64,000 nucleotides of DNA, taken from positions 1-64,000 of the forward strand of contig JAFYYA010000058.1 of the NCBI GenBank assembly GCA_017557785.1, given 5' to 3'. The position numbers were made by a program, and so were the translations under genes. Positions 1 to 64,000 of the stretch are shown piece after piece. The DNA comes from Salinivirgaceae bacterium (GTDB taxonomy: Bacteria; Bacteroidota; Bacteroidia; Bacteroidales; SZUA-534). Under the pieces are notes generated by a model, which was given only the letters and a program-made list of their open reading frames with translations, ran no database searches and was not told where the DNA came from. The first letter of the stretch is position 1. The number at the start of each line of letters is the position of its first letter.

Positions 1-1
1 C

Positions 2-295
2 TACGAGTATGCATTCTATTCCGCCGTTGCCGACAACGAAAGCGCCCGCGAACTTATGGGCAAGGACAAACTGCGCGAACTGGCGGTTGTGCTGACCGAC
101 ACCATCCGCAAGAACTCATCCATCGACTGGACAATCAAAGAGAATGTCCGCGCCAAGATGAAAGTTGCTGTGAAACGGCTTTTGCGCAAATACGGCTATC
201 CGCCCGATATGCAGTTGCTGGCAACCGAAACCGTGCTCAAACAAGCGGAACTGATTGCGGAAGAGATTGTCGAACAGGAAAATACGGCCAATTAA
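2..295 (+). CDS. hsdR: Type I restriction enzyme R subunit, C-terminal fragment
   Basis: The window opens inside this gene; the frame is open from base 2 and ends at a TAA at 293-295. The 97 visible residues match the C-terminal helical region of HsdR proteins, with the hallmark runs RKNSSIDWTIKENVRAKM and KRLLRKYGYPPD. In the family this region follows the nuclease and helicase motor domains and contacts the HsdM/HsdS methylase core. The motor, nuclease, HsdM and HsdS genes would lie to the left and are not visible. The gene ends 12 bases before the stop of the convergent transglycosylase gene. Identification is confident for the family; whether the whole gene is intact cannot be judged. Confidence 0.85.
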   Translation, partial: YEYAFYSAVADNESARELMGKDKLRELAVVLTDTIRKNSSIDWTIKENVRAKMKVAVKRLLRKYGYPPDMQLLATETVLKQAELIAEEIVEQENTAN

Positions 296-307
296 TATTT
301 TCCCTTT

Positions 308-1546
308 TCACCTGATTATCAGCATCAAATTATTGTCCGTCGATTTCAAAACCGTTCCGGGCGGGATAAAGATTTTGTCGCCTGGTTTCACATTCGAGAA
401 GATGGTGCGGTTGCCCACGCCTTTGTAGCTGTCGATTTTCACAATCTTCCGGCCTTGCTTATAATAAAGGTAGTAACGGCTGTTCTGCGGATTGTTTATC
501 ACATCGAGCATCTGCTGGTTATCAGCAAAATAGCTATACAGAGTATGGCCGTCTTCAATAAGCAGATAAAAATCCTGTTCGGTTGCCGGAACGGTAAATT
601 CCACCTTGCTGTCGATGCTGAGCGGGTCCGATTCCATCACATTCACGTAGTAGCGTTCGATGAATGACTTGCGGATGCGGCCGTTGTCGATACCCGAAAT
701 GATGTTTTTAAACATCTGGTCCATAGTGGATTCGGGCAGTTCGGGCAGATTGTGGCAGAGCAGGCTCATATTTATCAGTCCGAAAAGATTCTCGCGGTAG
801 TTGGTGGTGTCGAGTTCAACGGGGTTGTATTTGGCGAACAGTTCTTCGTACATTAAGCTGCGTTTCATCACCTTTTCGGCGTAAGCAAAAGCTTCTTCGC
901 CAAAGCCGTTGTAGTTTTTCAGGCCGTCGAGTTTGTGCTCGGCATCGTAGCCCTTCACGGTTGGCAGAAACTCGAACGGGAAGCGCACCTGCATACGGTT
1001 GCTGAGGAAATAGTGCTCGCCGTTGCGGTTGAAGGCGAAGAAAGGTTTCCACGTGTCGCGGTCGGTGCGGTAGAGCATTCGGGCGGTTTTGTAGTAGAGT
1101 TGCGGCAGTCCGATGCTCTGGCCTTTGTCGCCCTTGATGTAAGGGTTGAAGGCCGACTCGGTGAACTGCTGCGCCAGCACAATGCTCAACGCCGGTGCGT
1201 TGATGCCGTATTTCTTGTAGGCGCGCCAGGCTTCCTGCTCGTAGAGCGACACTAGGTCGGATGGCACGTAGCCGATGCCCATCTTATATTTGGCGTTGTA
1301 GAGAGCGTAGTAGCGGGTTGTGCCGTTGCGAAAACTGATGAGTTCGGCCGGAATGCGGAAGTTGGCCGGGATGCCGTCTTCGGCCCATCGGGTGGTGCGG
1401 GTCTCGTGTTGTTTCCGGAAAGTGGCCTTGTTCTTCTCGGTCATCCGCCAGTAGTTCACCAGCCGTTTCATATCGTCGTCGGCCGACGACTGCGCCGGTG
1501 CGGCAAGGTTTGCAAACAGGATTCCGAAAAGCAGCAATACTCTCAT
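308..1546 (-). CDS. Exported lytic transglycosylase (SLT-like)
   Basis: A 412-aa protein that probably cleaves peptidoglycan glycan strands in the periplasm. The chosen ATG gives a clean signal peptide (MRVLLLFGILFANLAAPAQ); the frame stays open 22 codons further upstream, but that stretch does not look like a leader and covers the candidate promoter. Residues about 115-230 carry the SLT pattern: a catalytic-type Glu in QQFTESAFNP (E130), then SIGLPQLYYKTAR and a YNGFGEEAFAYAEKV segment. The last 70 residues end in VKPGDKIFIPPG, which resembles the end of a LysM domain, so a degenerate cell-wall-binding module is possible. It is monocistronic and divergent from the lipoprotein gene at 1747. 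Confidence 0.75.
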   Translation of the reverse strand: MRVLLLFGILFANLAAPAQSSADDDMKRLVNYWRMTEKNKATFRKQHETRTTRWAEDGIPANFRIPAELISFRNGTTRYYALYNAKYKMGIGYVPSDLVSLYEQEAWRAYKKYGINAPALSIVLAQQFTESAFNPYIKGDKGQSIGLPQLYYKTARMLYRTDRDTWKPFFAFNRNGEHYFLSNRMQVRFPFEFLPTVKGYDAEHKLDGLKNYNGFGEEAFAYAEKVMKRSLMYEELFAKYNPVELDTTNYRENLFGLINMSLLCHNLPELPESTMDQMFKNIISGIDNGRIRKSFIERYYVNVMESDPLSIDSKVEFTVPATEQDFYLLIEDGHTLYSYFADNQQMLDVINNPQNSRYYLYYKQGRKIVKIDSYKGVGNRTIFSNVKPGDKIFIPPGTVLKSTDNNLMLIIR

Positions 1547-1563
1547 TTGGGAAAAATTGTCCG

Positions 1564-1571
1564 CAAATATA
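1564..1571 (-). promoter_or_regulatory. Candidate -7 promoter box of the transglycosylase gene
   Basis: Read on the minus strand this is TATATTTG, an exact match to the Bacteroidetes -7 consensus TAnnTTTG, 17 bases ahead of the ATG at 1546. No clear -33 TTTG is seen at the usual distance. Its place inside the longer open frame argues for the start at 1546. Confidence 0.5.
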
Positions 1572-1689
1572 AGTGGATAAGTTGAATAATGAATAATCGG
1601 TGTCGTCACCAAAAAAACTGTCGGTTATTGTGTAACGGCCGAAGCCCGTCAGCACCAATTTATCGATTCAATAATTCAATACATCGGTG

Positions 1690-1723
1690 TTTGGAATGTA
1701 GATGTAATATTTTGCTACATTTG
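1690..1723 (+). promoter_or_regulatory. Candidate promoter of the esterase-like lipoprotein gene
   Basis: TTTG at 1690-1693 and TACATTTG at 1716-1723 are separated by 22 bases. The second is an exact TAnnTTTG -7 box; the spacing is slightly longer than the usual 19-21. The ATG follows at 1747. Confidence 0.5.
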
Positions 1724-1746
1724 GCGCGTCAAAATGTATTTGGAAA

Positions 1747-3105
1747 ATGAGAAGAACTAACAAAATAGCAGTTTTCGCCATTATGTTGTCAGTCAGCATT
1801 TTTGCTTCATGCAACAAGAACACTGGCGATACGTTCAAAGCAAACATTGAATCACGTTCGTGTGTTGCCGACACATCGGTTCACTACACACTCTATATGC
1901 CGCAGACAAGTCAGAAGAATCTGCCCACCATTGTTTTCTTCGATCCGCACTCACAGGGTGAGAAGCCGGTTGAGGCTTACGCAAAATTGGCTTCGGAATA
2001 CAAATACATACTCATTGGCAGCAACGACTTGCACAACGGTCAGTCGGCTTCAGAGACCGAAAAGATTGTGCTGGCGCTGATTAACGAAATTGAAAACCAA
2101 TATCCGTCGGATCCCAACCGCATCTATCTGTCGGGATTTTCGGGCGGTGCGAAACTTGCAATGATGTACGGCCTTAACATCCCCGAAATCAAGGGTGTTG
2201 TGGCTTGCGGTGGAAGCATTCTGCCACACATCAAACCCGACTCGACTTTCTGCTTTGTGGGAATGGTCGGCAACAAAGACTTCAACTACCTTGACATGCA
2301 GCAGACTCTGGCCGCTTTCAGCAAGATGGACATTCCGTTCACATCTTTAGTTTTCGACGGCAAGCATGAGTGGCCGGCAGCCGGCGAATATGAAAACGCT
2401 TTCAAGGCTTTGGAAATAAACGCCATGCGCACCGGTTTCGCACCGGCTGACCGCGATTGGCTTAAATCGGTTTACAGCGCTTTAAGCGACTCGGCCAACA
2501 ACAGCATGGCTCTGGGCGAATATGTGAAAGGCTCGGAACTGATTGGCCGTATACAGGGATGGTTTGGTGATATTGATAACGATATCCGCCTGACGGCATT
2601 CCTTAACAATCTGCGCAACAACCCAATGTATCACGACCAGGTGCGTAAACTGCAAGAGTTGGCCGAGAAGGAAGTATCGCTGCGTGGCCAGTTCATAGGG
2701 TCGATTGAGAACCGCGACCTTGACTGGTGGAAAGAAGAGATTTCCAATTTTGAGAAAAGCATTGCAAGCAAGGATAAAGAAGTAAGCCTTACCAGCCACC
2801 GCTTGATGGCCTACTTGAGCATGGTGTCGTACTCGCTCATCAACAGCGACATACTGAACAACCGCCAGGAAAAGGCACTCAAAAAATTGCAGATTTATCA
2901 AATGGTAGACCCCGACAACACCGACGTTTATCTGATGTATGCCCGCTACTACCTGATGACAGGCGACCGCCAGAAAATGGTTGAAAGTTACCGCGAAGCC
3001 GTGGCCAAAGGATTCAACGAGGCAGCCAACTACGCCAACTCATCAGATTGGAAGTATCTTTTCTCGCAGCCAGAAATCAAAGCGGAATTAGTAAAAATGC
3101 CGTAG
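1747..3105 (+). CDS. Lipoprotein with alpha/beta-hydrolase (esterase-like) domain
   Basis: A 452-aa protein with a lipoprotein signal ending in a lipobox-like FASC (C22), so it should be anchored in the envelope. Residues about 40-230 look like an alpha/beta hydrolase of the PHB-depolymerase/esterase type: strand LPTIVFFDPHS, nucleophile elbow GFSGGAK (S132) and a likely catalytic His in DGKHEWP. The C-terminal half (about 235-452) is mostly helical, with a TPR-like segment near the end (QEKALKKLQIYQMVDPDNTDVYLMYARYY). The substrate is unknown. It stands alone between its own promoter and the metX leader. The hydrolase assignment is reasonably sure; lipid, polyester or peptide as substrate cannot be told apart. 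Confidence 0.65.
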   Translation: MRRTNKIAVFAIMLSVSIFASCNKNTGDTFKANIESRSCVADTSVHYTLYMPQTSQKNLPTIVFFDPHSQGEKPVEAYAKLASEYKYILIGSNDLHNGQSASETEKIVLALINEIENQYPSDPNRIYLSGFSGGAKLAMMYGLNIPEIKGVVACGGSILPHIKPDSTFCFVGMVGNKDFNYLDMQQTLAAFSKMDIPFTSLVFDGKHEWPAAGEYENAFKALEINAMRTGFAPADRDWLKSVYSALSDSANNSMALGEYVKGSELIGRIQGWFGDIDNDIRLTAFLNNLRNNPMYHDQVRKLQELAEKEVSLRGQFIGSIENRDLDWWKEEISNFEKSIASKDKEVSLTSHRLMAYLSMVSYSLINSDILNNRQEKALKKLQIYQMVDPDNTDVYLMYARYYLMTGDRQKMVESYREAVAKGFNEAANYANSSDWKYLFSQPEIKAELVKMP

Positions 3106-3124
3106 CGAATTTGCGGAAATGCAA

Positions 3125-3132
3125 TATCTTTG
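3125..3132 (+). promoter_or_regulatory. Candidate -7 promoter box of the metX leader
   Basis: TATCTTTG is an exact Bacteroidetes -7 match. It lies 29 bases before the first paired base of the riboswitch, so transcription would start near 3138 and include the whole aptamer. A TTTG at 3110-3113 is too close to act as a standard -33 box. Confidence 0.5.
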
Positions 3133-3160
3133 CCGCGCAATTACGGGCACGGCCCGCAAT

Positions 3161-3271
3161 GTTATATCGAAGAACGGAGAGATTAGGCTCGATGAAGTTC
3201 TAACAACCTTCCCTGAGTGGAAAGGTGCTAATACCTAACCCTGACGGAATAGTCCCGATGGGAATTATAAC
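3161..3271 (+). promoter_or_regulatory. SAM-I (S-box) riboswitch upstream of metX
   Basis: The region has the conserved S-box core in order: GGAGAG, GGCTCGATGAAG (kink-turn GATGA at 3191), CAACC at 3204-3208, then GGTGCTAATACC at 3224-3235. The outer P1 helix closes exactly: GTTATA at 3161-3166 pairs with TATAAC at 3266-3271, and a TCCC-GAT-GGGA hairpin sits just inside the 3' arm. S-box RNAs bind S-adenosylmethionine and lower expression of methionine genes, which fits metX 193 bases downstream. The expression platform is not obvious: hairpins at 3340-3361 and 3380-3398 lack strong T-tracts. The remainder of this 359-base gene-free stretch (3106-3464) holds the promoter box, these hairpins and a possible short ORF. 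Confidence 0.88.
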
Positions 3272-3280
3272 AAATTGAAA

Positions 3281-3364
3281 ATGAAAGAGAATACCGACAG
3301 CCGTATCAATTTCTACTTTGAGGCTTCAACAAAATCGTCGATGCACCAGCAGGTGCGCATCTGA
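3281..3364 (+). CDS. Possible 27-codon leader ORF between riboswitch and metX
   Basis: An ATG nine bases after the riboswitch P1 helix opens a 27-codon frame ending in TGA at 3362-3364. The product would begin MKENTDSRINFYFEAS and has a second Met at residue 21. The last third of the frame overlaps a GC-rich hairpin (3340-3347 with 3352-3361). No recognised family. It may be chance, or a translated leader that couples ribosome movement to folding of the metX leader. No Shine-Dalgarno is seen, which is not informative in this phylum. Confidence 0.25.
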   Translation: MKENTDSRINFYFEASTKSSMHQQVRI

Positions 3365-3464
3365 TTTTCCCCACTGACACACAAGACATTGGCTTGTGCC
3401 GCGCAACCGCCACCGAACGGCTGTGCATCAATATTATTTCAAACGATTTTAATCTGACAAAAAA

Positions 3465-4532
3465 ATGATAGTTCAAGAAAAATATCTGTCGCGCGACGGC
3501 GGCAAAAACGTGAAATTCTACCACTACAGCGAGGGGCTCGACCTTGAGTGCGGTGCCCGCCTTGAAGAGTTGGACATTGCATACGTGACCTACGGCACAA
3601 TGAACGCCGATCAGAGCAACGTTGTCTGGATGTGCCACGCCTACACCGCCAATGCCGATCCTGCCGACTGGTGGCCGGGAATGGTGGGCGAGGGCAAATT
3701 CTTCGACCCCGCAAAATATTTCATCGTCTGCGCCAACATCATCGGCTCGTGTTACGGCTCGACAGGCCCGCTGAGCGTGAATCCTAAGACAGGCAAGCCC
3801 TATTACCGCGACTTTCCGCTCATCACCGTCCGCGACCAGGTGGCGGCTCACGAGATTCTGCGCAAGCATCTTGGAATCAAGTCGATATACATTATTCTTG
3901 GCTGCTCAATCGGCGGACACCAGGCCATTGAGTGGGCCATCAGCAACCCGTCGCTCATCAAGAACGCCATTTTTGTGGCCACAACGGCGGTGAACACACC
4001 GTGGGTTTCGGCTTTCAACGAGGCGCAGCGTATGGCCATCGAGGCTGACCAAACCTTCTACACCGACAATCCGAACGGCGGTGAGCAGGGAATGCGCTCG
4101 GCGCGGGCAATGGCGCTCATCAGTTACCGCAACCGCGAGATTTTCAACCGCACGCAGGCTGAGGACCCCAACGACTTGGACAAACTGGACAACTTCCGCG
4201 TGGTGTCGTATCAAAAGCACCAAGGCGACAAACTTGCCGACCGCTTCAACGCCTACTCGTACTACACGCTCTCGAAGGCGCTCGACTCGCACAACGTCGG
4301 CCGCGGCCGCGACGGCTTCCAGGCTGCTCTGGGGCGCATCACGGCACACACTCTCGTTATCGGTATCGACACCGACATTCTGTTCCCCGTTGAGGACCAG
4401 TTGATTATCCACAAGGGCATCAAGGGCAGCGTGCTGCGTATTCTGGCGTCGGTCTACGGCCACGACGGCTTCCTGCTCGAGTATGAGAAACAGGCCAAAA
4501 TCTACACGCAGTTCCTGAACGGCGAACTTTGA
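3465..4532 (+). CDS. metX: Homoserine O-acetyltransferase
   Basis: A 355-aa cytosolic alpha/beta-hydrolase-fold enzyme that transfers an acyl group from acyl-CoA to the homoserine hydroxyl, the activation step of methionine synthesis. The family triad is visible: nucleophile S148 in GCSIGGHQ, Asp in GIDTDILFP (about D304) and His in YGHDGFL (H333); other MetX signatures are NIIGSCYGSTGP and the FRVVSYQKHQGDKLADRFN run. Full length for the short MetX type. It is preceded by a SAM-I riboswitch, so it should be repressed when S-adenosylmethionine is plentiful, and is followed by a strong terminator, giving a one-gene unit. Acetyl versus succinyl donor use cannot be proved from sequence alone. 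Confidence 0.93.
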   Translation: MIVQEKYLSRDGGKNVKFYHYSEGLDLECGARLEELDIAYVTYGTMNADQSNVVWMCHAYTANADPADWWPGMVGEGKFFDPAKYFIVCANIIGSCYGSTGPLSVNPKTGKPYYRDFPLITVRDQVAAHEILRKHLGIKSIYIILGCSIGGHQAIEWAISNPSLIKNAIFVATTAVNTPWVSAFNEAQRMAIEADQTFYTDNPNGGEQGMRSARAMALISYRNREIFNRTQAEDPNDLDKLDNFRVVSYQKHQGDKLADRFNAYSYYTLSKALDSHNVGRGRDGFQAALGRITAHTLVIGIDTDILFPVEDQLIIHKGIKGSVLRILASVYGHDGFLLEYEKQAKIYTQFLNGEL

Positions 4533-4562
4533 GTCAGGTTAGTTAGGATTAATGATTTTCAT

Positions 4563-4597
4563 AAAGAGTAATGATGGTTCGTCATTACTCTTTTTTT
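4563..4597 (+). terminator. Rho-independent terminator of metX
   Basis: A perfect 12-bp stem (4563-4574 with 4582-4593), a 7-base loop and a run of seven T at 4591-4597, located 30 bases after the metX stop. Confidence 0.9.
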
Positions 4598-4609
4598 GTG
4601 TAGGCACAA

Positions 4610-4650
4610 AAAAAACAGCATCACAAGGGGGTGTGTGGTGATGCCGTTTT
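4610..4650 (-). terminator. Terminator downstream of the flippase-like gene
   Basis: GCATCAC at 4618-4624 pairs with GTGATGC at 4638-4644. The stem is extended by AAAAC/GTTTT across one mismatch, and on the minus strand it is followed by a T-run. It lies about 180 bases after the stop at 4826 and would end that transcript. Nothing else is seen in 4651-4825. Confidence 0.65.
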
Positions 4651-4825
4651 GCTGTTATATGTGACAGCCGTTCTTTTAGTGACCAATCTGATTGAACGTT
4701 GCAAATGTAAATGCTGTTTTCCGACACGATGTGGCAAATAAAAATTCGGTTGCAGTAAATTCAAATTCGGCGAGACCCGGTTAAAATTCGGCAACAAAGT
4801 TTTCGTACAGTCGGCAAGAGCCACG

Positions 4826-5758
4826 TCAACGACGTGAAAACATAGTAGTTACGGCGCCTATGGACGCCGGCATAGCCACGTTCACAAGCCACAGAGCCAC
4901 GGTGGCTGCAACTATTTGTGTTGGTTGTCCGCCCAAGGGCGCAATGAAAAGCAGAGCCATTGAGCCGCGAACGCCCCATTCGGCAAGAGCGAACGACGGA
5001 ATCACCGATACGAAGCAATACATAAGCGCAATTGAGCAGAATGCTTCGGCGGTGGTCAATTCAACACCTGCTGCTTGAAGCAGCAGGTGAAGTTGGAAAA
5101 TAAAAACGGCTGTGCGACAAATTGATATGATTAGAGCAACGGCAAGTTGAGTTTTAGTGTGTTGCCCTGCCGCCTGAACAAATCGTTCGAGCCACGGCCA
5201 GCGACTGAAGCGGAACCGTGTGGCCAATGCGCCAATGAAAAAGTAAGCGCCGCATACGGCAGTAGCCAAAACGACAAGCACTGCGGCAGTCAAGGCAGAA
5301 TGACGGCCGAACCACTCTAAGAAATCGGGCAGAACGGGCTGCATGCAAAACGCCAAAGTTCCCAGCAGAGCAATGGCAATCATCTGTGCGCAACTGCCCA
5401 CAAACGCCGACATTGCCCCAGCAGTGCGGTTTTCGGGTTTGAGCCAGGCAATGCGCCCGGCAAAATCGCCAACACGGTTGGGCGTGAGCATTGAAACTGC
5501 AAGCCCCGACAGAACCGACTTGAGCGATTGCCACAATGTAAGTTGCTGAAGATTAGAAGTAAGAGCCTGCCATTTGCGAGTTTCGAGCAACCAGTTGAGC
5601 GGCATCAGCGCCACTGCGGCCAACAGCGGAACAACAGCCGGACGGCATGCGGCAAACGGCTCGCCATCAGACAGTTGCGCATAGACCTTCCAGCCTATGA
5701 ATGCCAGCGAAAGCGCCGCCACCGCCCATCTCAACACCGTTCCTGTTTTTATTCTCAT
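4826..5758 (-). CDS. Flippase-like integral membrane protein (LPG synthase TM family)
   Basis: A 310-aa protein with about eight hydrophobic membrane segments. The pattern LNWLLETRKWQ followed by SGLAVSMLTPNRVGDFAGR and the late VSVIPSFALAEWGVRG matches the lysylphosphatidylglycerol-synthase transmembrane family (UPF0104/AglD-like), which lacks the soluble aminoacyl-transfer domain here. Such stand-alone domains are usually annotated as flippase-like proteins moving lipid-linked substrates, but the substrate is unknown. The start ATG gives an N-terminal membrane helix directly. It is monocistronic, transcribed leftward, with its own terminator at 4610-4650. A box AACCTTTG just upstream is one base off the -7 consensus. 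Confidence 0.65.
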   Translation of the reverse strand: MRIKTGTVLRWAVAALSLAFIGWKVYAQLSDGEPFAACRPAVVPLLAAVALMPLNWLLETRKWQALTSNLQQLTLWQSLKSVLSGLAVSMLTPNRVGDFAGRIAWLKPENRTAGAMSAFVGSCAQMIAIALLGTLAFCMQPVLPDFLEWFGRHSALTAAVLVVLATAVCGAYFFIGALATRFRFSRWPWLERFVQAAGQHTKTQLAVALIISICRTAVFIFQLHLLLQAAGVELTTAEAFCSIALMYCFVSVIPSFALAEWGVRGSMALLFIAPLGGQPTQIVAATVALWLVNVAMPASIGAVTTMFSRR

Positions 5759-5883
5759 CGCCGCAAAGGTTTTGAATTGGTGCTAAAGTAGCAAAACAGC
5801 ATAATCCGCAACAATATTCACCCATAAATCGACGTAAAAAGCCAATGAAAAAAGATTTTGCGCGTGGGTTGCCATTTTTCTTG

Positions 5884-5891
5884 TAGTTTTG
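5884..5891 (+). promoter_or_regulatory. Candidate -7 promoter box of the PorT-like gene
   Basis: TAGTTTTG is an exact TAnnTTTG match ending 10 bases before the ATG at 5902. A TTTTG at 5856-5860 could be the -33 box at a slightly long 23-base spacing. The implied 5' leader is only a few bases. Confidence 0.5.
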
Positions 5892-5901
5892 GCGCGTAAG
5901 T

Positions 5902-6621
5902 ATGAAACGCCTACTTTTAATATTGACAATGTTTTCAGCGGTATCAGCCACCGCGCAACTCTCGGTCGGTGTGAGAGCCGGATATGGTGCGTTTGGCGCG
6001 CACTTTGAGCCGCCCGCGCTCACAGGCAGCCAGGTGCCGCTCTATGAGCCCAGTTTCGGCATTGTCGGCATTTTCAACGACAAGAGCAACGCCGGAATCC
6101 AGGTTGAAGTGAATTACACTGTAAAAGGTTGGCGCGACAGGGACAAGGATGACAACAGCATTGAATACAAGCGCGAACTCACCTACCTTGAAGTGCCTGT
6201 GATGACGCATTTCGAACTTGGCCGAAGTTGGTTCCGCATCTATGGTGTTGTGGGTCCGTATGTTGCCTTTAAGCAGAGTGAGAAGGAAACAGCCAGAAAT
6301 TTTGATGCTTACATTGCCAACAACCCTTACGATTTGTACAATCAGAAAGTTCGTTCGATTGATTTCGGCAACAAGGCCGGATTAGGTTTCAGAATCAATT
6401 TCGGTCAGCGTTTTTCGGCTTTCGCCGATGTTCGGTACGACTTGCAAATTGCTGGCGGACAGAATATTTTCAAAAAACAACCTAATGGTATTCAGGCATC
6501 GCGACTGACTGAGTTAGGCGGTTCGGTTGGGTTCGTGTTCAACATTCTGCCGCAACGCACCGAAGTGGTCAAAGAATATTACGTTCCGAAGGAAGGAATG
6601 AATGAAGACTTTGATTATTAG
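5902..6621 (+). CDS. Outer-membrane beta-barrel protein, PorT-like family
   Basis: A 239-aa exported protein: signal peptide MKRLLLILTMFSAVSATAQ, then alternating amphipathic strands (LSVGVRAGYGAFG, GIQVEVNYTVKGW, ELTYLEVPVMTHFEL, FRIYGVVGPYVAF, KAGLGFRINFGQRFSAFADVRYDL). The ...LEVPVM... and GPYVAF features are typical of the outer-membrane barrel family that includes PorT. Bacteroidota carry many paralogues, so this is not claimed to be PorT of the T9SS itself. It has its own promoter and is convergent with the DUF4340 gene 40 bases away. Cargo or ligand is unknown. Confidence 0.65.
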   Translation: MKRLLLILTMFSAVSATAQLSVGVRAGYGAFGAHFEPPALTGSQVPLYEPSFGIVGIFNDKSNAGIQVEVNYTVKGWRDRDKDDNSIEYKRELTYLEVPVMTHFELGRSWFRIYGVVGPYVAFKQSEKETARNFDAYIANNPYDLYNQKVRSIDFGNKAGLGFRINFGQRFSAFADVRYDLQIAGGQNIFKKQPNGIQASRLTELGGSVGFVFNILPQRTEVVKEYYVPKEGMNEDFDY

Positions 6622-6661
6622 GATTTAATACTGAGTTATTGAAAGTAATAGTTTAGCAGAT

Positions 6662-7624
6662 TTACCTACTAAAATACCCCAAACTCTTCACCACCGCGTC
6701 AAAATCGTAGTATTTTGCCATCACAAAGTCGCCGCTGCTCAAGAGCAGGTAGAAATTGTCGGGGTCGGGGGTGGCGGATTGCGGAAGGCGGCGCTCAAAA
6801 GCCTTGTACCACACTTCGCGGCCGTCGTCGGTGGTGACTGACAGCGAGTACATCGGCTGCGTGGCTGTTATCGAGTCGATTTGCGACTGCGGAAGTTGTA
6901 CGTAATCAGCAAAATCCTTACGGGTGAACTGCGCCACGTAACGTTCCAGTTTTTCAGCGTCGGCATCGGTGATTTTCAGGCCGACGGGGTACGAGAAAAT
7001 CTCACTTTGGTGGCCTTTATGTTTGATAATGAATGAATTATCTGGTTTAGAAGTGCTGTTGAAGATAATCTGCCGCACGCGGTCGGGTTTGACGGCAAAA
7101 ACGGTGCGGCTCTTCCAGTCGGCAGGGGTTGACAGGCGCAAAACCGACATAAACCTGTTGTAGCCTGGCACTTCCACGGCAAACACACGGTCAGAACCAT
7201 CGGCTTGAGCATAGCACTCACCGTTGGCGGCAAACAGTAACTTGTAGTGCGCCAGTGTTTTCCGTCGACTTTTGATTAGAATTGTGTAGCCGCTTTTTTC
7301 CATTTCAGCCGCCATTTTCTTCGCGTCAGATTTGGCTACGGGCTTTGTAATGCTGATGTCGTGCACGGCTTTCAGCAGAACGGGCACAAGGTCGGTGCGG
7401 GCGGGCGTCTGACCATCAACAAGCCACTGGCCATCAGCGCGTTGCAATTCAACGCCGTTGTCTATGTGAGAGATTGAAACAAGTGCGACGACGGTCGTAT
7501 CTTTAATCATCAATCGCTCTTCGCGCCCATCGAAAGTCGATTTGCGATTGCTAAAAACCACTGCTAGCGTTGCCGCCAGAAGCACGGCAAACGCAATCAG
7601 CAACCGAGCGTTTTTTGTAATCAT
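6662..7624 (-). CDS. DUF4340 protein coupled to gldG
   Basis: A 320-aa protein with an N-terminal membrane anchor (MITKNARLLIAFAVLLAATLAVVF) and a beta-rich extracytoplasmic part. DUF4340 proteins regularly follow GldG-like ABC-transporter genes, as here. The chosen ATG overlaps the gldG TGA as ATGA (7621-7624), which means translational coupling; a longer open frame reaching 7801 would overlap gldG by 180 bases and is not credible. The repeated WKSR...VFAVKPDRVRQIIF and YVAQFTRKDFADYV segments fit the family. Its likely role is as a partner of the GldF-GldG complex on the periplasmic face; molecular function is unknown. Confidence 0.7.
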   Translation of the reverse strand: MITKNARLLIAFAVLLAATLAVVFSNRKSTFDGREERLMIKDTTVVALVSISHIDNGVELQRADGQWLVDGQTPARTDLVPVLLKAVHDISITKPVAKSDAKKMAAEMEKSGYTILIKSRRKTLAHYKLLFAANGECYAQADGSDRVFAVEVPGYNRFMSVLRLSTPADWKSRTVFAVKPDRVRQIIFNSTSKPDNSFIIKHKGHQSEIFSYPVGLKITDADAEKLERYVAQFTRKDFADYVQLPQSQIDSITATQPMYSLSVTTDDGREVWYKAFERRLPQSATPDPDNFYLLLSSGDFVMAKYYDFDAVVKSLGYFSR

Positions 7625-9318
7625 TGGTAGCGGCGTTTTCTTAATGCGTTGAATATGAATCCGAAAGCCACAATTATTAAAACTGGAACTGCAACATTCA
7701 GCATCTGCCAAGAGGTGCGCTGTTCGGTAATTTTGGCGCGGTTCAACATTCGCAGTTTGAACTCTTTCGAGCGGCTTTCCATCAACTCGTCGAATCCGCA
7801 AAGATAGTTAACGGCGTTGAGCAGAAATTCCTTATTGCCAAATGTTTGGCGTGTGTAGCGGTCGTAGCCGAGCGGCAGTGGCTCGCGCTGGTCGCCGTTC
7901 TGGCGGAACTGCTGGCGGATGATGTCGCCGTCAGAAATCACAATCATACGCGTCGGCTCGCTCTCACGGCGGAACTGCTGACGGCTGAAGCCATCAATCT
8001 GCAGCGGACGATTCGCGAAAGCGCTGCGGAACTCACCTTCGAGCAGCACGCCAACGGCCAGCCCCGAGTGCGTAAATGCTTCAGGCGCAATACGTTCACC
8101 GATTATCGACAAATCGACACGCGCAGGAAGCGGAACCACGCGGCAGTTGTCCGACGCGGCCAGCAAAATGGTTTTCACAACGTTCGCATCGCGCCCGACG
8201 GTGTCGATTGAACTTGCAAAATCGATGCGAATCATATCCAGATTCTTCGTGAGCGGATGGTTGCCAGCAGGCGTGATGATGGGCGAGAAAACCCACGGCG
8301 CTGGCGCAAACTGCGGCGGCTGCCCCACCAGGGCGGTGTTGACAGGGACGACGGCGCACTGCATATCCTGAATCAGATTGGCATTGATGCGCACGCCGTA
8401 GTTGAAGAGCAGGTCGTCGAGATTCAGGTCCAACTGCATTGCCTGCACTTCGCGCCCGTGCGACAGGCTGTCGATGCTGGCTGTGGTGTTGTCGATGAGC
8501 CAGAGCACGCGGCCGCCAGCCATCACATACTGGTCAATCATAAATTTTTCGGCATCGCTGAATCGCGAAAGCGGCTGCGCAACCACGAGGGCGCGGTAGG
8601 TGAGCCGCCCAGCCGAGTCGGTGCTCACCAGTTCGGGCGCGGCGTCAACCTGGCGCAGAGTGTAGAATTTGCCGAGCGTGTAGGCCATATCTTCCATCTG
8701 CTCGGGCGTGAGTTCGCCGTGGCCGCGCAGGAAGCCGATGACGGGCGCTTCGGGCGTGAGCAGTTGGTTGATAGCAAACGTCAGGTCGTATTCAAGCGAT
8801 TGAATCGATGTCTGCAGATTGGCTTCGGCCGATGCCGAAACGTGATTTTTCAAGATGTTGACCGCCACATCGCGCCCAGCGTACGACACAATGATGCCAG
8901 GGAAGATGAGTTTCTGTGCCGTGCTGCCGTCTTTTTCCTTGATTTGCAGATTGGTGGGGTCGAGCCCCTTCTCGTAAAGTTCGCGGAAGACGCGCTCGCG
9001 GCCTTGTTGGTTGGGGTTTTCGGCAGGGTCGATGAACTCATACTGGATGTTCTCGCCACCATAGGCGCGGAACTCGTCGAGCATCTCGCGCACCGAGTTC
9101 TGAAGGCGCTGGAATCCAGCAGGCAGGTCGCCATCGAGATAAACGCGGAAGAAAATCTCATCGTCGAGCCGCGAAAGCATCTGCTTTGTGGGCTTCGAGA
9201 GCGAGTAGCGGCGGTCGGCAGTCAGGTCGAAGCGCGCGTGGAAATACGACGACAGAATGCCAATCATCAGCAGAATGGCCACCTTGACGGCCGTTTCGAT
9301 TGTGAGTTGTTTTCGCAT
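7621..9318 (-). CDS. gldG: GldG-type ABC transporter auxiliary protein
   Basis: A 565-aa protein with a membrane helix at residues about 11-27 (VAILLMIGILSSYFHARFD), the GldG signature LTADRRYSLSKPTKQMLSRLDD, a large extracytoplasmic region (VIGFLRGHGELTPEQ, LIDNTTASIDSL) and a second membrane helix near the C terminus (VAVPVLIIVAFGFIFNALRKR). In Flavobacterium, GldA (ATPase), GldF (permease) and GldG form an ABC transporter needed for gliding; many non-gliding Bacteroidales keep GldF/GldG. It sits 6 bases after gldF and overlaps the DUF4340 gene. No ATPase gene lies in the operon as seen. Family call is sure; a role in gliding in this organism is not. Confidence 0.88.
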   Translation of the reverse strand: MRKQLTIETAVKVAILLMIGILSSYFHARFDLTADRRYSLSKPTKQMLSRLDDEIFFRVYLDGDLPAGFQRLQNSVREMLDEFRAYGGENIQYEFIDPAENPNQQGRERVFRELYEKGLDPTNLQIKEKDGSTAQKLIFPGIIVSYAGRDVAVNILKNHVSASAEANLQTSIQSLEYDLTFAINQLLTPEAPVIGFLRGHGELTPEQMEDMAYTLGKFYTLRQVDAAPELVSTDSAGRLTYRALVVAQPLSRFSDAEKFMIDQYVMAGGRVLWLIDNTTASIDSLSHGREVQAMQLDLNLDDLLFNYGVRINANLIQDMQCAVVPVNTALVGQPPQFAPAPWVFSPIITPAGNHPLTKNLDMIRIDFASSIDTVGRDANVVKTILLAASDNCRVVPLPARVDLSIIGERIAPEAFTHSGLAVGVLLEGEFRSAFANRPLQIDGFSRQQFRRESEPTRMIVISDGDIIRQQFRQNGDQREPLPLGYDRYTRQTFGNKEFLLNAVNYLCGFDELMESRSKEFKLRMLNRAKITEQRTSWQMLNVAVPVLIIVAFGFIFNALRKRRYQ

Positions 9319-9324
9319 AGCCGT

Positions 9325-10050
9325 CTATTTTTTGTCGAGTTTGAGTTTGTATTGTGTGAGCAGCACAAAGAAGGCCGCCGTGCAGACGAAATAAACCAAA
9401 TCGCGGGTGTCGGCCACGCCGCGGCTGATTGAGCGGTAGTGCTCATCGATGCTCAAAGCGCTCATAATCTGACCGATACCGCCAAAAGCATCGCCCGCCA
9501 CATCGAACCCCATATAGAAAACAAAGGTGATGACGATGGCCAGCAGAAACGCAACTACCTGACTGTCAGTGAGCGACGAGCAGAAGCACCCGATGCTCAC
9601 ATAGACCATTGCCAGCAGCACCAGCCCGATGTAAGAGCCCCACGTGCCGCCCGTGTCGATGTTGCCCGCAGGATTGCCCAGCACGTAAACCGACAGGAAG
9701 TATATCAGCGTTGGCGCGATGGCGATGAGCGCGATGGCCAGCGATGCCAGATTCTTGCCCAGAACCAGTTGTGTTTCAGTGAGCGGGCGTGTTTGCAGCA
9801 GGTCGAGCGTGCCCGTTTTGCGCTCTTCGGCGAAACTGCGCATTGAGATGGCTGGAATCAGGAACAGAAACAGCCACGGCGCCAGCCCGAAAAGCCCGTC
9901 GAGCGTGGCATAGCCGCCGTCGAGCACATTGTTGCCGCCAGGAATCACCCAAAGGAACAACCCGGTGGCTATCAGGAAGATAAGGATTGCCAGATAGCCC
10001 ATTATAGAACTAAAAAAGGCGGCCAACTCTTTTTTGAAAACTGCAAACAT
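9325..10050 (-). CDS. gldF: GldF-type ABC-2 permease
   Basis: A 241-aa inner-membrane permease with six hydrophobic segments, starting MFAVFKKELAAFFSSIMGYL. The run SFAEERKTGTLDLLQTRPLTETQLVLGK is the typical ABC-2/GldF cytoplasmic loop after the second helix. It is the first gene of the gldF-gldG-DUF4340 operon; the 6-base gap to gldG suggests joint translation. TAACTTCG at 10070-10077 (minus strand) is one base off the -7 consensus and may be its promoter. The partner ATPase (GldA) must be encoded elsewhere. Confidence 0.88.
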   Translation of the reverse strand: MFAVFKKELAAFFSSIMGYLAILIFLIATGLFLWVIPGGNNVLDGGYATLDGLFGLAPWLFLFLIPAISMRSFAEERKTGTLDLLQTRPLTETQLVLGKNLASLAIALIAIAPTLIYFLSVYVLGNPAGNIDTGGTWGSYIGLVLLAMVYVSIGCFCSSLTDSQVVAFLLAIVITFVFYMGFDVAGDAFGGIGQIMSALSIDEHYRSISRGVADTRDLVYFVCTAAFFVLLTQYKLKLDKK

Positions 10051-10088
10051 TGTTTCAGAAGTTTTGCGGCGAAGTTATAAAATGTTTT

Positions 10089-10175
10089 GGACTACAGACT
10101 TCCGACAACAGTCTTCAGACGGCGGGTTATGACGAGACGGTCTTTTTCTTGACTAAGGTCTGTTGTCCGTAGTCC
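10089..10175. repeat. Intergenic imperfect inverted repeat
   Basis: GGACTAC at 10089-10095 and GACAACAG at 10104-10111 reappear inverted as CTGTTGTC at 10160-10167 and GTAGTCC at 10169-10175. The left arm carries about 8 extra bases between its two blocks. It fills most of the gap between gldF and the C45 hydrolase gene and codes for nothing visible. It could form a long stem-loop in the transcript reading leftward. Confidence 0.5.
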
Positions 10176-10181
10176 GATGTC

Positions 10182-11852
10182 TTAATCCAATTCACTGATT
10201 TTCTTTTTAATCCGCTCGCGTTCCGACTGTTTCGGAATCATTTTTGTGAGAGCCGTTTTCCAGTAGCGGCGCGCTGCAGCGGTGTCGGATTGTGCAAAGT
10301 GGTAATCGCCCAGAATCTCGTGCGTGGCGAACAATTCGGGATTGAGTTGCTCAAATTCGGAAAGTTCAGTGCTGTCGATGGTTTGCGCTTGCGCGATGGC
10401 AGCCTTGAACTCGTGAGTGAGCCGTTTGATGCGGAAAATGTCATCAACAGGGATGGTCTGGTCGGCGGGAATGGTCAGCCGACGGTCGGCGACTTCACTG
10501 CTGAATGTGGTCTCACCGTTGAAAATGGCCGCCAAATCGTAGGCCACATACGGCCCTGCCTGCCACGGTGATGTCGAAACCCACATAATCAGCCGGTTGG
10601 CATTGAAAACCACCGAGTGATGCCCGATGAACTGGTTTAGGGCCGCTTCGTTAGTCCAGCCGATAATGCTGTCGTTCAATCCTTTATGGTCACGCAAAAT
10701 AGAAACGGCGCCGTTTGCGTCGAGCGGCATTTTTTGGTGTAGAAGTTGGTCGATGCGATCGTAGCGGTAGGGGCTGTCCGATGTGGCAATGTTCTCGATG
10801 TTGCGGTCGTCGTCGGCGAAAGCCGCTGACTGATAATGGTTTGTACTAATGATAAATGACGAGTCAGCGGTGCGAAGTGCAATTTTGTCGGGCGATTTTT
10901 CAATCACCGCGGCGCAACTGTCGGCAGCCGAGCCAATCAGTATCGATTCCGACACAAACGTCTTGCGCCGACTGGCAATCGCATACGCTTCGTCGATGGT
11001 TGACGCATATTGCAGAATCTCGCGCGTGAGAATCGATATTGGTGTGGCCGACGATGTCGGAATGGCCGATTTGGCGGCGTTGATGGTCACCGTCAGGCCT
11101 TTTTCGTTCATCCCTGACATCACGCCAATCATCCCCGGCCAACTGACCGATGCAAAGCGGTAGCCGTCAGTCGGGAAGCAGAACATCACAATGCGGGTGC
11201 GGGCAAAATCATCGCCAATATAGAAATCGAAGTTGCGGCCCACCATAAGGTCGCCAGTGGCACTGCATGTGTCCCAGGCGGCAAACGAACTGCACCCCAC
11301 AAGCATATAGTCCTGCATTGCGTGGCCGATGTCGTGCGCCGAGTGGTAGTTCATCTGCCGCTCGTAAGGTTCGCACACAAAGTTGAAATCGTCTGAGCAC
11401 GAGAGCGATATGCCGTAAATCTCTTCGCGGTACTCTTCACCGACGTACTTGCCCAGCGAGTGGTTGAACATAAACGTCAGGTGGCGCAGGAATTTCAGGT
11501 ACGATTCCGACGGCACAAACGTGCGAATCTGGTCCACAAAAATCTGTTCCTGCTGATACAGAAGGTCTTGCGTGAGTTTGCCGTAGGCTTCGCCGCGTTC
11601 AAAAGGGCTTCCGCCGATGCGCATTTCCCAAAGACCGCTGCTGCTCAGTCGCAGAGTGTCAGAGTCGTAGGCTCGCAGGCTGTCGCCGATACGGGTAACC
11701 TGCCTGTCAACCGGCTCAAAACCAACCGGTTTTTTGAAATCGGCCGTTACGTAGAGATACGCAAAAATGATGACCGGGATGAGCGCAACCGCAATAACCA
11801 GCCCGCAAACGTAAAGCGCAATTCTGACAATCTGTTTCTGTTTTCTTTCCAT
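10182..11852 (-). CDS. Membrane-anchored C45-type Ntn hydrolase/acyltransferase
   Basis: A 556-aa protein with an N-terminal signal-anchor (about residues 9-36) and an extracytoplasmic body. The core matches the C45 (acyl-CoA:6-aminopenicillanate acyltransferase-like) Ntn-hydrolase family: LVGCSSFAAWDT, with C187 as predicted autocatalytic nucleophile, then GDLMVGRNFDFYIGD, a hallmark Arg/Asp pair, and GVMSGMNEKGLTVTINA. These enzymes self-cleave before the Cys and act on amide bonds. Start choice: the promoter at 11877-11907 lies inside the longer open frame (to 11960), so translation must begin at 11852. The C-terminal ~90 residues look helical and may be a TPR-like hairpin. Substrate unknown. 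Confidence 0.7.
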   Translation of the reverse strand: MERKQKQIVRIALYVCGLVIAVALIPVIIFAYLYVTADFKKPVGFEPVDRQVTRIGDSLRAYDSDTLRLSSSGLWEMRIGGSPFERGEAYGKLTQDLLYQQEQIFVDQIRTFVPSESYLKFLRHLTFMFNHSLGKYVGEEYREEIYGISLSCSDDFNFVCEPYERQMNYHSAHDIGHAMQDYMLVGCSSFAAWDTCSATGDLMVGRNFDFYIGDDFARTRIVMFCFPTDGYRFASVSWPGMIGVMSGMNEKGLTVTINAAKSAIPTSSATPISILTREILQYASTIDEAYAIASRRKTFVSESILIGSAADSCAAVIEKSPDKIALRTADSSFIISTNHYQSAAFADDDRNIENIATSDSPYRYDRIDQLLHQKMPLDANGAVSILRDHKGLNDSIIGWTNEAALNQFIGHHSVVFNANRLIMWVSTSPWQAGPYVAYDLAAIFNGETTFSSEVADRRLTIPADQTIPVDDIFRIKRLTHEFKAAIAQAQTIDSTELSEFEQLNPELFATHEILGDYHFAQSDTAAARRYWKTALTKMIPKQSERERIKKKISELD

Positions 11853-11876
11853 TGTTCCAATGGCGTGTTGATGCGC

Positions 11877-11907
11877 CAAATATAGCATTGGAATTTTTTT
11901 TGGCAAA
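11877..11907 (-). promoter_or_regulatory. Consensus promoter of the C45 hydrolase gene
   Basis: On the minus strand, TTTG (11907-11904), a 19-base spacer, and TATATTTG (11884-11877): both boxes and the spacing fit the Bacteroidetes sigma-ABfr consensus exactly. The ATG is 25 bases downstream at 11852. Confidence 0.75.
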
Positions 11908-11967
11908 TCGTTTCTAAATGGAACAAACAAACCTTTCCAAACATTATTAGCATTCGCCATAAAAATT

Positions 11968-11975
11968 TACATTTG
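11968..11975 (+). promoter_or_regulatory. Candidate -7 promoter box of the rsfS-ftsH operon
   Basis: TACATTTG is an exact TAnnTTTG match, 20 bases before the rsfS ATG. No convincing -33 box is seen. Confidence 0.5.
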
Positions 11976-11994
11976 CAGTCTTATTTGATTTTGA

Positions 11995-12363
11995 ATGGCA
12001 AAAACAAAGCACGATTTAGGTCTTAAAGATGCTATTGTTGAAGCAATTAAGCAGAAAAAAGGCCGCGACATTGTTGTGATAGACCTGACAGCGACAGAGC
12101 AGGCTATCGCCGATTACTACATTATCTGTCATGGACATTCGAGTTCGCAGGTCGATGCGCTGGCCGACCATGTTGAGCGTTTCTCGCGTACCGAGACGGG
12201 CGAGCATCCGCTTCACGTTGAAGGTCAGCAGAATGCGCAGTGGATTCTGATGGACTACGGCGACATTGTGGTGCACATCTTCCAAGAAGAAATCCGTCAT
12301 TTCTACAACATCGAAGACCTATGGGCCGACGCCAAAAAAGAAATTATTGAAAACGAAGACTAA
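11995..12363 (+). CDS. rsfS: Ribosome silencing factor RsfS
   Basis: A 122-aa protein of the RsfS/Iojap family, which binds ribosomal protein uL14 on the large subunit and blocks subunit joining when nutrients are scarce. Visible hallmarks are the KKGRDIVVIDLTATEQAIADYYIICHGHSSSQV block and the C-terminal WILMDYGDIVVHIFQEEIRHFYNIEDLW motif. Full length. It is the first gene of an operon with ftsH, 6 bases downstream, an order common in Bacteroidota. Confidence 0.93.
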   Translation: MAKTKHDLGLKDAIVEAIKQKKGRDIVVIDLTATEQAIADYYIICHGHSSSQVDALADHVERFSRTETGEHPLHVEGQQNAQWILMDYGDIVVHIFQEEIRHFYNIEDLWADAKKEIIENED

Positions 12364-12369
12364 CCCGCT

Positions 12370-14457
12370 ATGGATAACGAAGTTAAAGAAGAAAAACAAA
12401 CCGCGCAGGAAGAGCCTAAAAAGCAGGGAAAACAACCCGATTTCCAACCGCTTGGCAAGAAGACGCCCAAATTCAACATGAATTGGATTTACGGCATTAT
12501 TGCCATTGTGCTGTTGGGCTTCATGTTCATGTCGCCAATGGGTGGCGAGACAATCGAGATTCAATGGCCACGGTTTGAGAATGAGATGCTTAGCAACCAC
12601 GATGTCAGCCGCATTGTGGTTGTCAACAAAGAGAAGGCCGAAGTTTTCATCAAACCTGAAAAACTGAACGAAGCGCGCTACGCCGATGCCGCAAAGCAAA
12701 AGCCGGGCGCCTACAGTCCGCAGTATTTTTTCACGATAGGCTCGGTTGAGATGTTCGAGAAGAAACTCGAAGACGCGACCAAAGACTACGCCCCCAACGA
12801 GCAGGTGCCCGTTAGTTACGAGACTCGCCAAAACAACATGAACACCATCTTCAACTGGATAATATTTCCGTTGCTGCTGATTGGTGTCTGGATTTTCATT
12901 TTCCGCCGGATGGCTGGTGGTGCTGGCGGCGCTGGTGGTCAGATTTTCAACATTGGCAAGTCGCGCGCCAAGATGTTCGACAAGGACACATCGGAAATCA
13001 AGGTCGATTTCAAAGATGTGGCCGGGCTTGAAGAAGCAAAGGTTGAGATTAAGGAAATTGTTGATTTTCTGAAGAATCCGCAAAAATATACGCAACTTGG
13101 CGGTAAGATTCCAAAGGGCGCACTGCTTGTAGGCCCCCCGGGAACAGGCAAGACATTGCTGGCCAAAGCCGTGGCCGGCGAAGCGCACGTGCCGTTCTTC
13201 TCGCTGTCGGGTTCCGATTTTGTTGAAATGTTTGTGGGCGTTGGCGCATCGCGTGTGCGCGACCTGTTCAAGCAGGCCAAAGAGAAAGCGCCTTGTATCA
13301 TCTTCATTGATGAGATTGATGCCATTGGCCGCGCCCGTGGAAAGAACCCCAACTGGGGCGCCAACGATGAGCGCGAAAACACTCTTAATCAGTTGCTTAC
13401 CGAGATGGACGGCTTCGGCACCAACAGCGGTGTCATCATTCTGGCAGCCACCAACCGCGCCGACATTCTCGACCGTGCCCTTATGCGTGCTGGCCGCTTC
13501 GACCGTCAGATTCACGTTGAACTGCCCGATCTGAACGAGCGCACCGACATCTTCAAAGTGCACCTGCGCCCGCTCACCAAACTGGCATCTGACGTCACAG
13601 CAGAATCGCTTGCAAAGCAGACGCCGGGCTTCTCGGGTGCCGACATTGCCAACGTCTGCAACGAAGCCGCGCTCATCGCAGCCCGTCACGACAAGCAGAA
13701 AGTTGAAAAACAAGATTTTCTCGATGCCATCGACCGCATTGTGGGCGGACTCGAGAAGAAGAACAAGATAATCTCGGCCGAAGAGAAGAAGACCATCGCC
13801 TATCACGAAGCAGGTCACGCCACTGTAAGTTGGATGCTCGAACATGCCAATCCGCTCATCAAGGTGACGATTGTGCCGCGCGGTCAGGCTCTGGGTGCCG
13901 CATGGTATCTGCCCGAAGAGCGCCAACTCACCACCAAAGAGCAACTTATGGAAGAGATGGCAGCCTTGCTTGGTGGTCGTGCTGCTGAAGAACTCTTCTT
14001 CGGCCGCATATCAACAGGCGCTCTCAACGACCTTGAGCGCACCACCAAACACGCTTACGCGATGGTCTGCTACTACGGCATGAGCCCCAAAGTGGGCAAT
14101 CTGTCGTACTACGACTCGTCGGGTCAGTCGGAATACTCATTCGCCAAACCATACAGCGAAGAGACGGCCCGCACCATCGACGAAGAGACAAAGCGCATCA
14201 TCGACGAAGCATACTCGAAAGCAAAGGAAGTGCTGACCAAATACGAAGACCAGCACCACCAACTGGCCAACCTGCTGCTTGAGCGCGAAGTGCTGTTTGC
14301 CGAAGATCTTGAGAAGATTCTCGGCCCACGCCCAAATGGCAAGACGCCTTACTATGAGCATCAGCAGAAAGCCGCAGAGCAGACCGATAGCGCGCAACCC
14401 GTTGAAAACAACGCCGTTGAGTCTGATAACGAGAAAACTGAAAACAGCGCGGAATAA
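12370..14457 (+). CDS. ftsH: ATP-dependent zinc metalloprotease FtsH
   Basis: A 695-aa inner-membrane AAA+ protease that degrades misfolded or regulatory membrane and cytosolic proteins. Two membrane helices (about residues 40-57 and 160-178) flank a periplasmic segment. Then come the AAA module, with Walker A GPPGTGKT at 255-262, Walker [13 protein letters not shown] and the second region of homology [19 protein letters not shown], and the protease domain with zinc motif HEAGH at 479-483. The C-terminal 35 residues are charged low-complexity sequence. The stop codon shares one base with the next start (TAATG). Full length and with no missing motif. Confidence 0.96.
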
Positions 14458-14663
14458 TGGAAAAAGATTGGCAAATAGTGTTTTCGACAAAAAAGACCTA
14501 CGAAGCCGAAATGGTTCGTGGGCTTTTGGAAACGGCTGGTCTTGAGCCTGTTGTGATGAACACTCAGGACTCATCGTACCTGTTTGGCGATGTTCATGTC
14601 TACGTTTCGCCCGAGCAGGTCGAGCAAGCGGAAACAATCATTAAAAGCATTGATAATGAGTAA
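14457..14663 (+). CDS. DUF2007 small protein
   Basis: A 68-aa protein with the DUF2007 (putative signal-transducing protein) pattern: WQIVFSTKKTYEAEMVRGLLETAGLEPVVMN followed by a short strand and VYVSPEQVEQAETII. The family folds as a small ferredoxin-like unit; its function is unknown. It begins on the last base of the ftsH stop and overlaps the cdsA start by eight bases, so the three genes are almost certainly translated together. Confidence 0.8.
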   Translation: MEKDWQIVFSTKKTYEAEMVRGLLETAGLEPVVMNTQDSSYLFGDVHVYVSPEQVEQAETIIKSIDNE

Positions 14664-15465
14664 TTTTTGGCAGCGGCTGATAACAGGAATCGTTTTTCTG
14701 GTTGTGCTCATCTCAGGCATAATATACAGCGAGTGGACGTTTGCGGCGCTTTTTGCCGTGATTGACGTGCTTGCCTTGTGGGAATTCTACCGAATCGGCC
14801 GTCTGGGCGGATACAAGCCGCTTGCTGTCTATGGCACAGCAGCCGGACTTGTTGCTTTTGCTCTGAGTTTCCTGACGAGTGCGGGCCTTGTCAGCAGCCA
14901 ACTGATGCTGATTTTGGCGATTTTGTTCACGCCTGTTTTCATTATTGTGCTGTTTGGTCATTTCGATAATCCGATTACAACCATCGCATACACTTTCTAC
15001 GGCCTGGTTTACATTGCTCTGCCGTTTGCGCTCATAAGCCCGATAGCATTCCACACGGGCGAATATCAGAGTATTTTGGTGCTGGGCATGTTCATCATCA
15101 TCTGGGTGAACGATACGGGCGCCTACTGTTTTGGCGTTACCATCGGGCGACACAAGATGTTTGAGCGCATTTCGCCCAAAAAGACATGGGAAGGCTTCAT
15201 TGGCGGGGCACTGGCAGCCGTTGGCGCATCGCTGCTTCTGGCGCGGTTCTTCCCCGTGCTCGACACTTTGCAGTGGATTATAGTAGCGCTGCTCACCGTT
15301 GTTTTCGGCACGCTTGGCGACCTAACCGAATCGCAACTCAAGCGCACCATCGGCATCAAGGATTCGAGCAATATTCTGCCGGGCCACGGCGGCATTCTCG
15401 ATCGTTTCGATAGCATCATTTTGGCAATCCCCGTAATTTTTGCATATTTGCGGCTCGTTTCGTAA
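14656..15465 (+). CDS. cdsA: Phosphatidate cytidylyltransferase
   Basis: A 269-aa integral membrane enzyme that converts phosphatidate and CTP to CDP-diacylglycerol, the branch point of phospholipid synthesis. About seven to eight hydrophobic helices precede the diagnostic CdsA signature near the C terminus: SQLKRTIGIKDSSNILPGHGG followed by LDRFDS, which holds the metal- and CTP-binding residues. The ATG at 14656 starts MSNFWQRLITGIVFLVV and overlaps the DUF2007 stop (ATGAGTAA); a longer frame from 14584 would run through most of DUF2007. psd follows 15 bases later, so two sequential phospholipid enzymes share the operon. Confidence 0.93.
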   Translation: MSNFWQRLITGIVFLVVLISGIIYSEWTFAALFAVIDVLALWEFYRIGRLGGYKPLAVYGTAAGLVAFALSFLTSAGLVSSQLMLILAILFTPVFIIVLFGHFDNPITTIAYTFYGLVYIALPFALISPIAFHTGEYQSILVLGMFIIIWVNDTGAYCFGVTIGRHKMFERISPKKTWEGFIGGALAAVGASLLLARFFPVLDTLQWIIVALLTVVFGTLGDLTESQLKRTIGIKDSSNILPGHGGILDRFDSIILAIPVIFAYLRLVS

Positions 15466-15480
15466 TCGATTCTGATAGTT

Positions 15481-16140
15481 ATGAAAATTCATCGCGCCGG
15501 TTATCCGGTCATACTGAAAGCATTAGCCATTTTATTGGTAATAAATGCAATAGTGTATTTCTTCGGACGGATTGGTCTGGCCTTGTATATATCGGCAACC
15601 ATATCAGGCTTGGTGCTTCTTTTTGTACTGCGCTTCTTCCGCTGCCCCAACCGCAAGCAGCCACAACTGACCGACAGTCAGGTTTTGTGTCCTGCCGACG
15701 GCGTTATTGTTGCCATCGAAGAGATTGACGAGCAGAGCATTGTGATGGGCAAGCGCATTCAAGTATCGATTTTCATGTCGTGCTGGAATGTGCACATCAA
15801 CTGGATTCCGGTGAGCGGCACAGTGAAGCAGGTGATTCATTTCGACGGCAAATTCACCCGCGCCATCACCCCAAAATCATCTGACTTGAACGAGCACACG
15901 GCAGTGGTTGTGAACCGCGCCAAAGGCGAGCCTGTGATGGTGAAGCAGGTTGCAGGTGCCGTTGCGCGCCGCATACTCACCTACGTAAAGGAAGACGACG
16001 CTTGTGTAGCAGGCGACGAGATGGGTTTCATCCGCTTTGGCTCGCGTGTCGATATTCTCTTGCCGCTCGATTACGATGTTAAAGTGGCTCTCGGACAGAA
16101 AGTTGTCGGACGCAAGACAATAATTGCCGAACAGAAATAA
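15481..16140 (+). CDS. psd: Phosphatidylserine decarboxylase (PSD-A type)
   Basis: A 219-aa membrane-associated enzyme that makes phosphatidylethanolamine from phosphatidylserine. Two N-terminal membrane helices (about 10-50) are followed by the short PSD-A catalytic domain, with VLCPADGVIV, FMSCWNVHINW and the self-processing site GFIRFGSRVD. Cleavage between G187 and S188 would give the pyruvoyl cofactor. The short length is normal for this subfamily. It is the last gene of the rsfS-ftsH-DUF2007-cdsA-psd unit, ended by a hairpin at 16156-16199. Confidence 0.9.
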   Translation: MKIHRAGYPVILKALAILLVINAIVYFFGRIGLALYISATISGLVLLFVLRFFRCPNRKQPQLTDSQVLCPADGVIVAIEEIDEQSIVMGKRIQVSIFMSCWNVHINWIPVSGTVKQVIHFDGKFTRAITPKSSDLNEHTAVVVNRAKGEPVMVKQVAGAVARRILTYVKEDDACVAGDEMGFIRFGSRVDILLPLDYDVKVALGQKVVGRKTIIAEQK

Positions 16141-16155
16141 TTGAAAATCAACAAT

Positions 16156-16199
16156 AAACATCGCCGAAAGGCAAAATAAAGTTTATTGGTGATGTTTTT
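16156..16199 (+). terminator. Probable terminator after psd
   Basis: AAACATCGCC at 16156-16165 pairs with GGTGATGTTT at 16188-16197 (one G-T pair), and the 3' arm runs into TTTTT. The loop is about 22 bases, so strength is uncertain. Confidence 0.5.
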
Positions 16200-16241
16200 A
16201 GAAGATAACTTATATTTACACCGACTTTAAAAATTAAAATT

Positions 16242-16412
16242 ATGGCTTACAAAATTTCAGAAGATTGCTTGGCTTGCGGCACTTGCATGAGCGAATGCCC
16301 GGTTGAGGCTATTTCAGAAGGCGATATCTATGTTATCGACCCTGAGAAATGCACAGAGTGTGGAACATGCGCAAGTGTTTGCCCGGTTGAGGCACCAAAA
16401 TTGGACAAATAA
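16242..16412 (+). CDS. Small 2[4Fe-4S] ferredoxin
   Basis: A 56-aa electron carrier of the clostridial type, with two complete cluster-binding motifs: CLACGTCMSECP near the N terminus and CTECGTCASVCP near the C terminus, each CxxCxxCxxxCP. Each cluster takes three Cys from one motif and one from the other. It probably serves low-potential reactions such as pyruvate:ferredoxin oxidoreductase, which points to an anaerobic lifestyle. The ATG follows an AATTAAAATT leader. TATATTTA at 16211-16218, with TTG at 16186-16188, may be its promoter. A strong terminator follows, so it is a one-gene unit. Confidence 0.95.
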   Translation: MAYKISEDCLACGTCMSECPVEAISEGDIYVIDPEKCTECGTCASVCPVEAPKLDK

Positions 16413-16437
16413 TCAGTTTTGGATAGAAACACCCAAA

Positions 16438-16465
16438 GGGCGGCCCCGAAAGGCCGCCTTTTTTT
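16438..16465 (+). terminator. Rho-independent terminator of the ferredoxin gene
   Basis: GGCGGCC at 16439-16445 pairs with GGCCGCC at 16452-16458, followed by seven T. It lies 26 bases after the stop codon. Confidence 0.92.
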
Positions 16466-16599
16466 GTTCTGCCGTGCGCTATTTTCCCCAAAACAAAACT
16501 GCTGTTTGACGAAACAAAACGCATTTTGACGGATAAACAGCCCCATAATGTGCCAATATTCAGGTTTTTGCGTATATTTAGGGTGATATTAAATGGAAT

Positions 16600-17451
16600 A
16601 TGGCACTTAGACAGACACATATTGGGGTGTTTGGTGCGATTGCATTTACAATCGCAGCAACTCTTCTTGTGCCAAAAAGCGCCGACGCCATAAACCGCCG
16701 TTTCCAACGCTATGAGTTGCAACTCGGTGTTGGTCTCGACAATTTCATGGGCGATATCTGCTCGCCGCGCGATGCGTCGAAATACGTATGGGTTATTCCG
16801 CAGACCATCGGTGTTGTGGGCAATGTGGGGATGAAGTACAACCTGACTCGCCGCGATGAATGCAACTGTCTTATATCAAGCACGCAGAGCATAGGTGCAC
16901 AGATGTTTTTCGGGCAACTCAGGGCTGAAGAAGTTGAGAAGAACATCGACAAGTTCTACTACCGCAACGGCATCGGATTCAAATCATATTTTGTCGAACT
17001 ATCGCTGCGCTACGATTGGTATTTCATCAAGGATAAGAAACGTCGGTTCACCTACAAGAAAGTTGGCCGTCCGATAATGAAACGCGCCACAATAGCGCCG
17101 TCGTACTTGTTTGTTGGTGCAGGCGGTTTGTTCAGCACCGGACGGTTCAGTTGGGACAATAAGGACGGCCGTCAGAGCGAGAAATTTTCGAACGTTGCCC
17201 CCGTGCTGATGGGCGGAATTGGCACTAAACTGCGCATCAACCGCAGCGTCAGTTTCGGATTAGAAGCAGGATTGCGATTGGCCATCAATGACAACATTGA
17301 CAACTGCGACGGTAACGTTGAAACCACCCCGACAAAGCCGTGGATTTTCGGCAAATGGTACGACCAGTATCAGTTTATCACGGCCAGTTTCACATTCAAA
17401 ATCCGTGAAAAGAAGAACGGTTGGCCCGATTTCAGGTCGATTGGAAAATAG
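16600..17451 (+). CDS. Exported outer-membrane barrel-like protein (DUF6089-like)
   Basis: A 283-aa protein with an N-terminal export signal (about residues 8-30) and a beta-rich body. The opening YELQLGVGLDNFMGDIC, a conserved feature of DUF6089-type barrels, and later strands (YFVELSLRYDWYFI, SYLFVGAGGLFSTGRF, VSFGLEAGLRLAIND, FITASFTFKIREK) suggest a small outer-membrane barrel. Function is unknown. Three Cys near residues 88-90 and 50 could form a disulphide. The gene is convergent with comEC, the stops being six bases apart. TATATTTA at 16573-16580 is a near-consensus -7 box. Confidence 0.55.
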   Translation: MALRQTHIGVFGAIAFTIAATLLVPKSADAINRRFQRYELQLGVGLDNFMGDICSPRDASKYVWVIPQTIGVVGNVGMKYNLTRRDECNCLISSTQSIGAQMFFGQLRAEEVEKNIDKFYYRNGIGFKSYFVELSLRYDWYFIKDKKRRFTYKKVGRPIMKRATIAPSYLFVGAGGLFSTGRFSWDNKDGRQSEKFSNVAPVLMGGIGTKLRINRSVSFGLEAGLRLAINDNIDNCDGNVETTPTKPWIFGKWYDQYQFITASFTFKIREKKNGWPDFRSIGK

Positions 17452-17456
17452 CGTGA

Positions 17457-19535
17457 TTATTGCAAACGGCAGATATAAGCGCCCTGCCGCCTGACGTTGT
17501 GTGTCTCGCTGTCGGCAAACCAGCGTTCCCATTCTTTAGCCATCCAGGGTTTCACGGTGCCGTCGATAATCACATTATGGAACTTCAGGTTGCGCGGCAT
17601 CTGCCTGACACGGATTCCGGGCGCACCGCTGACAATCAGAAAATCGAGCGTGTCGGCTTGTTTGATTTTGAACGGGACGGTTTTGTCGTCCACAACCATT
17701 CCGCACACGCTGTCGAACACAAAAAATCCATTGCGGGCCATAATGCGGCCGCCAGCATTGTCAGGCTCAACCGTTTCCGAGCGGCCCGATTTCCAGTAAA
17801 TGTCGGCACCTTTGACCATCAGACCGGCCTGTCGGCTGTCGCCGATGCTGTTTTTAAGCCAGTAAGAGCGATTGCCTTCAACAAACTGTGTCATGGCGTT
17901 GCGCGGTGAGTACCAGACGCACAGAGCGTGCGCCGTGCTGTTTTGCAGGGCTTTCAGACTGAATGGCGTGATGTAAACCAGAAATGCCGCCAGCGAGCCG
18001 ATGAGCCAGTTGCAGCGGCGCGTTCTGAGCCACACCAGCAGCCCGACAATCACAACAGCCACCGCCAGCGACTGAAAAACCGAAATGTAGGTGTTCTCGA
18101 TGGTTGAGCCCGGCAGATTGGCGATGACGGTCACCCAGTGGTTCATCGATTTGGCCACCCACGAAGTGGCAACGCCAACCCATTTGGCAGCCACACTGAT
18201 AGGCGACACCGCAAGCAGCAGCATGGTCAGGCCAATCATCACTGCGGCGCCAGGCGACACAATAATGTTCGACAGCCAGAAGTAGACCGGCGTCCGCTCG
18301 AAGTAGTAGAGACAAAACGGAAGCGTGGCAATCTGCGCTGCCACCGACACTGCCGTCAGTTCCCAGAAATAGCGCAGAATGCGCCGTTTGCGGTCGATTT
18401 TGATGAGCCGGACTATTCGTGGCTGAAGTGCCACAATGCCCACCACCGCCGCGTATGACAGTTGAAATCCGGCCTTGAAGAGCATATCGGGATTGATGGC
18501 GAGCAGCAGAAAGGCCGATGCCGCAAGTGTGTTGTAAATCGACATTTCGCGCCTGATCAGCCGTCCCAGCTCAACAAAGGTGAACATCACCGTAGCCCGC
18601 AGCACCGAAGGCGACAGACCGGTGATGAACGCGTAAGTCCAAAGCAGCAGAATGATGAGCACGCGTTTCAGGCGAAACGCCAGATTGCCGCCCAGCGCCA
18701 TCATCAGCAGTTCGAGCACGGCGCACACAATGCCCACATGCATCCCCGACACGGCCAGAACGTGCATGGCGCCGGCGTTCATATATGATTGCTTCACTTC
18801 GGCGTCGATGCTGCTTTTGTAGCCCAGCACAAGCGTCGATGCCAGACCGAGTTCGTTGCCTTCCAGACCGGCTTTCTCGAGCAGCCCCACAAGCGTTTGG
18901 CGGGCATTGAGCGCCCGCTGCTTCAGTCCGTGCACACTGCCGTCGATGGTTTTCCATTCGCCCGGATTGAGAAAAATACTGCCTTGCACGCCGTTCAGTT
19001 GCAAATACTGCGAGTAGTCGAATCCGAACGGATTTTTGGGCATGTCGAGCGAGTCGATTTTCGATGAGAATTCGATGGTTTGACCGGCCTTCAGGCAACG
19101 TGCGGCGCTGTCTTTCATTATGGTTGCCACAATTTTGGCGTCGAACTCATGCCACGAGTCAAGAATGTTGACTGCTTCAATTCTAAGGTCGGCCTTGTAG
19201 GCTTTTCCGCCGTCGGTCGGGTGGCTTGTCACGCTTGCGCGATAAAGGCATTTGTGTATGCCGGCATCGTGCGGAACAGGCGGTGGTGTGGCAAGTTGCG
19301 CACTCGCGAATCCCATCGCCCCGATGGTCACAAAAAGCGTCAGCCCCGTCAGCCATCCGAAACGCATTGAAAGATGTTTTCGGTAAAAGAATACGGCAAT
19401 TGCCAACAGCAGACACACAACGGTAACGCACACAATGTCAATGGTGTGCAAATAGTAATGAGAAATAATACCCAAAGCATAAGGGATAACAATCCTTACG
19501 AATGGATTTTTGTCGAGAAATCCATTTATGCTCAT
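17457..19535 (-). CDS. comEC: ComEC/Rec2-family DNA translocation channel
   Basis: A 692-aa inner-membrane protein. N-terminal helices and a DUF4131-type extracytoplasmic domain (about 90-200, including MPKNPFGFDYSQYLQLNGVQG) lead into the competence domain with the hallmark AMHVLAVSGMHVGIVCAVLE and the TGLSPSVLRATVMF motif, then further membrane helices. The C-terminal ~150 residues take the place of the metallo-beta-lactamase-like domain but lack its HxHxDH motif, as is usual for shorter Bacteroidota ComEC. ComEC imports single-stranded DNA during natural transformation. It lies 123 bases downstream of the HhH/barrel gene and on the same strand, which suggests linked function. Confidence 0.85.
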   Translation of the reverse strand: MSINGFLDKNPFVRIVIPYALGIISHYYLHTIDIVCVTVVCLLLAIAVFFYRKHLSMRFGWLTGLTLFVTIGAMGFASAQLATPPPVPHDAGIHKCLYRASVTSHPTDGGKAYKADLRIEAVNILDSWHEFDAKIVATIMKDSAARCLKAGQTIEFSSKIDSLDMPKNPFGFDYSQYLQLNGVQGSIFLNPGEWKTIDGSVHGLKQRALNARQTLVGLLEKAGLEGNELGLASTLVLGYKSSIDAEVKQSYMNAGAMHVLAVSGMHVGIVCAVLELLMMALGGNLAFRLKRVLIILLLWTYAFITGLSPSVLRATVMFTFVELGRLIRREMSIYNTLAASAFLLLAINPDMLFKAGFQLSYAAVVGIVALQPRIVRLIKIDRKRRILRYFWELTAVSVAAQIATLPFCLYYFERTPVYFWLSNIIVSPGAAVMIGLTMLLLAVSPISVAAKWVGVATSWVAKSMNHWVTVIANLPGSTIENTYISVFQSLAVAVVIVGLLVWLRTRRCNWLIGSLAAFLVYITPFSLKALQNSTAHALCVWYSPRNAMTQFVEGNRSYWLKNSIGDSRQAGLMVKGADIYWKSGRSETVEPDNAGGRIMARNGFFVFDSVCGMVVDDKTVPFKIKQADTLDFLIVSGAPGIRVRQMPRNLKFHNVIIDGTVKPWMAKEWERWFADSETHNVRRQGAYICRLQ

Positions 19536-19658
19536 GATAGTTTGCCCCGATTCGTTGTAATCGAAACAATATTAAGCAATTAGATGCAGAAATGCAAATT
19601 TCCGGGGTGGATTTTTACAAATGCGGCTTAAAACCTTTAAAACTCATGTGTTTTCCCA

Positions 19659-21737
19659 TCAAAACTTCCACCTAACCTGCAACTTAAACTCAGTTTTGTG
19701 GTTTGCGTCAATCATATTGGGCGATGTGCCGATGGTGTTGCGGTCGGCGTATGATGTGCGCGAAGCACGTGCCCAAACAGAGAGATTATCGATTGGCTGC
19801 CAAGTTATTAGCAGATATGTGCGCGTGCCGCGGCCATACATCATCGGGATTGAATAGGCGTAGAGCACATCGTTCTCGTAAGCACTCATACGGGTGTTGT
19901 AACTGTCGGTTTCGAAGATGGCGTAACGGAAAGCAAACGACAGCGGGTAGCGGAACGGCGTGCAGATAACGTCCTGATAGAGCAGGCAACCCTTCTCGGT
20001 GGCCGAACTGCCGCTCTTATAGCCCGACAATTCAATGCGGCTCTTGAGTGTCCAGCGCTGATTGACGGCGTAATTCAGATGATAGCGCGCTGTCCATCGG
20101 CTGACGTCGGCAAGTTGCTGAAGGCCTGTGCTGTCGGCAGCAATTGATTTTTCGCAAGTCTCTATTTTGAATTTCCAACTCATTGATGTCGAGCGGGTTG
20201 CCGCAAAATCGGCTTGCGCCAAAAAATCATTTCCGCGTGATGGGGCGTTCAGACCGTTCCGCAGCCACGGGAAGCGGTAAATATCGTAGTAAGCCGATAA
20301 TTTCCAACGTTTTATGGGTGTGGCTTCAACGCCGAAAAAGAATCCTTCTTCGTTCTGCGTTTTTCCACCTTCGGCAAAGCCGCCCGCGTAACGTGCCTGA
20401 TAATCACGCGAATAGTTGCGGTACAAAACCGATGCTCGCAAACCAGGCGCAAGGCTCATCAGCGAACCCACAACCGCCGCGCGTCCGCCGTTAGCCGACA
20501 TCGCGTACTCGCCAAAAAGGTATAGCGCGCTAAACGAATATTGTGCGTCAATGCTGACATTCAAGTTTTTACGGCCGTCAAAATCGAACTTGTAAAGCGG
20601 CTGCGGCTTCTTCACAAAATCCTTGTCGAACTGATAGCCCAACGCCGTAGCGCCAATGCGGAAATTGTTGCGGTTGAAGTTGATATTTGTGCCCCAAACA
20701 CTCTCTGTTACAGCATCTTCTTTCTCAATCTGCTTGGGCGTGGCGTGCAGTCCCAAAGTTCCAAAAGCCGTAAATCCACCTTCGCCTGCATCGGTCGAAT
20801 CTTGTTCGGTAAGCGTGGCGTCAATCTTCTTGTGTGACCCGAAGGCTGTGAATTGCAAGTCGCTGAATTTTAGCGTAGTGGCCACGCCGCGGTAGAAAAG
20901 GTTCTCGTCAGCCGACGAGTATTTGCGGATGCCCGTGCCCTTTTTGCGGATGTCCATCACAAAAGCCGATTTGCCCGTCGACATTCCCGACCAAGCCACC
21001 AAACCCTGCCCGAACCGCGCGTGAAAATCGCCCACAATGAGAGTTTCAATGGGGCCGATGTCGCTCACGGCGATGTAGGCCGAATAGTAGTCGAATCCTT
21101 TGCGCTGATGGCCGCGGAAAAACTGCTCGCCAGCATCTTTTTCGGCCGTCACGCCAGCCATCAGTTGGCGGTTGTAGTTGAACGAATAGCGGCTGAATAT
21201 TTTCAAATCGTTGCCCGGATAATATTTTTCGGGCGATGCATTCCGCACAGAATCAGACACATCGGCAAACCCGTCCATCTGCTCGGCAACTTTTGTCACA
21301 CGGCTGAAAAGTTCGTTTTTTCCGCGAGCAAGCGCCCGTTTTACGCTGAATCCCGACTGTGCATCGGCATCGCCCAACCTGACAAACGGCAGAAGGCGAA
21401 AAATATCGGTTTGGTCGAAGCCGTCAACCATCGCCAACTCGTAGAGAGTGAGCATCGGGCCGTTGCGGCGCACATAGTCGGTTAGGCTTGCAATCTGAAA
21501 CTCATTTAGGAAATGCAGTTTGGCAAGGTCTTCAGCCGTGGCCGAATTCAAATTGATGGGGTTCTGCGCAAAATATTCCAAATCTTCGGCAATCTGCTCT
21601 AAATCAGCATCTTCATCGAGTTCATCCGACAGATTTTCCATCAATGTCTCAACCGTCTGCCGACCATCACCATCGGTTTGGGCATAGAGCCCGACGGCAG
21701 CAAGAAGAAACATCGATGCAAAAACAACCCGGAGCAT
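19659..21737 (-). CDS. Helix-hairpin-helix protein with predicted outer-membrane barrel
   Basis: A 692-aa exported protein (signal peptide MLRVVFASMFLLAAVGLYAQ). After an acidic linker, residues about 55-120 hold tandem helix-hairpin-helix (ComEA-like) motifs: INLNSATAEDLAKLHFLNEFQ and MLTLYELAMVDGFDQTDIFRL. The remaining 550 residues are alternating strands ending in FKLQVRWKF, with a C-terminal aromatic as in barrel proteins. HhH motifs bind DNA without sequence preference in ComEA. The gene starts on the last base of the preceding stop (TGATG) and is followed by comEC. A role in DNA uptake is an inference; the family is widespread in Bacteroidota and poorly characterised. Confidence 0.65.
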   Translation of the reverse strand: MLRVVFASMFLLAAVGLYAQTDGDGRQTVETLMENLSDELDEDADLEQIAEDLEYFAQNPINLNSATAEDLAKLHFLNEFQIASLTDYVRRNGPMLTLYELAMVDGFDQTDIFRLLPFVRLGDADAQSGFSVKRALARGKNELFSRVTKVAEQMDGFADVSDSVRNASPEKYYPGNDLKIFSRYSFNYNRQLMAGVTAEKDAGEQFFRGHQRKGFDYYSAYIAVSDIGPIETLIVGDFHARFGQGLVAWSGMSTGKSAFVMDIRKKGTGIRKYSSADENLFYRGVATTLKFSDLQFTAFGSHKKIDATLTEQDSTDAGEGGFTAFGTLGLHATPKQIEKEDAVTESVWGTNINFNRNNFRIGATALGYQFDKDFVKKPQPLYKFDFDGRKNLNVSIDAQYSFSALYLFGEYAMSANGGRAAVVGSLMSLAPGLRASVLYRNYSRDYQARYAGGFAEGGKTQNEEGFFFGVEATPIKRWKLSAYYDIYRFPWLRNGLNAPSRGNDFLAQADFAATRSTSMSWKFKIETCEKSIAADSTGLQQLADVSRWTARYHLNYAVNQRWTLKSRIELSGYKSGSSATEKGCLLYQDVICTPFRYPLSFAFRYAIFETDSYNTRMSAYENDVLYAYSIPMMYGRGTRTYLLITWQPIDNLSVWARASRTSYADRNTIGTSPNMIDANHKTEFKLQVRWKF

Positions 21738-22606
21738 CAGATAAAAATTTTCTTATTGATTATCAGCGATATGATATTCAAGATGATGAAACTTGCAAGG
21801 CAGGTCATTGCTGAAATGGCGACTGCCAACGTGAAGATTCCGGTTGTGAGGCTAGTCCATCGGCCCACAGCCGTGCCAATCACCATCGCATCGACATTCA
21901 AAAGAATCAATACAATGTTGATTATCAGCAGAATGATGATTATTGCAATCAGTCCCGACCCCAAGCCTTTGAGGTCGGGCGGACTCAATTCCATATGCGC
22001 CGAAATGCAGATGGCAAGGTAGAGAAACACCCAAAACTGCCATTGGTGCAGGTGTCCGCCGGTGAAAAGCGCGTAAATCATATCGGACGACGATGCGAAA
22101 ACACTCACCATCAGCGACATAAATCCCGACAGCGATGTGAAACTTGCCGTTGACCCGTGAAGCGCCGTCAGCAATGCCTGATTATTCGGCAGTAAAAACC
22201 TGACTAACAGATAGATAATCAACGAGCCAAACAGAATCGGCCCCAAAGCGATGAAGAAATTTCCGATTTGCGCCCACGGGTTGTGCGGGTTGTAGGCGTG
22301 GTTGACGTAGCCCAAAGTGCCGTCTTCGCCGTTGGGCGAATAAAGTTTTATCTCTGTGATTCTGTGCAGAAAAGGGATGCAAAGCAGGGCGTGCCCCAAC
22401 TCGTGCACCGGCGTACCTATCCAACCGGTGAAGTAGATGTCGGATTTTTCGCCCAAAATGTTGACAAAAAGCCGCCGAGTATATCGCGCTAATAGATAGA
22501 GTATCAGCCCAAAAACAAAGAATACCCCGAAAATCGAGAGCAGTTGGAAAAGGGTGGTCAGCAACACTTTCCCGACGAAAGGCCAGAACTCAAACAACGC
22601 GCTCAT
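21737..22606 (-). CDS. Membrane metalloprotease-like protein (M50-like, HELGH)
   Basis: A 289-aa polytopic membrane protein with about seven hydrophobic helices. Helix 1 is followed by GTPVHELGHALLCIPF, a zinc HExxH motif (H68-E69-L70-G71-H72) placed at a membrane boundary as in site-2/M50 proteases; a third ligand is not clear. It may be an intramembrane protease or a degenerate relative. It overlaps its upstream neighbour (ATGA at 22603-22606) and its downstream neighbour (TGATG), so the three proteins should be made in fixed ratio. Confidence 0.55.
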   Translation of the reverse strand: MSALFEFWPFVGKVLLTTLFQLLSIFGVFFVFGLILYLLARYTRRLFVNILGEKSDIYFTGWIGTPVHELGHALLCIPFLHRITEIKLYSPNGEDGTLGYVNHAYNPHNPWAQIGNFFIALGPILFGSLIIYLLVRFLLPNNQALLTALHGSTASFTSLSGFMSLMVSVFASSSDMIYALFTGGHLHQWQFWVFLYLAICISAHMELSPPDLKGLGSGLIAIIIILLIINIVLILLNVDAMVIGTAVGRWTSLTTGIFTLAVAISAMTCLASFIILNIISLIINKKIFI

Positions 22607-23403
22607 AATGAGTATTTTAATGAAACTTGTGTTGACATTGGCAGGTATTGGTGCGTCGAGAATGCGAAGTCGAACGTCAAGCCTTTGAAGGTGTAGCCTG
22701 CGCCAAAGCAGAACTCATTCGGCTTTGAACGAAAGCCTGTCCGCAGATATAAGTTGCTGATTAACTGATATTCAAGTCCAACTTTGCAGCGCAAGTCGGT
22801 CTGCATTGTCTTTTCAACTTCGGCGGCAAGCTGCACAATGTCCGAGAAGAAATAGTTGACACCGAAGCGGAACGAAGTGTTCACACGCTCGTCTTCGTAT
22901 TCGGCCATTTTGGCTCGAGTAGGGTTGAAAACGTGCACGCCAACTTGCATATTATCAATAGGTTTTGCTTGCAAGCCCACTTCAAACAGAAAAACACCAT
23001 TGTTGCCGTAAGCCGACGGTTGGTTGATGTTGAGATAATCGAACTGCAAACCCGCCGACACTCGCTCGCCAAACTGCCGCGCATAGGCTAATCCGAAACT
23101 GTTTTCGGAATATTGAGAATAGCCGAACCTGTTGAAACTCAAGGCAAAATTGCCTGTGCGAGTGTGCAACGCCGCCGCCACCGACTTTGTGCTTGTCTCG
23201 GCCAGTTGGAAACGGTTTTGGTAATTGATGCCGACGGCAAACTTTTGCAAATCAGCCAATCCAGCCTGATTGTTGTTCACCGACCAGAGACCGTTCTGCA
23301 TAACCGACGCGTTGGCCATTGCTTCAAAATTGCCGTCCTGTGCGCCCGCTGTCACCGCCGTAGCCAGCAAAACCGCAAGAATTATGAATCTGTGTTTCCC
23401 CAC
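22603..23403 (-). CDS. Outer-membrane beta-barrel protein (PorV/PorQ-like fold), GTG start
   Basis: A 266-aa exported protein. A GTG start at 23403 gives a textbook signal peptide (MGKHRFIILAVLLATAVTAGAQ); the longer frame to 23502 is rejected because a consensus promoter (23424-23454) lies inside it and no ATG is found between. The body is a series of strands of the FadL/PorV type (GLWSVNNNQAGLAD, SFGLAYARQFGERVSAGLQFDYL, VGVHVFNPTRAKM, YLRTGFRSKPNEFCFGAGYTF). Function unknown. It is the first gene of a coupled operon with the M50-like and HhH genes. Confidence 0.6.
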   Translation of the reverse strand: MGKHRFIILAVLLATAVTAGAQDGNFEAMANASVMQNGLWSVNNNQAGLADLQKFAVGINYQNRFQLAETSTKSVAAALHTRTGNFALSFNRFGYSQYSENSFGLAYARQFGERVSAGLQFDYLNINQPSAYGNNGVFLFEVGLQAKPIDNMQVGVHVFNPTRAKMAEYEDERVNTSFRFGVNYFFSDIVQLAAEVEKTMQTDLRCKVGLEYQLISNLYLRTGFRSKPNEFCFGAGYTFKGLTFDFAFSTHQYLPMSTQVSLKYSL

Positions 23404-23423
23404 AACAATGTGATTTTGTTGTT

Positions 23424-23454
23424 GCAAGATACAAATGATTAACGCAAACGCAAA
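23424..23454 (-). promoter_or_regulatory. Promoter of the barrel/M50/HhH operon
   Basis: On the minus strand, TTTG (23454-23451), a 19-base spacer, then TATCTTGC (23431-23424). The -33 box and spacing are ideal; the -7 box differs from TAnnTTTG at two positions. It lies 20 bases before the GTG start. Upstream, 23441-23505 is an A-rich array of AAACG/AAACGC words. Confidence 0.55.
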
Positions 23455-23571
23455 GGGAAAAACGAAAACGTAAACACAAACGCTAACTGAAAACGCAAAC
23501 AAATTGTTAGCATCGTTTCAACTTAAAAAATGATTCGCCCAAAACCTTTCCGATTAAATCGGTTAGAAACT

Positions 23572-23579
23572 TATCTTTG
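23572..23579 (+). promoter_or_regulatory. Candidate -7 promoter box of the serine hydrolase gene
   Basis: TATCTTTG is an exact TAnnTTTG match, 18 bases before the ATG at 23598. TTTC at 23547-23550 is a weak -33 candidate. Confidence 0.5.
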
Positions 23580-23597
23580 CAACCACAACAAAAAGCG

Positions 23598-24824
23598 ATG
23601 ATTACAAACTGCATAAAACAAGTTTGGCCGATGCTGGTGGCTGCGGCGGCAATGGTGGTTGTGTGCCATGTCGGAAGCCGTCAAAGTTGCACAGAATCGA
23701 CAGAAACAGCCATTGTTGAGCAGCCGAAGAGAGCCACGAAGTTCACTTATACCGATGAGCAGATTGCCGCCATCGACACACTGATTGGCAAACTCTGCCA
23801 AAACGGCAATTTCAGTGGCGCCGTGCTTGTTGGACAGAAAGATAGCATTTTGTACCAGCGCTGCTGCGGATTGGCCAATATTCGTGAACGCGAACCTATT
23901 ACCGACACAACCGCTTTTCAGTTGGCGTCTGTTTCGAAACAGTTCACAGCAGTGGCCATCTTGCAACTCTACGAGCGTGGCAAACTGCGCCTGACCGACA
24001 GTGCAGTCAAATATCTGCCGGGCTTCCCTTATCCCGATATCACCATTCATCAACTGTTGGTGCATCGCTCAGGGTTGCCAAACTATCACTACCTGTGCGA
24101 CCGCAAGCGAATGCTCGACGACCCCTATTTTAGCAACCAACAGATTGTGGCCGAACTGATTGAAGCCAACGCCGGGCGCTATTACTTGCCAAACCGCCGC
24201 TTTCAGTATAGCAACACTGGTTACGCCGTGCTGGCTGCCGTGGTTGAAGCCGTTTCGGGGCTGAAATTCGAGAACTATCTGGAAGAGAATATTTTCAAGC
24301 CATTGGGAATGACGCACACGTTCGCCTACCGTGCAATGAAAAGCGTCAGTTACCCGCCGCACGCTACCGGCTATGCACGTGGCCGCACGCCTGCCGATGA
24401 CAACTATCTCGACCATTTCCTGGGCGACAAGGGCATCTATTCTACCACTGCCGACCTGTTCCGCTGGGACCAAGGGCTCTATTCGGGCAGAATCATCAAT
24501 CCTGACACGCTGCAACTGGCCTTTCAGCCGATGGGCAAGCGCCCCAAAGCGCGTTCAAACTACGGCTACGGCTGGCGCATAGGCAAATTCGGCAACAGCG
24601 AGATTCCAATCCACTTCCACAGCGGCTGGTGGCACGGCTTCAAGACATCGCTGGTGCGGATTCCGCAAGACAGCGCCACCATTGTCATATTGCGGAACAA
24701 CAATCGCAACGGTGTGGGAATCAACCGCATACTTGACATTCTTTATCCGTCGGAAAATGCCGCCAACGACGATTTTGAAGATGCCGATAATTCTGCTGCA
24801 GCCGACAGCACGGGCACGCTCTAG
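23598..24824 (+). CDS. Serine hydrolase, class C beta-lactamase/penicillin-binding fold
   Basis: A 408-aa protein with an N-terminal hydrophobic export signal (residues about 8-25, possibly a lipoprotein at C23). The catalytic motifs are SxxK as SVSK (S111, K114), YSN (Y204-N206) and an HSG triad equivalent to KTG in FHSGWWHG. Such proteins include D-amino-acid peptidases, esterases and AmpC-like enzymes; HSG in place of KTG is usual in the esterase/peptidase members. The ATG at 23598 is preferred over a TTG seven codons upstream, which lies inside the -7 box. It stands alone and is convergent with the GNAT gene. Confidence 0.75.
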   Translation: MITNCIKQVWPMLVAAAAMVVVCHVGSRQSCTESTETAIVEQPKRATKFTYTDEQIAAIDTLIGKLCQNGNFSGAVLVGQKDSILYQRCCGLANIREREPITDTTAFQLASVSKQFTAVAILQLYERGKLRLTDSAVKYLPGFPYPDITIHQLLVHRSGLPNYHYLCDRKRMLDDPYFSNQQIVAELIEANAGRYYLPNRRFQYSNTGYAVLAAVVEAVSGLKFENYLEENIFKPLGMTHTFAYRAMKSVSYPPHATGYARGRTPADDNYLDHFLGDKGIYSTTADLFRWDQGLYSGRIINPDTLQLAFQPMGKRPKARSNYGYGWRIGKFGNSEIPIHFHSGWWHGFKTSLVRIPQDSATIVILRNNNRNGVGINRILDILYPSENAANDDFEDADNSAAADSTGTL

Positions 24825-24860
24825 AAGATTAAAAAGAGTAACGGGTAAGGTTCTGATTCA

Positions 24861-25391
24861 TTACGCTTTGCGCGAATCAATCAGTTGCATTTCAATCTCA
24901 TCAATATAGCCGTTGGCCGATTTGAGCCACTCTTTGCGCTGGCCGCATTGTGTGAATCCGGCTTTTTCGAAGACCCGAAGACTTGCGGCGTTGTCGGCAG
25001 CGACAGAGCAGTATAACTGATGAAGGTGCAGAAAATCAAAGCAATATCCGATTAAAAGTTGAAGACTTTGAGTGGCAAAACCGTGTCGTTGGTTTTCATC
25101 GCCCAGAACGGCAATTCCCACTGCAGCCCGCAGATGAAAGGGGTCGAAATCGAACAGGTCGATGGCGCCGATGGTTGAGTTTGAGTCTTTTCGGACAATC
25201 ATCAGCCGCAGCTGTTTGGTGGTGTAGATGTCGTTCTGCGCATCGGCGATGTACTGCTTGATGGCAAACCGCGAGTATGGCACTGTGGTGCAGCCGTAGC
25301 GCCACAGTTGCGTGTCATTCTCGCATCGGAACAGAAAGTCGATGTCTTCCGGCTCAACGGCTCTCAACACTATGCTGTCGTTTTCGAGCAT
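24861..25391 (-). CDS. GNAT-family N-acetyltransferase (RimJ/RimL-like)
   Basis: A 176-aa cytosolic acetyltransferase. The order is typical of GNAT: N-terminal LRAVEPEDIDFLFRCEND, central strand STIGAIDLFDFD, the acetyl-CoA loop region GDENQRHGFATQSLQLLIGYCF (Q/RxxGxA-like), and the C-terminal NAASLRVFEKAGFTQCGQRKEW motif. Substrate is unknown; proteins, spermidine or small amines are all possible. It begins nine bases after the PorE-like gene on the same strand and is probably cotranscribed with it. Confidence 0.75.
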   Translation of the reverse strand: MLENDSIVLRAVEPEDIDFLFRCENDTQLWRYGCTTVPYSRFAIKQYIADAQNDIYTTKQLRLMIVRKDSNSTIGAIDLFDFDPFHLRAAVGIAVLGDENQRHGFATQSLQLLIGYCFDFLHLHQLYCSVAADNAASLRVFEKAGFTQCGQRKEWLKSANGYIDEIEMQLIDSRKA

Positions 25392-25400
25392 CGGTTGCTG

Positions 25401-28019
25401 CTATTGGAACTTTTCGACGTTGGTCACAAAGGCATCTGTGAAACCTTTTGTCAGCACATCGTCGAGAGCCTGTTTGGCCGATGTCTTGCCGATGAATTCA
25501 CCCCAGATGTAGCGGTACAGACCGTCGCTGCCAAGGTGCTCTTCAACATCGTACAGTCCGCGGAAGCGCGATTTGGCGACAGGCTGCTTGGTGGCCATCA
25601 ACTGGATGGTGTAGGTGTTGTCGTCGGGGTCGGCCATTTTCGATTTGTAGAAACTGCTGCCCTTTTGTATCAACTGGTTATATTCGAGACTGCTGATAAT
25701 CCGTGCGTCAGGGAATCCGGCATCGACAATCTCACCCATCATTTGCAAAGCCTGTGCTTGATGTGAGAACAAGCCGACAGTGTACATATACTGGCCGTCG
25801 GCTTCAAAAACCCATACGTTGTTGATGGTCTTGAATTTCGAAGGTGCCAGCGGTTTGGCCGATTCGGTTATCCAGATGGTATAGGTGAGAAGTTTGCGAT
25901 ATTTGAGCTCGTCGGGAACGTAGATTCCTTCAACGGTGATATTGGCGTTGGTAGGGTTGAGCACGTTCATATCAACTCGGCGGTTGAGAGCGCGGCCTTC
26001 AGGATTGTCGCTGCCGTCGGCGTTCTGGTTGATGGCAATGAAGTTGGTTTTGCCCAAGCCTTTAGCCACAAGGCGGCTTTCTGATATTCCTTTCTTTGCC
26101 AGATAGTTGACCACTTCGCGTGCGCGCATTATCGACAGGCGCTGGTTGTATTCGTCGGTGCCAAGGTCGTCGGTGTTGCCAGTCACTTCGAGTTTAAGGT
26201 CGGGATTGGCTTGCATAAGAGTTGCAATGCGCTCGACTTCGATTTGCGCGTCGCGGTTCAGTCTGGCGCTGTTGTCATCGAACAAGATGCTCTTGATAGA
26301 GTAGTACTCGCCTGTGCTGACAGCAATTGGCACCATTGTAATAGCGGCTTGCACTTCGGGGTTGAGTTCGTATTCCGAGATGTAGATGTAGGCATCAGCC
26401 GGTTCGTAGCCATCGCCGTAGGCTGTGATTTTGTAGCTGCCCGGCTTGATGACAGTGGCAAACTGTCCGGTGGCTGCATTGGGGCTTAGGGCCGCAATAA
26501 CCTGTCCATTGGCGTCAGCCACATGAAGGTAGAACGAACTGTTGATTTCCTTGTTGTCCTGCAGAGCCAGTTTACCAGTCAGATGATACTCACTTGGGTA
26601 GGTTGGAGTGTAGGTCTCGACAACCGGCTCAGGTTCCGGTGTGTAGGTTTCGGTTGGGGTTTCAGGCTCGGCCGGGGTGTAAGTCTCGGCAATCACAGGT
26701 GCCGGCTCGTTGTAGGTAGGCTGTACAGGTGGTGAAATCCTGCGCATCTCTTTCGTTCCGCCGTCTTCTGGTACACGGTCCATATAGCCCACTGTTCCAT
26801 CGCCCACTGGGTTGAAGAACACATCGTCGAACTGTGTGCTGATGGGGTAGCCAAGGTTCTGCGGGTCCGACCAATTGCCATTGTTGTCTACCACGCTCTT
26901 GAAGATATCGAAGCCGCCCATTGTTGAGTGTGCTTCTGATGCGAAGAAGAGTGTCACATCGTCGTCGGCCAGGAAGGCTGCTTCTTCGTCGAACGGCGAG
27001 TTGATGATGTACGACAGTGCCACTGGTGTGCCCCAGTTGCCGTTTTTATCGATGAGCGAGCGGTAGATGTCCTTGCCGCCCTGTCCGCCCGGACGGTCAC
27101 TGACAAAGAATAGTGTGCGGCCGTCTTTCGACAGGCTTCCGTGAGTCTCGTTGTACTTCGAGTCGATATTCTTCGGGAATTTCTTGATTTCAGACCATTT
27201 GTTATTCTCAATCTGCGAGTAATAAAGGTTGCCGTTGCCAAAGTCGTCACGGTAGAGAATCATCATGTCGCCATGGTATGAGAGCGAAGCGGTTGAGAAG
27301 TTGCCGTCCGATGCAATGTCGTAGGTGATGTCGAGTGGCTTCGACCATGTGCCGTCATCGCCTTTGGTTGAGTAAAAAATCAGTTCAAAGTAGTCGTCAA
27401 CACCGGTGTAGGGATCGCGCACCTTTTGGTACGATGTGAACACAACCGACTTCTCGTCGCCCGAAACGGCAGGGAAATAACATTCAGCGTCGATGGCGAA
27501 ATCGGGCTTGGTAATATCAACAGCAACGGGGTTTTTCATCATCTTTTCGGCGTTGGTGCACGATTCAATCTGCAACGCTATGAAATCCTGATAGTAAAGG
27601 TCTGATGCGTTGAGCCGTGCGCGGAACTCACGATAGGCGTCGATGGCTTTGGTGTATTGCCCTGTCAGACGGTATGCCTTACCCAGATAGAACCAGGCTT
27701 CTTCCGGTGCAGCCTGCTCTTTGTAGTTGCCTTCCTTGTAGGTGGCGCTGGTGTTGGTTGTCGCTTTCTCAAGATAGGGAATTGCGTTCTCAATCTGGTT
27801 GCCAAGGTTCATATAGCACATGCCCATGCTGAAGGCCACGTTTGAGTTGAGTTGGTTGTGACTTTCAATGAGCGCGTATTTTTTCAGCGCTTCGTTGTAC
27901 TCTTCATACAACATGTGCTCTTGTGCGGCTTGAAACCAGTTTTTGAAATTCTTGTCTTGCGATTGAACCGTTGAAAACACTAGGCAAAGCAGAAGTGCCG
28001 GAAAAAGTTTTTTCTTCAT
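25401..28019 (-). CDS. porE: PorE-like T9SS protein: TPR, WD40-like propeller, OmpA domain, C-terminal SPOR-like repeats
   Basis: An 872-aa exported protein (MKKKLFPALLLCLVFSTVQSQ). Domains in order: TPR region (about 30-165), PD40/WD40-like propeller (about 185-425, e.g. GSLSKDGRTLFFVSDRPGGQGGKDIY), a Pro/Glu/Thr-rich linker, a carboxypeptidase-regulatory-like domain (about 480-555), an OmpA peptidoglycan-binding domain (about 570-685, VTGNTDDLGTDEYNQRLS, RRVD), then about 185 residues with two SPOR-like repeats (MYTVGLFSHQAQALQMM; YTIQLMATKQPVAKSRF). TPR-WD40-CRD-OmpA is the PorE layout, a periplasmic T9SS component tied to peptidoglycan; the SPOR-like tail is an addition. Next to the T9SS cargo gene this fits well. 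Paralogues with the same layout exist, so the symbol is provisional. Confidence 0.75.
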   Translation of the reverse strand: MKKKLFPALLLCLVFSTVQSQDKNFKNWFQAAQEHMLYEEYNEALKKYALIESHNQLNSNVAFSMGMCYMNLGNQIENAIPYLEKATTNTSATYKEGNYKEQAAPEEAWFYLGKAYRLTGQYTKAIDAYREFRARLNASDLYYQDFIALQIESCTNAEKMMKNPVAVDITKPDFAIDAECYFPAVSGDEKSVVFTSYQKVRDPYTGVDDYFELIFYSTKGDDGTWSKPLDITYDIASDGNFSTASLSYHGDMMILYRDDFGNGNLYYSQIENNKWSEIKKFPKNIDSKYNETHGSLSKDGRTLFFVSDRPGGQGGKDIYRSLIDKNGNWGTPVALSYIINSPFDEEAAFLADDDVTLFFASEAHSTMGGFDIFKSVVDNNGNWSDPQNLGYPISTQFDDVFFNPVGDGTVGYMDRVPEDGGTKEMRRISPPVQPTYNEPAPVIAETYTPAEPETPTETYTPEPEPVVETYTPTYPSEYHLTGKLALQDNKEINSSFYLHVADANGQVIAALSPNAATGQFATVIKPGSYKITAYGDGYEPADAYIYISEYELNPEVQAAITMVPIAVSTGEYYSIKSILFDDNSARLNRDAQIEVERIATLMQANPDLKLEVTGNTDDLGTDEYNQRLSIMRAREVVNYLAKKGISESRLVAKGLGKTNFIAINQNADGSDNPEGRALNRRVDMNVLNPTNANITVEGIYVPDELKYRKLLTYTIWITESAKPLAPSKFKTINNVWVFEADGQYMYTVGLFSHQAQALQMMGEIVDAGFPDARIISSLEYNQLIQKGSSFYKSKMADPDDNTYTIQLMATKQPVAKSRFRGLYDVEEHLGSDGLYRYIWGEFIGKTSAKQALDDVLTKGFTDAFVTNVEKFQ

Positions 28020-28143
28020 ATCATGTTAATTTTGTGACGAAAAACCCATAATTATCAAGCGAAAGTACAAAAATATTTCACCGTGATATGCCCCTAAACA
28101 ACTAACAATTAACATAGGGCGGTTAACAATCGATGGGACGATT

Positions 28144-29631
28144 TCAGGCGTTCCCCACTTTCTTGGCCAAATATTCCTGACCAACAAACTCAGCGCAAGT
28201 AATTATGGCTGTGAGCGTTACACCCAAAGCGCCGTGAACGTTCAGGTTTTGGCCTGTAAGGTAGAGATTGCCCAGTTTGGTGCGCGTTGAGACGAAACCC
28301 ACCTGCGGGCATTTGTAGTCTTTGATGATGCCGTAGGCCGATCCTTCGGGCGTGGCCGTGTAGTCGCGGTAACTCAAAGGTGTTGTGGTATAGATGGCGT
28401 CAACATACGGCTCAAGGTCGATGCCGTGCTGGCGGATGAAATCGAAAATATGCCGCGTCTTGGCTTCCTTGAACAGGCGGTAGCGCTCGCCGCGGTGCTC
28501 GGGCTTGCTGTCGGCCCATTCGGCCACTTCTTCGAAATACATCGGCGTCAGGATGGTAACCACTTCGGCCCACTCGCTGTCGACGGTGTGCGCCTGCATC
28601 GAAATCATACAGTTGGTGGTGTGGCCGGGGTAGTTCTGGCGGTCGTACCAAACGCTGTTGTAGCCGTGCAGATAAACGTTGAAGTTGTTGTATTTCAGAC
28701 TTTTCGGCTTCATAATCAGGTAAACCGAGAAGATGCCGTAAGTGTTTGGCAGCGAATTGATGCGTGTGATGTAGGCGTTTTTGATGAGCCGGCACTTGTC
28801 GGTTATCTCAAGCGTGCGCTGCGGATGCACATTCGAGATGATGTTGCGCGCACTGATAAACTCTTCGCCATTCACCATCACACCTTTAGCCCCTGTTTCG
28901 TCGGCCACAATGCGCGTCACTTCGGCGTTGTTGAGCACCGTGCCACCGTTGGCGCGAATCACCTTTATCAACTCTTCGCTCACCTGGATGGTGCCGTCGA
29001 CAAAGCGGTAGGCGCTCTCGATGTACGAGTTGTTAATCATTGCGTGACCGTAGAAAGTCGACATGTCGCGGATGCCGCCGTAGAGCAGTGCCGAACCGGC
29101 CACTATATCCTGAAGGTCGGGGTTCCCAATGGTGTCGCTGATGAGCCGTGCGGCCGATGTGCAGAAATAACGCATTCCTTCGGTGGCAATCACGCCGTTG
29201 CGCAAGTTCTCAATACTGATAAGGTTGCCCACTTCCTTGAGTTGATCAACATAGCGCCGCAGATTATCGCGTTCGGCGGGAAACTGTTGCGCAAGCGTAT
29301 CAATAAACCGCTCGTGCCCCATTGCAAAATTATAAACCTTGCCGTGGTAGTGAATCTGGTCGAAAGCGTCTTCGTTGAGTTTGCGCAACTTGAGTTTGTC
29401 CATTATGCCCAAGTAGCGGAAATACTGATTCATAATCTGGCCGTTGTCGAGACTGCCCACATAGTGGATGCCCGTGTCGAGCAGATGGTTGCCGCGCCGG
29501 TATGTTTGGAAACAGCCGCCGAAGTTGGTGTTCTTCTCGAGCACGCACACGTTGTAGCCTTCCTTGCTCAGAATGGCGCCGCATTCAAGCCCGCCCAGTC
29601 CGCTGCCGATTATGATGATATCGTATTCCAT
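28144..29631 (-). CDS. FAD-dependent phytoene-desaturase/retinol-saturase-like oxidoreductase
   Basis: A 495-aa flavoprotein. The N terminus has the dinucleotide-binding motif IIIIGSGLGGLECGAILSKEG with the acidic residue of the second strand (VLEKNTNFGG), then GGCFQTYRRGNHLLDTGIHYVG. The C terminus has NLYLTGQNLNVHGALGVTLTA, the FAD-closing motif. This is the carotenoid desaturase/isomerase and all-trans-retinol 13,14-reductase superfamily, acting on conjugated polyenes or related lipids. It follows the giant T9SS gene, with a terminator between, and precedes the PorE-like gene. No carotenoid synthesis gene is nearby; a link with the lipid-export module beyond the giant gene is possible but unproven. 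Confidence 0.75.
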   Translation of the reverse strand: MEYDIIIIGSGLGGLECGAILSKEGYNVCVLEKNTNFGGCFQTYRRGNHLLDTGIHYVGSLDNGQIMNQYFRYLGIMDKLKLRKLNEDAFDQIHYHGKVYNFAMGHERFIDTLAQQFPAERDNLRRYVDQLKEVGNLISIENLRNGVIATEGMRYFCTSAARLISDTIGNPDLQDIVAGSALLYGGIRDMSTFYGHAMINNSYIESAYRFVDGTIQVSEELIKVIRANGGTVLNNAEVTRIVADETGAKGVMVNGEEFISARNIISNVHPQRTLEITDKCRLIKNAYITRINSLPNTYGIFSVYLIMKPKSLKYNNFNVYLHGYNSVWYDRQNYPGHTTNCMISMQAHTVDSEWAEVVTILTPMYFEEVAEWADSKPEHRGERYRLFKEAKTRHIFDFIRQHGIDLEPYVDAIYTTTPLSYRDYTATPEGSAYGIIKDYKCPQVGFVSTRTKLGNLYLTGQNLNVHGALGVTLTAIITCAEFVGQEYLAKKVGNA

Positions 29632-29708
29632 ACGTCAGAATTTCGCGGCCAAAGATAGGCAGACATTTAAGAATTTCTTGAAGTTTGCGAAAAAAACAGC
29701 ATTCCATC

Positions 29709-29747
29709 AAAAAACGAAGCCGGACCATAAAGCCCGGCTTTCGTTTT
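29709..29747 (-). terminator. Terminator of the giant T9SS cargo gene
   Basis: AAAACGAAGCCGG at 29711-29723 pairs with CCGGCTTTCGTTTT at 29734-29747 (one bulge). On the minus strand the hairpin is followed by six T. The 3' arm overlaps the last two bases of the stop codon. Confidence 0.85.
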
Positions 29748-32700
29748 AGTATTTGACAACCTTCTGCTGCAGAATTTGGCTACTGGTTCTGAAGCGTAGG
29801 ATGTAGATTCCGTCAGGAAGGTCGCTGATGTCGATGGTGGCATCGTAGTCATCGACGTTGACAATCCGAATCACACGTCCGGCTTGCGAGAGCAGTTCGA
29901 TAATGCCACCGGCCATCGAGCCTGATGCGCTGATGCGGAACAATCCGTTAGTCGGGTTGGGCGCAACGGTCAGATTGTCAATCTCGTTGCTGCTGTAGTA
30001 GATGGCGATAACCTTGTCGGCATAAGAGCGTGTGCCATCATAATCAACTTGCGACAAGCGGTAGTAGGCATAGCCGCTAACGGGTTCGCCGTCGGTGAAC
30101 TGATAGTTGAGCGGCTGGTCAGAGTTGCCTGCACCCTGAATAAAGCCGATGGTTACAAAGTTGACGCCGTCGGTTGAGCGCTCAATCTCGAAGTAGTCGT
30201 TGTTGCTTTCCGATTGAGTTGTCCACTCAAGTTCAATACTATTGTCTGTCTGACGGCCCGTAAAGTCCACGAGTTCAATTGGCAGCGGATTATCTTCTAC
30301 TTCAGTCGAACCGAATGTGAATGGGCTGAACGATGTTACAGCCGTTGTTGTCTGAATATAACCTTTATCAGGACTGCCATGTGCATCGGAAGCCAGCATT
30401 TCCCACTGGCTGCCGTTCCAGTGAGCAATGGTCAGGCTTTCGAGTTTTGTGATCTCGCTTATCGAGCCATCGTCCCAGTAGAGCGTTACTTTGGCGCTGG
30501 AACCATTACTGCCAGTTATTTGCCAGTTGTCCATCTTGCTCACGCGCACCATTCTTGCATCCATTGGGTCTGGCGTGGTGGGTGCGGCATTGGGGTCTTT
30601 GGGCACATAGGTGTAACCTGCCGTAAACTTGGTTGATGCATTGGCAACACCAGGTTCAATGCCCACCATTGCGCGGCGGCCATTGTTGCCTATCGGGAAC
30701 ACTATTGGCTCTGTGCCGATTTTTGTCATTGTACCATCAACGTATGCGGTTGTGTTGTCATTGTCAAATGACGTGGTTGCATTAGAGCCCAGTGTAAGCA
30801 TATTGCCGTCCATATTAAGCACACCGCCATATATTGCGAACTCACCATCGACTTTCAATTCGGTATTTACTGTCACAGTGTCCGATGTCTTGTTGATTTT
30901 CAAGTTTGCCAGATTGTAGGTTCCACCAACCAGTTTAGTATTAGAACTGCCAGCCATTTCAAGAGTTGAGCCTTCGCTGCCAATCAATGTGCCGGCATTT
31001 TCTACATCGCCATTTACCGTAACGTATCCGTTGTTGTTGATGGTGAGTGTGTTACCCGATTCGGCACTGATTGTGTTGAAGGTTGTGCTACCGCTTATTT
31101 CTGCGTTGTTTTTGAATGCTACGGTAGAAGAGTTGCCTACAAAGCCTTCGTCGCCGACATCGTTCTGCCAATTGCCATACACATCAAGCGTTTTATCATC
31201 ATTAATAGTAAGCACGCCCGACTCAATCTTCACCGATTTCGCCTCGGCAGATGCCCATATTTCCGGTTCGTTGTTTTCCGAATGGCGGATAATTGCGTCG
31301 TGCTCGCTTGTTGGAATGGCACCGCTGAACCAGTTGTCTGCGTCCCCCCATTCTGGTGAAGCCGCGCCAGACCAAACATAGCCGTCAGCCATTGTCTCGT
31401 TGAAAGGAATATCGACAGAGCAGTATTCATTGTTAATTGTGATTGTGCCTGCAATGTCGCCAGTAGCAGTAACTTTTATTCCGTCCGAAACATTTCCCGA
31501 CTCATTGGTACCGCCAGGGGTGTAGTTGACTCTGTATGTGGTAAGCGGGGCACCCACAACGTCATTGAGAGTGACTTCCGATTCCACACCAGCGTAAAGT
31601 ATCGGCCAGTTGAGTGTGACGTTTGGTGTTTCGTTCACAACAAGCGTAACGAATGAAGTGTCGGTACTACTTGGCGGTGTAACCTCTGGTATGAGCACCG
31701 AACAGCCCGGATTTGTGGCTACGGCGTAAAATTCAATATTGCCTACTGCTGTTATTGTAGGTGTTGTGAAATGCCGGTTTTCACCATCGTGGCCCGAGAA
31801 GGTATTGAGAGCTGTTTTGTTACCTCTTCTATACAATTTGTATGTAACATTCGACTCGGTTGGGCCGAGAGTTACTGTTGTAGCAGTACCCGAGCAGATG
31901 GGGTCAATAGGAAGTATCTCTGCCGAATTTGGTTTTGCAAAGACGGTAATGGTTTTTTGATACTCTCCCGTTGGTGGCCGCCGTCCCGTTCCGTTTCTCT
32001 CCTCAACCTTAACTATATGGTCACCAGCCGAATACTCGGACCAGTCTATTTCTAACGAATAATCTGTTCCTTTTTGTTGACCATCTACAGTCCATGTGTA
32101 ATGGTGTCCGCCATTGTTTGCCGTTGTGTATGTTTTCGATTCGTCTTCACAAACGTAAGGTTCGTAAATAAATGACGGTTGTGGCGTTCTGCTGACAGTT
32201 ATGGCAAGTGTATTTGAAATAGCGCAGCCTGTTGCAGTTGTTGTTTCGGTTACAACCAGATAGTATGTTTTGGCCGCATTATTATTACTGTCATAAGTTA
32301 CGGAAATCGGATTAGCAGAAGGATTATCTATGGTAGGACCATCACCTTCCCAACGCCACATAAATGAACTTTCATTATTATGACTTTCGACTTCATATGT
32401 TCGCGTCTCTCCTGTTCCGGCAACGTCCACACCGCCTCCGTCAGTGAATGTTGGCGTATAGGTTGTCAGCACTTCAATTTGGCCTTTGCTGGGCCTTACG
32501 GTACCTATTCCCGAAGCATCACTGACAGATTCCAGCACAACATCATACGTTCCGGTCGTGCTACCCAATTGCGAACTGTTGAGCACAATTTGATATGGCG
32601 ATGTGCCGATGTTTGGCTGTGTGCGGCTTGAGCCGTTCACAGAGTAAGTCAACGTGAATGGTGCCGAGCCACTCAATGACACATCTATTGTGGCCGTACT

Positions 32701-35700
32701 CACGCCATCGTTGCAAATCTGTTGCAAGTTGGTTGTTGTTATGGCAGCAATTACACCCGCAAAACCGAAAGTGAAAATGTAATTGTCTTCTTCAACGGTG
32801 GCATTGGTTGTCAGCATACCAGATGTGACGTTTCCGCTTGCGGTGGCTTCGCGCACATTCCACATCGATGATCCATCGTACTCAACTATTTTCAGTCGTT
32901 GCTGAATCAGCGGGTAGGTGTTGAACATATCGCATGACTGGTCGTCCCAACGCAGGCCTACTTTTGCCTTACCGCCAGTGGGGCGAGTCACTACCCAGTA
33001 TTCGTTTTCGCTTATATTTTTGATAGTCAGAGAGTCAAAGCCCGCAGTTGAATTGATGGCCACCTTCGGATTATTATTGAAATACTGTGCCGTCCAATTG
33101 TCCGTAGTGTTCACATTTGTAAGTTTGACATTACCGTAACGGTCGCCATTGCCGACGGGGAAGTTGAAACTGCCACCCGAACTGATTTTTTTGGTCAACG
33201 GACCATCGACAAACGAATTCGCACCACCACCCGAAACCACATTCTGATTGGTGTTTGTCAGATAGATGAGTGCGTCGCTGTTGGTCAGGAAATTGCCGTT
33301 GGTCAGTGTCAGATTGTTGGCAACGACAACATTTTTATTTGCTGTGCCGCCGTTGGTTACGTCAACACCCTGAGCGTTGTCAATCTGCACGTTATAGAAG
33401 TTTGCATCTACATTGATGTCAATCTTCTGCATTCGAGTGCCAACAAAAATCACATTACTTGTTCCACAAATGTAACCGCAATTCTCACTATTCAAATCAA
33501 TGAAATCACCGCCAAGGTAGAAGTCGCGGTTATAAGTTGAGTTGTTAAGCTTGTTCCCGTTTTCGATGGTGATGTTGCCCCTGACATATAAAGCGCTTGC
33601 GGTTATGTTTTTTGTTCCGCCACCGCTCAAGCGGATATTTGGGAACGGATTGTCATAGTTACCTGGTTTAGCAGGCAGTACGGCACTGTTGCTGCCGTTG
33701 AATTCGATTGTACTGGTGGCAGTGCTGAAGAAATCGTCGTACTTGCCGGCCGGCACCATGAACGAATAAACGCCGCCACCACTGATTTCACCAAGTTTCA
33801 ATGTTCCTCCACCCATCACAATTCCAAAGTTATGTCCAATGGTTGAACCAGCGTCAAGCGTTGCGCCTGTCTGGATGTCGACGCTATAAGCGCATTGTGG
33901 TTCGTTACCATCGATTGTGATTGTGTGGCCGCTGCAAATAGTAAGTGGGTTGCCGCTAGGCGGTAGTGTTGCTGTAACATCTTGTCCGTTTTCGTAGTAA
34001 AACCACGATGAAGCATCTACCCAACGACCGTTTTCTACACGGCTGAAGTATGGCGGCAGTTGCGAGTAGGCTGGGAATCCAGCCGTAAATTCACCGTCAA
34101 CCACATCTATTCCGGCAATCACAAATTTGTTTTCATCGGCATCAACCGAGCCTTCCGTACTATAGTGTTCCCATACTGCGTCATAATAACGCTGGGGAAC
34201 CATACCTGTTTCCGCATCGCCAGCACCCAAAGTGAGCAGGTCGTCGGTATAGTAATATTCGTGCGTCACAGCGTAGTCCGACAACCCTTCTGAACTTGCC
34301 GCCCAATAATAGCTCAAGTATGTGGTTGGCATTTGCGTCCGGTTGGCGTGAAGGTTGTTCATCAGTCTGATGTTGATGTAGCCGTCGGCACTTGTTACAG
34401 CCGATGTGAAGTTGTATTTGACTGGTGTGTACTGTCCAGGTATACCAATGCGGTACAGGAATTCGCCGCTGAATCCGTTGGCGAAATACTTACGCACACC
34501 AGCATCACCAATTGCACCGTTCAGGATTATCATTCCTGTGCTAGCCTCGGCAAATGATGCGTCGGTCATAAGGCTGAGCCGATAATCGTTGGCATAGATG
34601 TCGTCGTTAAGTGTAATGAGTCCTGTCACCGAAATGGGGTTTTCCATGTCGGTTTGGTTATCGATAATCAGATTGCCATAAGTGCCCGATTTGCCCGACG
34701 ATGACATCATCTTGTGTATCCCGTCGCCAACGAAAAACAATCCACCGCCAGCCTCGCTACTGATGTGGCGACTATCGTTAAGCACGCTCGCATAGGCGTT
34801 GATGTGGTTGCCAGCATCGTCGAACGCTCCACGGCTGATAGTCAGCAGACCATTGCAATTAGCGGTGATGTTGCTGAGTTGCACCGTTGTCGGATTGCTG
34901 ATGGTGAGTTTGGTAAAATTGATGTCGTTGCCATTGCCTGTGATTTTCTGTACAGCAGTGCCATCGAACGTGACGAGTTGCTCCTCTGTGCCAGCCGCAA
35001 ACCCTGCGTTGGTGCGGCATTCAAGGTCGCCAGCAATGTTGGCATTGTAACCGTTGGCGTCAAAAACCGAACCGTTGTTTATTTTGAGTGAGCCATTGAT
35101 GTCAACGTGGTTTGTAACCAGCTTCAAAGTCTGCGGGGACGCGTCGGTGCCAACCTCCACATTACCCAATTCTGCCGATGCGCTCATGTAGAATGTCTGA
35201 TTAGAAGCGGTGGTGGTGTTGCCGATTGCCAAAACACCGCCCGTTGCACTTGATGTTGCCGGTGCAAGAAGAATGTCTGCCTGATTAGCATCGTTCAGCG
35301 AGCCACCTGCAATGGTGAGCGTTCCGCCGCTCATTGTGAAACTTCCTTCATTGCAAATGTCGATGACAGCGCGGTGCATCGATGCGTTCTGGTCACGGTT
35401 TTTACCAAATATTATCACATCACCGCCCGACTGCGAGTAGTGCAGATTGACGGGTGTCATTGTGTATGGTCTGCGGATTTGTCCGCCAACAGAAAGCAAA
35501 CCGCCTTGAACATCAATCTGCGCTTGCGCCGATGAATATTCAATATCATTGCCGTAATTACCGTTGCCAATGAGCATAGAGCCTCCTAAAACTTCAATTT
35601 TTCCGTGCAGCACCACGTTGTACTGTTGATTATTAGTGTTGCATACACGGAATATTCCTGATTTAGTTGACAGACATGCGCTTGACCTGATTTCAAAATT

Positions 35701-38700
35701 ATGATTCGTGGTTATTTCAATGTTGACATCCCCATCGGCACGGAATGTTCCGTTGAGCAGATTAAGGAAGACGCCGTCTTGTGGGGTTGCCTTGATGTTT
35801 CTCTCAATCGACAGCACAGGTGTGGCATCAGTGCCTTTGTCGCAGGTCAGAGTGTAGAGTGTGATTTCTCCTGCTCCTTTGATGGTATCGTTGGCTGTGC
35901 CAGTGAAGGTTGTGGCAACTTTCTGGTTGACATTGTCTTTTGTGAATGTGATGGCACCATCGGATACCATGTTACCGTAAATGGTGATTTGGTTTGCAAA
36001 AACGCCCGCTTCTCTGTCATAGTTTTGACTCGCTTTTACGTCCAAAAGTGCGTTAGTGGATATATTCACATTCCCTTTTACAACTACATTTTGCGGACGT
36101 GCCGAGTATGTGTATCTCGGTCTGTTACCAGTACGAACCACGTCACTGTTAAACGCCAGTATGCCGCTTTCAACCGTCAAATCTCCATCAATGGTAACTG
36201 TGCGTGTTGTGTTTCCTTTGCAGAATTTGTTGTAATGCGTGTCGTTGCCGTTTTTTGATGTCAGATTTCCGAATATTTCAATATCGGCATCAGGCATGGT
36301 TACGGCATGGTCGTTAGAAGCTACCAGCGTCAGATTGTTGTATGTTGAGACAGTGGTTGGAATGGTAATGTCTCTTTCCGATGCATTATACTCAATTGTT
36401 CCGCCACCCGTGCTCAAGAATTCGCCGAAATCGCCGTCAGGAAATTTATTAGTGGTGCGGATGATAATGGTACCCATTACGTCACCGTCGTCATTTTTGG
36501 TCAAAACACCCAAGTTGTGACTTTGATTCTCATTGGTTCCCAAGTCAAGCGTTGCGTCTTCAGCAATAGTCAAACTACCGCAGAAAGCATTGTTCTGCGC
36601 CGTAATCTTATGGTCATCGCCAATTATCACAATGGTGTTTAAATAAGGAACGCCAGGATTCCCAAAATCATCTACCCAAGTTGTAGAGTTGTTCCATAAA
36701 CCATCACCTACGCTGTAGAGACGGATTGGTGTCTGTGTGAAAGCATTTAAAACACCGCAAGTAAAGTCGCCGTCAATGGCGGAACAGCTTTCCCATTCAA
36801 AACGATCATCGTTTTGAAAAACAAGCGATGTGTTGTCGTTATAATACCACATGCCTGCTTTGTAATAGGCTGGTACATAAGTGGCTTCGGCGGTTCCAAC
36901 AAAAGTTTGCTCATATTTATATGTGTGGTTGACCGATGTTACACCATCAAAGCCACTGCTAGTGTTGTGCCAATAGCATTTCAGCACATCTGCGTCGCCG
37001 AACACATAGTGCTTCCCGTTTACAGGACGGCTTGTAACAGAACCATAAGTTGTCGGCTCAACATCAACCGCAATGTTTGCTGGCAGATAGTTACCATCGA
37101 ATCCAAATGGGAACAGATAGTTGTCAGTTGTGCTGAAAAGCCTTGTAATACCACCATCGCTGCTGTGGCCGGCTGTTTGAATCATTCTGCTGGCACTAAA
37201 GTCGTTAATGCCGGTTGTTGCGTTAGAATAAATGGCAGCATCAGCATCGCACAGGTTCAAGTTGTAGGTACCGATGTTGAGATTGTAGTCGCTCAATAGG
37301 CGCAGATTGCCAGTTACAGCCATGTCAGCAGTTGCAGTTACCGTGCCGCCATTTTTGCTTATGTGCAGGTTGTTGAACGAGCCATGGCCGTCGCCGCCGA
37401 TGGTCTGATTCCCATTGCCATCAAGCAGGATGCATCCTGTCGACGATGCCGAGTTGTAGTGTGTTCCGCTGTTGCTGACAATGTTGCCTCTTACGGTGAG
37501 CGTATGCTGCTGGTCATAGAAAACGGAGCCTTGCTCAAGTGTCAGCGTTCCGCGCATGAGGGCATCGTTTTGCAGACTCAGTTGAGCGTTTTCGGCCAAC
37601 GTCAGGTTGTTAAGACCGTTGGTTACAGTACCACCAATGGTGAAATTTTGCACCGCACTGCCGTTGAAGTACGTTGTGTTGTTGCCAGGCGTGTATGTGC
37701 CAGTGTTTTCGATGGTGAAATTACCGCCAACGTACACATTTTCATCATTTGCAACCAATGTTCCGTTGTTTTTGATTGTCAAATCGTTCAGCACAACAAG
37801 CGGTTGAACGGCGACATTTGCGCAGCCATCCTCATTATTTGGTTTGGTGAATGCCTTAACTTGCACTCTGTTTGCCGCCGCTTCAGCTTCGATTTCCAAA
37901 TTCCAGAATGGTGCTGTACTGTTGATGTAGAACTCACTATTTGTACCACCCCAATTTTTGCAGAGCAATTTTACGGTTCCGCCGGTTATGCTGCAGTTGT
38001 CAATATTTGTTCCTAGCACAAGGGCAAAATGGTTGGCATTTCCACGACTTGTGCCTTTTTCTATTATGAGTTCACCGCCATGCATATTGAAACCACCATC
38101 AGGATATGTGAGTCCGAATGTTGGGAAATTATCTTTACCGGGGTCGTTACCAGTAAATATGAGACTTCCACCGTTTATTGTCAGTGAGCCGACATGTGTT
38201 CCCGTTGCTTTTGATGTGCGCAGCATATTCGACTTTATTTCCCCGTCATCAAGAGTGATGTTGGCTGTTGTACGGTAAACAATACCTTGGTTTGTTGTTG
38301 CGTCCAGTTTACCATTCGTCACCTTCAAATCACCATGCACGTATAGGGCAAAGCAATCGCCTGCGTCCACAGTTACAGTTGCGCCATCAATCCACAAGCA
38401 GGCTGTTTCATCAATTTTGTAGCCATAATTGTTTCCTTGCATTAGTCCATTAATAACGATGTTCTGCCCTAATCTTACTGTTCCAGCTTCAATGGCTAAT
38501 GCCAGAAAATAATCAGATGTTGCATGACTTGCTCCATTATAGTGCCAGCCAGTGCGCGGACCGAGCAGGAAGAATTGGTTGAGTGCCGACGCATCGATAT
38601 TAAGCACGTGGGTTTTGTCGATTCCTTTCTGAACCCTTATAGTGTGAAACTTTGTAATGTCGTTTATCCCGACGTTTTGGTCACCAGTTGTTTTGGTGAA

Positions 38701-40647
38701 AAACACGTTGGTCACATTGCTGGGAGTGGCAGAGTAATTAATGGTAGCATTTCGTTGGGTGAAATAAACTTCACCATTATTGGTGAAATTACCCTGCAAT
38801 TCAAGTTTGTGGCCTTTGGGTGTTATTGTGGTAAGATTATAGCTGCCATTATTGGCACGCGCATAAAAATTATAATTAGCTGTAGAACCCTTAGACCCAA
38901 CAGTTGAAGAGCCTGTTGTGATAGAACCATTCCGACTAACTGTCAAATCACCGCATATAGTGATAGTACTGCCTTCTATATCCGCTTCACCGTTAGTCCC
39001 GATTTGGAAAGTTCCTTTGCTTATGGTGAGATTGCCGTTTGTCTTAAGGTTGTCTTCATCCAATATGGCAATGGCATTATCAGCAAGATTTAAAATCAAA
39101 TTGTTATAGATGGTGGTCCCCGAAGAGCCACGTTTTGGCATAGTAAAACTGTTTTCGTTGCAGAACTCAACTGTGCCGCCTCCACTTCGGACAAAAGTGG
39201 TGTATGTGCCGCCAGGGAATTCGGCCGACGCCAGTTTCAACGTGCCTTGTCCTTTAACTGTGCCCAGGTTGTGGCCTGTGGTTTCACGCAAATCCAACAC
39301 GCCGCCATCGTTGATGGTAAGTGATTTCAGAAATATTCCGCCTGCTGTAACGGTTATAATATCTGGGTTTTTGATAACCACGCGCGAGCCTTCGGATGGT
39401 CCTGTAGTGGGAATGTTGGCACCAGTCCGATCGATTCCGGCAGGGTCAAAAGTCCACGATGTGGCATCTTCCCAGTTGCCGCTTGTGAATGAGTAGTAAG
39501 TGGTTATGTCTTCGCAAGCCGACCACTTGCCAGATGGTGTGCAATGATTGAAAGTGATTGTTTTGTCGGCTTTTGTGTAACTGCCATCATCCCATTTTTT
39601 CCATCCCGAACCCGAATTGCAGAAAGGTTGCAGGTCGGGTGAGCCTGTGGGTTCGTCTGCCGGAAGATGCTCAAACGTCAGTTGGGCATCGCTAATGTTT
39701 TCCGATACGGTTGTCCAATAGCATTGGAGGTCTGTCTCGATGCCCTTGGCCGATACTCCGTTAGTCGGACGCACGCTGAACGAACTTGCAGCCGTGGTTG
39801 AGGCATCTATGGTTACCGGACGGTAATTGGTATTGACGACGCCTATAGGAATAGTTCCACCGTTTAGTCGCGAAACATCGCCTTTGATGGTCACAAATCC
39901 ATGGGTTGTCTGACTTTCAAAAGAAAAACCATGGCTGGATCCGAAAGGTACGGCGCTTGTAATGATTGCCGAGCTTTCAATGGTGAATGAGTGGTCTCTC
40001 ATTCTTATTCGGTTATTGCTGTCCCATGTCAAAGAACCAGTTACTATTACATCGCCGCAAAGTTCAACTGTACCTGTTCCTTCAATGGTTAAATTAGTGT
40101 ATGTTCCGCCTGGGATAGAAGATGTGGCGGTATAATTGGTTGTTATCAAATTGAAATTTCCGCACAACTGTCGGTCCATATTGTCGATTATCAGTGTGCC
40201 CGAGAACCCATCCAAGTTACAGTTTAATGACCCGTTTTCAATAATAATAGTACCCGTACCAGTGATTCTTGGATATGTGGTAGAATTGCTAACATTGTGT
40301 ATTGTAATAGTTCCATCAACATTTAAAGTTGTGTTGCGGCCACTAATACTTAAATCTCCACCAATATTAAGAGATTTCCCTGCAGGCACTGTTACAGCAC
40401 CATTCGAGAGTGTGAAGTTATTACATTCCGCATCGATGTTGATTGTGAGAGTATAGCCGTTTTTATCGACCGTAACGTTATCGCTGCTTGTTGGTATCGT
40501 GCCCCAGGCATCATCCCAATTGCAATCTTGTTCGGGCATTGAAAACGATGCCCCCAAAACAACATTAGCCACCAACATGAAGCCAGCCAAAAACAATAGT
40601 TTCTGAGCCGCTCTGCCTATTCCGAAATTTAATGCTGACTTTTTCAT
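29746..40647 (-). CDS. Giant secreted repeat protein with T9SS type A sorting domain
   Basis: A 3633-aa protein, predicted to be exported by Sec, then across the outer membrane by the type IX system and attached to or released from the surface. An N-terminal signal (about 1-33) is followed by beta-solenoid-like sequence arranged in large paralogous blocks. Each block opens with a W-D/N-x-x-x-W motif (WEDATSW near 390, WNNSTTW near 1314, WVDASSW near 2206, WGDADNW near 3097) and continues with GHNLG...GTLKL and GGGTIEF-type strands. Two of the blocks end in a YW...SD-type domain and DGDFTCG/DGEFTAG-like strands. Residues about 2590-3060 contain Ig/PKD-like modules (SFMWRWEGDG; YTWTVDGQQKG). 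The C terminus carries a fibronectin-like segment and the sorting domain (APNPTNGLFRISASG ... IDISDLPDGIYILRF ... QQKVVKY). Base composition is more AT-rich than the neighbours. Probable adhesin or S-layer-like structural protein; ligand unknown. Confidence 0.88.
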   Translation of the reverse strand: MKKSALNFGIGRAAQKLLFLAGFMLVANVVLGASFSMPEQDCNWDDAWGTIPTSSDNVTVDKNGYTLTINIDAECNNFTLSNGAVTVPAGKSLNIGGDLSISGRNTTLNVDGTITIHNVSNSTTYPRITGTGTIIIENGSLNCNLDGFSGTLIIDNMDRQLCGNFNLITTNYTATSSIPGGTYTNLTIEGTGTVELCGDVIVTGSLTWDSNNRIRMRDHSFTIESSAIITSAVPFGSSHGFSFESQTTHGFVTIKGDVSRLNGGTIPIGVVNTNYRPVTIDASTTAASSFSVRPTNGVSAKGIETDLQCYWTTVSENISDAQLTFEHLPADEPTGSPDLQPFCNSGSGWKKWDDGSYTKADKTITFNHCTPSGKWSACEDITTYYSFTSGNWEDATSWTFDPAGIDRTGANIPTTGPSEGSRVVIKNPDIITVTAGGIFLKSLTINDGGVLDLRETTGHNLGTVKGQGTLKLASAEFPGGTYTTFVRSGGGTVEFCNENSFTMPKRGSSGTTIYNNLILNLADNAIAILDEDNLKTNGNLTISKGTFQIGTNGEADIEGSTITICGDLTVSRNGSITTGSSTVGSKGSTANYNFYARANNGSYNLTTITPKGHKLELQGNFTNNGEVYFTQRNATINYSATPSNVTNVFFTKTTGDQNVGINDITKFHTIRVQKGIDKTHVLNIDASALNQFFLLGPRTGWHYNGASHATSDYFLALAIEAGTVRLGQNIVINGLMQGNNYGYKIDETACLWIDGATVTVDAGDCFALYVHGDLKVTNGKLDATTNQGIVYRTTANITLDDGEIKSNMLRTSKATGTHVGSLTINGGSLIFTGNDPGKDNFPTFGLTYPDGGFNMHGGELIIEKGTSRGNANHFALVLGTNIDNCSITGGTVKLLCKNWGGTNSEFYINSTAPFWNLEIEAEAAANRVQVKAFTKPNNEDGCANVAVQPLVVLNDLTIKNNGTLVANDENVYVGGNFTIENTGTYTPGNNTTYFNGSAVQNFTIGGTVTNGLNNLTLAENAQLSLQNDALMRGTLTLEQGSVFYDQQHTLTVRGNIVSNSGTHYNSASSTGCILLDGNGNQTIGGDGHGSFNNLHISKNGGTVTATADMAVTGNLRLLSDYNLNIGTYNLNLCDADAAIYSNATTGINDFSASRMIQTAGHSSDGGITRLFSTTDNYLFPFGFDGNYLPANIAVDVEPTTYGSVTSRPVNGKHYVFGDADVLKCYWHNTSSGFDGVTSVNHTYKYEQTFVGTAEATYVPAYYKAGMWYYNDNTSLVFQNDDRFEWESCSAIDGDFTCGVLNAFTQTPIRLYSVGDGLWNNSTTWVDDFGNPGVPYLNTIVIIGDDHKITAQNNAFCGSLTIAEDATLDLGTNENQSHNLGVLTKNDDGDVMGTIIIRTTNKFPDGDFGEFLSTGGGTIEYNASERDITIPTTVSTYNNLTLVASNDHAVTMPDADIEIFGNLTSKNGNDTHYNKFCKGNTTRTVTIDGDLTVESGILAFNSDVVRTGNRPRYTYSARPQNVVVKGNVNISTNALLDVKASQNYDREAGVFANQITIYGNMVSDGAITFTKDNVNQKVATTFTGTANDTIKGAGEITLYTLTCDKGTDATPVLSIERNIKATPQDGVFLNLLNGTFRADGDVNIEITTNHNFEIRSSACLSTKSGIFRVCNTNNQQYNVVLHGKIEVLGGSMLIGNGNYGNDIEYSSAQAQIDVQGGLLSVGGQIRRPYTMTPVNLHYSQSGGDVIIFGKNRDQNASMHRAVIDICNEGSFTMSGGTLTIAGGSLNDANQADILLAPATSSATGGVLAIGNTTTASNQTFYMSASAELGNVEVGTDASPQTLKLVTNHVDINGSLKINNGSVFDANGYNANIAGDLECRTNAGFAAGTEEQLVTFDGTAVQKITGNGNDINFTKLTISNPTTVQLSNITANCNGLLTISRGAFDDAGNHINAYASVLNDSRHISSEAGGGLFFVGDGIHKMMSSSGKSGTYGNLIIDNQTDMENPISVTGLITLNDDIYANDYRLSLMTDASFAEASTGMIILNGAIGDAGVRKYFANGFSGEFLYRIGIPGQYTPVKYNFTSAVTSADGYINIRLMNNLHANRTQMPTTYLSYYWAASSEGLSDYAVTHEYYYTDDLLTLGAGDAETGMVPQRYYDAVWEHYSTEGSVDADENKFVIAGIDVVDGEFTAGFPAYSQLPPYFSRVENGRWVDASSWFYYENGQDVTATLPPSGNPLTICSGHTITIDGNEPQCAYSVDIQTGATLDAGSTIGHNFGIVMGGGTLKLGEISGGGVYSFMVPAGKYDDFFSTATSTIEFNGSNSAVLPAKPGNYDNPFPNIRLSGGGTKNITASALYVRGNITIENGNKLNNSTYNRDFYLGGDFIDLNSENCGYICGTSNVIFVGTRMQKIDINVDANFYNVQIDNAQGVDVTNGGTANKNVVVANNLTLTNGNFLTNSDALIYLTNTNQNVVSGGGANSFVDGPLTKKISSGGSFNFPVGNGDRYGNVKLTNVNTTDNWTAQYFNNNPKVAINSTAGFDSLTIKNISENEYWVVTRPTGGKAKVGLRWDDQSCDMFNTYPLIQQRLKIVEYDGSSMWNVREATASGNVTSGMLTTNATVEEDNYIFTFGFAGVIAAITTTNLQQICNDGVSTATIDVSLSGSAPFTLTYSVNGSSRTQPNIGTSPYQIVLNSSQLGSTTGTYDVVLESVSDASGIGTVRPSKGQIEVLTTYTPTFTDGGGVDVAGTGETRTYEVESHNNESSFMWRWEGDGPTIDNPSANPISVTYDSNNNAAKTYYLVVTETTTATGCAISNTLAITVSRTPQPSFIYEPYVCEDESKTYTTANNGGHHYTWTVDGQQKGTDYSLEIDWSEYSAGDHIVKVEERNGTGRRPPTGEYQKTITVFAKPNSAEILPIDPICSGTATTVTLGPTESNVTYKLYRRGNKTALNTFSGHDGENRHFTTPTITAVGNIEFYAVATNPGCSVLIPEVTPPSSTDTSFVTLVVNETPNVTLNWPILYAGVESEVTLNDVVGAPLTTYRVNYTPGGTNESGNVSDGIKVTATGDIAGTITINNEYCSVDIPFNETMADGYVWSGAASPEWGDADNWFSGAIPTSEHDAIIRHSENNEPEIWASAEAKSVKIESGVLTINDDKTLDVYGNWQNDVGDEGFVGNSSTVAFKNNAEISGSTTFNTISAESGNTLTINNNGYVTVNGDVENAGTLIGSEGSTLEMAGSSNTKLVGGTYNLANLKINKTSDTVTVNTELKVDGEFAIYGGVLNMDGNMLTLGSNATTSFDNDNTTAYVDGTMTKIGTEPIVFPIGNNGRRAMVGIEPGVANASTKFTAGYTYVPKDPNAAPTTPDPMDARMVRVSKMDNWQITGSNGSSAKVTLYWDDGSISEITKLESLTIAHWNGSQWEMLASDAHGSPDKGYIQTTTAVTSFSPFTFGSTEVEDNPLPIELVDFTGRQTDNSIELEWTTQSESNNDYFEIERSTDGVNFVTIGFIQGAGNSDQPLNYQFTDGEPVSGYAYYRLSQVDYDGTRSYADKVIAIYYSSNEIDNLTVAPNPTNGLFRISASGSMAGGIIELLSQAGRVIRIVNVDDYDATIDISDLPDGIYILRFRTSSQILQQKVVKY

Positions 40648-40679
40648 AACCGTAAGATTTTATACCCCCCATTACCTTA

Positions 40680-40687
40680 CAAAGATA
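40680..40687 (-). promoter_or_regulatory. -7 promoter box of the giant T9SS gene
   Basis: On the minus strand TATCTTTG, an exact TAnnTTTG match, 32 bases before the ATG at 40647. No standard -33 box is visible at 19-21 bases, so an activator may be needed. The 5' leader contains a run of six G. Confidence 0.6.
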
Positions 40688-40710
40688 CAATAAATCAATA
40701 CATTGTATCT
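40683..40710. promoter_or_regulatory. Perfect 9-bp inverted repeat overlapping the giant gene's -7 box
   Basis: AGATACAAT at 40683-40691 and ATTGTATCT at 40702-40710 are exact reverse complements with a 10-base spacer. One arm shares five bases with the -7 box, so a protein dimer bound here would contact or block RNA polymerase. No regulator gene is adjacent. It could also be a chance AT-rich palindrome. Confidence 0.5.
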
Positions 40711-40828
40711 GGTCATGCGAAAAAATTGATGCTGGGGTGGAATCTGTGTCTGACAAATTGGTGTAAAAATCAGACCAAACTAGCGTTTTTATCTATTGCA
40801 GAAGCCGGCATTAAGCCGTAAAGCCCGT

Positions 40829-43800
40829 TCAATCCTTCTTCCGCAAAATATAAATCGTATTCGATGTGTAGCGGTCGTTCTGAATGGTCTCAACGGTCAT
40901 TCCGAGTGCGGCGGCAATTTGGCGCATACGCGTTTCCGACAGGAAGCAGAGCCGCTCTTCGGTCTTGTTGAACTTGATGATGCGCGTCGACATCAGTTCG
41001 GTGAAGCGCGTCAGGCGGTGGCGCTGCTGCTCTTCGGTGTTGCCGTCGCGGATGATAATCTGGCCGCCGTCGGCAAGGGCTGCCACGCACTTCTCAATCA
41101 GTTGCTGCTGATGGTCGGCGCTCATATAGTGCAGCATATCGTTCATTATGAACACATCGCTCTGCGGCAGCGGATATTCGAGCGCATTGGCCTGCTCGAA
41201 CCGCAGATGGCAGTGCTGGCGAAGCCAGCCGTGCTGTGCTACGGCAATCTTGTCGTCGTCGTAGTCGATGCCCAGAATGTCGCGGTCGGCCGATGTCTGC
41301 GCAAGCATATAGCACAGCGGGCCGAAGCCGCAGCCAATGTCGGTGATGCGGGCGCGGCGCGGTATCAGTTTGTCGAACAACTCGTAGTTGCCTTCCATAC
41401 GGATTTTCACGCGCAGGTACCACTCTTCGACAGGCCCTTTGAAGATGAAATTATGCATTATGCGGCTGTGGATGGCTGTGCTCGACGTGGTTGTAAGTTC
41501 GTCGTAGAGTTTCTGGTATTCGGCTTTGAACCAGGCCGATATGCGTTTGGTGCGTTCCTGATAGGTGTCGCCCCACGAGCGGTCGGTGTGGCTGATGCGC
41601 GGCAGAACGCTCACCACAATCTTTCCGCGCCGAACCATAAACGGCTGGTTTTTGGGTATCACGTCGCCAGTGCCGTAGAGCAGCACGGGCACAATATCGA
41701 GTTCGAGAGTGTCGGCAAGCATAAACGCGCCTTTGTGGAAGCGCCCGATGCGTCCGTCGGTTGAGCGTGTGCCTTCGGGGAAGATGACCACCGAAAAGCC
41801 TTCGCCGATGCGCTGCCGCACCGTTTCCTGATTCAGTTCAACGCCGTCGCCCGTGAAGATGAATCCCGCATAGCGGATGAGTCCGCCGAACACAGGCGAC
41901 CGCCAGACCCATTTGTTGGTCACCATCACCACGCGCGGCGACAGGGCCAGCATCGACAGTATGTCCATAAACGACTGATGGTTGGCGATGACAACGGCGG
42001 GGCGATTGAAAACTGTGCTGTCAACGAGCCGTTTGCTGTACCGCACCTGTCGCGACACAGAAAAAACAAATCGGCACGCCAGGTTCATTAGTCGGCAGAT
42101 GAGCCGCCGCTTCCATATCCGCCTGACGGGCACCACATACATCACGAAAGTGAGCAGCCGCAGCACGATGCAACTCAGCACAAAGGCGCCGAAACCGATG
42201 AAGGTCAGCAGCACGTCGGCCACGGTGTACGGCATATTGCCCTTTGCGGCGGGGTTGGCAATAAAGAAGTTGAAGATGATGGGCTGAATGGTGAAGGCCA
42301 CAAGCACCACGGCCAGCATTCCGAACACCGAAAGCAGTGAAATGGACTGTAGCGCAGGATGTTGCGCGAACACCAGCGCGCCCATTCCCACCACAATGGT
42401 GAAGGCTGAGCAGAAGATGGCCGTTTTGTGTGAGTCAAGTGTCTGACGTCCAGTGCGATACTTGCTCTGCAAGCCGTCCATTATGAAGATGCTGAAATCG
42501 TCGCCAATGCCGAAGATGAAGGTGGAAAGAATGATGTTGATGATGTTGAACTCGATGCCGAACAGCCCCATCATTCCTAAAATGATGAACCAACTGATGA
42601 GCATCGGCAGAAAACTCATCAGCGTGAGTTCGAGCCGACCGAACGAGATGAGTAACGCAAAGAAAATCAAGAACGAAGACGTGAACAGAATCCAATTGAA
42701 GTCGTCGTTCACAGCGTCAATCCATTGGCCAGTGAAGAAGGCGCGGTCGAAAATCACCATATCGCGGTTGTCGCCCATCAGACTGTAAACCTGTTGTTTG
42801 CATGTGTCGGCCAGCCGCACTTGAGTGATGAGCATCTTTGAGTTGTCCGAAGGTACTTGCCATTCCTGCATCAGCGTTCCGAAAGGACCGTCGGCGCGGC
42901 TTAGGTCCACGGGCTCGAAATCACCATCGAACCATCGGTGGAAAGTGTTGAAAGCGTTGGCTTTGAAGTGATATTTTTCGGCTTCGCTCTGCAGCGATTC
43001 GTTCAAAAGTTGTCGACGTTCAGTTGTCCAGAAATCGCGCCACAGCGCAATGCGCCGCCGTTGCTCGCTGGGGCTCACCACAAATCGGCTGGCCGATGCG
43101 TAGTCGCGAATCAACCCCGCCTGCTGCAGGCTGTCGAGTCGGGCGTTGATGCGGTTGTAGACGGTCAGCACCGAATCGTCGGTGGGGGCCACGCTCACAA
43201 ACATCACTGTCTTCTCATCGCCGTCGTAGTATGATTCCAACTTCTCGCGGGCCGCTTTCAGGTGCTCGGGCTCGTAGTACATATCCATCAGGCTGCTGTT
43301 GAAGAGCACGTGGCCCGCGGTGAAGCAACTCACCACAATCACAACCAGCAGCGCGCCCACCAGCCAGCGGTTCCGCTCGTAGTGATAGGCGTTGATTTTT
43401 TCGATGAACCGCAGCATCCGTCCGCGTTTCACATCGGCCTGACCTTTAAGGAAATGTGGCAGAAAAATCAGGCAGAAAAGCGTGGTGCCGATGAGCGTGA
43501 GTGAAGCGAAAAGCCCGAAATCGCGCAGCAGCGCCGACGATGTGAAAATCAGAGCAAAGAACGCGCCAATGGTGGTGAAACTGCCCACCGTGAGCGGGTA
43601 GGCCAGTTCGTCGATGAGTTGCTCGACAGTGCGCACGTGGTTCTGGTGCGCCAGCATATGGATTGAGTAACTCAACGCAATGCCGATGACCGCCGCGCCC
43701 GCCCCGATGGCTATTGATGAGATTTCGCCTTTCAGCAGGGCAATGAGCGCCAGTGCGAAAAGACAGCCGAAAAGTGCGGGGACGATTATCAGCGGAACGG

Positions 43801-44674
43801 TGCGTTTGCGTTTGAAAATGAGCGAGATGAACACCACAATCACAATCAGCGCCACGATTGAAGTCAGGGCGGTGTCGTTCTTGATTTGCCGCGCGTTGTA
43901 GACGCTCACCGACGCCCCGCCGAAATATTCGGTTTTGACGCCCGTGTGCATCTTGTTCATTTTGTTGATGTTATCTTCGATAATATTTACAAGTCCTTCG
44001 TTTTCACCAATGCGGCCCATATTGTATTTTGGCGTCAGCACCATCATCAAAGTCGATGTGTCGGCGGTGAACAGGTAACTGTCGACCACCACATTGTCCG
44101 ATTCTATCTCGAAATCTTGCAGATTTTCAAGTGTTTGCAGACCCATCCCCATCGGGTCGCGCAAGATGAACTGCCGTGAGCCCACACCGATAGGCGACAC
44201 CAGGTTCTGATAGTTCTGGCGCATACGGCTGGCAATGCCGTTGCGGGTGATGACGGTGTCGAGCCGCACATAGTCACTGTCTGTCAGGAAGATGGGCAGA
44301 TGCGCGTAGACGAAATCGCTCACGCCGCCAATCATCTGATTGTCGATGCGCAGCAGGATGCCGCTCAGGTAGTCGGCGGCTTCGTTTTGAAGTGTTTGCT
44401 CAAGTTCTTCGGCCGCCTGAATCAGACTGTCGGCAGGCTCGTTGGCGCGTGGCGAGAAAAGTACCACAATCTTGTCCTTAACGTTCAGATTCTGAAACAC
44501 TTCGGCAGTCTTGTCATTGTCGCCCGCCGCAGGAAAGAAATCGGTTACGTTCTGCCTGAAACTGATTCGCGACACAGCCACGGCCATCAGCGCAATGCTG
44601 ACCACCAAAAAACTGTAAAACAGCACCTTGCGATGTTCGAAAAAGTGATAGAGACCTATGAATATTTTGCTCAT
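40829..44674 (-). CDS. MMPL/RND-type lipid exporter fused to acyltransferase and methyltransferase
   Basis: A 1281-aa three-part protein. Residues 1 to about 770 form a two-repeat MMPL/RND transporter: membrane helices, extracytoplasmic loops, and repeated helix bundles such as IAIGAGAAVIGIALSYSIHM and IIKLSTFIFGIGDDFSIF-like segments. Residues about 840-1050 are a PlsC-type acyltransferase with H(x)4D in NHQSFMDIL (near 896) and FPEGTRS (near 963). Residues about 1090-1281 are a SAM methyltransferase with ITDIGCGFGPLCYM (near 1110) and LGIDYDDDKIA. The set suggests acylation, methylation and export of a lipid or polyene. The start at 44674 is chosen because a -7 box (44719-44726) lies inside the longer frame. 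It is followed downstream by the giant gene, and preceded by GT2-DUF2062, a small exported protein and LolA-like genes. Confidence 0.85.
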   Translation of the reverse strand: MSKIFIGLYHFFEHRKVLFYSFLVVSIALMAVAVSRISFRQNVTDFFPAAGDNDKTAEVFQNLNVKDKIVVLFSPRANEPADSLIQAAEELEQTLQNEAADYLSGILLRIDNQMIGGVSDFVYAHLPIFLTDSDYVRLDTVITRNGIASRMRQNYQNLVSPIGVGSRQFILRDPMGMGLQTLENLQDFEIESDNVVVDSYLFTADTSTLMMVLTPKYNMGRIGENEGLVNIIEDNINKMNKMHTGVKTEYFGGASVSVYNARQIKNDTALTSIVALIVIVVFISLIFKRKRTVPLIIVPALFGCLFALALIALLKGEISSIAIGAGAAVIGIALSYSIHMLAHQNHVRTVEQLIDELAYPLTVGSFTTIGAFFALIFTSSALLRDFGLFASLTLIGTTLFCLIFLPHFLKGQADVKRGRMLRFIEKINAYHYERNRWLVGALLVVIVVSCFTAGHVLFNSSLMDMYYEPEHLKAAREKLESYYDGDEKTVMFVSVAPTDDSVLTVYNRINARLDSLQQAGLIRDYASASRFVVSPSEQRRRIALWRDFWTTERRQLLNESLQSEAEKYHFKANAFNTFHRWFDGDFEPVDLSRADGPFGTLMQEWQVPSDNSKMLITQVRLADTCKQQVYSLMGDNRDMVIFDRAFFTGQWIDAVNDDFNWILFTSSFLIFFALLISFGRLELTLMSFLPMLISWFIILGMMGLFGIEFNIINIILSTFIFGIGDDFSIFIMDGLQSKYRTGRQTLDSHKTAIFCSAFTIVVGMGALVFAQHPALQSISLLSVFGMLAVVLVAFTIQPIIFNFFIANPAAKGNMPYTVADVLLTFIGFGAFVLSCIVLRLLTFVMYVVPVRRIWKRRLICRLMNLACRFVFSVSRQVRYSKRLVDSTVFNRPAVVIANHQSFMDILSMLALSPRVVMVTNKWVWRSPVFGGLIRYAGFIFTGDGVELNQETVRQRIGEGFSVVIFPEGTRSTDGRIGRFHKGAFMLADTLELDIVPVLLYGTGDVIPKNQPFMVRRGKIVVSVLPRISHTDRSWGDTYQERTKRISAWFKAEYQKLYDELTTTSSTAIHSRIMHNFIFKGPVEEWYLRVKIRMEGNYELFDKLIPRRARITDIGCGFGPLCYMLAQTSADRDILGIDYDDDKIAVAQHGWLRQHCHLRFEQANALEYPLPQSDVFIMNDMLHYMSADHQQQLIEKCVAALADGGQIIIRDGNTEEQQRHRLTRFTELMSTRIIKFNKTEERLCFLSETRMRQIAAALGMTVETIQNDRYTSNTIYILRKKD

Positions 44675-44718
44675 TGCTCGTGTGTCCCGTTTGGGAAAAT
44701 CTTCAAAAGAATTTTCGG

Positions 44719-44726
44719 CAAAAGTA
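44719..44726 (-). promoter_or_regulatory. Candidate -7 promoter box of the MMPL fusion gene
   Basis: On the minus strand TACTTTTG, an exact TAnnTTTG match, 45 bases before the ATG at 44674. No -33 box is clear. Confidence 0.45.
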
Positions 44727-44770
44727 ACCAATTAGGCTTAAAAACAGAATCTTGTTCACCTTTATTTCCG

Positions 44771-44900
44771 CGCTGTAAGCGTAACTTATATTATGGCATT
44801 TTTATGATTTGCCCCTGTAGGGCGCCAATGTTGCGCTGCAACGTTACCCAAGGCGCCGCTTCGCTTGCCTTTGGCTATGTTGTCATTGCGCTTTCAGCGC
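44771..44900. repeat. Intergenic cluster of short palindromes
   Basis: The gap between the glycosyltransferase and MMPL genes holds several GC-rich palindromes: CGCTGTAAGCG at 44771-44781, CCCTGTAGGG at 44813-44822, GTTGCGCTGCAAC at 44830-44842, and GCGCTTTCAGCGC at 44888-44900 (two bases before the TAA stop of the glycosyltransferase). Such spacing resembles REP/MITE-like or processed RNA elements. None has a T-tract typical of a terminator. No coding potential seen. Confidence 0.5.
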
Positions 44901-44901
44901 G

Positions 44902-46104
44902 TTAGTGATTGCCAGCCCGTTTTTTTCTTCTAAACACCGTCAGTAGCCCCAGCGCCACCGCGCCCACAACCACGCTGCATAAGGCCGCAAACACAATGCT
45001 TCCGACAATGTACGGCAGCAGCGAGTGCTTGACGCTTTCGAGCGTGATGTTGCTCAAAGTCAACTCTATAGGCACTTGCAGAACCTTGCAACCTGTGTAG
45101 TAACTGCCGTAAATCAGGAACGGCAGCATTGGCGGAATACTGATATTTGACGCCACAAGTGTCAGTATCTTGTTGACTTTCAACAAATGAGCAATGGCAA
45201 AAGCAACAATCATCTGATAGCCCCAAATTGGGACAATGCCCATAAAAATGCCCAGCATTACGGCAGCCGTGATGCGCAGATTGGAATCGGGCGAGTGGGT
45301 TATGTTGTCGCTGATGAATTGTTTGATGTTCTCGCGGGTGAGTTTTCGGCAGAAGTTGCGTGGATAAATCCATAGCAGCGCAATCAGCACCAGCACAGTG
45401 TTCAAGATGCTGATGCGTGTGAAGTCGCGGCCAGGGCGGAAGTGCGAAACTCGTTCACCTTCAGGCGGATAATAGACGTGAACAGGAATGTTTCTGACCG
45501 CAACACCGCCCCACGATGCAAACACCAGCGCTTCCAACTCAAACTCGTATTTGGCTGTGTAATACCATTTTTGCACATTCATTTGCGTCAGCGGGTAGAG
45601 CCTGTAGCCCGATTGAGTGTCGGGCAAGTTGATGCCCGTCTCAACCTTGAACCAGAAGTTCGAGAATTTATTGGCGAAGGTGTTTTTGCCAGGCATATTG
45701 TCGGCCTGAATGTTGCGTGAGCCAACAAGCAGATTGTCAGGCGTCTGCTCAATCTCGTTGACAAATGTCGGGATGTCCGATGCAAAGTGCTGCCCGTCGC
45801 TGTCGATGGTGATGGCATAGCGGAACCCAGCCGCTTTGGCGCGGCACAGACCGTTTTTCAGGGCCGTTCCCTTGCCGCTGTTGTGCTCGTGAGTCAGAAT
45901 CTCAATACCGTCTATCTGGCTCAGAATCTGTGCGGTATCATCAGTCGAGCCGTCATTGACAACAATAATGTGGTTGGCGTACTGTTTCACATCAGCCACA
46001 ACCTGCCCAATGGTCTTGCAATTGTTGTAGGTTGGGATGACAACCACAATTCCGAGCCTGTCGAGCGCCGCGCGCCAGTCGATATTGTTTTCACTCTGAT
46101 TCAT
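44902..46104 (-). CDS. Family 2 glycosyltransferase fused to DUF2062 membrane domain
   Basis: A 400-aa protein. Residues about 15-240 are a GT2 (GT-A) domain: VVVIPTYNNCKTIGQVV, IIVVNDGSTDDTAQIL, the metal-binding ITIDSDGQHF and LLVGSRN. One membrane helix follows. Residues about 280-390 are a DUF2062 domain with several helices (AVMLGIFMGIVPIWGYQMIVAFAIAHLL). This fusion is common in aryl-polyene/flexirubin and related lipid loci, where it is thought to glycosylate the lipid head. A TTG three codons upstream is rejected because the -7 box overlaps it. Confidence 0.85.
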   Translation of the reverse strand: MNQSENNIDWRAALDRLGIVVVIPTYNNCKTIGQVVADVKQYANHIIVVNDGSTDDTAQILSQIDGIEILTHEHNSGKGTALKNGLCRAKAAGFRYAITIDSDGQHFASDIPTFVNEIEQTPDNLLVGSRNIQADNMPGKNTFANKFSNFWFKVETGINLPDTQSGYRLYPLTQMNVQKWYYTAKYEFELEALVFASWGGVAVRNIPVHVYYPPEGERVSHFRPGRDFTRISILNTVLVLIALLWIYPRNFCRKLTRENIKQFISDNITHSPDSNLRITAAVMLGIFMGIVPIWGYQMIVAFAIAHLLKVNKILTLVASNISIPPMLPFLIYGSYYTGCKVLQVPIELTLSNITLESVKHSLLPYIVGSIVFAALCSVVVGAVALGLLTVFRRKKRAGNH

Positions 46105-46110
46105 AGGGGG

Positions 46111-46118
46111 CAAATATA
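46111..46118 (-). promoter_or_regulatory. -7 promoter box of the GT2-DUF2062 gene
   Basis: On the minus strand TATATTTG, exact TAnnTTTG, ending only six bases before the ATG at 46104. Transcription starting 5-7 bases downstream would give a nearly leaderless mRNA. Upstream lies the repetitive stretch AGGATTTAGGAATTAGG (46122-46138). Confidence 0.5.
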
Positions 46119-46172
46119 TTCAGGATTTAGGAATTAGGGGTTAGGATTTTTTCGAAGTTGGGGTCGCTCGCT

Positions 46173-46697
46173 TCACGAATCCTTCGATCCTTCTTTCAAT
46201 TCTTCAACCGTCATCCGCAGCCTTATCCACGGATGTTTAATCAGCACCTGCTCAACGTTTCCTTCGGCGTTGTAGATTATTGTGTAGACCGATTTGCCGA
46301 ATCCCGTTCCGCTTTTCCGCAGCTCTTTGCCGGGTGTTTGTTTTTTCAGCTTGGCGCGATTGCGGTCCACCAGCAGTACGCGAAGGTCGCGCTCGAGCAG
46401 TTGCAGCACTTTCGGGCGGCGCATCGGCTCAACGCAGCTGTTCACTTTTAGCGAGTCGGGCGTTAAGCTGAAATCGAAGATTGTCGGGCCAAAGTACGAT
46501 GTTGCCAGCACGCGCGGTCCGTTGGCGGTTTGGCGGGCAATCATCATACCGCTCAAGTGGTTGCCACGGGCGTCAACCTGAAGGTTGTGTCGTGCGGTTT
46601 TACCGGGTGCGATTATCGGTTGCGCCCAGCTCGAATGTGCCGCGGCGAGCCAAACAAAGCTTATTGTCAATATTTTGAGTAAGCCGCGGGACATCAT
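46173..46697 (-). CDS. Small exported protein of the lipid-export module
   Basis: A 174-aa protein with a signal peptide (MMSRGLLKILTISFVWLAAA, cleavage after SWAQ). The remainder has beta strands (HNLQVDARGNHLSGMMIARQT, LATSYFGPTIFDFSLTP) and a basic stretch (DRNRAKLKKQ). I do not recognise the family with certainty. Its size, export signal and position between LolA-like and glycosyltransferase genes recall DUF3261 lipoproteins of aryl-polyene clusters, though no lipobox is present. It overlaps the LolA-like stop as ATGA, so the two are translationally coupled. Confidence 0.55.
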   Translation of the reverse strand: MMSRGLLKILTISFVWLAAAHSSWAQPIIAPGKTARHNLQVDARGNHLSGMMIARQTANGPRVLATSYFGPTIFDFSLTPDSLKVNSCVEPMRRPKVLQLLERDLRVLLVDRNRAKLKKQTPGKELRKSGTGFGKSVYTIIYNAEGNVEQVLIKHPWIRLRMTVEELKEGSKDS

Positions 46698-47323
46698 TGC
46701 ATTGAGAAGCGGCTCTCGTCTTTCAACTGATTGAAGCGTTTGTTGGTGAACCGATAATCGGTGTAGTCGGCTTCGTTCTCGTACATCCGCAGTTGGTCAA
46801 CCGACATATCAGCCTTGCTCAACCTAATCTCGATGGCCGACACGTAGTCTTTCACCGCCTTGTTGCGTGGTGTGATGCTGACAATATACTGTTTGTCATC
46901 TTCCTGATATTTAAGGTCGTAGTTGCCGTTCATACGGTTCAAGTCGCCCACCATACAGGCAGTTATCATATCCTGCATCTCGTTCATCATCTTGTTCGAG
47001 TTGAGCTGCATAATGCTTTTCTTGCCGTCGGCCACAATTTTCAGCCTGTTGCCGTTAATCACAATCAGATAGTTCAGCGGCTGCGAGTAGTCGAGACTTA
47101 TCTTATTCTCTTTCAAATAGTAGAACCGCCCTTTCGACACCACGTCTTCGTCAAACATATCGAGATGTTTCACTTGCGTGAAATCGCTCTCAATCGACTG
47201 CAGCTTGCCGGCTGTTTCCTTCAGCTGTGTTTCGAATTTTTGCATATCAGCTATGTCGTGGGGCTGTGCCACTGCTGTCTGCGCCATCAAGGCTGCTGCA
47301 ATGAGTGTCAATAAAGGTTTCAT
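46694..47323 (-). CDS. LolA-like outer-membrane lipoprotein carrier protein
   Basis: A 209-aa periplasmic protein with signal peptide MKPLLTLIAAALMAQTAVAQ. The LolA pattern is clear: KLQSIESDFTQVKHL, KGRFYYLKENKISLDYSQPLNYLIVINGNRLKI, and a half-barrel of strands. LolA-like proteins carry lipid-modified cargo across the periplasm; paralogues inside aryl-polyene-type clusters are thought to carry the cluster's own lipid. It is the first gene of the leftward module and is coupled by ATGA to the next gene. It is divergent from hxpB. Confidence 0.8.
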   Translation of the reverse strand: MKPLLTLIAAALMAQTAVAQPHDIADMQKFETQLKETAGKLQSIESDFTQVKHLDMFDEDVVSKGRFYYLKENKISLDYSQPLNYLIVINGNRLKIVADGKKSIMQLNSNKMMNEMQDMITACMVGDLNRMNGNYDLKYQEDDKQYIVSITPRNKAVKDYVSAIEIRLSKADMSVDQLRMYENEADYTDYRFTNKRFNQLKDESRFSMQ

Positions 47324-47424
47324 TGTCTTGTTTTTTTGGGCCGCAATTTACTCAACATTTAATAAAATATAGTTATTGCCCGATTTATTAGCCACAAGCC
47401 GCCAATACTCATATAAGATTATCC

Positions 47425-47432
47425 TATTTTTG
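47425..47432 (+). promoter_or_regulatory. Candidate -7 promoter box of hxpB
   Basis: TATTTTTG fits TAnnTTTG and ends 17 bases before the ATG at 47450. No -33 box is clear. Confidence 0.4.
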
Positions 47433-47449
47433 CCGCAAAACCGACAGCA

Positions 47450-48103
47450 ATGATAAAATCAGTCATATTCGATATGGACGGCATAATAGTTGATTCGGAG
47501 CCGTTCTGGCGCATGGCCGAGCGTACCGTTTTCGGTAGTAAAGGCATTATGCTGACAGAAGAGTTGTGCCGTTCAACAACCGGAATGCGCCTCGACAATG
47601 TTGTATCTCATTGGAACAGTATTTATCCTGGTCACATTACTGATGAACATCAGACAGCCACTGAAATATTGCAAGAAGTGACGCGGTTGGTAACCACCTA
47701 TGGTGAACCAATGAAGGGTGTTCATCAGGCAGCTCAATTGTTTGCCTCACATGGATGCACCATGGCTTTGGCATCGGCATCGGCCATGTCACTTATCAAT
47801 GCAGTGATAGATAAACTTGATGTACGTCAATATTTTAGCATTATACAATCTGCAGAGAATGTCAAGTATGGCAAACCTCATCCCGAGATTTTCCTTACCA
47901 CTGCAGAAAGTCTCGGCACCAATCCCGAGGAGTGTCTGGTGATTGAAGATTCTATATACGGCGTGATTGCCGGCAAAGCTGCCCGCATGAAAGTTATAGC
48001 TGTGCCCGACAAGGAGTTTGCTGGCCGCCGGGAGTATGGCGTTGCCGATGCAGTTTTGCATTCACTTGCTGAAATTGATGAAGCGTTGTTTAATCAATTG
48101 TGA
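47450..48103 (+). CDS. hxpB: HAD-family hexose/hexitol phosphatase (HxpB-like)
   Basis: A 217-aa cytosolic HAD-IA phosphatase. Motif I is FDMDGIIVDSEPFW (nucleophile D8, acid D10), motif II LASASAMSL, motif III Lys in KYGKPHPEIF, and motif IV VIEDSIYGVIAGKAA. The WRMAE after motif I and the cap sequence resemble E. coli HxpB (YniC), which hydrolyses 2-deoxyglucose-6-phosphate and hexitol phosphates; beta-phosphoglucomutase relatives share the motifs. A one-gene unit with its own promoter. Confidence 0.8.
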   Translation: MIKSVIFDMDGIIVDSEPFWRMAERTVFGSKGIMLTEELCRSTTGMRLDNVVSHWNSIYPGHITDEHQTATEILQEVTRLVTTYGEPMKGVHQAAQLFASHGCTMALASASAMSLINAVIDKLDVRQYFSIIQSAENVKYGKPHPEIFLTTAESLGTNPEECLVIEDSIYGVIAGKAARMKVIAVPDKEFAGRREYGVADAVLHSLAEIDEALFNQL

Positions 48104-48163
48104 TTGTTAGGTTTATGCCGTATTGGATGTTCGCAAAACAGAATTCTATCCGAGGATAAACAC

Positions 48164-48191
48164 AAAAAAGCCCCGAACAATAGTTCGAGGC
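48164..48191 (-). terminator. Terminator of the AT-rich lipoprotein gene
   Basis: GCCCCGAAC at 48170-48178 pairs with GTTCGAGGC at 48183-48191 (one mismatch, AATA loop). On the minus strand it is followed by six T. It lies 25 bases after the stop at 48217. Confidence 0.75.
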
Positions 48192-48216
48192 GTATTATTT
48201 ACGAATATTAATTTCG

Positions 48217-48672
48217 TTAATTTCCTGATTCTGATGCAGCAATTAATAACCACACAGTGAGTATGCCCACCAAACCTAACCCAACTATAGTTTTTTTCTT
48301 ATCAAATACTTTTTCTTCCTTAACATCATCTGTTGTAACATTATAGCAGACCTTATTTCCGTCAATAAAAACATTGGTTTGTTTTTTAGTTTCAGTAAGA
48401 TTGATGGAATTGGTAAATTTCCCATTTGCGGAAGACCCCTTTTGACTTTTTACTTCATAAATCAATATTTCACCATCCTTACCATTAGATGCTGTTCTAT
48501 CTGGTGGGCCAAGTAACTCAATTATTTCGGCATGAGTTTTGCCATTTAATTTTGCATTGTAATCATCTTGCAATGATACATATTGTGTTGAATGACACGA
48601 TGTTAAAAGTACAGAGCAAGCCAGTGTCAAACAAATAAATTTAAACGCTTTTGTGTTTCTATATCTAAACAT
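48217..48672 (-). CDS. AT-rich lipoprotein, BamE/SmpA-like, with C-terminal membrane helix
   Basis: A 151-aa protein. A lipoprotein signal ends in LLTSC (near residue 26). Then KLNGKTHAEIIELLGPPDRTASNG resembles the helix-strand start of BamE/SmpA/OmlA lipoproteins (KxGxTxxEVxxxLGxP). The last 20 residues (TIVGLGLVGILTVWLLIAAS) are strongly hydrophobic, so the protein may touch two membranes or be misfolded without a partner. The gene is AT-richer than its neighbours, as is the XRE gene just upstream, which suggests joint acquisition. Function unknown. The ATG at 48672 is preferred over one seven codons upstream. Confidence 0.5.
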   Translation of the reverse strand: MFRYRNTKAFKFICLTLACSVLLTSCHSTQYVSLQDDYNAKLNGKTHAEIIELLGPPDRTASNGKDGEILIYEVKSQKGSSANGKFTNSINLTETKKQTNVFIDGNKVCYNVTTDDVKEEKVFDKKKTIVGLGLVGILTVWLLIAASESGN

Positions 48673-48747
48673 ACTTGTAAGTTTTAAAATCAACTTACAA
48701 GATGGCGTATAACTGCCCGATTTACAATCAAAAGCAGTGAATGTTTG

Positions 48748-48984
48748 TCACTCTTTTGTCGCCAATAATTCACTGATGCTTTTTTCGGTCAAATCAGCGT
48801 ACTCTTTTAGAAAATTGTGTTTTAAGGCAATCGATATTCGCACAAGCATTTGAACATCAATTGTTTCTTTTAGAAAAATCTTATAAATATTGGTTCGGTC
48901 GCAACAAAGCCTTTTGGCAAGCCACTTGGCAGGGCGTTCTTGACGCTCTAACTCTTGTTTTATCAAACTTCCTATGTGCGGCAT
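48748..48984 (-). CDS. Small XRE-like helix-turn-helix protein
   Basis: A 78-aa protein, MPHIGSLIKQELERQERPAKWLAKRLCCDRTNIYK..., in which residues about 15-55 form a helix-turn-helix of the lambda-repressor type (PAKWLAKRLCCDRTNIYKI). Bacteroidota have many such single-domain proteins, most untested. It lies 75 bases before the lipoprotein gene on the same strand. An inverted repeat at 48999-49021, 15 bases upstream of the ATG, may be its operator. Confidence 0.65.
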   Translation of the reverse strand: MPHIGSLIKQELERQERPAKWLAKRLCCDRTNIYKIFLKETIDVQMLVRISIALKHNFLKEYADLTEKSISELLATKE

Positions 48985-48998
48985 AAATAAAGGCGTTG

Positions 48999-49021
48999 AA
49001 TTGAATCAATCTTATTCAATT
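48999..49021. promoter_or_regulatory. Inverted repeat upstream of the XRE-like gene
   Basis: AATTGAAT at 48999-49006 and ATTCAATT at 49014-49021 are exact reverse complements, spaced by seven bases. A minus-strand TAAGATTG (one base off the -7 consensus) lies in the spacer region, 49013-49006. The place and symmetry suit autoregulation. The rest of 49022-49169 shows nothing recognisable. Confidence 0.45.
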
Positions 49022-49169
49022 AGAAAGGCTCTGGTAAACCATTTGCTGCAAATAAGACGAAACAATTCACGCCCGAAGACGTGAACTTCTCGTACCATAT
49101 TCTCGCAGCGAAAAATTTACCAGATTTTATCTAACTGAGAACAAGCACGTTGGCTCTATGTAATTTTAG

Positions 49170-49205
49170 AAAACGCCCCAGAATAATTATTCCGGAGCGT
49201 TTTTA
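49170..49205 (-). terminator. Hairpin terminator between ilvE and the XRE-like gene
   Basis: AAAACGC at 49170-49176 pairs with GCGTTTT at 49198-49204. The stem continues through CC/GG and GAATA/TATTC with single mismatches. The T-tract is stronger on the plus strand, but only ilvE (minus strand, stop at 49250) reads into it, so it most likely ends ilvE. Confidence 0.65.
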
Positions 49206-49249
49206 TTCATCATACTTATAAAAGTTTTATTCGTTTATAATTCAACATT

Positions 49250-50272
49250 TTATCCAATAACCACGCGAGTCCAGTTGTGCTTGTCAGGCTCTGTGCCGTA
49301 TTGGATGCCGCGCAGCAAGTTGTAGAGCTTCGTCGAAACCGGACCGGGTTTGCCGTCCTTCGAGAAGACGAAGGTCTTCTTTTGCTCAAGGTCGTCAATC
49401 TTCGAGATTGGCGAGATAACAGCTGCTGTTCCGCAAGCGCCAGCTTCTTCGAATGTTGCCAATTCCTCTTCCGGAATCTGGCGGCGCTCAACCGTCATTC
49501 CAAGATCCTCGGCAAGCTGCATAAGGCTCTTGTTGGTGATTGAAGGCAGAATCGAAGACGATTTTGGTGTCACGTAAGTGTTGTTCTTGATACCGAAGAA
49601 GTTAGCCGCACCGCACTCATCCATATATTTCTTCTCTTTAGCGTCGAGATAGAACTCGCAGGCATAGCCAAGGTCGTGAGCCATCTTGTTGGCGCGCAGG
49701 CTGGCGGCATAGTTTCCACCTACCTTGTAGATGCCGGTGCCAAGCGGAGCCGAACGGTCGAACTCGCGGATGATGACGTATGGGTTGCAGGCAAATCCGC
49801 CCTTGAAGTACGGACCCACCGGTGTTGCAAAAATCAGGAACAGATATTCCGATGCCGGATGAACGCCCACTTGTGCGCTTGTGCCGATGAGTAGCGGACG
49901 CAGATAGAGCGTTGCGCCGGTCTCGTAGGGCGGAATATATTTTTCGTTGAGGCGCACCACCATATCAATCATCTTATTGAAAGTTTCGGTCGGCAGCTCG
50001 GGCATCAGAATGCCGCGGCAGGTCGATTGCAGGCGGGCTGCGTTCTCGTCAGAGCGGAACACTCGCACCTTGCCGTCGGGGCAGCGGTATGCCTTCAAGC
50101 CTTCAAAGGCTTCCTGTCCGTAGTGTAGGCAGGTGGCAGCCATATGCATCGGGATTGTCTCTTCGGAGCAAGTCTCAATCTCGCCCCATTTGCCGTCGCG
50201 ATAGTAGCAACGGACATTGTAGTCAGTCTTTCGGTAGCCAAATCCTATGTTGGCCCAATCAATGTTTTCCAT
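49250..50272 (-). CDS. ilvE: Branched-chain amino-acid aminotransferase
   Basis: A 340-aa PLP enzyme that transfers the amino group between glutamate and the keto acids of leucine, isoleucine and valine. It is the class IV type II form: DYNVRCYYRDGKWGEIE, HYGQEAFEGLKAYRCPDG, RPLLIGTSAQVGVHPASEY, the PLP-lysine region GTGIYKVGGNYAAS, and EAGACGTAAVISPI near the C terminus. The start at 50272 (MENIDWANIGFGYRK) matches family length; upstream codons include the promoter. Single-gene unit, divergent from prmA. Confidence 0.93.
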   Translation of the reverse strand: MENIDWANIGFGYRKTDYNVRCYYRDGKWGEIETCSEETIPMHMAATCLHYGQEAFEGLKAYRCPDGKVRVFRSDENAARLQSTCRGILMPELPTETFNKMIDMVVRLNEKYIPPYETGATLYLRPLLIGTSAQVGVHPASEYLFLIFATPVGPYFKGGFACNPYVIIREFDRSAPLGTGIYKVGGNYAASLRANKMAHDLGYACEFYLDAKEKKYMDECGAANFFGIKNNTYVTPKSSSILPSITNKSLMQLAEDLGMTVERRQIPEEELATFEEAGACGTAAVISPISKIDDLEQKKTFVFSKDGKPGPVSTKLYNLLRGIQYGTEPDKHNWTRVVIG

Positions 50273-50299
50273 AACACTTTTCTTTTCAAAAAAAACAAC

Positions 50300-50307
50300 C
50301 AAAGGTA
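50300..50307 (-). promoter_or_regulatory. Candidate -7 promoter box of ilvE
   Basis: On the minus strand TACCTTTG, exact TAnnTTTG, 27 bases before the ATG. TTTG at 50334-50331 is a -33 candidate at a long 23-base spacing. Confidence 0.5.
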
Positions 50308-50437
50308 GAAATTTTAGCAATAGTGTCACACAAAAAGTTCGGCAAAATGCCGCTTTCCATTTCAAATGCTTGCTTAATTGCTAATTCCTACATTCTAAAT
50401 CCTAAATAAATATTATCTTGTCCGAAATTTGTCGATA

Positions 50438-51274
50438 ATGCAATATATTGAAACTCAGCTAACTTTCGCTCCGGCCACTCCCGACAATCGTGAGATTCTG
50501 GCGGCGTTGCTTGCCGAAATAGGGTACGACAGTTTTATGGACACACCAACCGGGTTGTCGGCATATATCCCGGCCGACGCATTCAGCACTGCGGCTACTG
50601 AGGCCGCTATTGAGCCGGTCAGGCCGCTATTTGAGCAGTTGACGGTTGAGAGCAGTCCTATGCCTGATGTTGACTGGAACGCCGAGTGGGAGAAGAGTTT
50701 CACACCGATAACCATCGACGGCCGCTGCCGCATTCGCGCACCGTTTCACGACTACGATGCCGCTTACCAACTCGACATTGTGATTGAGCCGAAGATGGCT
50801 TTTGGCACAGGGCATCATGCCACCACTACGCTGATGATTCGCCAACTGTTTGATATTGATTTGACTGGCAAAAAGGTGCTTGACATGGGTTGCGGCACGG
50901 GTGTGCTGGCCATTGCAGCACTGAAGCTGGGCGCCGGGAGTGCTGTTGCCATCGACATCGACCATTGGTCGGTTGAGAACACGCTGGAGAACGCTGCCCG
51001 CAACAATGTGGCGCTGACAGCTGTTGAGGGCGGTGTTGAGGCAATCAGCGGCACATTCGACATCATTCTGGCTAATATCAACCGCAACATTCTGCTCGAC
51101 CAGATGCCGGTTTACAGCCGTTCGCTAGCTGTCGGCGGGGTTCTCTGTCTGAGCGGCTTCTATGCCACCGACCTTGACATAATTCGCGAGAAAGCCAGCC
51201 AGCTGGCGTTGCAGTTTGAGAAGGTTTTGGAGCGTGATGAATGGGTGTCGGCACGATTTGTAAAAACAAAATGA
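50438..51274 (+). CDS. prmA: Ribosomal protein L11 methyltransferase
   Basis: A 278-aa SAM-dependent enzyme that methylates ribosomal protein L11. The N-terminal ~100 residues form the substrate-recognition domain (DVDWNAEWEKSFTPITI). The catalytic domain has the PrmA hallmark EPKMAFGTGHHATTTLM, SAM motif KKVLDMGCGTGVLAIAALKLGA, acidic residue AIDIDHWSVENTLENA and the NPPY-equivalent IILANINRNIL. The ATG at 50438 is used, as a TTG three codons upstream is unlikely. The following 1560-aa gene starts 16 bases later and is probably cotranscribed. Confidence 0.92.
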   Translation: MQYIETQLTFAPATPDNREILAALLAEIGYDSFMDTPTGLSAYIPADAFSTAATEAAIEPVRPLFEQLTVESSPMPDVDWNAEWEKSFTPITIDGRCRIRAPFHDYDAAYQLDIVIEPKMAFGTGHHATTTLMIRQLFDIDLTGKKVLDMGCGTGVLAIAALKLGAGSAVAIDIDHWSVENTLENAARNNVALTAVEGGVEAISGTFDIILANINRNILLDQMPVYSRSLAVGGVLCLSGFYATDLDIIREKASQLALQFEKVLERDEWVSARFVKTK

Positions 51275-51290
51275 TCATACGATATTGAAA

Positions 51291-54200
51291 ATGAAAAGAT
51301 TACTGCTGATAATCGGGTTGTGCGCCACAATGGTGGGCAATGTTTTTGCACAAAATCAAACAACAAAGTTCACCCCCGATCCATACAAGTTTATTGATGA
51401 GCTGAAGTTTTTTTTCTCGAAATCGGACGCCAACTACGAAAGCGGCAAATTGTTGCTCAAAGAGTTTGAGCCATTCTGGCATGGAGGCTCGTTCACTGAG
51501 GAGCAACAGCAGAAAATCTACGAGCTTACCAATCAGATGGTAGCTCGCCGCGCGCGGAATTTTCCGCACATTTTCAACTATATCAATGCTTTGCTAGTGT
51601 TTTGCCAAAACGAGATGACGCAGCAGGGCAACTACAAGGAGTGGTGCGACGGTCTTAACACCATTGTTTATGACAAATCTATGAAACTCAATGATATAGA
51701 CAAATATGTAGTGAGTATCATCTATATGTTGCGCGACAAGGCCATCTATCAGCAGGGCAGTATGCGGTGGGTCAGCAGCAACAGCCATTTCGAGATCAAC
51801 AAAATCAACGACACGGTCTGCTATTATTTTAACAGCCTTGATCTTAAGTGTATTGTGCGCAAAGACAGTATTGTAATTTACGACACCAAGGGCATCTACA
51901 ATCCCATCTCGAACCGGTGGAAGGGCGGACAGGCTACGGTTTATTGGGATAACGCCGGAATACCGCGCGACACGTCGTGGGCTGAAATCGATTCGTACTC
52001 GATTCTGCTCAACAAGTCGTCATACTCGATTAAAAACGTGGTTTTCTATCATTTAGGCTATTTCGGATATCCGCTCGAGGGCACACTCACCGACAAGGTG
52101 ATGGAGACAAACAAGTCGGGCAAGAAATCATACCCGCAGTTCCGAAGCAACGAGAAAACATTTGATATTGAGGGACTTTTCACCGACATCAACTACAAGG
52201 GCGGTTTCACCATTATGGGTGACAAGGTGGCCGGAACAGGCACCAGCGCCGAACCTGCCACGGTCTCAATCTACCGCGATGTGGAATATGTGAACGAGAA
52301 GGGCGACACACTGCTTAAAAAGCAGCTCTTCCTTGATGTCAATTCAGAATATTTCGGCATCCGCAAGAACGCCATTACATCGGCCAACGCCAAAATCCGA
52401 ATGAACATCGGAAACGACTCAATCTACCATCCGGGCTTGCAGTTCAAGTATGCAGATGCCAACAGAGAGATCAGCCTGATTCGTGACAACAGCCCTGAGA
52501 ACCTGTCGCGAAGCCCGTACTACGATTCGTACCACAACATGGAAATGAACTTCGGCATGCTGAGCTGGAAGATGGACGACTCTAAAATCTACTTTACCAA
52601 TATCTTAGGTAGTAGTATCAGTACGGCAACCTTTGAGTCAGAAAACTATTTCAGCGCCGAGCGCTACTACGAAGACCAGGGGCTCGAGGACGTGCATCCC
52701 TACCTGCTTCTGCGCAGCTACGCCCGCAAATATGGTACCGATGTGTTCGATGCCGAAGAATTCTCGCGCCACATCAGAATGAGCTTGACGGTGACAAAAC
52801 GTCTGCTTATAGGCTTGACATACAAAGGTATAGTCGACTATGACACGAAAACTGAAATCTGCCGTATCAAACCGAAACTCTACCGCTATCTCGACTGCAT
52901 TGTTGAGAAAATCGACTATGACCTTATCCGTTTTGAGTCGCAGACCACAATGGGTGCGACCAACGCCGTGCTCAATCTGAAAAATATGGATTTGGCCATC
53001 CAGGGCGTTCCGATGGTGAACGTGAGCGAGCGGCAGAATGTGATTTTCTATCCGAAGAACGAGGAGATTTTGGTTAAGAAGGATATGAGCTTCGATTTCG
53101 GCGGCCGTATTGACGCTGGTTTGTTCACCTTCCACGGAACCAATTTCAATTTCAACTACAACGATTTTATGGTTGAGCTGAACCACGTCGACTCGCTGAA
53201 CATTCGCGTAAAAGCAGGCTGGGACGAGCAGGGACGGCAGTTGCTGGCCAATGTGCAGAGCACCATCGAAAGTATTACCGGAAAACTGAAAATCGACGAG
53301 CCCGACAACAAATCGGGTCGCAAGAACTTGCTGCAGTACCCGATTTTTGCCAGTGAGAAGGACTCTTACGTTTACTATGACGACCCCGACATTCAGGACG
53401 GCAAGTACACCCGCGACACGTTCTACTTCCAGGTCTATCCGTATGTTATCGACAGTTTGAACAGTTTCTCGACCGAGGGTATGGGATTCGATGGCGAGCT
53501 GCACTCAGCCGACATTTTCCCGGTTATCAAGCAGAAGCTTGTGCTTCAGGAGGATAACTCGCTTGGCTTTGTTGAGGTAACACCCAACAACGGCTATCCG
53601 GTTTACCGCGGCACAGGCCGGTTCCATAACAGCTTGTGGTTGAGCAATATGGGCTTGCGCGGCAATGGCGAGATTGACTATTCCGATGCCCGCATGATGT
53701 CGAACGATTTCATCTTCTTCCCCGATTCGACCAATGGCGTCACATCGGCGCTGAACATTGCCGAGCAGAAGGGCGTGCACACCGATGTGATTGGCACAAA
53801 GGTTTACGCCCACTGGGAACCATATAAGGACGTGCTGGCGATGAAAGATCTGGGGCAGCCCTTGCGGATGTATGACGGCGAGGTTGCCTTCAGCGGAAAA
53901 CTCAACTATCACTCGAAATCGATGGACGGCGGCGGAAAAGTTGAACTTTACGATGCACGGCTCACTGCGGCCCGCTTCGACTTCAAGCACACCACCTTCA
54001 ACAGCCAGAATGCAAAATTTGAGCTGAACTCGGCATTGTCCGACAATCTGGCATTGTCCACCGAGGATGTTGGAGTTGACGTTAATATGACCACCAAACT
54101 GGCAACCTTCAAATCGAACTTCGGCAACGGCCGCGTCGACCTGCCCGAGAACCTTTATGCCGCTTGGATAGAGCAGTTCTCGTGGAAGATGGCCGAGAAG

Positions 54201-55973
54201 AAACTGCAGTTTGCTTCGAGCGGTGCCACTCAGCAGTTTGTCAACGGCCACGTGCGCCGAGTTGAGCCCGGTGATGCCAAGGATGCGCCCAAGGGCTCGC
54301 TGTTCCTGTCGGTTCACAAGGGCCAGGACTCACTCAACTGGGTTTCGCCAGTGGCCGATTTCGACTTGAAAACCAATGTCATCTCGGCACACAAAGTTGA
54401 TCTGGTGGCTGTAGCCGATGCTCATGTTTTCCCTGCTAACGGCGAAGTGACCGTGATGCCTATGGCCAAGCTGAAGACCTTGACTGGTGCAAAACTGCTG
54501 GCCAACACCGAGACTAAATACCACAATTTCAAGGATGTTTCGGTCGACATCATGTCGCGTAAGCAATATTACGGCCACGGCGACTACACCTACACCGAGT
54601 CGGACGGAACGGTTGAGTACATTAGCTTCGACCCGATCGCTGTCGACTCGACAGGCCAGACCTACGGCAACGGTAAAATCCGCTACGAAGAGGATTTCAG
54701 CCTGTCGCCTTACTTTAGTTATCAGGGCCAGGTGAAGATGGAAGCCCGCAACCCGTTGCTGCGCTTCATTGGCTCGACCAAGATGCACCATGGCTGCAGC
54801 ATTGGCGAGAGCTGGGTTAAGTTCAACGACGAAATCGATCCGAAGGATGTCTACATCCCGATTGACGACCAGCCGATGAGCCAGGGCGATGAGTTCCTGG
54901 TTTCGGGCGGAATGATGGCTACCGATTCGGTTCACATCTATCCGGCATTCCTGACACCGCGCAAACTCTACAGCAACGTGCCGGTGGCCACAGCCAAGGG
55001 CTATCTGCACTACAACGCCAAAAACAGCGTGTACGAGATCAGTACCAAAGAGCGTATGGCTCAGCCCGACAGTTTGGATAATTATCTGTGCATCAAAAAG
55101 AACGGCTGCACAATCAATTCCGATGGCGACATCAATCTGGTGGCCAATCTAGGGCGTGTGAAACTGGTGAACAAGGGCACAACAGTGTACGACATAGAAA
55201 CAGACAAGTACACACTCGACATGATCACAACGCTGAACTTCTTCATCCCTGCTGAGGCCATGAAGCTGATTTCGGATACCATCAAGGCTATTCAAGGCTT
55301 GCAACCCGCAAGTCTGATAAGCGATGCCTACACGCGTGGCGTCCGTTCGATTCTTGGAACACCGGCAGCTAAAAAAGTGTTCAACGAACAACGGATATTC
55401 GGAACTCTCAACGTGATTCCACCCGAGCTGAACACCACGTTCATGTTCTCGGAACTGCACATGGTCTGGAACAAGAAGGTGAACTGCTGGCAAAGCGTAG
55501 GCGAGCTCGGCATTGCCAACCTGAACGGCGCGCAGCTGAACAAGAAGGTGAAGGGCGTGCTCGAGGTTGAACGCAAACGTAGCGGCGACGGACTTACTCT
55601 CTATCTCGAAATCACACCCGACCTGTGGTACTTCTTCTCTTACAAGCGCGGATTTATGCAGGTGTTGAGTTCCGACAAACGGTTCAACGACATCATCCAC
55701 TCAATCAAGGGTGGCGACCGAAAGGCACCGGCACAGAAGGGCGAGGCGTCGTATATGTTCATGATGGCCGAAAACAAGAAGAAAAACGACTTCATGAAAC
55801 ACTTACAAGGTCTGGCAGTTGACGAGGACGATCAGATTGTCGACGAAGACGGAAATGTGTATGTTCCTGACGATGATGTTGAGGACGGTGAGCAGGAAAC
55901 CGAAAGCGACAGTGAAAACACTAGTGAAAGCGAACAAACAGAAAACGAAACAGATACAGAAAATGCAGAATAA
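51291..55973 (+). CDS. Very large exported beta-rich protein with acidic C-terminal tail
   Basis: A 1560-aa protein with signal peptide MKRLLLIIGLCATMVGNVFAQ and no other clear membrane helix. Most of it (about 250-1480) is predicted by eye to be short beta strands in repeated patterns, for example GGGKVELYDARLTAARFDFK followed by TTFNSQNAKFELNS. These recall the stacked strands of OstA/LptA/LptD- or AsmA-like lipid-conducting proteins. Residues 20-180 are helical. The last ~50 residues are almost entirely Asp/Glu/Ser/Thr. No sorting domain, barrel terminus or enzyme motif was recognised. It lies between prmA and proB, overlapping proB by 11 bases. I do not recognise the family; a structural or transport role in the periplasm is only an inference. 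Confidence 0.6.
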   Translation: MKRLLLIIGLCATMVGNVFAQNQTTKFTPDPYKFIDELKFFFSKSDANYESGKLLLKEFEPFWHGGSFTEEQQQKIYELTNQMVARRARNFPHIFNYINALLVFCQNEMTQQGNYKEWCDGLNTIVYDKSMKLNDIDKYVVSIIYMLRDKAIYQQGSMRWVSSNSHFEINKINDTVCYYFNSLDLKCIVRKDSIVIYDTKGIYNPISNRWKGGQATVYWDNAGIPRDTSWAEIDSYSILLNKSSYSIKNVVFYHLGYFGYPLEGTLTDKVMETNKSGKKSYPQFRSNEKTFDIEGLFTDINYKGGFTIMGDKVAGTGTSAEPATVSIYRDVEYVNEKGDTLLKKQLFLDVNSEYFGIRKNAITSANAKIRMNIGNDSIYHPGLQFKYADANREISLIRDNSPENLSRSPYYDSYHNMEMNFGMLSWKMDDSKIYFTNILGSSISTATFESENYFSAERYYEDQGLEDVHPYLLLRSYARKYGTDVFDAEEFSRHIRMSLTVTKRLLIGLTYKGIVDYDTKTEICRIKPKLYRYLDCIVEKIDYDLIRFESQTTMGATNAVLNLKNMDLAIQGVPMVNVSERQNVIFYPKNEEILVKKDMSFDFGGRIDAGLFTFHGTNFNFNYNDFMVELNHVDSLNIRVKAGWDEQGRQLLANVQSTIESITGKLKIDEPDNKSGRKNLLQYPIFASEKDSYVYYDDPDIQDGKYTRDTFYFQVYPYVIDSLNSFSTEGMGFDGELHSADIFPVIKQKLVLQEDNSLGFVEVTPNNGYPVYRGTGRFHNSLWLSNMGLRGNGEIDYSDARMMSNDFIFFPDSTNGVTSALNIAEQKGVHTDVIGTKVYAHWEPYKDVLAMKDLGQPLRMYDGEVAFSGKLNYHSKSMDGGGKVELYDARLTAARFDFKHTTFNSQNAKFELNSALSDNLALSTEDVGVDVNMTTKLATFKSNFGNGRVDLPENLYAAWIEQFSWKMAEKKLQFASSGATQQFVNGHVRRVEPGDAKDAPKGSLFLSVHKGQDSLNWVSPVADFDLKTNVISAHKVDLVAVADAHVFPANGEVTVMPMAKLKTLTGAKLLANTETKYHNFKDVSVDIMSRKQYYGHGDYTYTESDGTVEYISFDPIAVDSTGQTYGNGKIRYEEDFSLSPYFSYQGQVKMEARNPLLRFIGSTKMHHGCSIGESWVKFNDEIDPKDVYIPIDDQPMSQGDEFLVSGGMMATDSVHIYPAFLTPRKLYSNVPVATAKGYLHYNAKNSVYEISTKERMAQPDSLDNYLCIKKNGCTINSDGDINLVANLGRVKLVNKGTTVYDIETDKYTLDMITTLNFFIPAEAMKLISDTIKAIQGLQPASLISDAYTRGVRSILGTPAAKKVFNEQRIFGTLNVIPPELNTTFMFSELHMVWNKKVNCWQSVGELGIANLNGAQLNKKVKGVLEVERKRSGDGLTLYLEITPDLWYFFSYKRGFMQVLSSDKRFNDIIHSIKGGDRKAPAQKGEASYMFMMAENKKKNDFMKHLQGLAVDEDDQIVDEDGNVYVPDDDVEDGEQETESDSENTSESEQTENETDTENAE

Positions 55974-57042
55974 ATTCAAACGGATTGCCATAAAGATTGG
56001 CAGCAACGTTTTGGCGCAGGCCGACGGCTCGCTCAACACGGCGCGTATCACAAATTTAGTTGAGCAGATTGTGACGTTGCAGAAATCGGGCACCGAAGTT
56101 ATTGTGGTGTCATCGGGTGCGGTGGCTGCAGGACGCGGCAGTGTGGCGGTGTCGAAGAAAACCGATCTTGTAGCCGCAAAGCAACTTTGGGCAGCGGTGG
56201 GACAGGTGAAACTGATGTCGCTCTATACGCAACTTTTTAGCGAACAAGGACTTGTGTGTGCCCAAGTGCTCACAACCAAAGAAAATTTCGGCGACCGCCG
56301 CCACTATCTGAACATGAAAAACTGCATCACCACAATGCTTGAAAACAAGGTGATACCAATTGTGAATGAGAACGATACAATCTCAGTCACCGAACTGATG
56401 TTCACCGATAACGACGAACTCTCGGGGCTGATTGCATCGATGATGAACTGCGACTCGCTCTTCATTCTGTCGAATATCGATGGGGTGTTCACAGGCGCAC
56501 CCGACCAACCCGACTCAAAACTGATTCGCAAAATTGACACCGGATTTGCATCGTTGCAGAAATACATTGCACCCACAAAGTCGGGCTTCGGCCGCGGCGG
56601 AATGCTTACCAAATGCTCGATTGCCGCTAAAATCGCTGGCGAAGGCATCAATGTGTTCATTGCCAACGGCACGCGCGACAATGTGCTGCTCGACATTGTG
56701 AACAACCGCCTGAAGGATTTCACCCATTTCATGCCGCACAGCAAGACCACCAGCGTTAAGAAGTGGCTTGCCCACTCGCAGTCGTTTGCCAAGGGTTCGG
56801 TGACAGTCAACCAGGGTGCCATGGACGCATTGACGGGCGAGAAGGCCACCAGCCTTTTGTTCATCGGCATCACTGGCGTTGAAGGCACGTTTGAGAAAGG
56901 CGACATTGTCGGCATCTATGGTCCCGACGGTCAGCAACTCGGCATTGGCCGTGCCATGTATGACTCACAAACTGTGATTGAATGTATGGGCAAAAAGCAA
57001 AGTCGCCCATTTGTACACTACGATTACTTGGTGCTGAATTAG
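55963..57042 (+). CDS. proB: Glutamate 5-kinase
   Basis: A 359-aa cytosolic enzyme that phosphorylates glutamate in the first step of proline synthesis. The amino-acid-kinase fold shows KRIAIKIGSNVLAQ, VIVVSSGAVAAGR, VIPIVNENDTISV, LFILSNIDGVF and KSGFGRGGMLTKCSIAAKIAGEG. The C-terminal ~75 residues form a PUA domain. The ATG at 55963 overlaps the end of the upstream gene by 11 bases in another frame, so translation is probably coupled; a longer frame to 55819 would read through the acidic tail of that gene. proA is not adjacent. Convergent with the DMT gene (4-base overlap of the 3' ends). Confidence 0.92.
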   Translation: MQNKFKRIAIKIGSNVLAQADGSLNTARITNLVEQIVTLQKSGTEVIVVSSGAVAAGRGSVAVSKKTDLVAAKQLWAAVGQVKLMSLYTQLFSEQGLVCAQVLTTKENFGDRRHYLNMKNCITTMLENKVIPIVNENDTISVTELMFTDNDELSGLIASMMNCDSLFILSNIDGVFTGAPDQPDSKLIRKIDTGFASLQKYIAPTKSGFGRGGMLTKCSIAAKIAGEGINVFIANGTRDNVLLDIVNNRLKDFTHFMPHSKTTSVKKWLAHSQSFAKGSVTVNQGAMDALTGEKATSLLFIGITGVEGTFEKGDIVGIYGPDGQQLGIGRAMYDSQTVIECMGKKQSRPFVHYDYLVLN

Positions 57043-57944
57043 TTTTCCTTCGCCTTGCTGCGGTTCACCACGCCAACGCCAACAAAAACCAGTGCGGCAG
57101 CCAGAACCTTGCCAACAGTGAGAGTGTCCATGCCAACGCATACGCTCACAATAGCAGCAATAATCGGCTGCAGATAACTGTACATTCCCACCAGCGTGGG
57201 GCGCAGCCGTTTCTGTCCGTAAGGAATCAGGAAATAAGAGATAAACGTGGCGAAAACAACCAGAAACCCAAGGTCGAGAATGAGTTTGGGTTCGAAACTC
57301 AGGTAATCGGCCGACAGCAGCCCCGATGCGCCAAACGGCAGCGACGCAATCATTGAGAAGGTGAACATCCACTTCATAAACGTCACCACATTGTAGCGCG
57401 ATATGAGTGGCCTGAAAATGCCAAGATAAAGGGCGAAGAACAATCCGTTCAGAAACATCAGCCCAATGCCGAGCGGTGTTGATTTGCTCACCGCGCCAGT
57501 GTCATATACCGAGTTGAGTATCAAAAACATAACGCCCGAAAAACTGATCATCACACCAACAACTTTCTTCAGCGTGATGGGCTCTTTAATGAAGATGGCC
57601 GACACAAACATTGTCATTATTGGTGTCATGGTGGCCACAATGGTGGCGTCCATCGGGGTGGTGATGGTGATGGCTTTCAGAAACGAAATCTGCGTCAGGA
57701 AAAGGCCGAGCATCGATGCGATGAAGATTCCGCCAAGGTCGCGCAGGGGCACTTTTTCCTTCGGGGTGAATGCCGACAGTAGCCAAAACAAGGCCGCAGC
57801 GCCAATTGAGCGTATGCAGAAAAGCGCAATGGGCGACAATTGGCCGAAATTAGCAATGTCTTTGCAAACTATGGTGTTCAGACCAAAGATGACATAGGCT
57901 GTGAATGATGCCAAATGTCCAAGAATCAAGTCGTTGCGTTTCAT
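57039..57944 (-). CDS. EamA/DMT-family transporter
   Basis: A 301-aa inner-membrane protein with ten hydrophobic helices in two five-helix EamA repeats (FTAYVIFGLNTIVCKDI in the first; GLMFLNGLFFALYLGIF in the second). Family members export amino acids, nucleotides or other metabolites, and the substrate cannot be read from sequence. A C-terminal NRSKAKEN is basic, as expected for the cytoplasm. It follows radA by 24 bases on the same strand and may share its transcript. Confidence 0.8.
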   Translation of the reverse strand: MKRNDLILGHLASFTAYVIFGLNTIVCKDIANFGQLSPIALFCIRSIGAAALFWLLSAFTPKEKVPLRDLGGIFIASMLGLFLTQISFLKAITITTPMDATIVATMTPIMTMFVSAIFIKEPITLKKVVGVMISFSGVMFLILNSVYDTGAVSKSTPLGIGLMFLNGLFFALYLGIFRPLISRYNVVTFMKWMFTFSMIASLPFGASGLLSADYLSFEPKLILDLGFLVVFATFISYFLIPYGQKRLRPTLVGMYSYLQPIIAAIVSVCVGMDTLTVGKVLAAALVFVGVGVVNRSKAKEN

Positions 57945-57968
57945 TGAGCCTACGGATGGTTAATGTTT

Positions 57969-59336
57969 TCAGCCGTTTCCGAATGCGGCCACAATCACTT
58001 GCTCAATCTTATCCACAAAGCGGATTTCGATGCTGTACTTCGAAGTTTGGATGTTCTTCTGTTGATTGGGCACGAAAATGCGCTTGTAGCCCAGTTTGTC
58101 GGCTTCGGCAATGCGCTGCTCAATGCGTGCTGTGGGGCGTATCTCACCCGAAAGGCCCACTTCGCCTGCAAAGCAGTCGCCCTGACGCAACGGCCGGTCG
58201 ACATCCGATGAGAGAATGGCGCAGATGACCGCCAAATCGAGTGCCGGGTCGATGACTTTCAGGCCGCCGGCAAGGTTCAGAAAAACGTCTTTGGTGGCCA
58301 GTTTGAAACTTGCCCGTTTCTCGAGCACGGCCAAGAGCATGTTCAATCGCCGCGAGTCGAAACCAGTTGTTGAGCGCTGTGGCGTACCATAGACGGCGGT
58401 GCTCACAAGCGCTTGAACTTCAACCATAAACGGGCGCACGCCTTCGAGTGTTGCGGCTGTCGAAACGCCGCTGTACTGCTCGCGATGGGTGCCAAGCAGA
58501 AATTCCGATGGATTGGCAACTTCCTGCAATCCTTCTTCGCCCATCTCAAAAATGCCTATTTCCGAAGTTGAGCCGAAACGGTTCTTGTGGGCGCGTAAAA
58601 TTCTGTAGAAGAAATGGTTATCGCCTTCGAATTGCAGCACCGTATCAACCACGTGCTCAAGCACTTTTGGTCCGGCCAACGAACCGTCTTTGGTGATGTG
58701 ACCGACAATAATCACCGGCGTTGAAGTCTCTTTTGCAAACTGCTGCAGTTGTGATGCGCTTTCACGAATCTGCGAAACCGTGCCCGGCGACGACTCAATA
58801 TAATCGGTGCGCAAGGTTTGAATGGAATCAACAATCAGCAGGTCGGGTTTGAGCGTACGAGCCTGAGCGATAATGTTTTCGCACGATATTTCGGCCAGGA
58901 AATAGATGTTATCGTCGTGAACTTTGAGCCTTGTGGCGCGCATCTTAATTTGCTCGGCGCTCTCTTCGCCCGAGACGTAGAGCACCGTGCCGTCGAATTT
59001 TCCAGCAACCTGCAGCAGCAGAGTCGATTTGCCGATGCCCGGCTCGCCACCGAACAGCACCACAACGCCCGGAACCAAGCCGCCGCCAAGTACGCGATCA
59101 AACTCAGAACTTTGCGTCGAGCGACGCTGCTGACGGTTCTCAACAATGTCTTTTATCAGTATGGGTGATGAGCCGATGGCTGCACGGCCAACCGAAGCGG
59201 TTGCTTTTGTGCTTGTAACTTGCTGAACTTCTTCGTTGTAGGTGTTCCACTCACCGCACGACGGGCAACGTCCGATCCATGTCGACGACGATGCGCCGCA
59301 GTTGCTGCAGACGTAAGTGGTTTTCAGTTTCGGCAT
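57969..59336 (-). CDS. radA: DNA repair protein RadA
   Basis: A 455-aa RecA-like ATPase that aids branch migration in recombinational repair. A four-Cys zinc finger (CSNCGASSSTWIGRCPSC, residues 10-27) is followed by a RecA core with Walker A GEPGIGKST (97-105), Walker B LLIVDSIQTL, the RadA-specific KNRFG motif (KNRFGSTSEIGIFEM) and a C-terminal Lon-protease-like domain (about 280-455). All landmarks are present. The start is four bases from the lipoprotein gene stop, so it is probably in one transcript with it. Confidence 0.95.
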   Translation of the reverse strand: MPKLKTTYVCSNCGASSSTWIGRCPSCGEWNTYNEEVQQVTSTKATASVGRAAIGSSPILIKDIVENRQQRRSTQSSEFDRVLGGGLVPGVVVLFGGEPGIGKSTLLLQVAGKFDGTVLYVSGEESAEQIKMRATRLKVHDDNIYFLAEISCENIIAQARTLKPDLLIVDSIQTLRTDYIESSPGTVSQIRESASQLQQFAKETSTPVIIVGHITKDGSLAGPKVLEHVVDTVLQFEGDNHFFYRILRAHKNRFGSTSEIGIFEMGEEGLQEVANPSEFLLGTHREQYSGVSTAATLEGVRPFMVEVQALVSTAVYGTPQRSTTGFDSRRLNMLLAVLEKRASFKLATKDVFLNLAGGLKVIDPALDLAVICAILSSDVDRPLRQGDCFAGEVGLSGEIRPTARIEQRIAEADKLGYKRIFVPNQQKNIQTSKYSIEIRFVDKIEQVIVAAFGNG

Positions 59337-59340
59337 CGAA

Positions 59341-59946
59341 CTATTTCTTAACCTTGACTAGTTCCATACGCAGATAAGCCCCGCCCTTATTGCCATTGGG
59401 GTCTTTGCGACGGACCAGTTTCAGACGTTTGTTCTTTTTGATTTCGTCCATCCAGTATTCGCCGCAAATGCTCTTGCTACCTGGAACGTAGTTGGCATCG
59501 GCCGAAAGGTCAGGCATCAGGATGTTGATGATTTTGCCATCGGTGTTGTATGAGTATGATGCAAAACTCAGAGTATCGCCGATGTTCAGGCCGCGGCGCA
59601 TGGTGCCTTTGCGTGCCTTCAGTGCGGTTGCCACTGTGGAATTATCCTGATTGTCAGCGTTATCGGTTGACGAATTGTCCTGATTATCACTATTGTCGTC
59701 CGATGAATCATTTTGATCATCGGCGGTTGCCGGTTTATGACCTGTTGAGTCGACGGTTGAAAGAGTGTAAACTTCAAGAAGGTCGCCTGCGTAAAATGTC
59801 CAATATGTTTCTGACACTGCCGAGTCGGGGTCGGTGAACGGCACTAACTTCCAGTATCCAATAAGTTTGTCCTGACGGTTGATCTTGCAAGTTGCAAAGC
59901 ACATTGCAATGACGATGAACGGTAGAATTATGCTTAACTTTTTCAT
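59341..59946 (-). CDS. Lipoprotein with low-complexity Asp/Asn/Ser linker
   Basis: A 201-aa lipoprotein (signal ending CFATC, Cys near residue 20). NRQDKLIGYWKLVPFTDPDS resembles the first strand of lipocalin-like proteins (GTWKL). Then comes a ~35-residue stretch of Asp/Asn/Ser with tandem NQDNS units, then a second beta-rich half (LNIGDTLSFASYSYNTDGKIINIL). Function unknown. The ATG at 59946 is chosen because it starts the signal peptide; the longer frame would run into rfaE2. A -7-like TACATTTA lies at 59977-59970 on the minus strand. Confidence 0.6.
   Translation of the reverse strand: MKKLSIILPFIVIAMCFATCKINRQDKLIGYWKLVPFTDPDSAVSETYWTFYAGDLLEVYTLSTVDSTGHKPATADDQNDSSDDNSDNQDNSSTDNADNQDNSTVATALKARKGTMRRGLNIGDTLSFASYSYNTDGKIINILMPDLSADANYVPGSKSICGEYWMDEIKKNKRLKLVRRKDPNGNKGGAYLRMELVKVKK
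59639..59688. repeat. Two-copy 33-bp tandem repeat inside the lipoprotein gene
   Basis: GAATTATCCTGATTGTC at 59639-59655 and GAATTGTCCTGATTATC at 59672-59688 are 33 bases apart and encode repeated NQDNS units. The 33-base period keeps the frame, so copy number could change without breaking the gene. Confidence 0.6.
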
Positions 59947-60007
59947 ATAAAGAGTTTTTTGCAAACCGCTAAATGTATCAAATAATTGTTTAGGTGAAAA
60001 AAATTTT

Positions 60008-60496
60008 TTACAGACCGCTCTTTTTAATTGTTGAAGTGGTGGAATAACCATCGACGAACGGCAGTGTGAGTACCTTTCCGCCGTGTGCCGTAACAATGTC
60101 GTAGCCCACAATGTCTTCAACGCGGTAGTCGCCGCCTTTGACCATAATGTCGGGCTGCACCTGCATGATCAGATTGTACGGGGTGTCGTCGGCAAAGAAC
60201 GCCACAGCATCAACAAATTCAAATGCCGACAATACGATTGCCCGTGCCTGTTCGTCATTCACGGGGCGTGTCGGGCCTTTAAGACGGCGCACAGAGTCGT
60301 CGGTATTGAGTCCGATGATGAGTTTTGTGCCCAGGTCGGCGGCTTTGGCCAGATATTCGGCGTGACCGCGGTGAATGATGTCGAAACAGCCGTTGGTGAA
60401 CACTATCGTTTCATTGTCGGAATGCCATTTTGCGATGGTGTCGGCAAGCCGTTGGCCGGTCAGCAGTTTCGATGTCAAAGTGCTGAAATGGCTCAT
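60008..60496 (-). CDS. rfaE2: D-glycero-beta-D-manno-heptose-1-phosphate adenylyltransferase
   Basis: A 162-aa nucleotidyltransferase that makes ADP-heptose from heptose-1-phosphate for the lipopolysaccharide core. The fold motif is [17 protein letters not shown] (HRGH at 42-45), with [17 protein letters not shown] and the terminal [12 protein letters not shown]. It corresponds to the C-terminal domain of bifunctional HldE, here as a separate protein; the kinase domain (RfaE1) is not in the window. The start overlaps the panD stop as ATGA. Confidence 0.92.
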
Positions 60497-60846
60497 TTGA
60501 CAAGCATGTTGGTTGCCGTGTCGGGGAAGATGAATGTGGGTTTGAATGTTTTGGCTTCTTCAAAGTCCATCTGAGCGTATGAAATAATCACAACAACGTC
60601 GCCCACAACGGCCTTGCGTGCAGCCGGACCGTTAAGGCAGATGCATCCCGACCCGCGTTTTCCTTTGATGATGTAGGTCTCGAGCCGTTCGCCATTGTTC
60701 GCATTAACAACCTGGACCTTCTCGTTCTCAATCATATTGGCGGCGTCGAGCAAATCTTCGTCGATGGTTATGCTGCCAACATATTGAAGGTTTGCTTCAG
60801 TTACCGTAACCTTGTGAATCTTCGACTTAACAACTTCGATTGTCAT
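60493..60846 (-). CDS. panD: Aspartate 1-decarboxylase
   Basis: A 117-aa pyruvoyl enzyme that makes beta-alanine from aspartate for pantothenate and CoA. The proenzyme cleavage site is YVGSITID (G24-S25), followed by [20 protein letters not shown] and a C-terminal VVIISYAQM strand. The start at 60846 gives the usual [17 protein letters not shown] terminus; codons further upstream include the promoter. It is translationally coupled to rfaE2 although the two pathways differ. Confidence 0.95.
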
Positions 60847-60871
60847 CTCATTGTGATTGTTTAAACGGGCA

Positions 60872-60879
60872 CAAAGGTA
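60872..60879 (-). promoter_or_regulatory. Candidate -7 promoter box of panD-rfaE2
   Basis: On the minus strand TACCTTTG, exact TAnnTTTG, 25 bases before the panD ATG. No standard -33 box is seen. Confidence 0.5.
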
Positions 60880-60931
60880 GTAAAATAACAATAAGAATTA
60901 CTTGAAGTTTTTACTCTCTCTCGAGTGATGA

Positions 60932-61153
60932 TTAATCCTTTTTCTGTGTTCTGACAATAATCAGATACATTGCAGCGGCCACAGCCGCGAGCGACAGCAC
61001 AACCGTGAACAATGGTTTTGTGGCAAAGCGTGCGTCGAGCCGGATTCCGCCCCACACGCCCAAAACAATAATGCCAAGCATTTCGAACGCAACGCCCGAA
61101 TACTTGGCATAGTTGTTAAGATTATTTCTCGAATCGTTATTTTGCTGCTTCAT
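60932..61153 (-). CDS. AtpZ/AtpI-like membrane protein
   Basis: A 73-aa protein with two membrane helices (SGVAFEMLGIIVLGVWGGIRLD; LFTVVLSLAAVAAAMYLIIV) and the family start NNYAKYSGVAFEM. AtpZ/AtpI proteins assist assembly or magnesium uptake of the ATP synthase rotor and usually precede atpB. Here no ATP-synthase gene follows; panD is next. The ATG at 61153 overlaps the bactofilin end by 17 bases, so the two are coupled. Confidence 0.8.
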   Translation of the reverse strand: MKQQNNDSRNNLNNYAKYSGVAFEMLGIIVLGVWGGIRLDARFATKPLFTVVLSLAAVAAAMYLIIVRTQKKD

Positions 61154-61511
61154 TGGCCTGCGGTGCTTTGCTGCCGTCCATCTTGCAGTTGCCTGTGAAG
61201 GTTGCGCCCGGCTCAATGGCCAGTTTCGTTGTCGAGATGTCGCCCAGGATGGCAGCCGTGCTCTTCAGCACAAGCAGTTCGGCAACAAAAATCTTGCCTT
61301 CAACCTTGCCTTCGATTTCCGAATTCTTGCAGGTAATCTGGCCGTTGATGTCGCCCGACGGGCCGATAACTATCTTGCCTGATATTTTGATATTGCCCGT
61401 AACCTTGCCGTCGATGCGCATGTCGCCGTTGCAGTCGATATCGCCTTTGATGGTTGTTCCGCCGCCAATGATATTAATTTGGTCGCGCAGTGATTCAGTT
61501 TCTTTTGCCAT
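61137..61511 (-). CDS. Bactofilin (polymer-forming cytoskeletal protein)
   Basis: A 124-aa protein with a central right-handed beta-helix of hexad-like turns (IKGDIDCNGDMRIDGKVTGN, NGQITCKNSEIEGKVEGKIF) flanked by short flexible ends. Bactofilins polymerise without nucleotide into filaments that organise the cell envelope or peptidoglycan synthesis. Length and pattern are typical. It is first in a two-gene unit with AtpZ and has its own -7 box. Confidence 0.92.
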   Translation of the reverse strand: MAKETESLRDQINIIGGGTTIKGDIDCNGDMRIDGKVTGNIKISGKIVIGPSGDINGQITCKNSEIEGKVEGKIFVAELLVLKSTAAILGDISTTKLAIEPGATFTGNCKMDGSKAPQANEAAK

Positions 61512-61543
61512 AGTCAGTTTAAGTTGATGTTTTCAAAAGTGCC

Positions 61544-61551
61544 CAAAGATA
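61544..61551 (-). promoter_or_regulatory. Candidate -7 promoter box of the bactofilin gene
   Basis: On the minus strand TATCTTTG, exact TAnnTTTG, 32 bases before the ATG at 61511. Confidence 0.5.
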
Positions 61552-61582
61552 GTTTTTTATGCGGAAATCCGCCCGAAATGGC

Positions 61583-61617
61583 AAAAAAAACGCACCGCTG
61601 AAAAAACAACGGTGCGC
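61583..61617 (-). terminator. Rho-independent terminator after fabH
   Basis: CGCACCG at 61591-61597 pairs with CGGTGCG at 61610-61616. On the minus strand the hairpin is followed by eight T. It lies 23 bases after the fabH stop and separates it from bactofilin. Confidence 0.9.
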
Positions 61618-61639
61618 TGTAGTATGGTTTCAACTGAAT

Positions 61640-62641
61640 TTATTTCGCGTCGTATCCCCACTTCAGGTAAATCGCACCCCATGTGAAGCCCGCGCCGAAC
61701 GACGACAGAATCAGATTGTCGCCCTTGTGCAGACGGTTTTCCCACTCGTGCAGGCACAATGGAATGGTGGCAGATGTGGTGTTGCCGTACTTTTGGATGT
61801 TTATCATCACCTTCTCGGGCGAAAGGTCCATCTCGCGGGCCACAGCATCGATGATTCGCAGATTGGCCTGATGCGGCACCAGCCAAGCCAGAGTGTCGGC
61901 GGTGATGCCGTTGCGTTTCATAACCTCAACCGAGACGTTGGCCATATTCGTCACGGCGTATTTGAACACTGTGCGGCCTTCCTGGTAAACAAAATGCTCG
62001 CGGTTTACAACCGTTTCGGCCGATGCCGGATGGCACGAGCCGCCAGCCTTCATATACAAGTAGTTGCGTCCTACGCCGTCGCTTTGCGCAATGAAATCGA
62101 TAACGCCCGTTCCGTCATCCGATGGCTCGATGAGCATTGCGGCAGCGCCGTCGCCAAAGAGCGGACAGGTTGAGCGGTCGGTGTAATCAACAATTGACGA
62201 CATCTTTTCAGCCGTCACTAGCAGCACTTTCTTGAACTGCCCCGACTCAACGTACATTTTGGCTGTGATGAGCGTGTAGATGAAGCCCGAGCAGCCTGCG
62301 TTGATGTCGAAATGCATTGCGTTTTTGATGCCCACTTTGTCGGCGATGATGCTTGCCGTTGCCGGGAAGGGCATGTCGGGTGTTACGGTTGCGCACAGCA
62401 CCAAATCAATTTGGTCAGGTGTGGTACCTGTTTTTTCAAATAGTTGGCGCACAGCACGTTCGCCCATATATGAAGAGCCTTCGCCGTCAATTTTAAGAAT
62501 GCGGCGTTCCTTGATGCCAACGCGGGTGGTTATCCACTCGTCGTTAGTATCAACCATTCGGCTCAACTCCTCATTGGTTAGCACATAATCAGGTACGTAC
62601 GCTCCAATTCCGGAAATTTTTGCTCGAATTTTTTCTGACAT
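61640..62641 (-). CDS. fabH: Beta-ketoacyl-ACP synthase III
   Basis: A 333-aa thiolase-fold enzyme that condenses acetyl-CoA with malonyl-ACP to start fatty-acid synthesis. The Cys-His-Asn triad is intact: C117 in [10 protein letters not shown]257 in LVPHQANLR and N287 in YGNTTS. The N terminus ([20 protein letters not shown]) and [17 protein letters not shown] are typical. The start codon shares one base with the plsX stop (TAATG). It ends the DUF177-rpmF-plsX-fabH unit. Confidence 0.95.
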
Positions 62642-63582
62642 TACTTATACAATTCGCAGATTTTTTCTGAAACCTTGGCTTCGATCATCTTCTTGGTTTG
62701 CAGAATCATAGTCTTTATTGCCTTGTCGTTCGAGATGCCGTGACCGATGAGCACAATGCCGTTCACGCCAAGCACCGGAACCGCGCCTGTGTTCTCGAAG
62801 TTGAACTTCTCGAAGAAGTCGTCGGTAAGGCCTTTCTTGCGGATAATCTTGTAAAGACCTTCGGCCTCTTTCAGAACGATATTGCCTGTGAATCCATCAG
62901 TTACGACCACGTCGGCGGGGCAGTTGCCCAGCAGTTGGTTACCCTCGATGTTGCCAATGAAGTTGAAATCCTTGGTGTCGGCCATAGCCTCGTAGGTGCT
63001 CTTTGTGACAAGGTTGCCCTTTGCCGGCTCGGCTCCAATGTTGAGCAGAGCCACTTTCGGGTCGGCGATGCCGTACATCTGCTTTGCGTAGACAGCGCCG
63101 ATTTGAGCGTACTGGTAGAGCACGTCGGGGCGGCAGTCGGCGTTCAGGCCCACATCGAGCAGTAGCGTCGGCGTGCCTTCGAACTGCGGCATCTCACTCG
63201 AGATGCACGGCCGGATGACTCCCGGAATGGCCTTGATTGTGTACATTGCGCCAACGAGCATTGCTCCGGTGCTTCCGGCGCTCGCGAATCCGTCTATCAG
63301 CTTTTTCTGAAGATAGCCGAAACCAACGGTGATGCTTGAGTTCGGTTTGGCTGTGAAAGCCTTTGCGGGATGGTCGCCCATCTCGATAACCTCCTGTGCG
63401 TCAACAATCTCGAACTTGCTTGAGTCGAAATTCTCACGCTGGCAGATGGTCTCGATTTTGTCTTTCGGACCGAACAACACCAATTTAACATCAGCAGGAA
63501 GCTCCTTCTGCGCCAGAATCGACCCCAAAACGGTTGCTTCGGGCGCAAAATCTCCTCCCATTATGTCAACTCCGATTCTCAT
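62641..63582 (-). CDS. plsX: Phosphate acyltransferase PlsX
   Basis: A 313-aa enzyme that makes acyl-phosphate from acyl-ACP, the donor for PlsY in phospholipid synthesis. Signatures are [57 protein letters not shown] and [15 protein letters not shown]. An ATG at 63582 gives the family N terminus; an upstream TTG is rejected. It sits between rpmF and fabH, the usual order, tying fatty-acid initiation to membrane lipid synthesis. Confidence 0.95.
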
Positions 63583-63634
63583 TTTTGAGCAATTTTTGTT
63601 TGTCAAGGTTCATTCTCGCTGTCAAGGCAGCCTG

Positions 63635-63817
63635 TTAGGCAACAGTTTTCTCAATTGCCAGTTTGCCACGATAGTAGCCACACTCAGGGCATACGTGGTG
63701 ATATTCAACGGGTGCACCGCAGTTTGAGCATACAGCTACGGTTGGTGCAACTGCCTTGTAGTGAGTTCTTCTCTTGCGACCTCTTTCCTTAGAGTGTCTG
63801 TGTTTTGGATGTGCCAT
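63635..63817 (-). CDS. rpmF: Ribosomal protein bL32
   Basis: A 60-aa large-subunit protein: MAHPKHRHSKERGRKRRTHY basic N terminus, then a zinc-ribbon of two CxxC pairs (C30-C33 and C43-C46), so the zinc-binding form is encoded. It starts 12 bases after the DUF177 stop and precedes plsX by 52 bases. Confidence 0.96.
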   Translation of the reverse strand: MAHPKHRHSKERGRKRRTHYKAVAPTVAVCSNCGAPVEYHHVCPECGYYRGKLAIEKTVA

Positions 63818-63829
63818 TTTTGTAATATT

Positions 63830-64000
63830 TTAATTAATCAAATCTTTCAATTTATCCCATCGCGGGTCAGTTTCCTGACTGTCGGTTTGAGTTGCGCGAA
63901 TTTCTTCGAGCCGCTGAATCATCTCCGGGTTGCAAGTCGGGTTGCCGTTTTCGTCGTCAGGGTGATATTTCTGAAACGGAACGGCAAGGTTGATGAACTC
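63830..64000 (-). CDS. DUF177 (YceD-like) protein, C-terminal fragment
   Basis: The window ends inside this gene. The 56 visible residues (INLAVPFQKYHPDDENGN ... DPRWDKLKDLIN) match the conserved C-terminal region of DUF177/YceD proteins, which are linked with 23S rRNA processing and regularly precede rpmF. Reading is on the minus strand with TAA at 63832-63830. The N-terminal part lies beyond the right edge. Confidence 0.85.
   Translation of the reverse strand, partial: EFINLAVPFQKYHPDDENGNPTCNPEMIQRLEEIRATQTDSQETDPRWDKLKDLIN

What the first reader, a model, noticed from the sequence alone, without database searches (positions are those of the whole stretch)
40829..47323. Lipid-export module resembling half of an aryl-polyene/flexirubin cluster, without its synthesis genes
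Four adjacent leftward genes encode a LolA-like carrier, a small exported protein, a GT2-DUF2062 glycosyltransferase, and a single protein joining an MMPL transporter, a PlsC acyltransferase and a SAM methyltransferase. In known aryl-polyene/flexirubin loci these activities accompany ketosynthases, ACPs and dehydratases; none is seen in the 64 kb. Either the core is elsewhere, or this is a distinct system that acylates, methylates, glycosylates and exports another lipid to the outer membrane.
Basis: partly seen in the sequence, partly recalled or inferred. Interest (0 to 1): 0.7.

Follow-up and report, generated by a model that had tools for sequence, protein, structure and literature searches.

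The report
Displaced pigment-export half of flexirubin cluster
These four genes are the membrane-export half of a known type of bacterial pigment (aryl-polyene/flexirubin) gene cluster, whose pigment-making half sits elsewhere in the same genome, so this is a known system that has been split up rather than a new one.

Summary
The four genes are real: LolA-like carrier, small LolB2-like protein, GT2-DUF2062, and an MMPL-PlsC-methyltransferase fusion. The LolA scores 220 bits against NCBIfam LolA2_flexi (cut-off 125); the small protein matches LolB2_flexi just below cut-off (54.9 against 60). A synthesis core is in the same genome on contig 31: tyrosine ammonia-lyase FlxA (872 bits, cut-off 700), FlxJ methyltransferase, three ketosynthases, a Ketoacyl-synt_2 protein, two ACPs, a weakly FabZ-like protein, thioesterase, LpxL-like acyltransferase and deacetylase. 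In relatives G038, G039 and Parabacteroides gordonii, core and module lie in one same-strand run in the same order. Among 60 genomes, LolA2 above cut-off, the fusion, and the second-ketosynthase ortholog mark the same 21 and none of the other 39. Mildly unusual: Salinivirgaceae from ruminant samples carry the cluster in two or three blocks in the better assemblies (up to five contigs in others), and their LolB2 lacks the canonical lipobox seen in relatives. No DarB-type ketosynthase was found, so 'aryl polyene of flexirubin type' is safer than 'flexirubin'.

The parts
46694..47323 (-). LolA2: periplasmic lipid carrier of the flexirubin/aryl-polyene type (counterpart of E. coli ApeL)
   Evidence: NCBIfam NF053544 LolA2_flexi 220 bits, cut-off 125; Pfam LolA 55.7 bits; family profile vs ApeL of E. 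coli CFT073 E 1.8e-16 in a set of 18 proteins
46173..46697 (-). LolB2-like small protein; by inspection a signal peptide but no canonical lipobox
   Evidence: NCBIfam NF053540 LolB2_flexi 54.9 bits, below cut-off 60; lies next to LolA2 wherever tblastn detected it; lipobox-like Cys in P. gordonii, Dysgonomonas, a Bacteroidia MAG and G039
44902..46113 (-). GT2 glycosyltransferase with DUF2062 domain (GT part corresponds to the N-terminal part of ApeJ)
   Evidence: Pfam 85.2 and 77.4 bits; family profile vs ApeJ E 3.8e-47 over ApeJ residues 7-231, hhalign prob 99.9; DxDGQH in 17 of 17 rows
40829..44731 (-). Fusion: MMPL/RND exporter (about 44677-42251; ApeM-like), PlsC acyltransferase (about 42007-41681; ApeD-like), SAM methyltransferase (about 41347-41063). 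Probable start ATG near 44674
   Evidence: Pfam MMPL, Acyltransferase, Methyltransf_25; family profiles vs ApeM E 3.4e-26, vs ApeD E 6e-27; 23 loci in named Bacteroidales/Bacteroidetes records at 42-98% identity, 20 of 23 near full length
47450..48103 (+). Divergent HAD-type hydrolase bounding the operon on its 5' side (name by inspection); conserved neighbour of the displaced module in G003, G007, G008, not part of it
   Evidence: 87% identity at the same place in three genus-mates

Best explanation
The module is the attachment-and-export operon of a flexirubin-type aryl-polyene pathway whose synthesis operon is on contig 31 of the same genome. Likely working (inferred from families): FlxA makes 4-coumarate from tyrosine, and the contig-31 ketosynthases, ACPs, dehydratase and thioesterase extend it to an aryl polyene acid, with FlxJ methylating the aryl head. 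The LpxL-like acyltransferase (contig 31) and the PlsC domain and GT2 enzyme (window) join the acid to a membrane (glyco)lipid anchor. The MMPL domain lifts the product out of the inner membrane, LolA2 carries it through the periplasm, and LolB2 helps deliver it to the outer membrane. The substrate of the fused C-terminal methyltransferase is unknown. In this Salinivirgaceae genus the single cluster seen in relatives has been broken into dispersed blocks, one of which is this operon.
For: Core in own genome: FlxA 872 bits (cut-off 700), FlxJ 623 (560), KS/CLF-type genes, two ACPs, 4HBT thioesterase, LpxL-like AT, deacetylase, and a weakly FabZ-like protein (27.5 bits, cut-off 113). One-piece same-strand clusters in the same order in G039 and G038 and in P. 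gordonii, FlxA at 2545541 to the fusion's end at 2563834 (numbering agrees between the two fetched stretches, about 1.45 kb between them not read). Same 21 of 60 genomes (11 of 47 genera) carry LolA2 over cut-off, the fusion (E<=1e-40), and the KS2 ortholog (>=45% identity, a line drawn after seeing the table); the other 39 have none at these thresholds. In 11 of those 21, KS2 and LolA2 are within 2 kb. Relation of the domains to E. coli ApeL, J, M, D. Published proposals: flxP-flxU (deacetylase, acyltransferase, LolA, glycosyltransferase, exporter) for flexirubin export (PMC3992019, passages); ApeM/L/N for transport and ApeD/J for attachment (PMC8253772, passages).
Against: Core and module lie on different contigs of a draft (94% complete, 7% contamination), so their link in this genome is inferred from relatives. 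LolB2 is below its curated cut-off and shows no detectable relation to ApeN. Six of the 21 genomes have no full FlxA (G001, G006, G010, G014, G016, G043; G006 has a fragment and is 82% complete), and five have no FlxJ match at E<=1e-30 (G016, G022, G038, G045, G057). The contig-31 block holds no reductase or CoA ligase, and its dehydratase matched no Ape protein. A second KS/ACP/MMPL locus exists in the genus, and the module could serve it too. No chemistry is known to me for this genus.
Confidence: 0.9

Rival explanations
1. One reading: a stand-alone lipid-export system that acylates, methylates, glycosylates and exports a lipid unrelated to aryl polyenes.
For: In the window no FabF-type ketosynthase adjoins it; the operon is on a different contig from the core.
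Against: Co-occurrence with the KS2 core ortholog in 21 of 21 genomes and absence of both in 39 of 39; one-piece clusters in relatives; LolA2 belongs to the flexirubin-specific NCBIfam family above its cut-off.
Confidence: 0.03
2. The module serves, or also serves, a second polyene-type pathway of the genus (locus B: KS, two ACPs, a second MMPL), which is why it could separate from the contig-31 core.
For: Locus B in genus-mates has a KS matching ApeR, two ACPs and a second MMPL; an ApeQ-like reductase was found on contig 30 beside a LolA paralog, not on contig 31.
Against: Locus B has its own MMPL, and a LolA paralog exists (115.7 bits against LolA2_flexi); in species with a one-piece cluster the module sits with the core; G016 has a locus-B-like KS and MMPL in addition to a separate block of core genes with LolA2.
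Confidence: 0.12
3. The separation is an artefact: the two contigs adjoin, or one belongs to a contaminant.
For: Draft assembly, 153 contigs, 7% contamination.
Against: Core lies at 17.5-29.6 kb of a 69.5 kb contig and the module at 40.8-47.3 kb of a contig of at least 64 kb, both flanked by other genes. The same two-block arrangement with the same neighbours recurs in G007 (99% complete, 1% contamination; contigs of 176 and 108 kb), and G003 has the TAL block and the module 35 kb apart on one 266 kb contig.
Confidence: 0.04

Closest known systems
Flexirubin (flx) cluster of Chitinophaga pinensis / Flavobacterium johnsoniae
   Same: Tyrosine ammonia-lyase start, type II FAS-like KS/ACP/TE set, deacetylase, acyltransferase, LolA, glycosyltransferase and exporter (functions as listed in PMC3992019, passages; NCBIfam flx families)
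   Different: Here split over at least two loci; exporter, acyltransferase and a methyltransferase are one protein (I did not compare the C. pinensis proteins themselves); no DarB-type ketosynthase III found (only FabH); no reductase or CoA ligase gene in the contig-31 block
E. coli CFT073 aryl polyene (ape) cluster
   Same: Counterparts of ApeL (LolA2), ApeJ (GT2 in the window, LpxL-like AT on contig 31), ApeM (MMPL), ApeD (PlsC), ApeB (FlxJ), ApeE, ApeF, ApeK, ApeO, ApeR, and weakly ApeC, by direct or profile comparison
   Different: TAL start instead of the ApeH/4-hydroxybenzoate start; no window or contig-31 protein matched ApeA, G, H, I, N, P or Q in the direct comparison (an ApeQ-like reductase is on contig 30); fused C-terminal methyltransferase only generally related to ApeB
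One-piece cluster of Parabacteroides gordonii (and Dysgonomonas sp. Marseille-P4677, core genes from AT onward read)
   Same: Same genes and order, fusion 50-51% identical
   Different: Undivided; LolB2 carries a lipobox-like cysteine; in the related G039, G043, G038 and G016 loci a gene of about 123 residues sits between the LolA2/LolB2 end and GT2, which the window lacks

Membership tests
Aryl-polyene / flexirubin-type biosynthetic system | Aromatic start enzyme (TAL FlxA or ApeH-type ligase) | tested here: met
   FlxA on contig 31, 872 bits, cut-off 700
Aryl-polyene / flexirubin-type biosynthetic system | Ketosynthase/chain-length genes, ACPs, thioesterase | tested here: met
   relation to ApeO, R, E, F, K and weakly C
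Aryl-polyene / flexirubin-type biosynthetic system | Dehydratase | tested here: inconclusive
   143-residue protein matches FabZ weakly (27.5 bits, cut-off 113), no Pfam family, no Ape match
Aryl-polyene / flexirubin-type biosynthetic system | Ketoreductase | tested here: inconclusive
   none in the contig-31 block; an SDR on contig 30 (131413-132102), whose identical 119-residue partial in G009 matches ApeQ, lies beside a LolA paralog at a contig end
Aryl-polyene / flexirubin-type biosynthetic system | CoA/ACP ligase for the starter (FlxY/ApeH) | tested here: inconclusive
   8 AMP-binding matches in the genome, none on contigs 31 or 33; not assigned further
Aryl-polyene / flexirubin-type biosynthetic system | Dedicated attachment and export set: LolA, LolB-like, GT, acyltransferase, MMPL exporter | tested here: met
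   window genes; LolB2 itself is under its curated cut-off
Aryl-polyene / flexirubin-type biosynthetic system | Synthesis and export genes inherited together | tested here: met
   same 21 of 60 genomes
Flexirubin in the strict sense | Dialkylresorcinol partner (DarA/DarB) | tested here: not met
   the only PF08541 ketosynthase III in the draft genome is FabH next to a PlsX-like gene; DarA not searched; genome 94% complete
Flexirubin in the strict sense | Orange pigment in the outer membrane | not testable with these tools
   no culture or extract
   0 of 21 module genomes lack the KS2 ortholog

The most novel reading that the evidence does not exclude
In Salinivirgaceae of ruminants, a normally single flexirubin-type cluster is being dispersed into independently placed blocks (two or three in good assemblies, perhaps up to five) while its parts are retained, and the export operon has changed with it: LolB2 has lost its lipid anchor to become a soluble periplasmic relay, and the operon is shared between two polyene pathways (the FlxA core and locus B).
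Probability: 0.12. Interest if true: 0.45.

Novelty: new member of a known kind. Interest (0 to 1): 0.27.

Why it matters
It settles that this module is not a new lipid-export system, and gives a practical rule: a lone LolA2/LolB2/GT2-DUF2062/MMPL-PlsC-MT operon in Bacteroidales predicts an aryl-polyene core elsewhere in the genome. Cluster-mining tools that look for contiguous clusters would see only half here. The dispersed state in one genus and the undivided state in its relatives offer a natural series for asking why biosynthesis and export genes normally stay together.

Tried and rejected
Separate lipid system: rejected by co-occurrence and by one-piece clusters. Full paralogous cluster elsewhere: a second KS/ACP/MMPL locus was found in genus-mates, and a LolA paralog exists, but the window gene is the far better LolA2 (218.9 against 115.7 bits in the own genome), so it does not replace the module. 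Strict flexirubin: not claimed, because the only ketosynthase III found is FabH. Relating LolB2 to ApeN by profile failed (best E 0.19); a structure prediction to test a LolB fold could not be run. Reading the 123-residue gene of the relatives as an ApeI-type dehydratase rests on a motif seen by eye: its homolog in G009 has no Pfam family and no match to ApeI at E<=1e-3. Promoter and terminator scans gave nothing usable (11 promoter-like sites against 6.2 expected, 6 terminator-like against 8.2, and the scan does not model Bacteroidota promoters). Literature: the listings of the searches did not bring up a description of dispersed aryl-polyene loci in Salinivirgaceae or of the MMPL-PlsC-MT fusion; two searches returned no paper. 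Most subscription papers, and preprints, are not held.
Full report
What was claimed and whether it is there. All four are present and the domains are confirmed by Pfam. NCBIfam is more specific. The LolA scores 220 bits against 'flexirubin biosynthesis/transport protein LolA2' (cut-off 125), and the small protein's only match is 'flexirubin biosynthesis protein LolB2' at 54.9 bits, just under its cut-off of 60. Catalytic motifs (named from recall) of the acyltransferase, methyltransferase and glycosyltransferase are intact and kept in all rows compared (24, 24 and 17). The fusion has 13 hydrophobic stretches by a simple hydropathy count.

Where the core is. The window lies on contig 33 of a 3.02 Mb, 153-contig draft. 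Profile PF00109 finds four ketosynthases in that genome: one on contig 81 and three within 8.2 kb on contig 31. The contig-31 stretch (L005) codes, on one strand, for tyrosine ammonia-lyase FlxA (872 bits, cut-off 700), KS, ACP, LpxL-like acyltransferase, a 23S-IVP-type small protein, FlxJ methyltransferase (623 bits, cut-off 560), a weakly FabZ-like protein (27.5 bits, cut-off 113), a 4HBT thioesterase, a 654-residue KS/chain-length-type protein, a second ACP, a second KS (KS2), a Ketoacyl-synt_2 protein and a polysaccharide deacetylase, then an ABC transporter, Dus and EF-G2. This is a flexirubin/aryl-polyene synthesis operon that stops just before the point where, judged by relatives, the export genes would follow.

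Relatives show that the two halves belong together. In G039 and G038 the order TAL-KS-ACP-AT-(MT)-DH-TE-CLF-ACP-KS2-Ketoacyl-synt_2-deacetylase-LolA2-(LolB2)-GT2-fusion runs on one strand of one contig (in G038 the MT and LolB2 were not detected at E<=1e-5). In Parabacteroides gordonii FlxA begins at 2545541 and the fusion ends at 2563834, with the genes read in between in the same order (about 1.45 kb between the two fetched stretches was not read). G043 has KS1, MT, ACP, AT, DH, TE, CLF, ACP, KS2, LolA2, GT2 and an MMPL-PlsC gene on one contig without FlxA. Of 60 genomes (11 of the genus with the own, 9 more of the family, 40 of the order), LolA2 above cut-off, the fusion at E<=1e-40, and the KS2 ortholog (45-100% identity) mark exactly the same 21 genomes, 11 of 47 genera. 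In the other 39 the best KS2 match is the general KS family at up to 36% over full length (39% over a 176-residue piece in G013), and neither export gene is found at those thresholds; G059 has one weak LolA match (21.3 bits). The identity line was drawn after seeing the table, and in some of the 21 the fusion match is partial: cut by contig ends in G004, G005 and G010, ending before the methyltransferase in G020, G022, G043 and G052. Treating genera as independent, which they are not, a perfect match of 11 in 47 has a chance of about 6e-11. In 11 of the 21, KS2 and LolA2 lie within 2 kb of each other; in 10 they do not: the own genome, seven genus-mates (G002-G005, G007-G009), G022 and G052. 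FlxA above cut-off occurs in 15 genomes and FlxJ above cut-off in 14 (16 at E<=1e-30), all within the 21. Against a simple picture, six of the 21 lack full FlxA (G001, G006, G010, G014, G016, G043) and five lack FlxJ (G016, G022, G038, G045, G057), so start and head methylation vary or were lost; all of them still have the KS2 ortholog.

The separation is real as far as drafts can show. In the own genome both blocks lie inside contigs, flanked by other genes. G007 (99% complete, 1% contamination) has the same two blocks on contigs of 176 and 108 kb with the same neighbours. G003 has three blocks, two of them 35 kb apart on one 266 kb contig and the third inside a 166 kb contig. G002 places LolA2-LolB2, GT2-fusion, TAL-KS1, MT and KS2 on five different contigs, where some breaks could be assembly gaps. 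G001 and G010 keep deacetylase-LolA2-LolB2 together but have the fusion on another contig. The divergent HAD gene and the aminotransferase to the right of the window module are conserved in G003, G007 and G008. Record titles show the group: Salinivirgaceae MAGs from sheep, water buffalo and yak stomach samples and one from horse feces, with further homologs in Paludibacteraceae, other Bacteroidales/Bacteroidia MAGs, Parabacteroides and Dysgonomonas. The sample of the own genome is not told; its place in this genus follows and the 97% identical fusions.

Relation to the proteobacterial system. Against the 18 Ape proteins of E. coli CFT073 (the cluster studied in PMC8253772), family profiles relate LolA2 to ApeL (E 1.8e-16), GT2 to the N-terminal part of ApeJ (3.8e-47), the MMPL part to ApeM (3.4e-26) and the PlsC part to ApeD (6e-27). 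In direct comparison the contig-31 acyltransferase matches ApeJ (2.2e-27), FlxJ matches ApeB (1.3e-101), KS, ACP and TE proteins match ApeO/R, E/F and K, and the Ketoacyl-synt_2 protein weakly ApeC (4.9e-06). LolB2 is not related detectably to ApeN (E 0.19), the fused methyltransferase only generally to ApeB (E 3.3e-06), and the contig-31 dehydratase candidate to none. Because the target set is 18 proteins, these are small-database E-values. PMC3992019 (outline and passages) already proposed that flxP-flxU (deacetylase, acyltransferase, LolA, glycosyltransferase, exporter) may export flexirubin, and PMC8253772 (passages) proposed ApeD/J for attachment and ApeM/L/N for transport, with apeD, apeJ and apeR deletions producing late intermediates. 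PMC12940132 (passages) reports an arylpolyene cluster of Bacteroides xylanisolvens with similarity and synteny to the C. pinensis flexirubin cluster, so gut Bacteroidales carriage is known. Passages of PMC10734526 treat flexirubin clusters of Flavobacteriaceae and gave nothing on split loci.

Mechanism, with what is shown and what is inferred. Shown: the gene content, intact motifs, inheritance together with the core, shared order in relatives. Inferred: polyene acid made by contig-31 enzymes is attached to a membrane lipid with help of the PlsC domain, the LpxL-like enzyme and GT2, lifted from the inner membrane by the MMPL domain, carried by LolA2 and received with the help of LolB2. Unknown: lipid anchor, sugar, and the substrate of the C-terminal methyltransferase, which is reached by the matches in Parabacteroides, Dysgonomonas and Paludibacteraceae but not in G020, G022, G043 and G052. 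Only one ketosynthase III, FabH beside a PlsX-like gene in this window, was found in the genome, so a dialkylresorcinol partner is not evidenced, and 'aryl polyene of the flexirubin type' is the safer name.

Verdict. It is a member of a known kind, split in its genome. The dispersal within the genus and the lack of a canonical LolB2 lipobox are small points of interest, the latter resting on sequence inspection alone.

Noticed in passing
window 46173-46697; L077, L083, L079, L049: By inspection, LolB2 of this genus (7 rows) and of G016 has a signal peptide without a canonical lipobox (G001 and G010 have cysteines nearby but not in that context), whereas P. gordonii, Dysgonomonas, a Bacteroidia MAG and G039 have a lipobox-like cysteine; G043 is unclear.
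   Followed up: partly
L107 (G009 contig 13), L108, L109; own genome contigs 34 (end) and 30 (end): A second polyene-type locus in the genus: weakly MarR-like gene, ApeR-like KS, two ACPs, a 143-residue gene without family match, a small gene and a second MMPL. In the own genome only part of that MMPL is seen, at the end of contig 34; a LolA paralog beside an ApeQ-like reductase is at the end of contig 30.
   Followed up: partly
L049:9167-9535, L055:13507-13878, L051:14810-15175, L060:10725-11102: A gene of about 123 residues with a GHFPxxPVVPGV-like motif (dehydratase-like by eye only) lies between the LolA2/LolB2 end and GT2 in relatives and is absent from the window operon; 8 of 11 genomes of the genus (not the own, G001, G006) have a 34-36% homolog, beside the second MMPL where I read it.
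   Followed up: partly
G010 (L112), G001: Genus members without FlxA; G010 has KS1, ACP, AT and FlxJ on one contig, and other open frames of 362 and 390 residues precede KS1 there, so the aromatic start may differ.
   Followed up: no
L005:15291-15659: A 23S-rRNA-intervening-sequence (four-helix-bundle) gene sits inside the contig-31 pigment operon between acyltransferase and FlxJ; also in G007 (63%), not seen at that place in G003 or G039.
   Followed up: no
window 29746-40647: A 3633-residue repeat-rich protein, with a C-terminal end that by inspection resembles type IX secretion sorting domains, directly downstream of the module; related genes (54-61% over the N-terminal 600 residues) at the same place in G003 and G007.
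   Followed up: no
L005:4386-7439: A 1017-residue ABC transporter of the ABC-2/'pigment precursor permease' type (below that family's cut-off) follows the synthesis operon on contig 31, 95% conserved at the same place in G007; whether it handles the pigment is not known.
   Followed up: no
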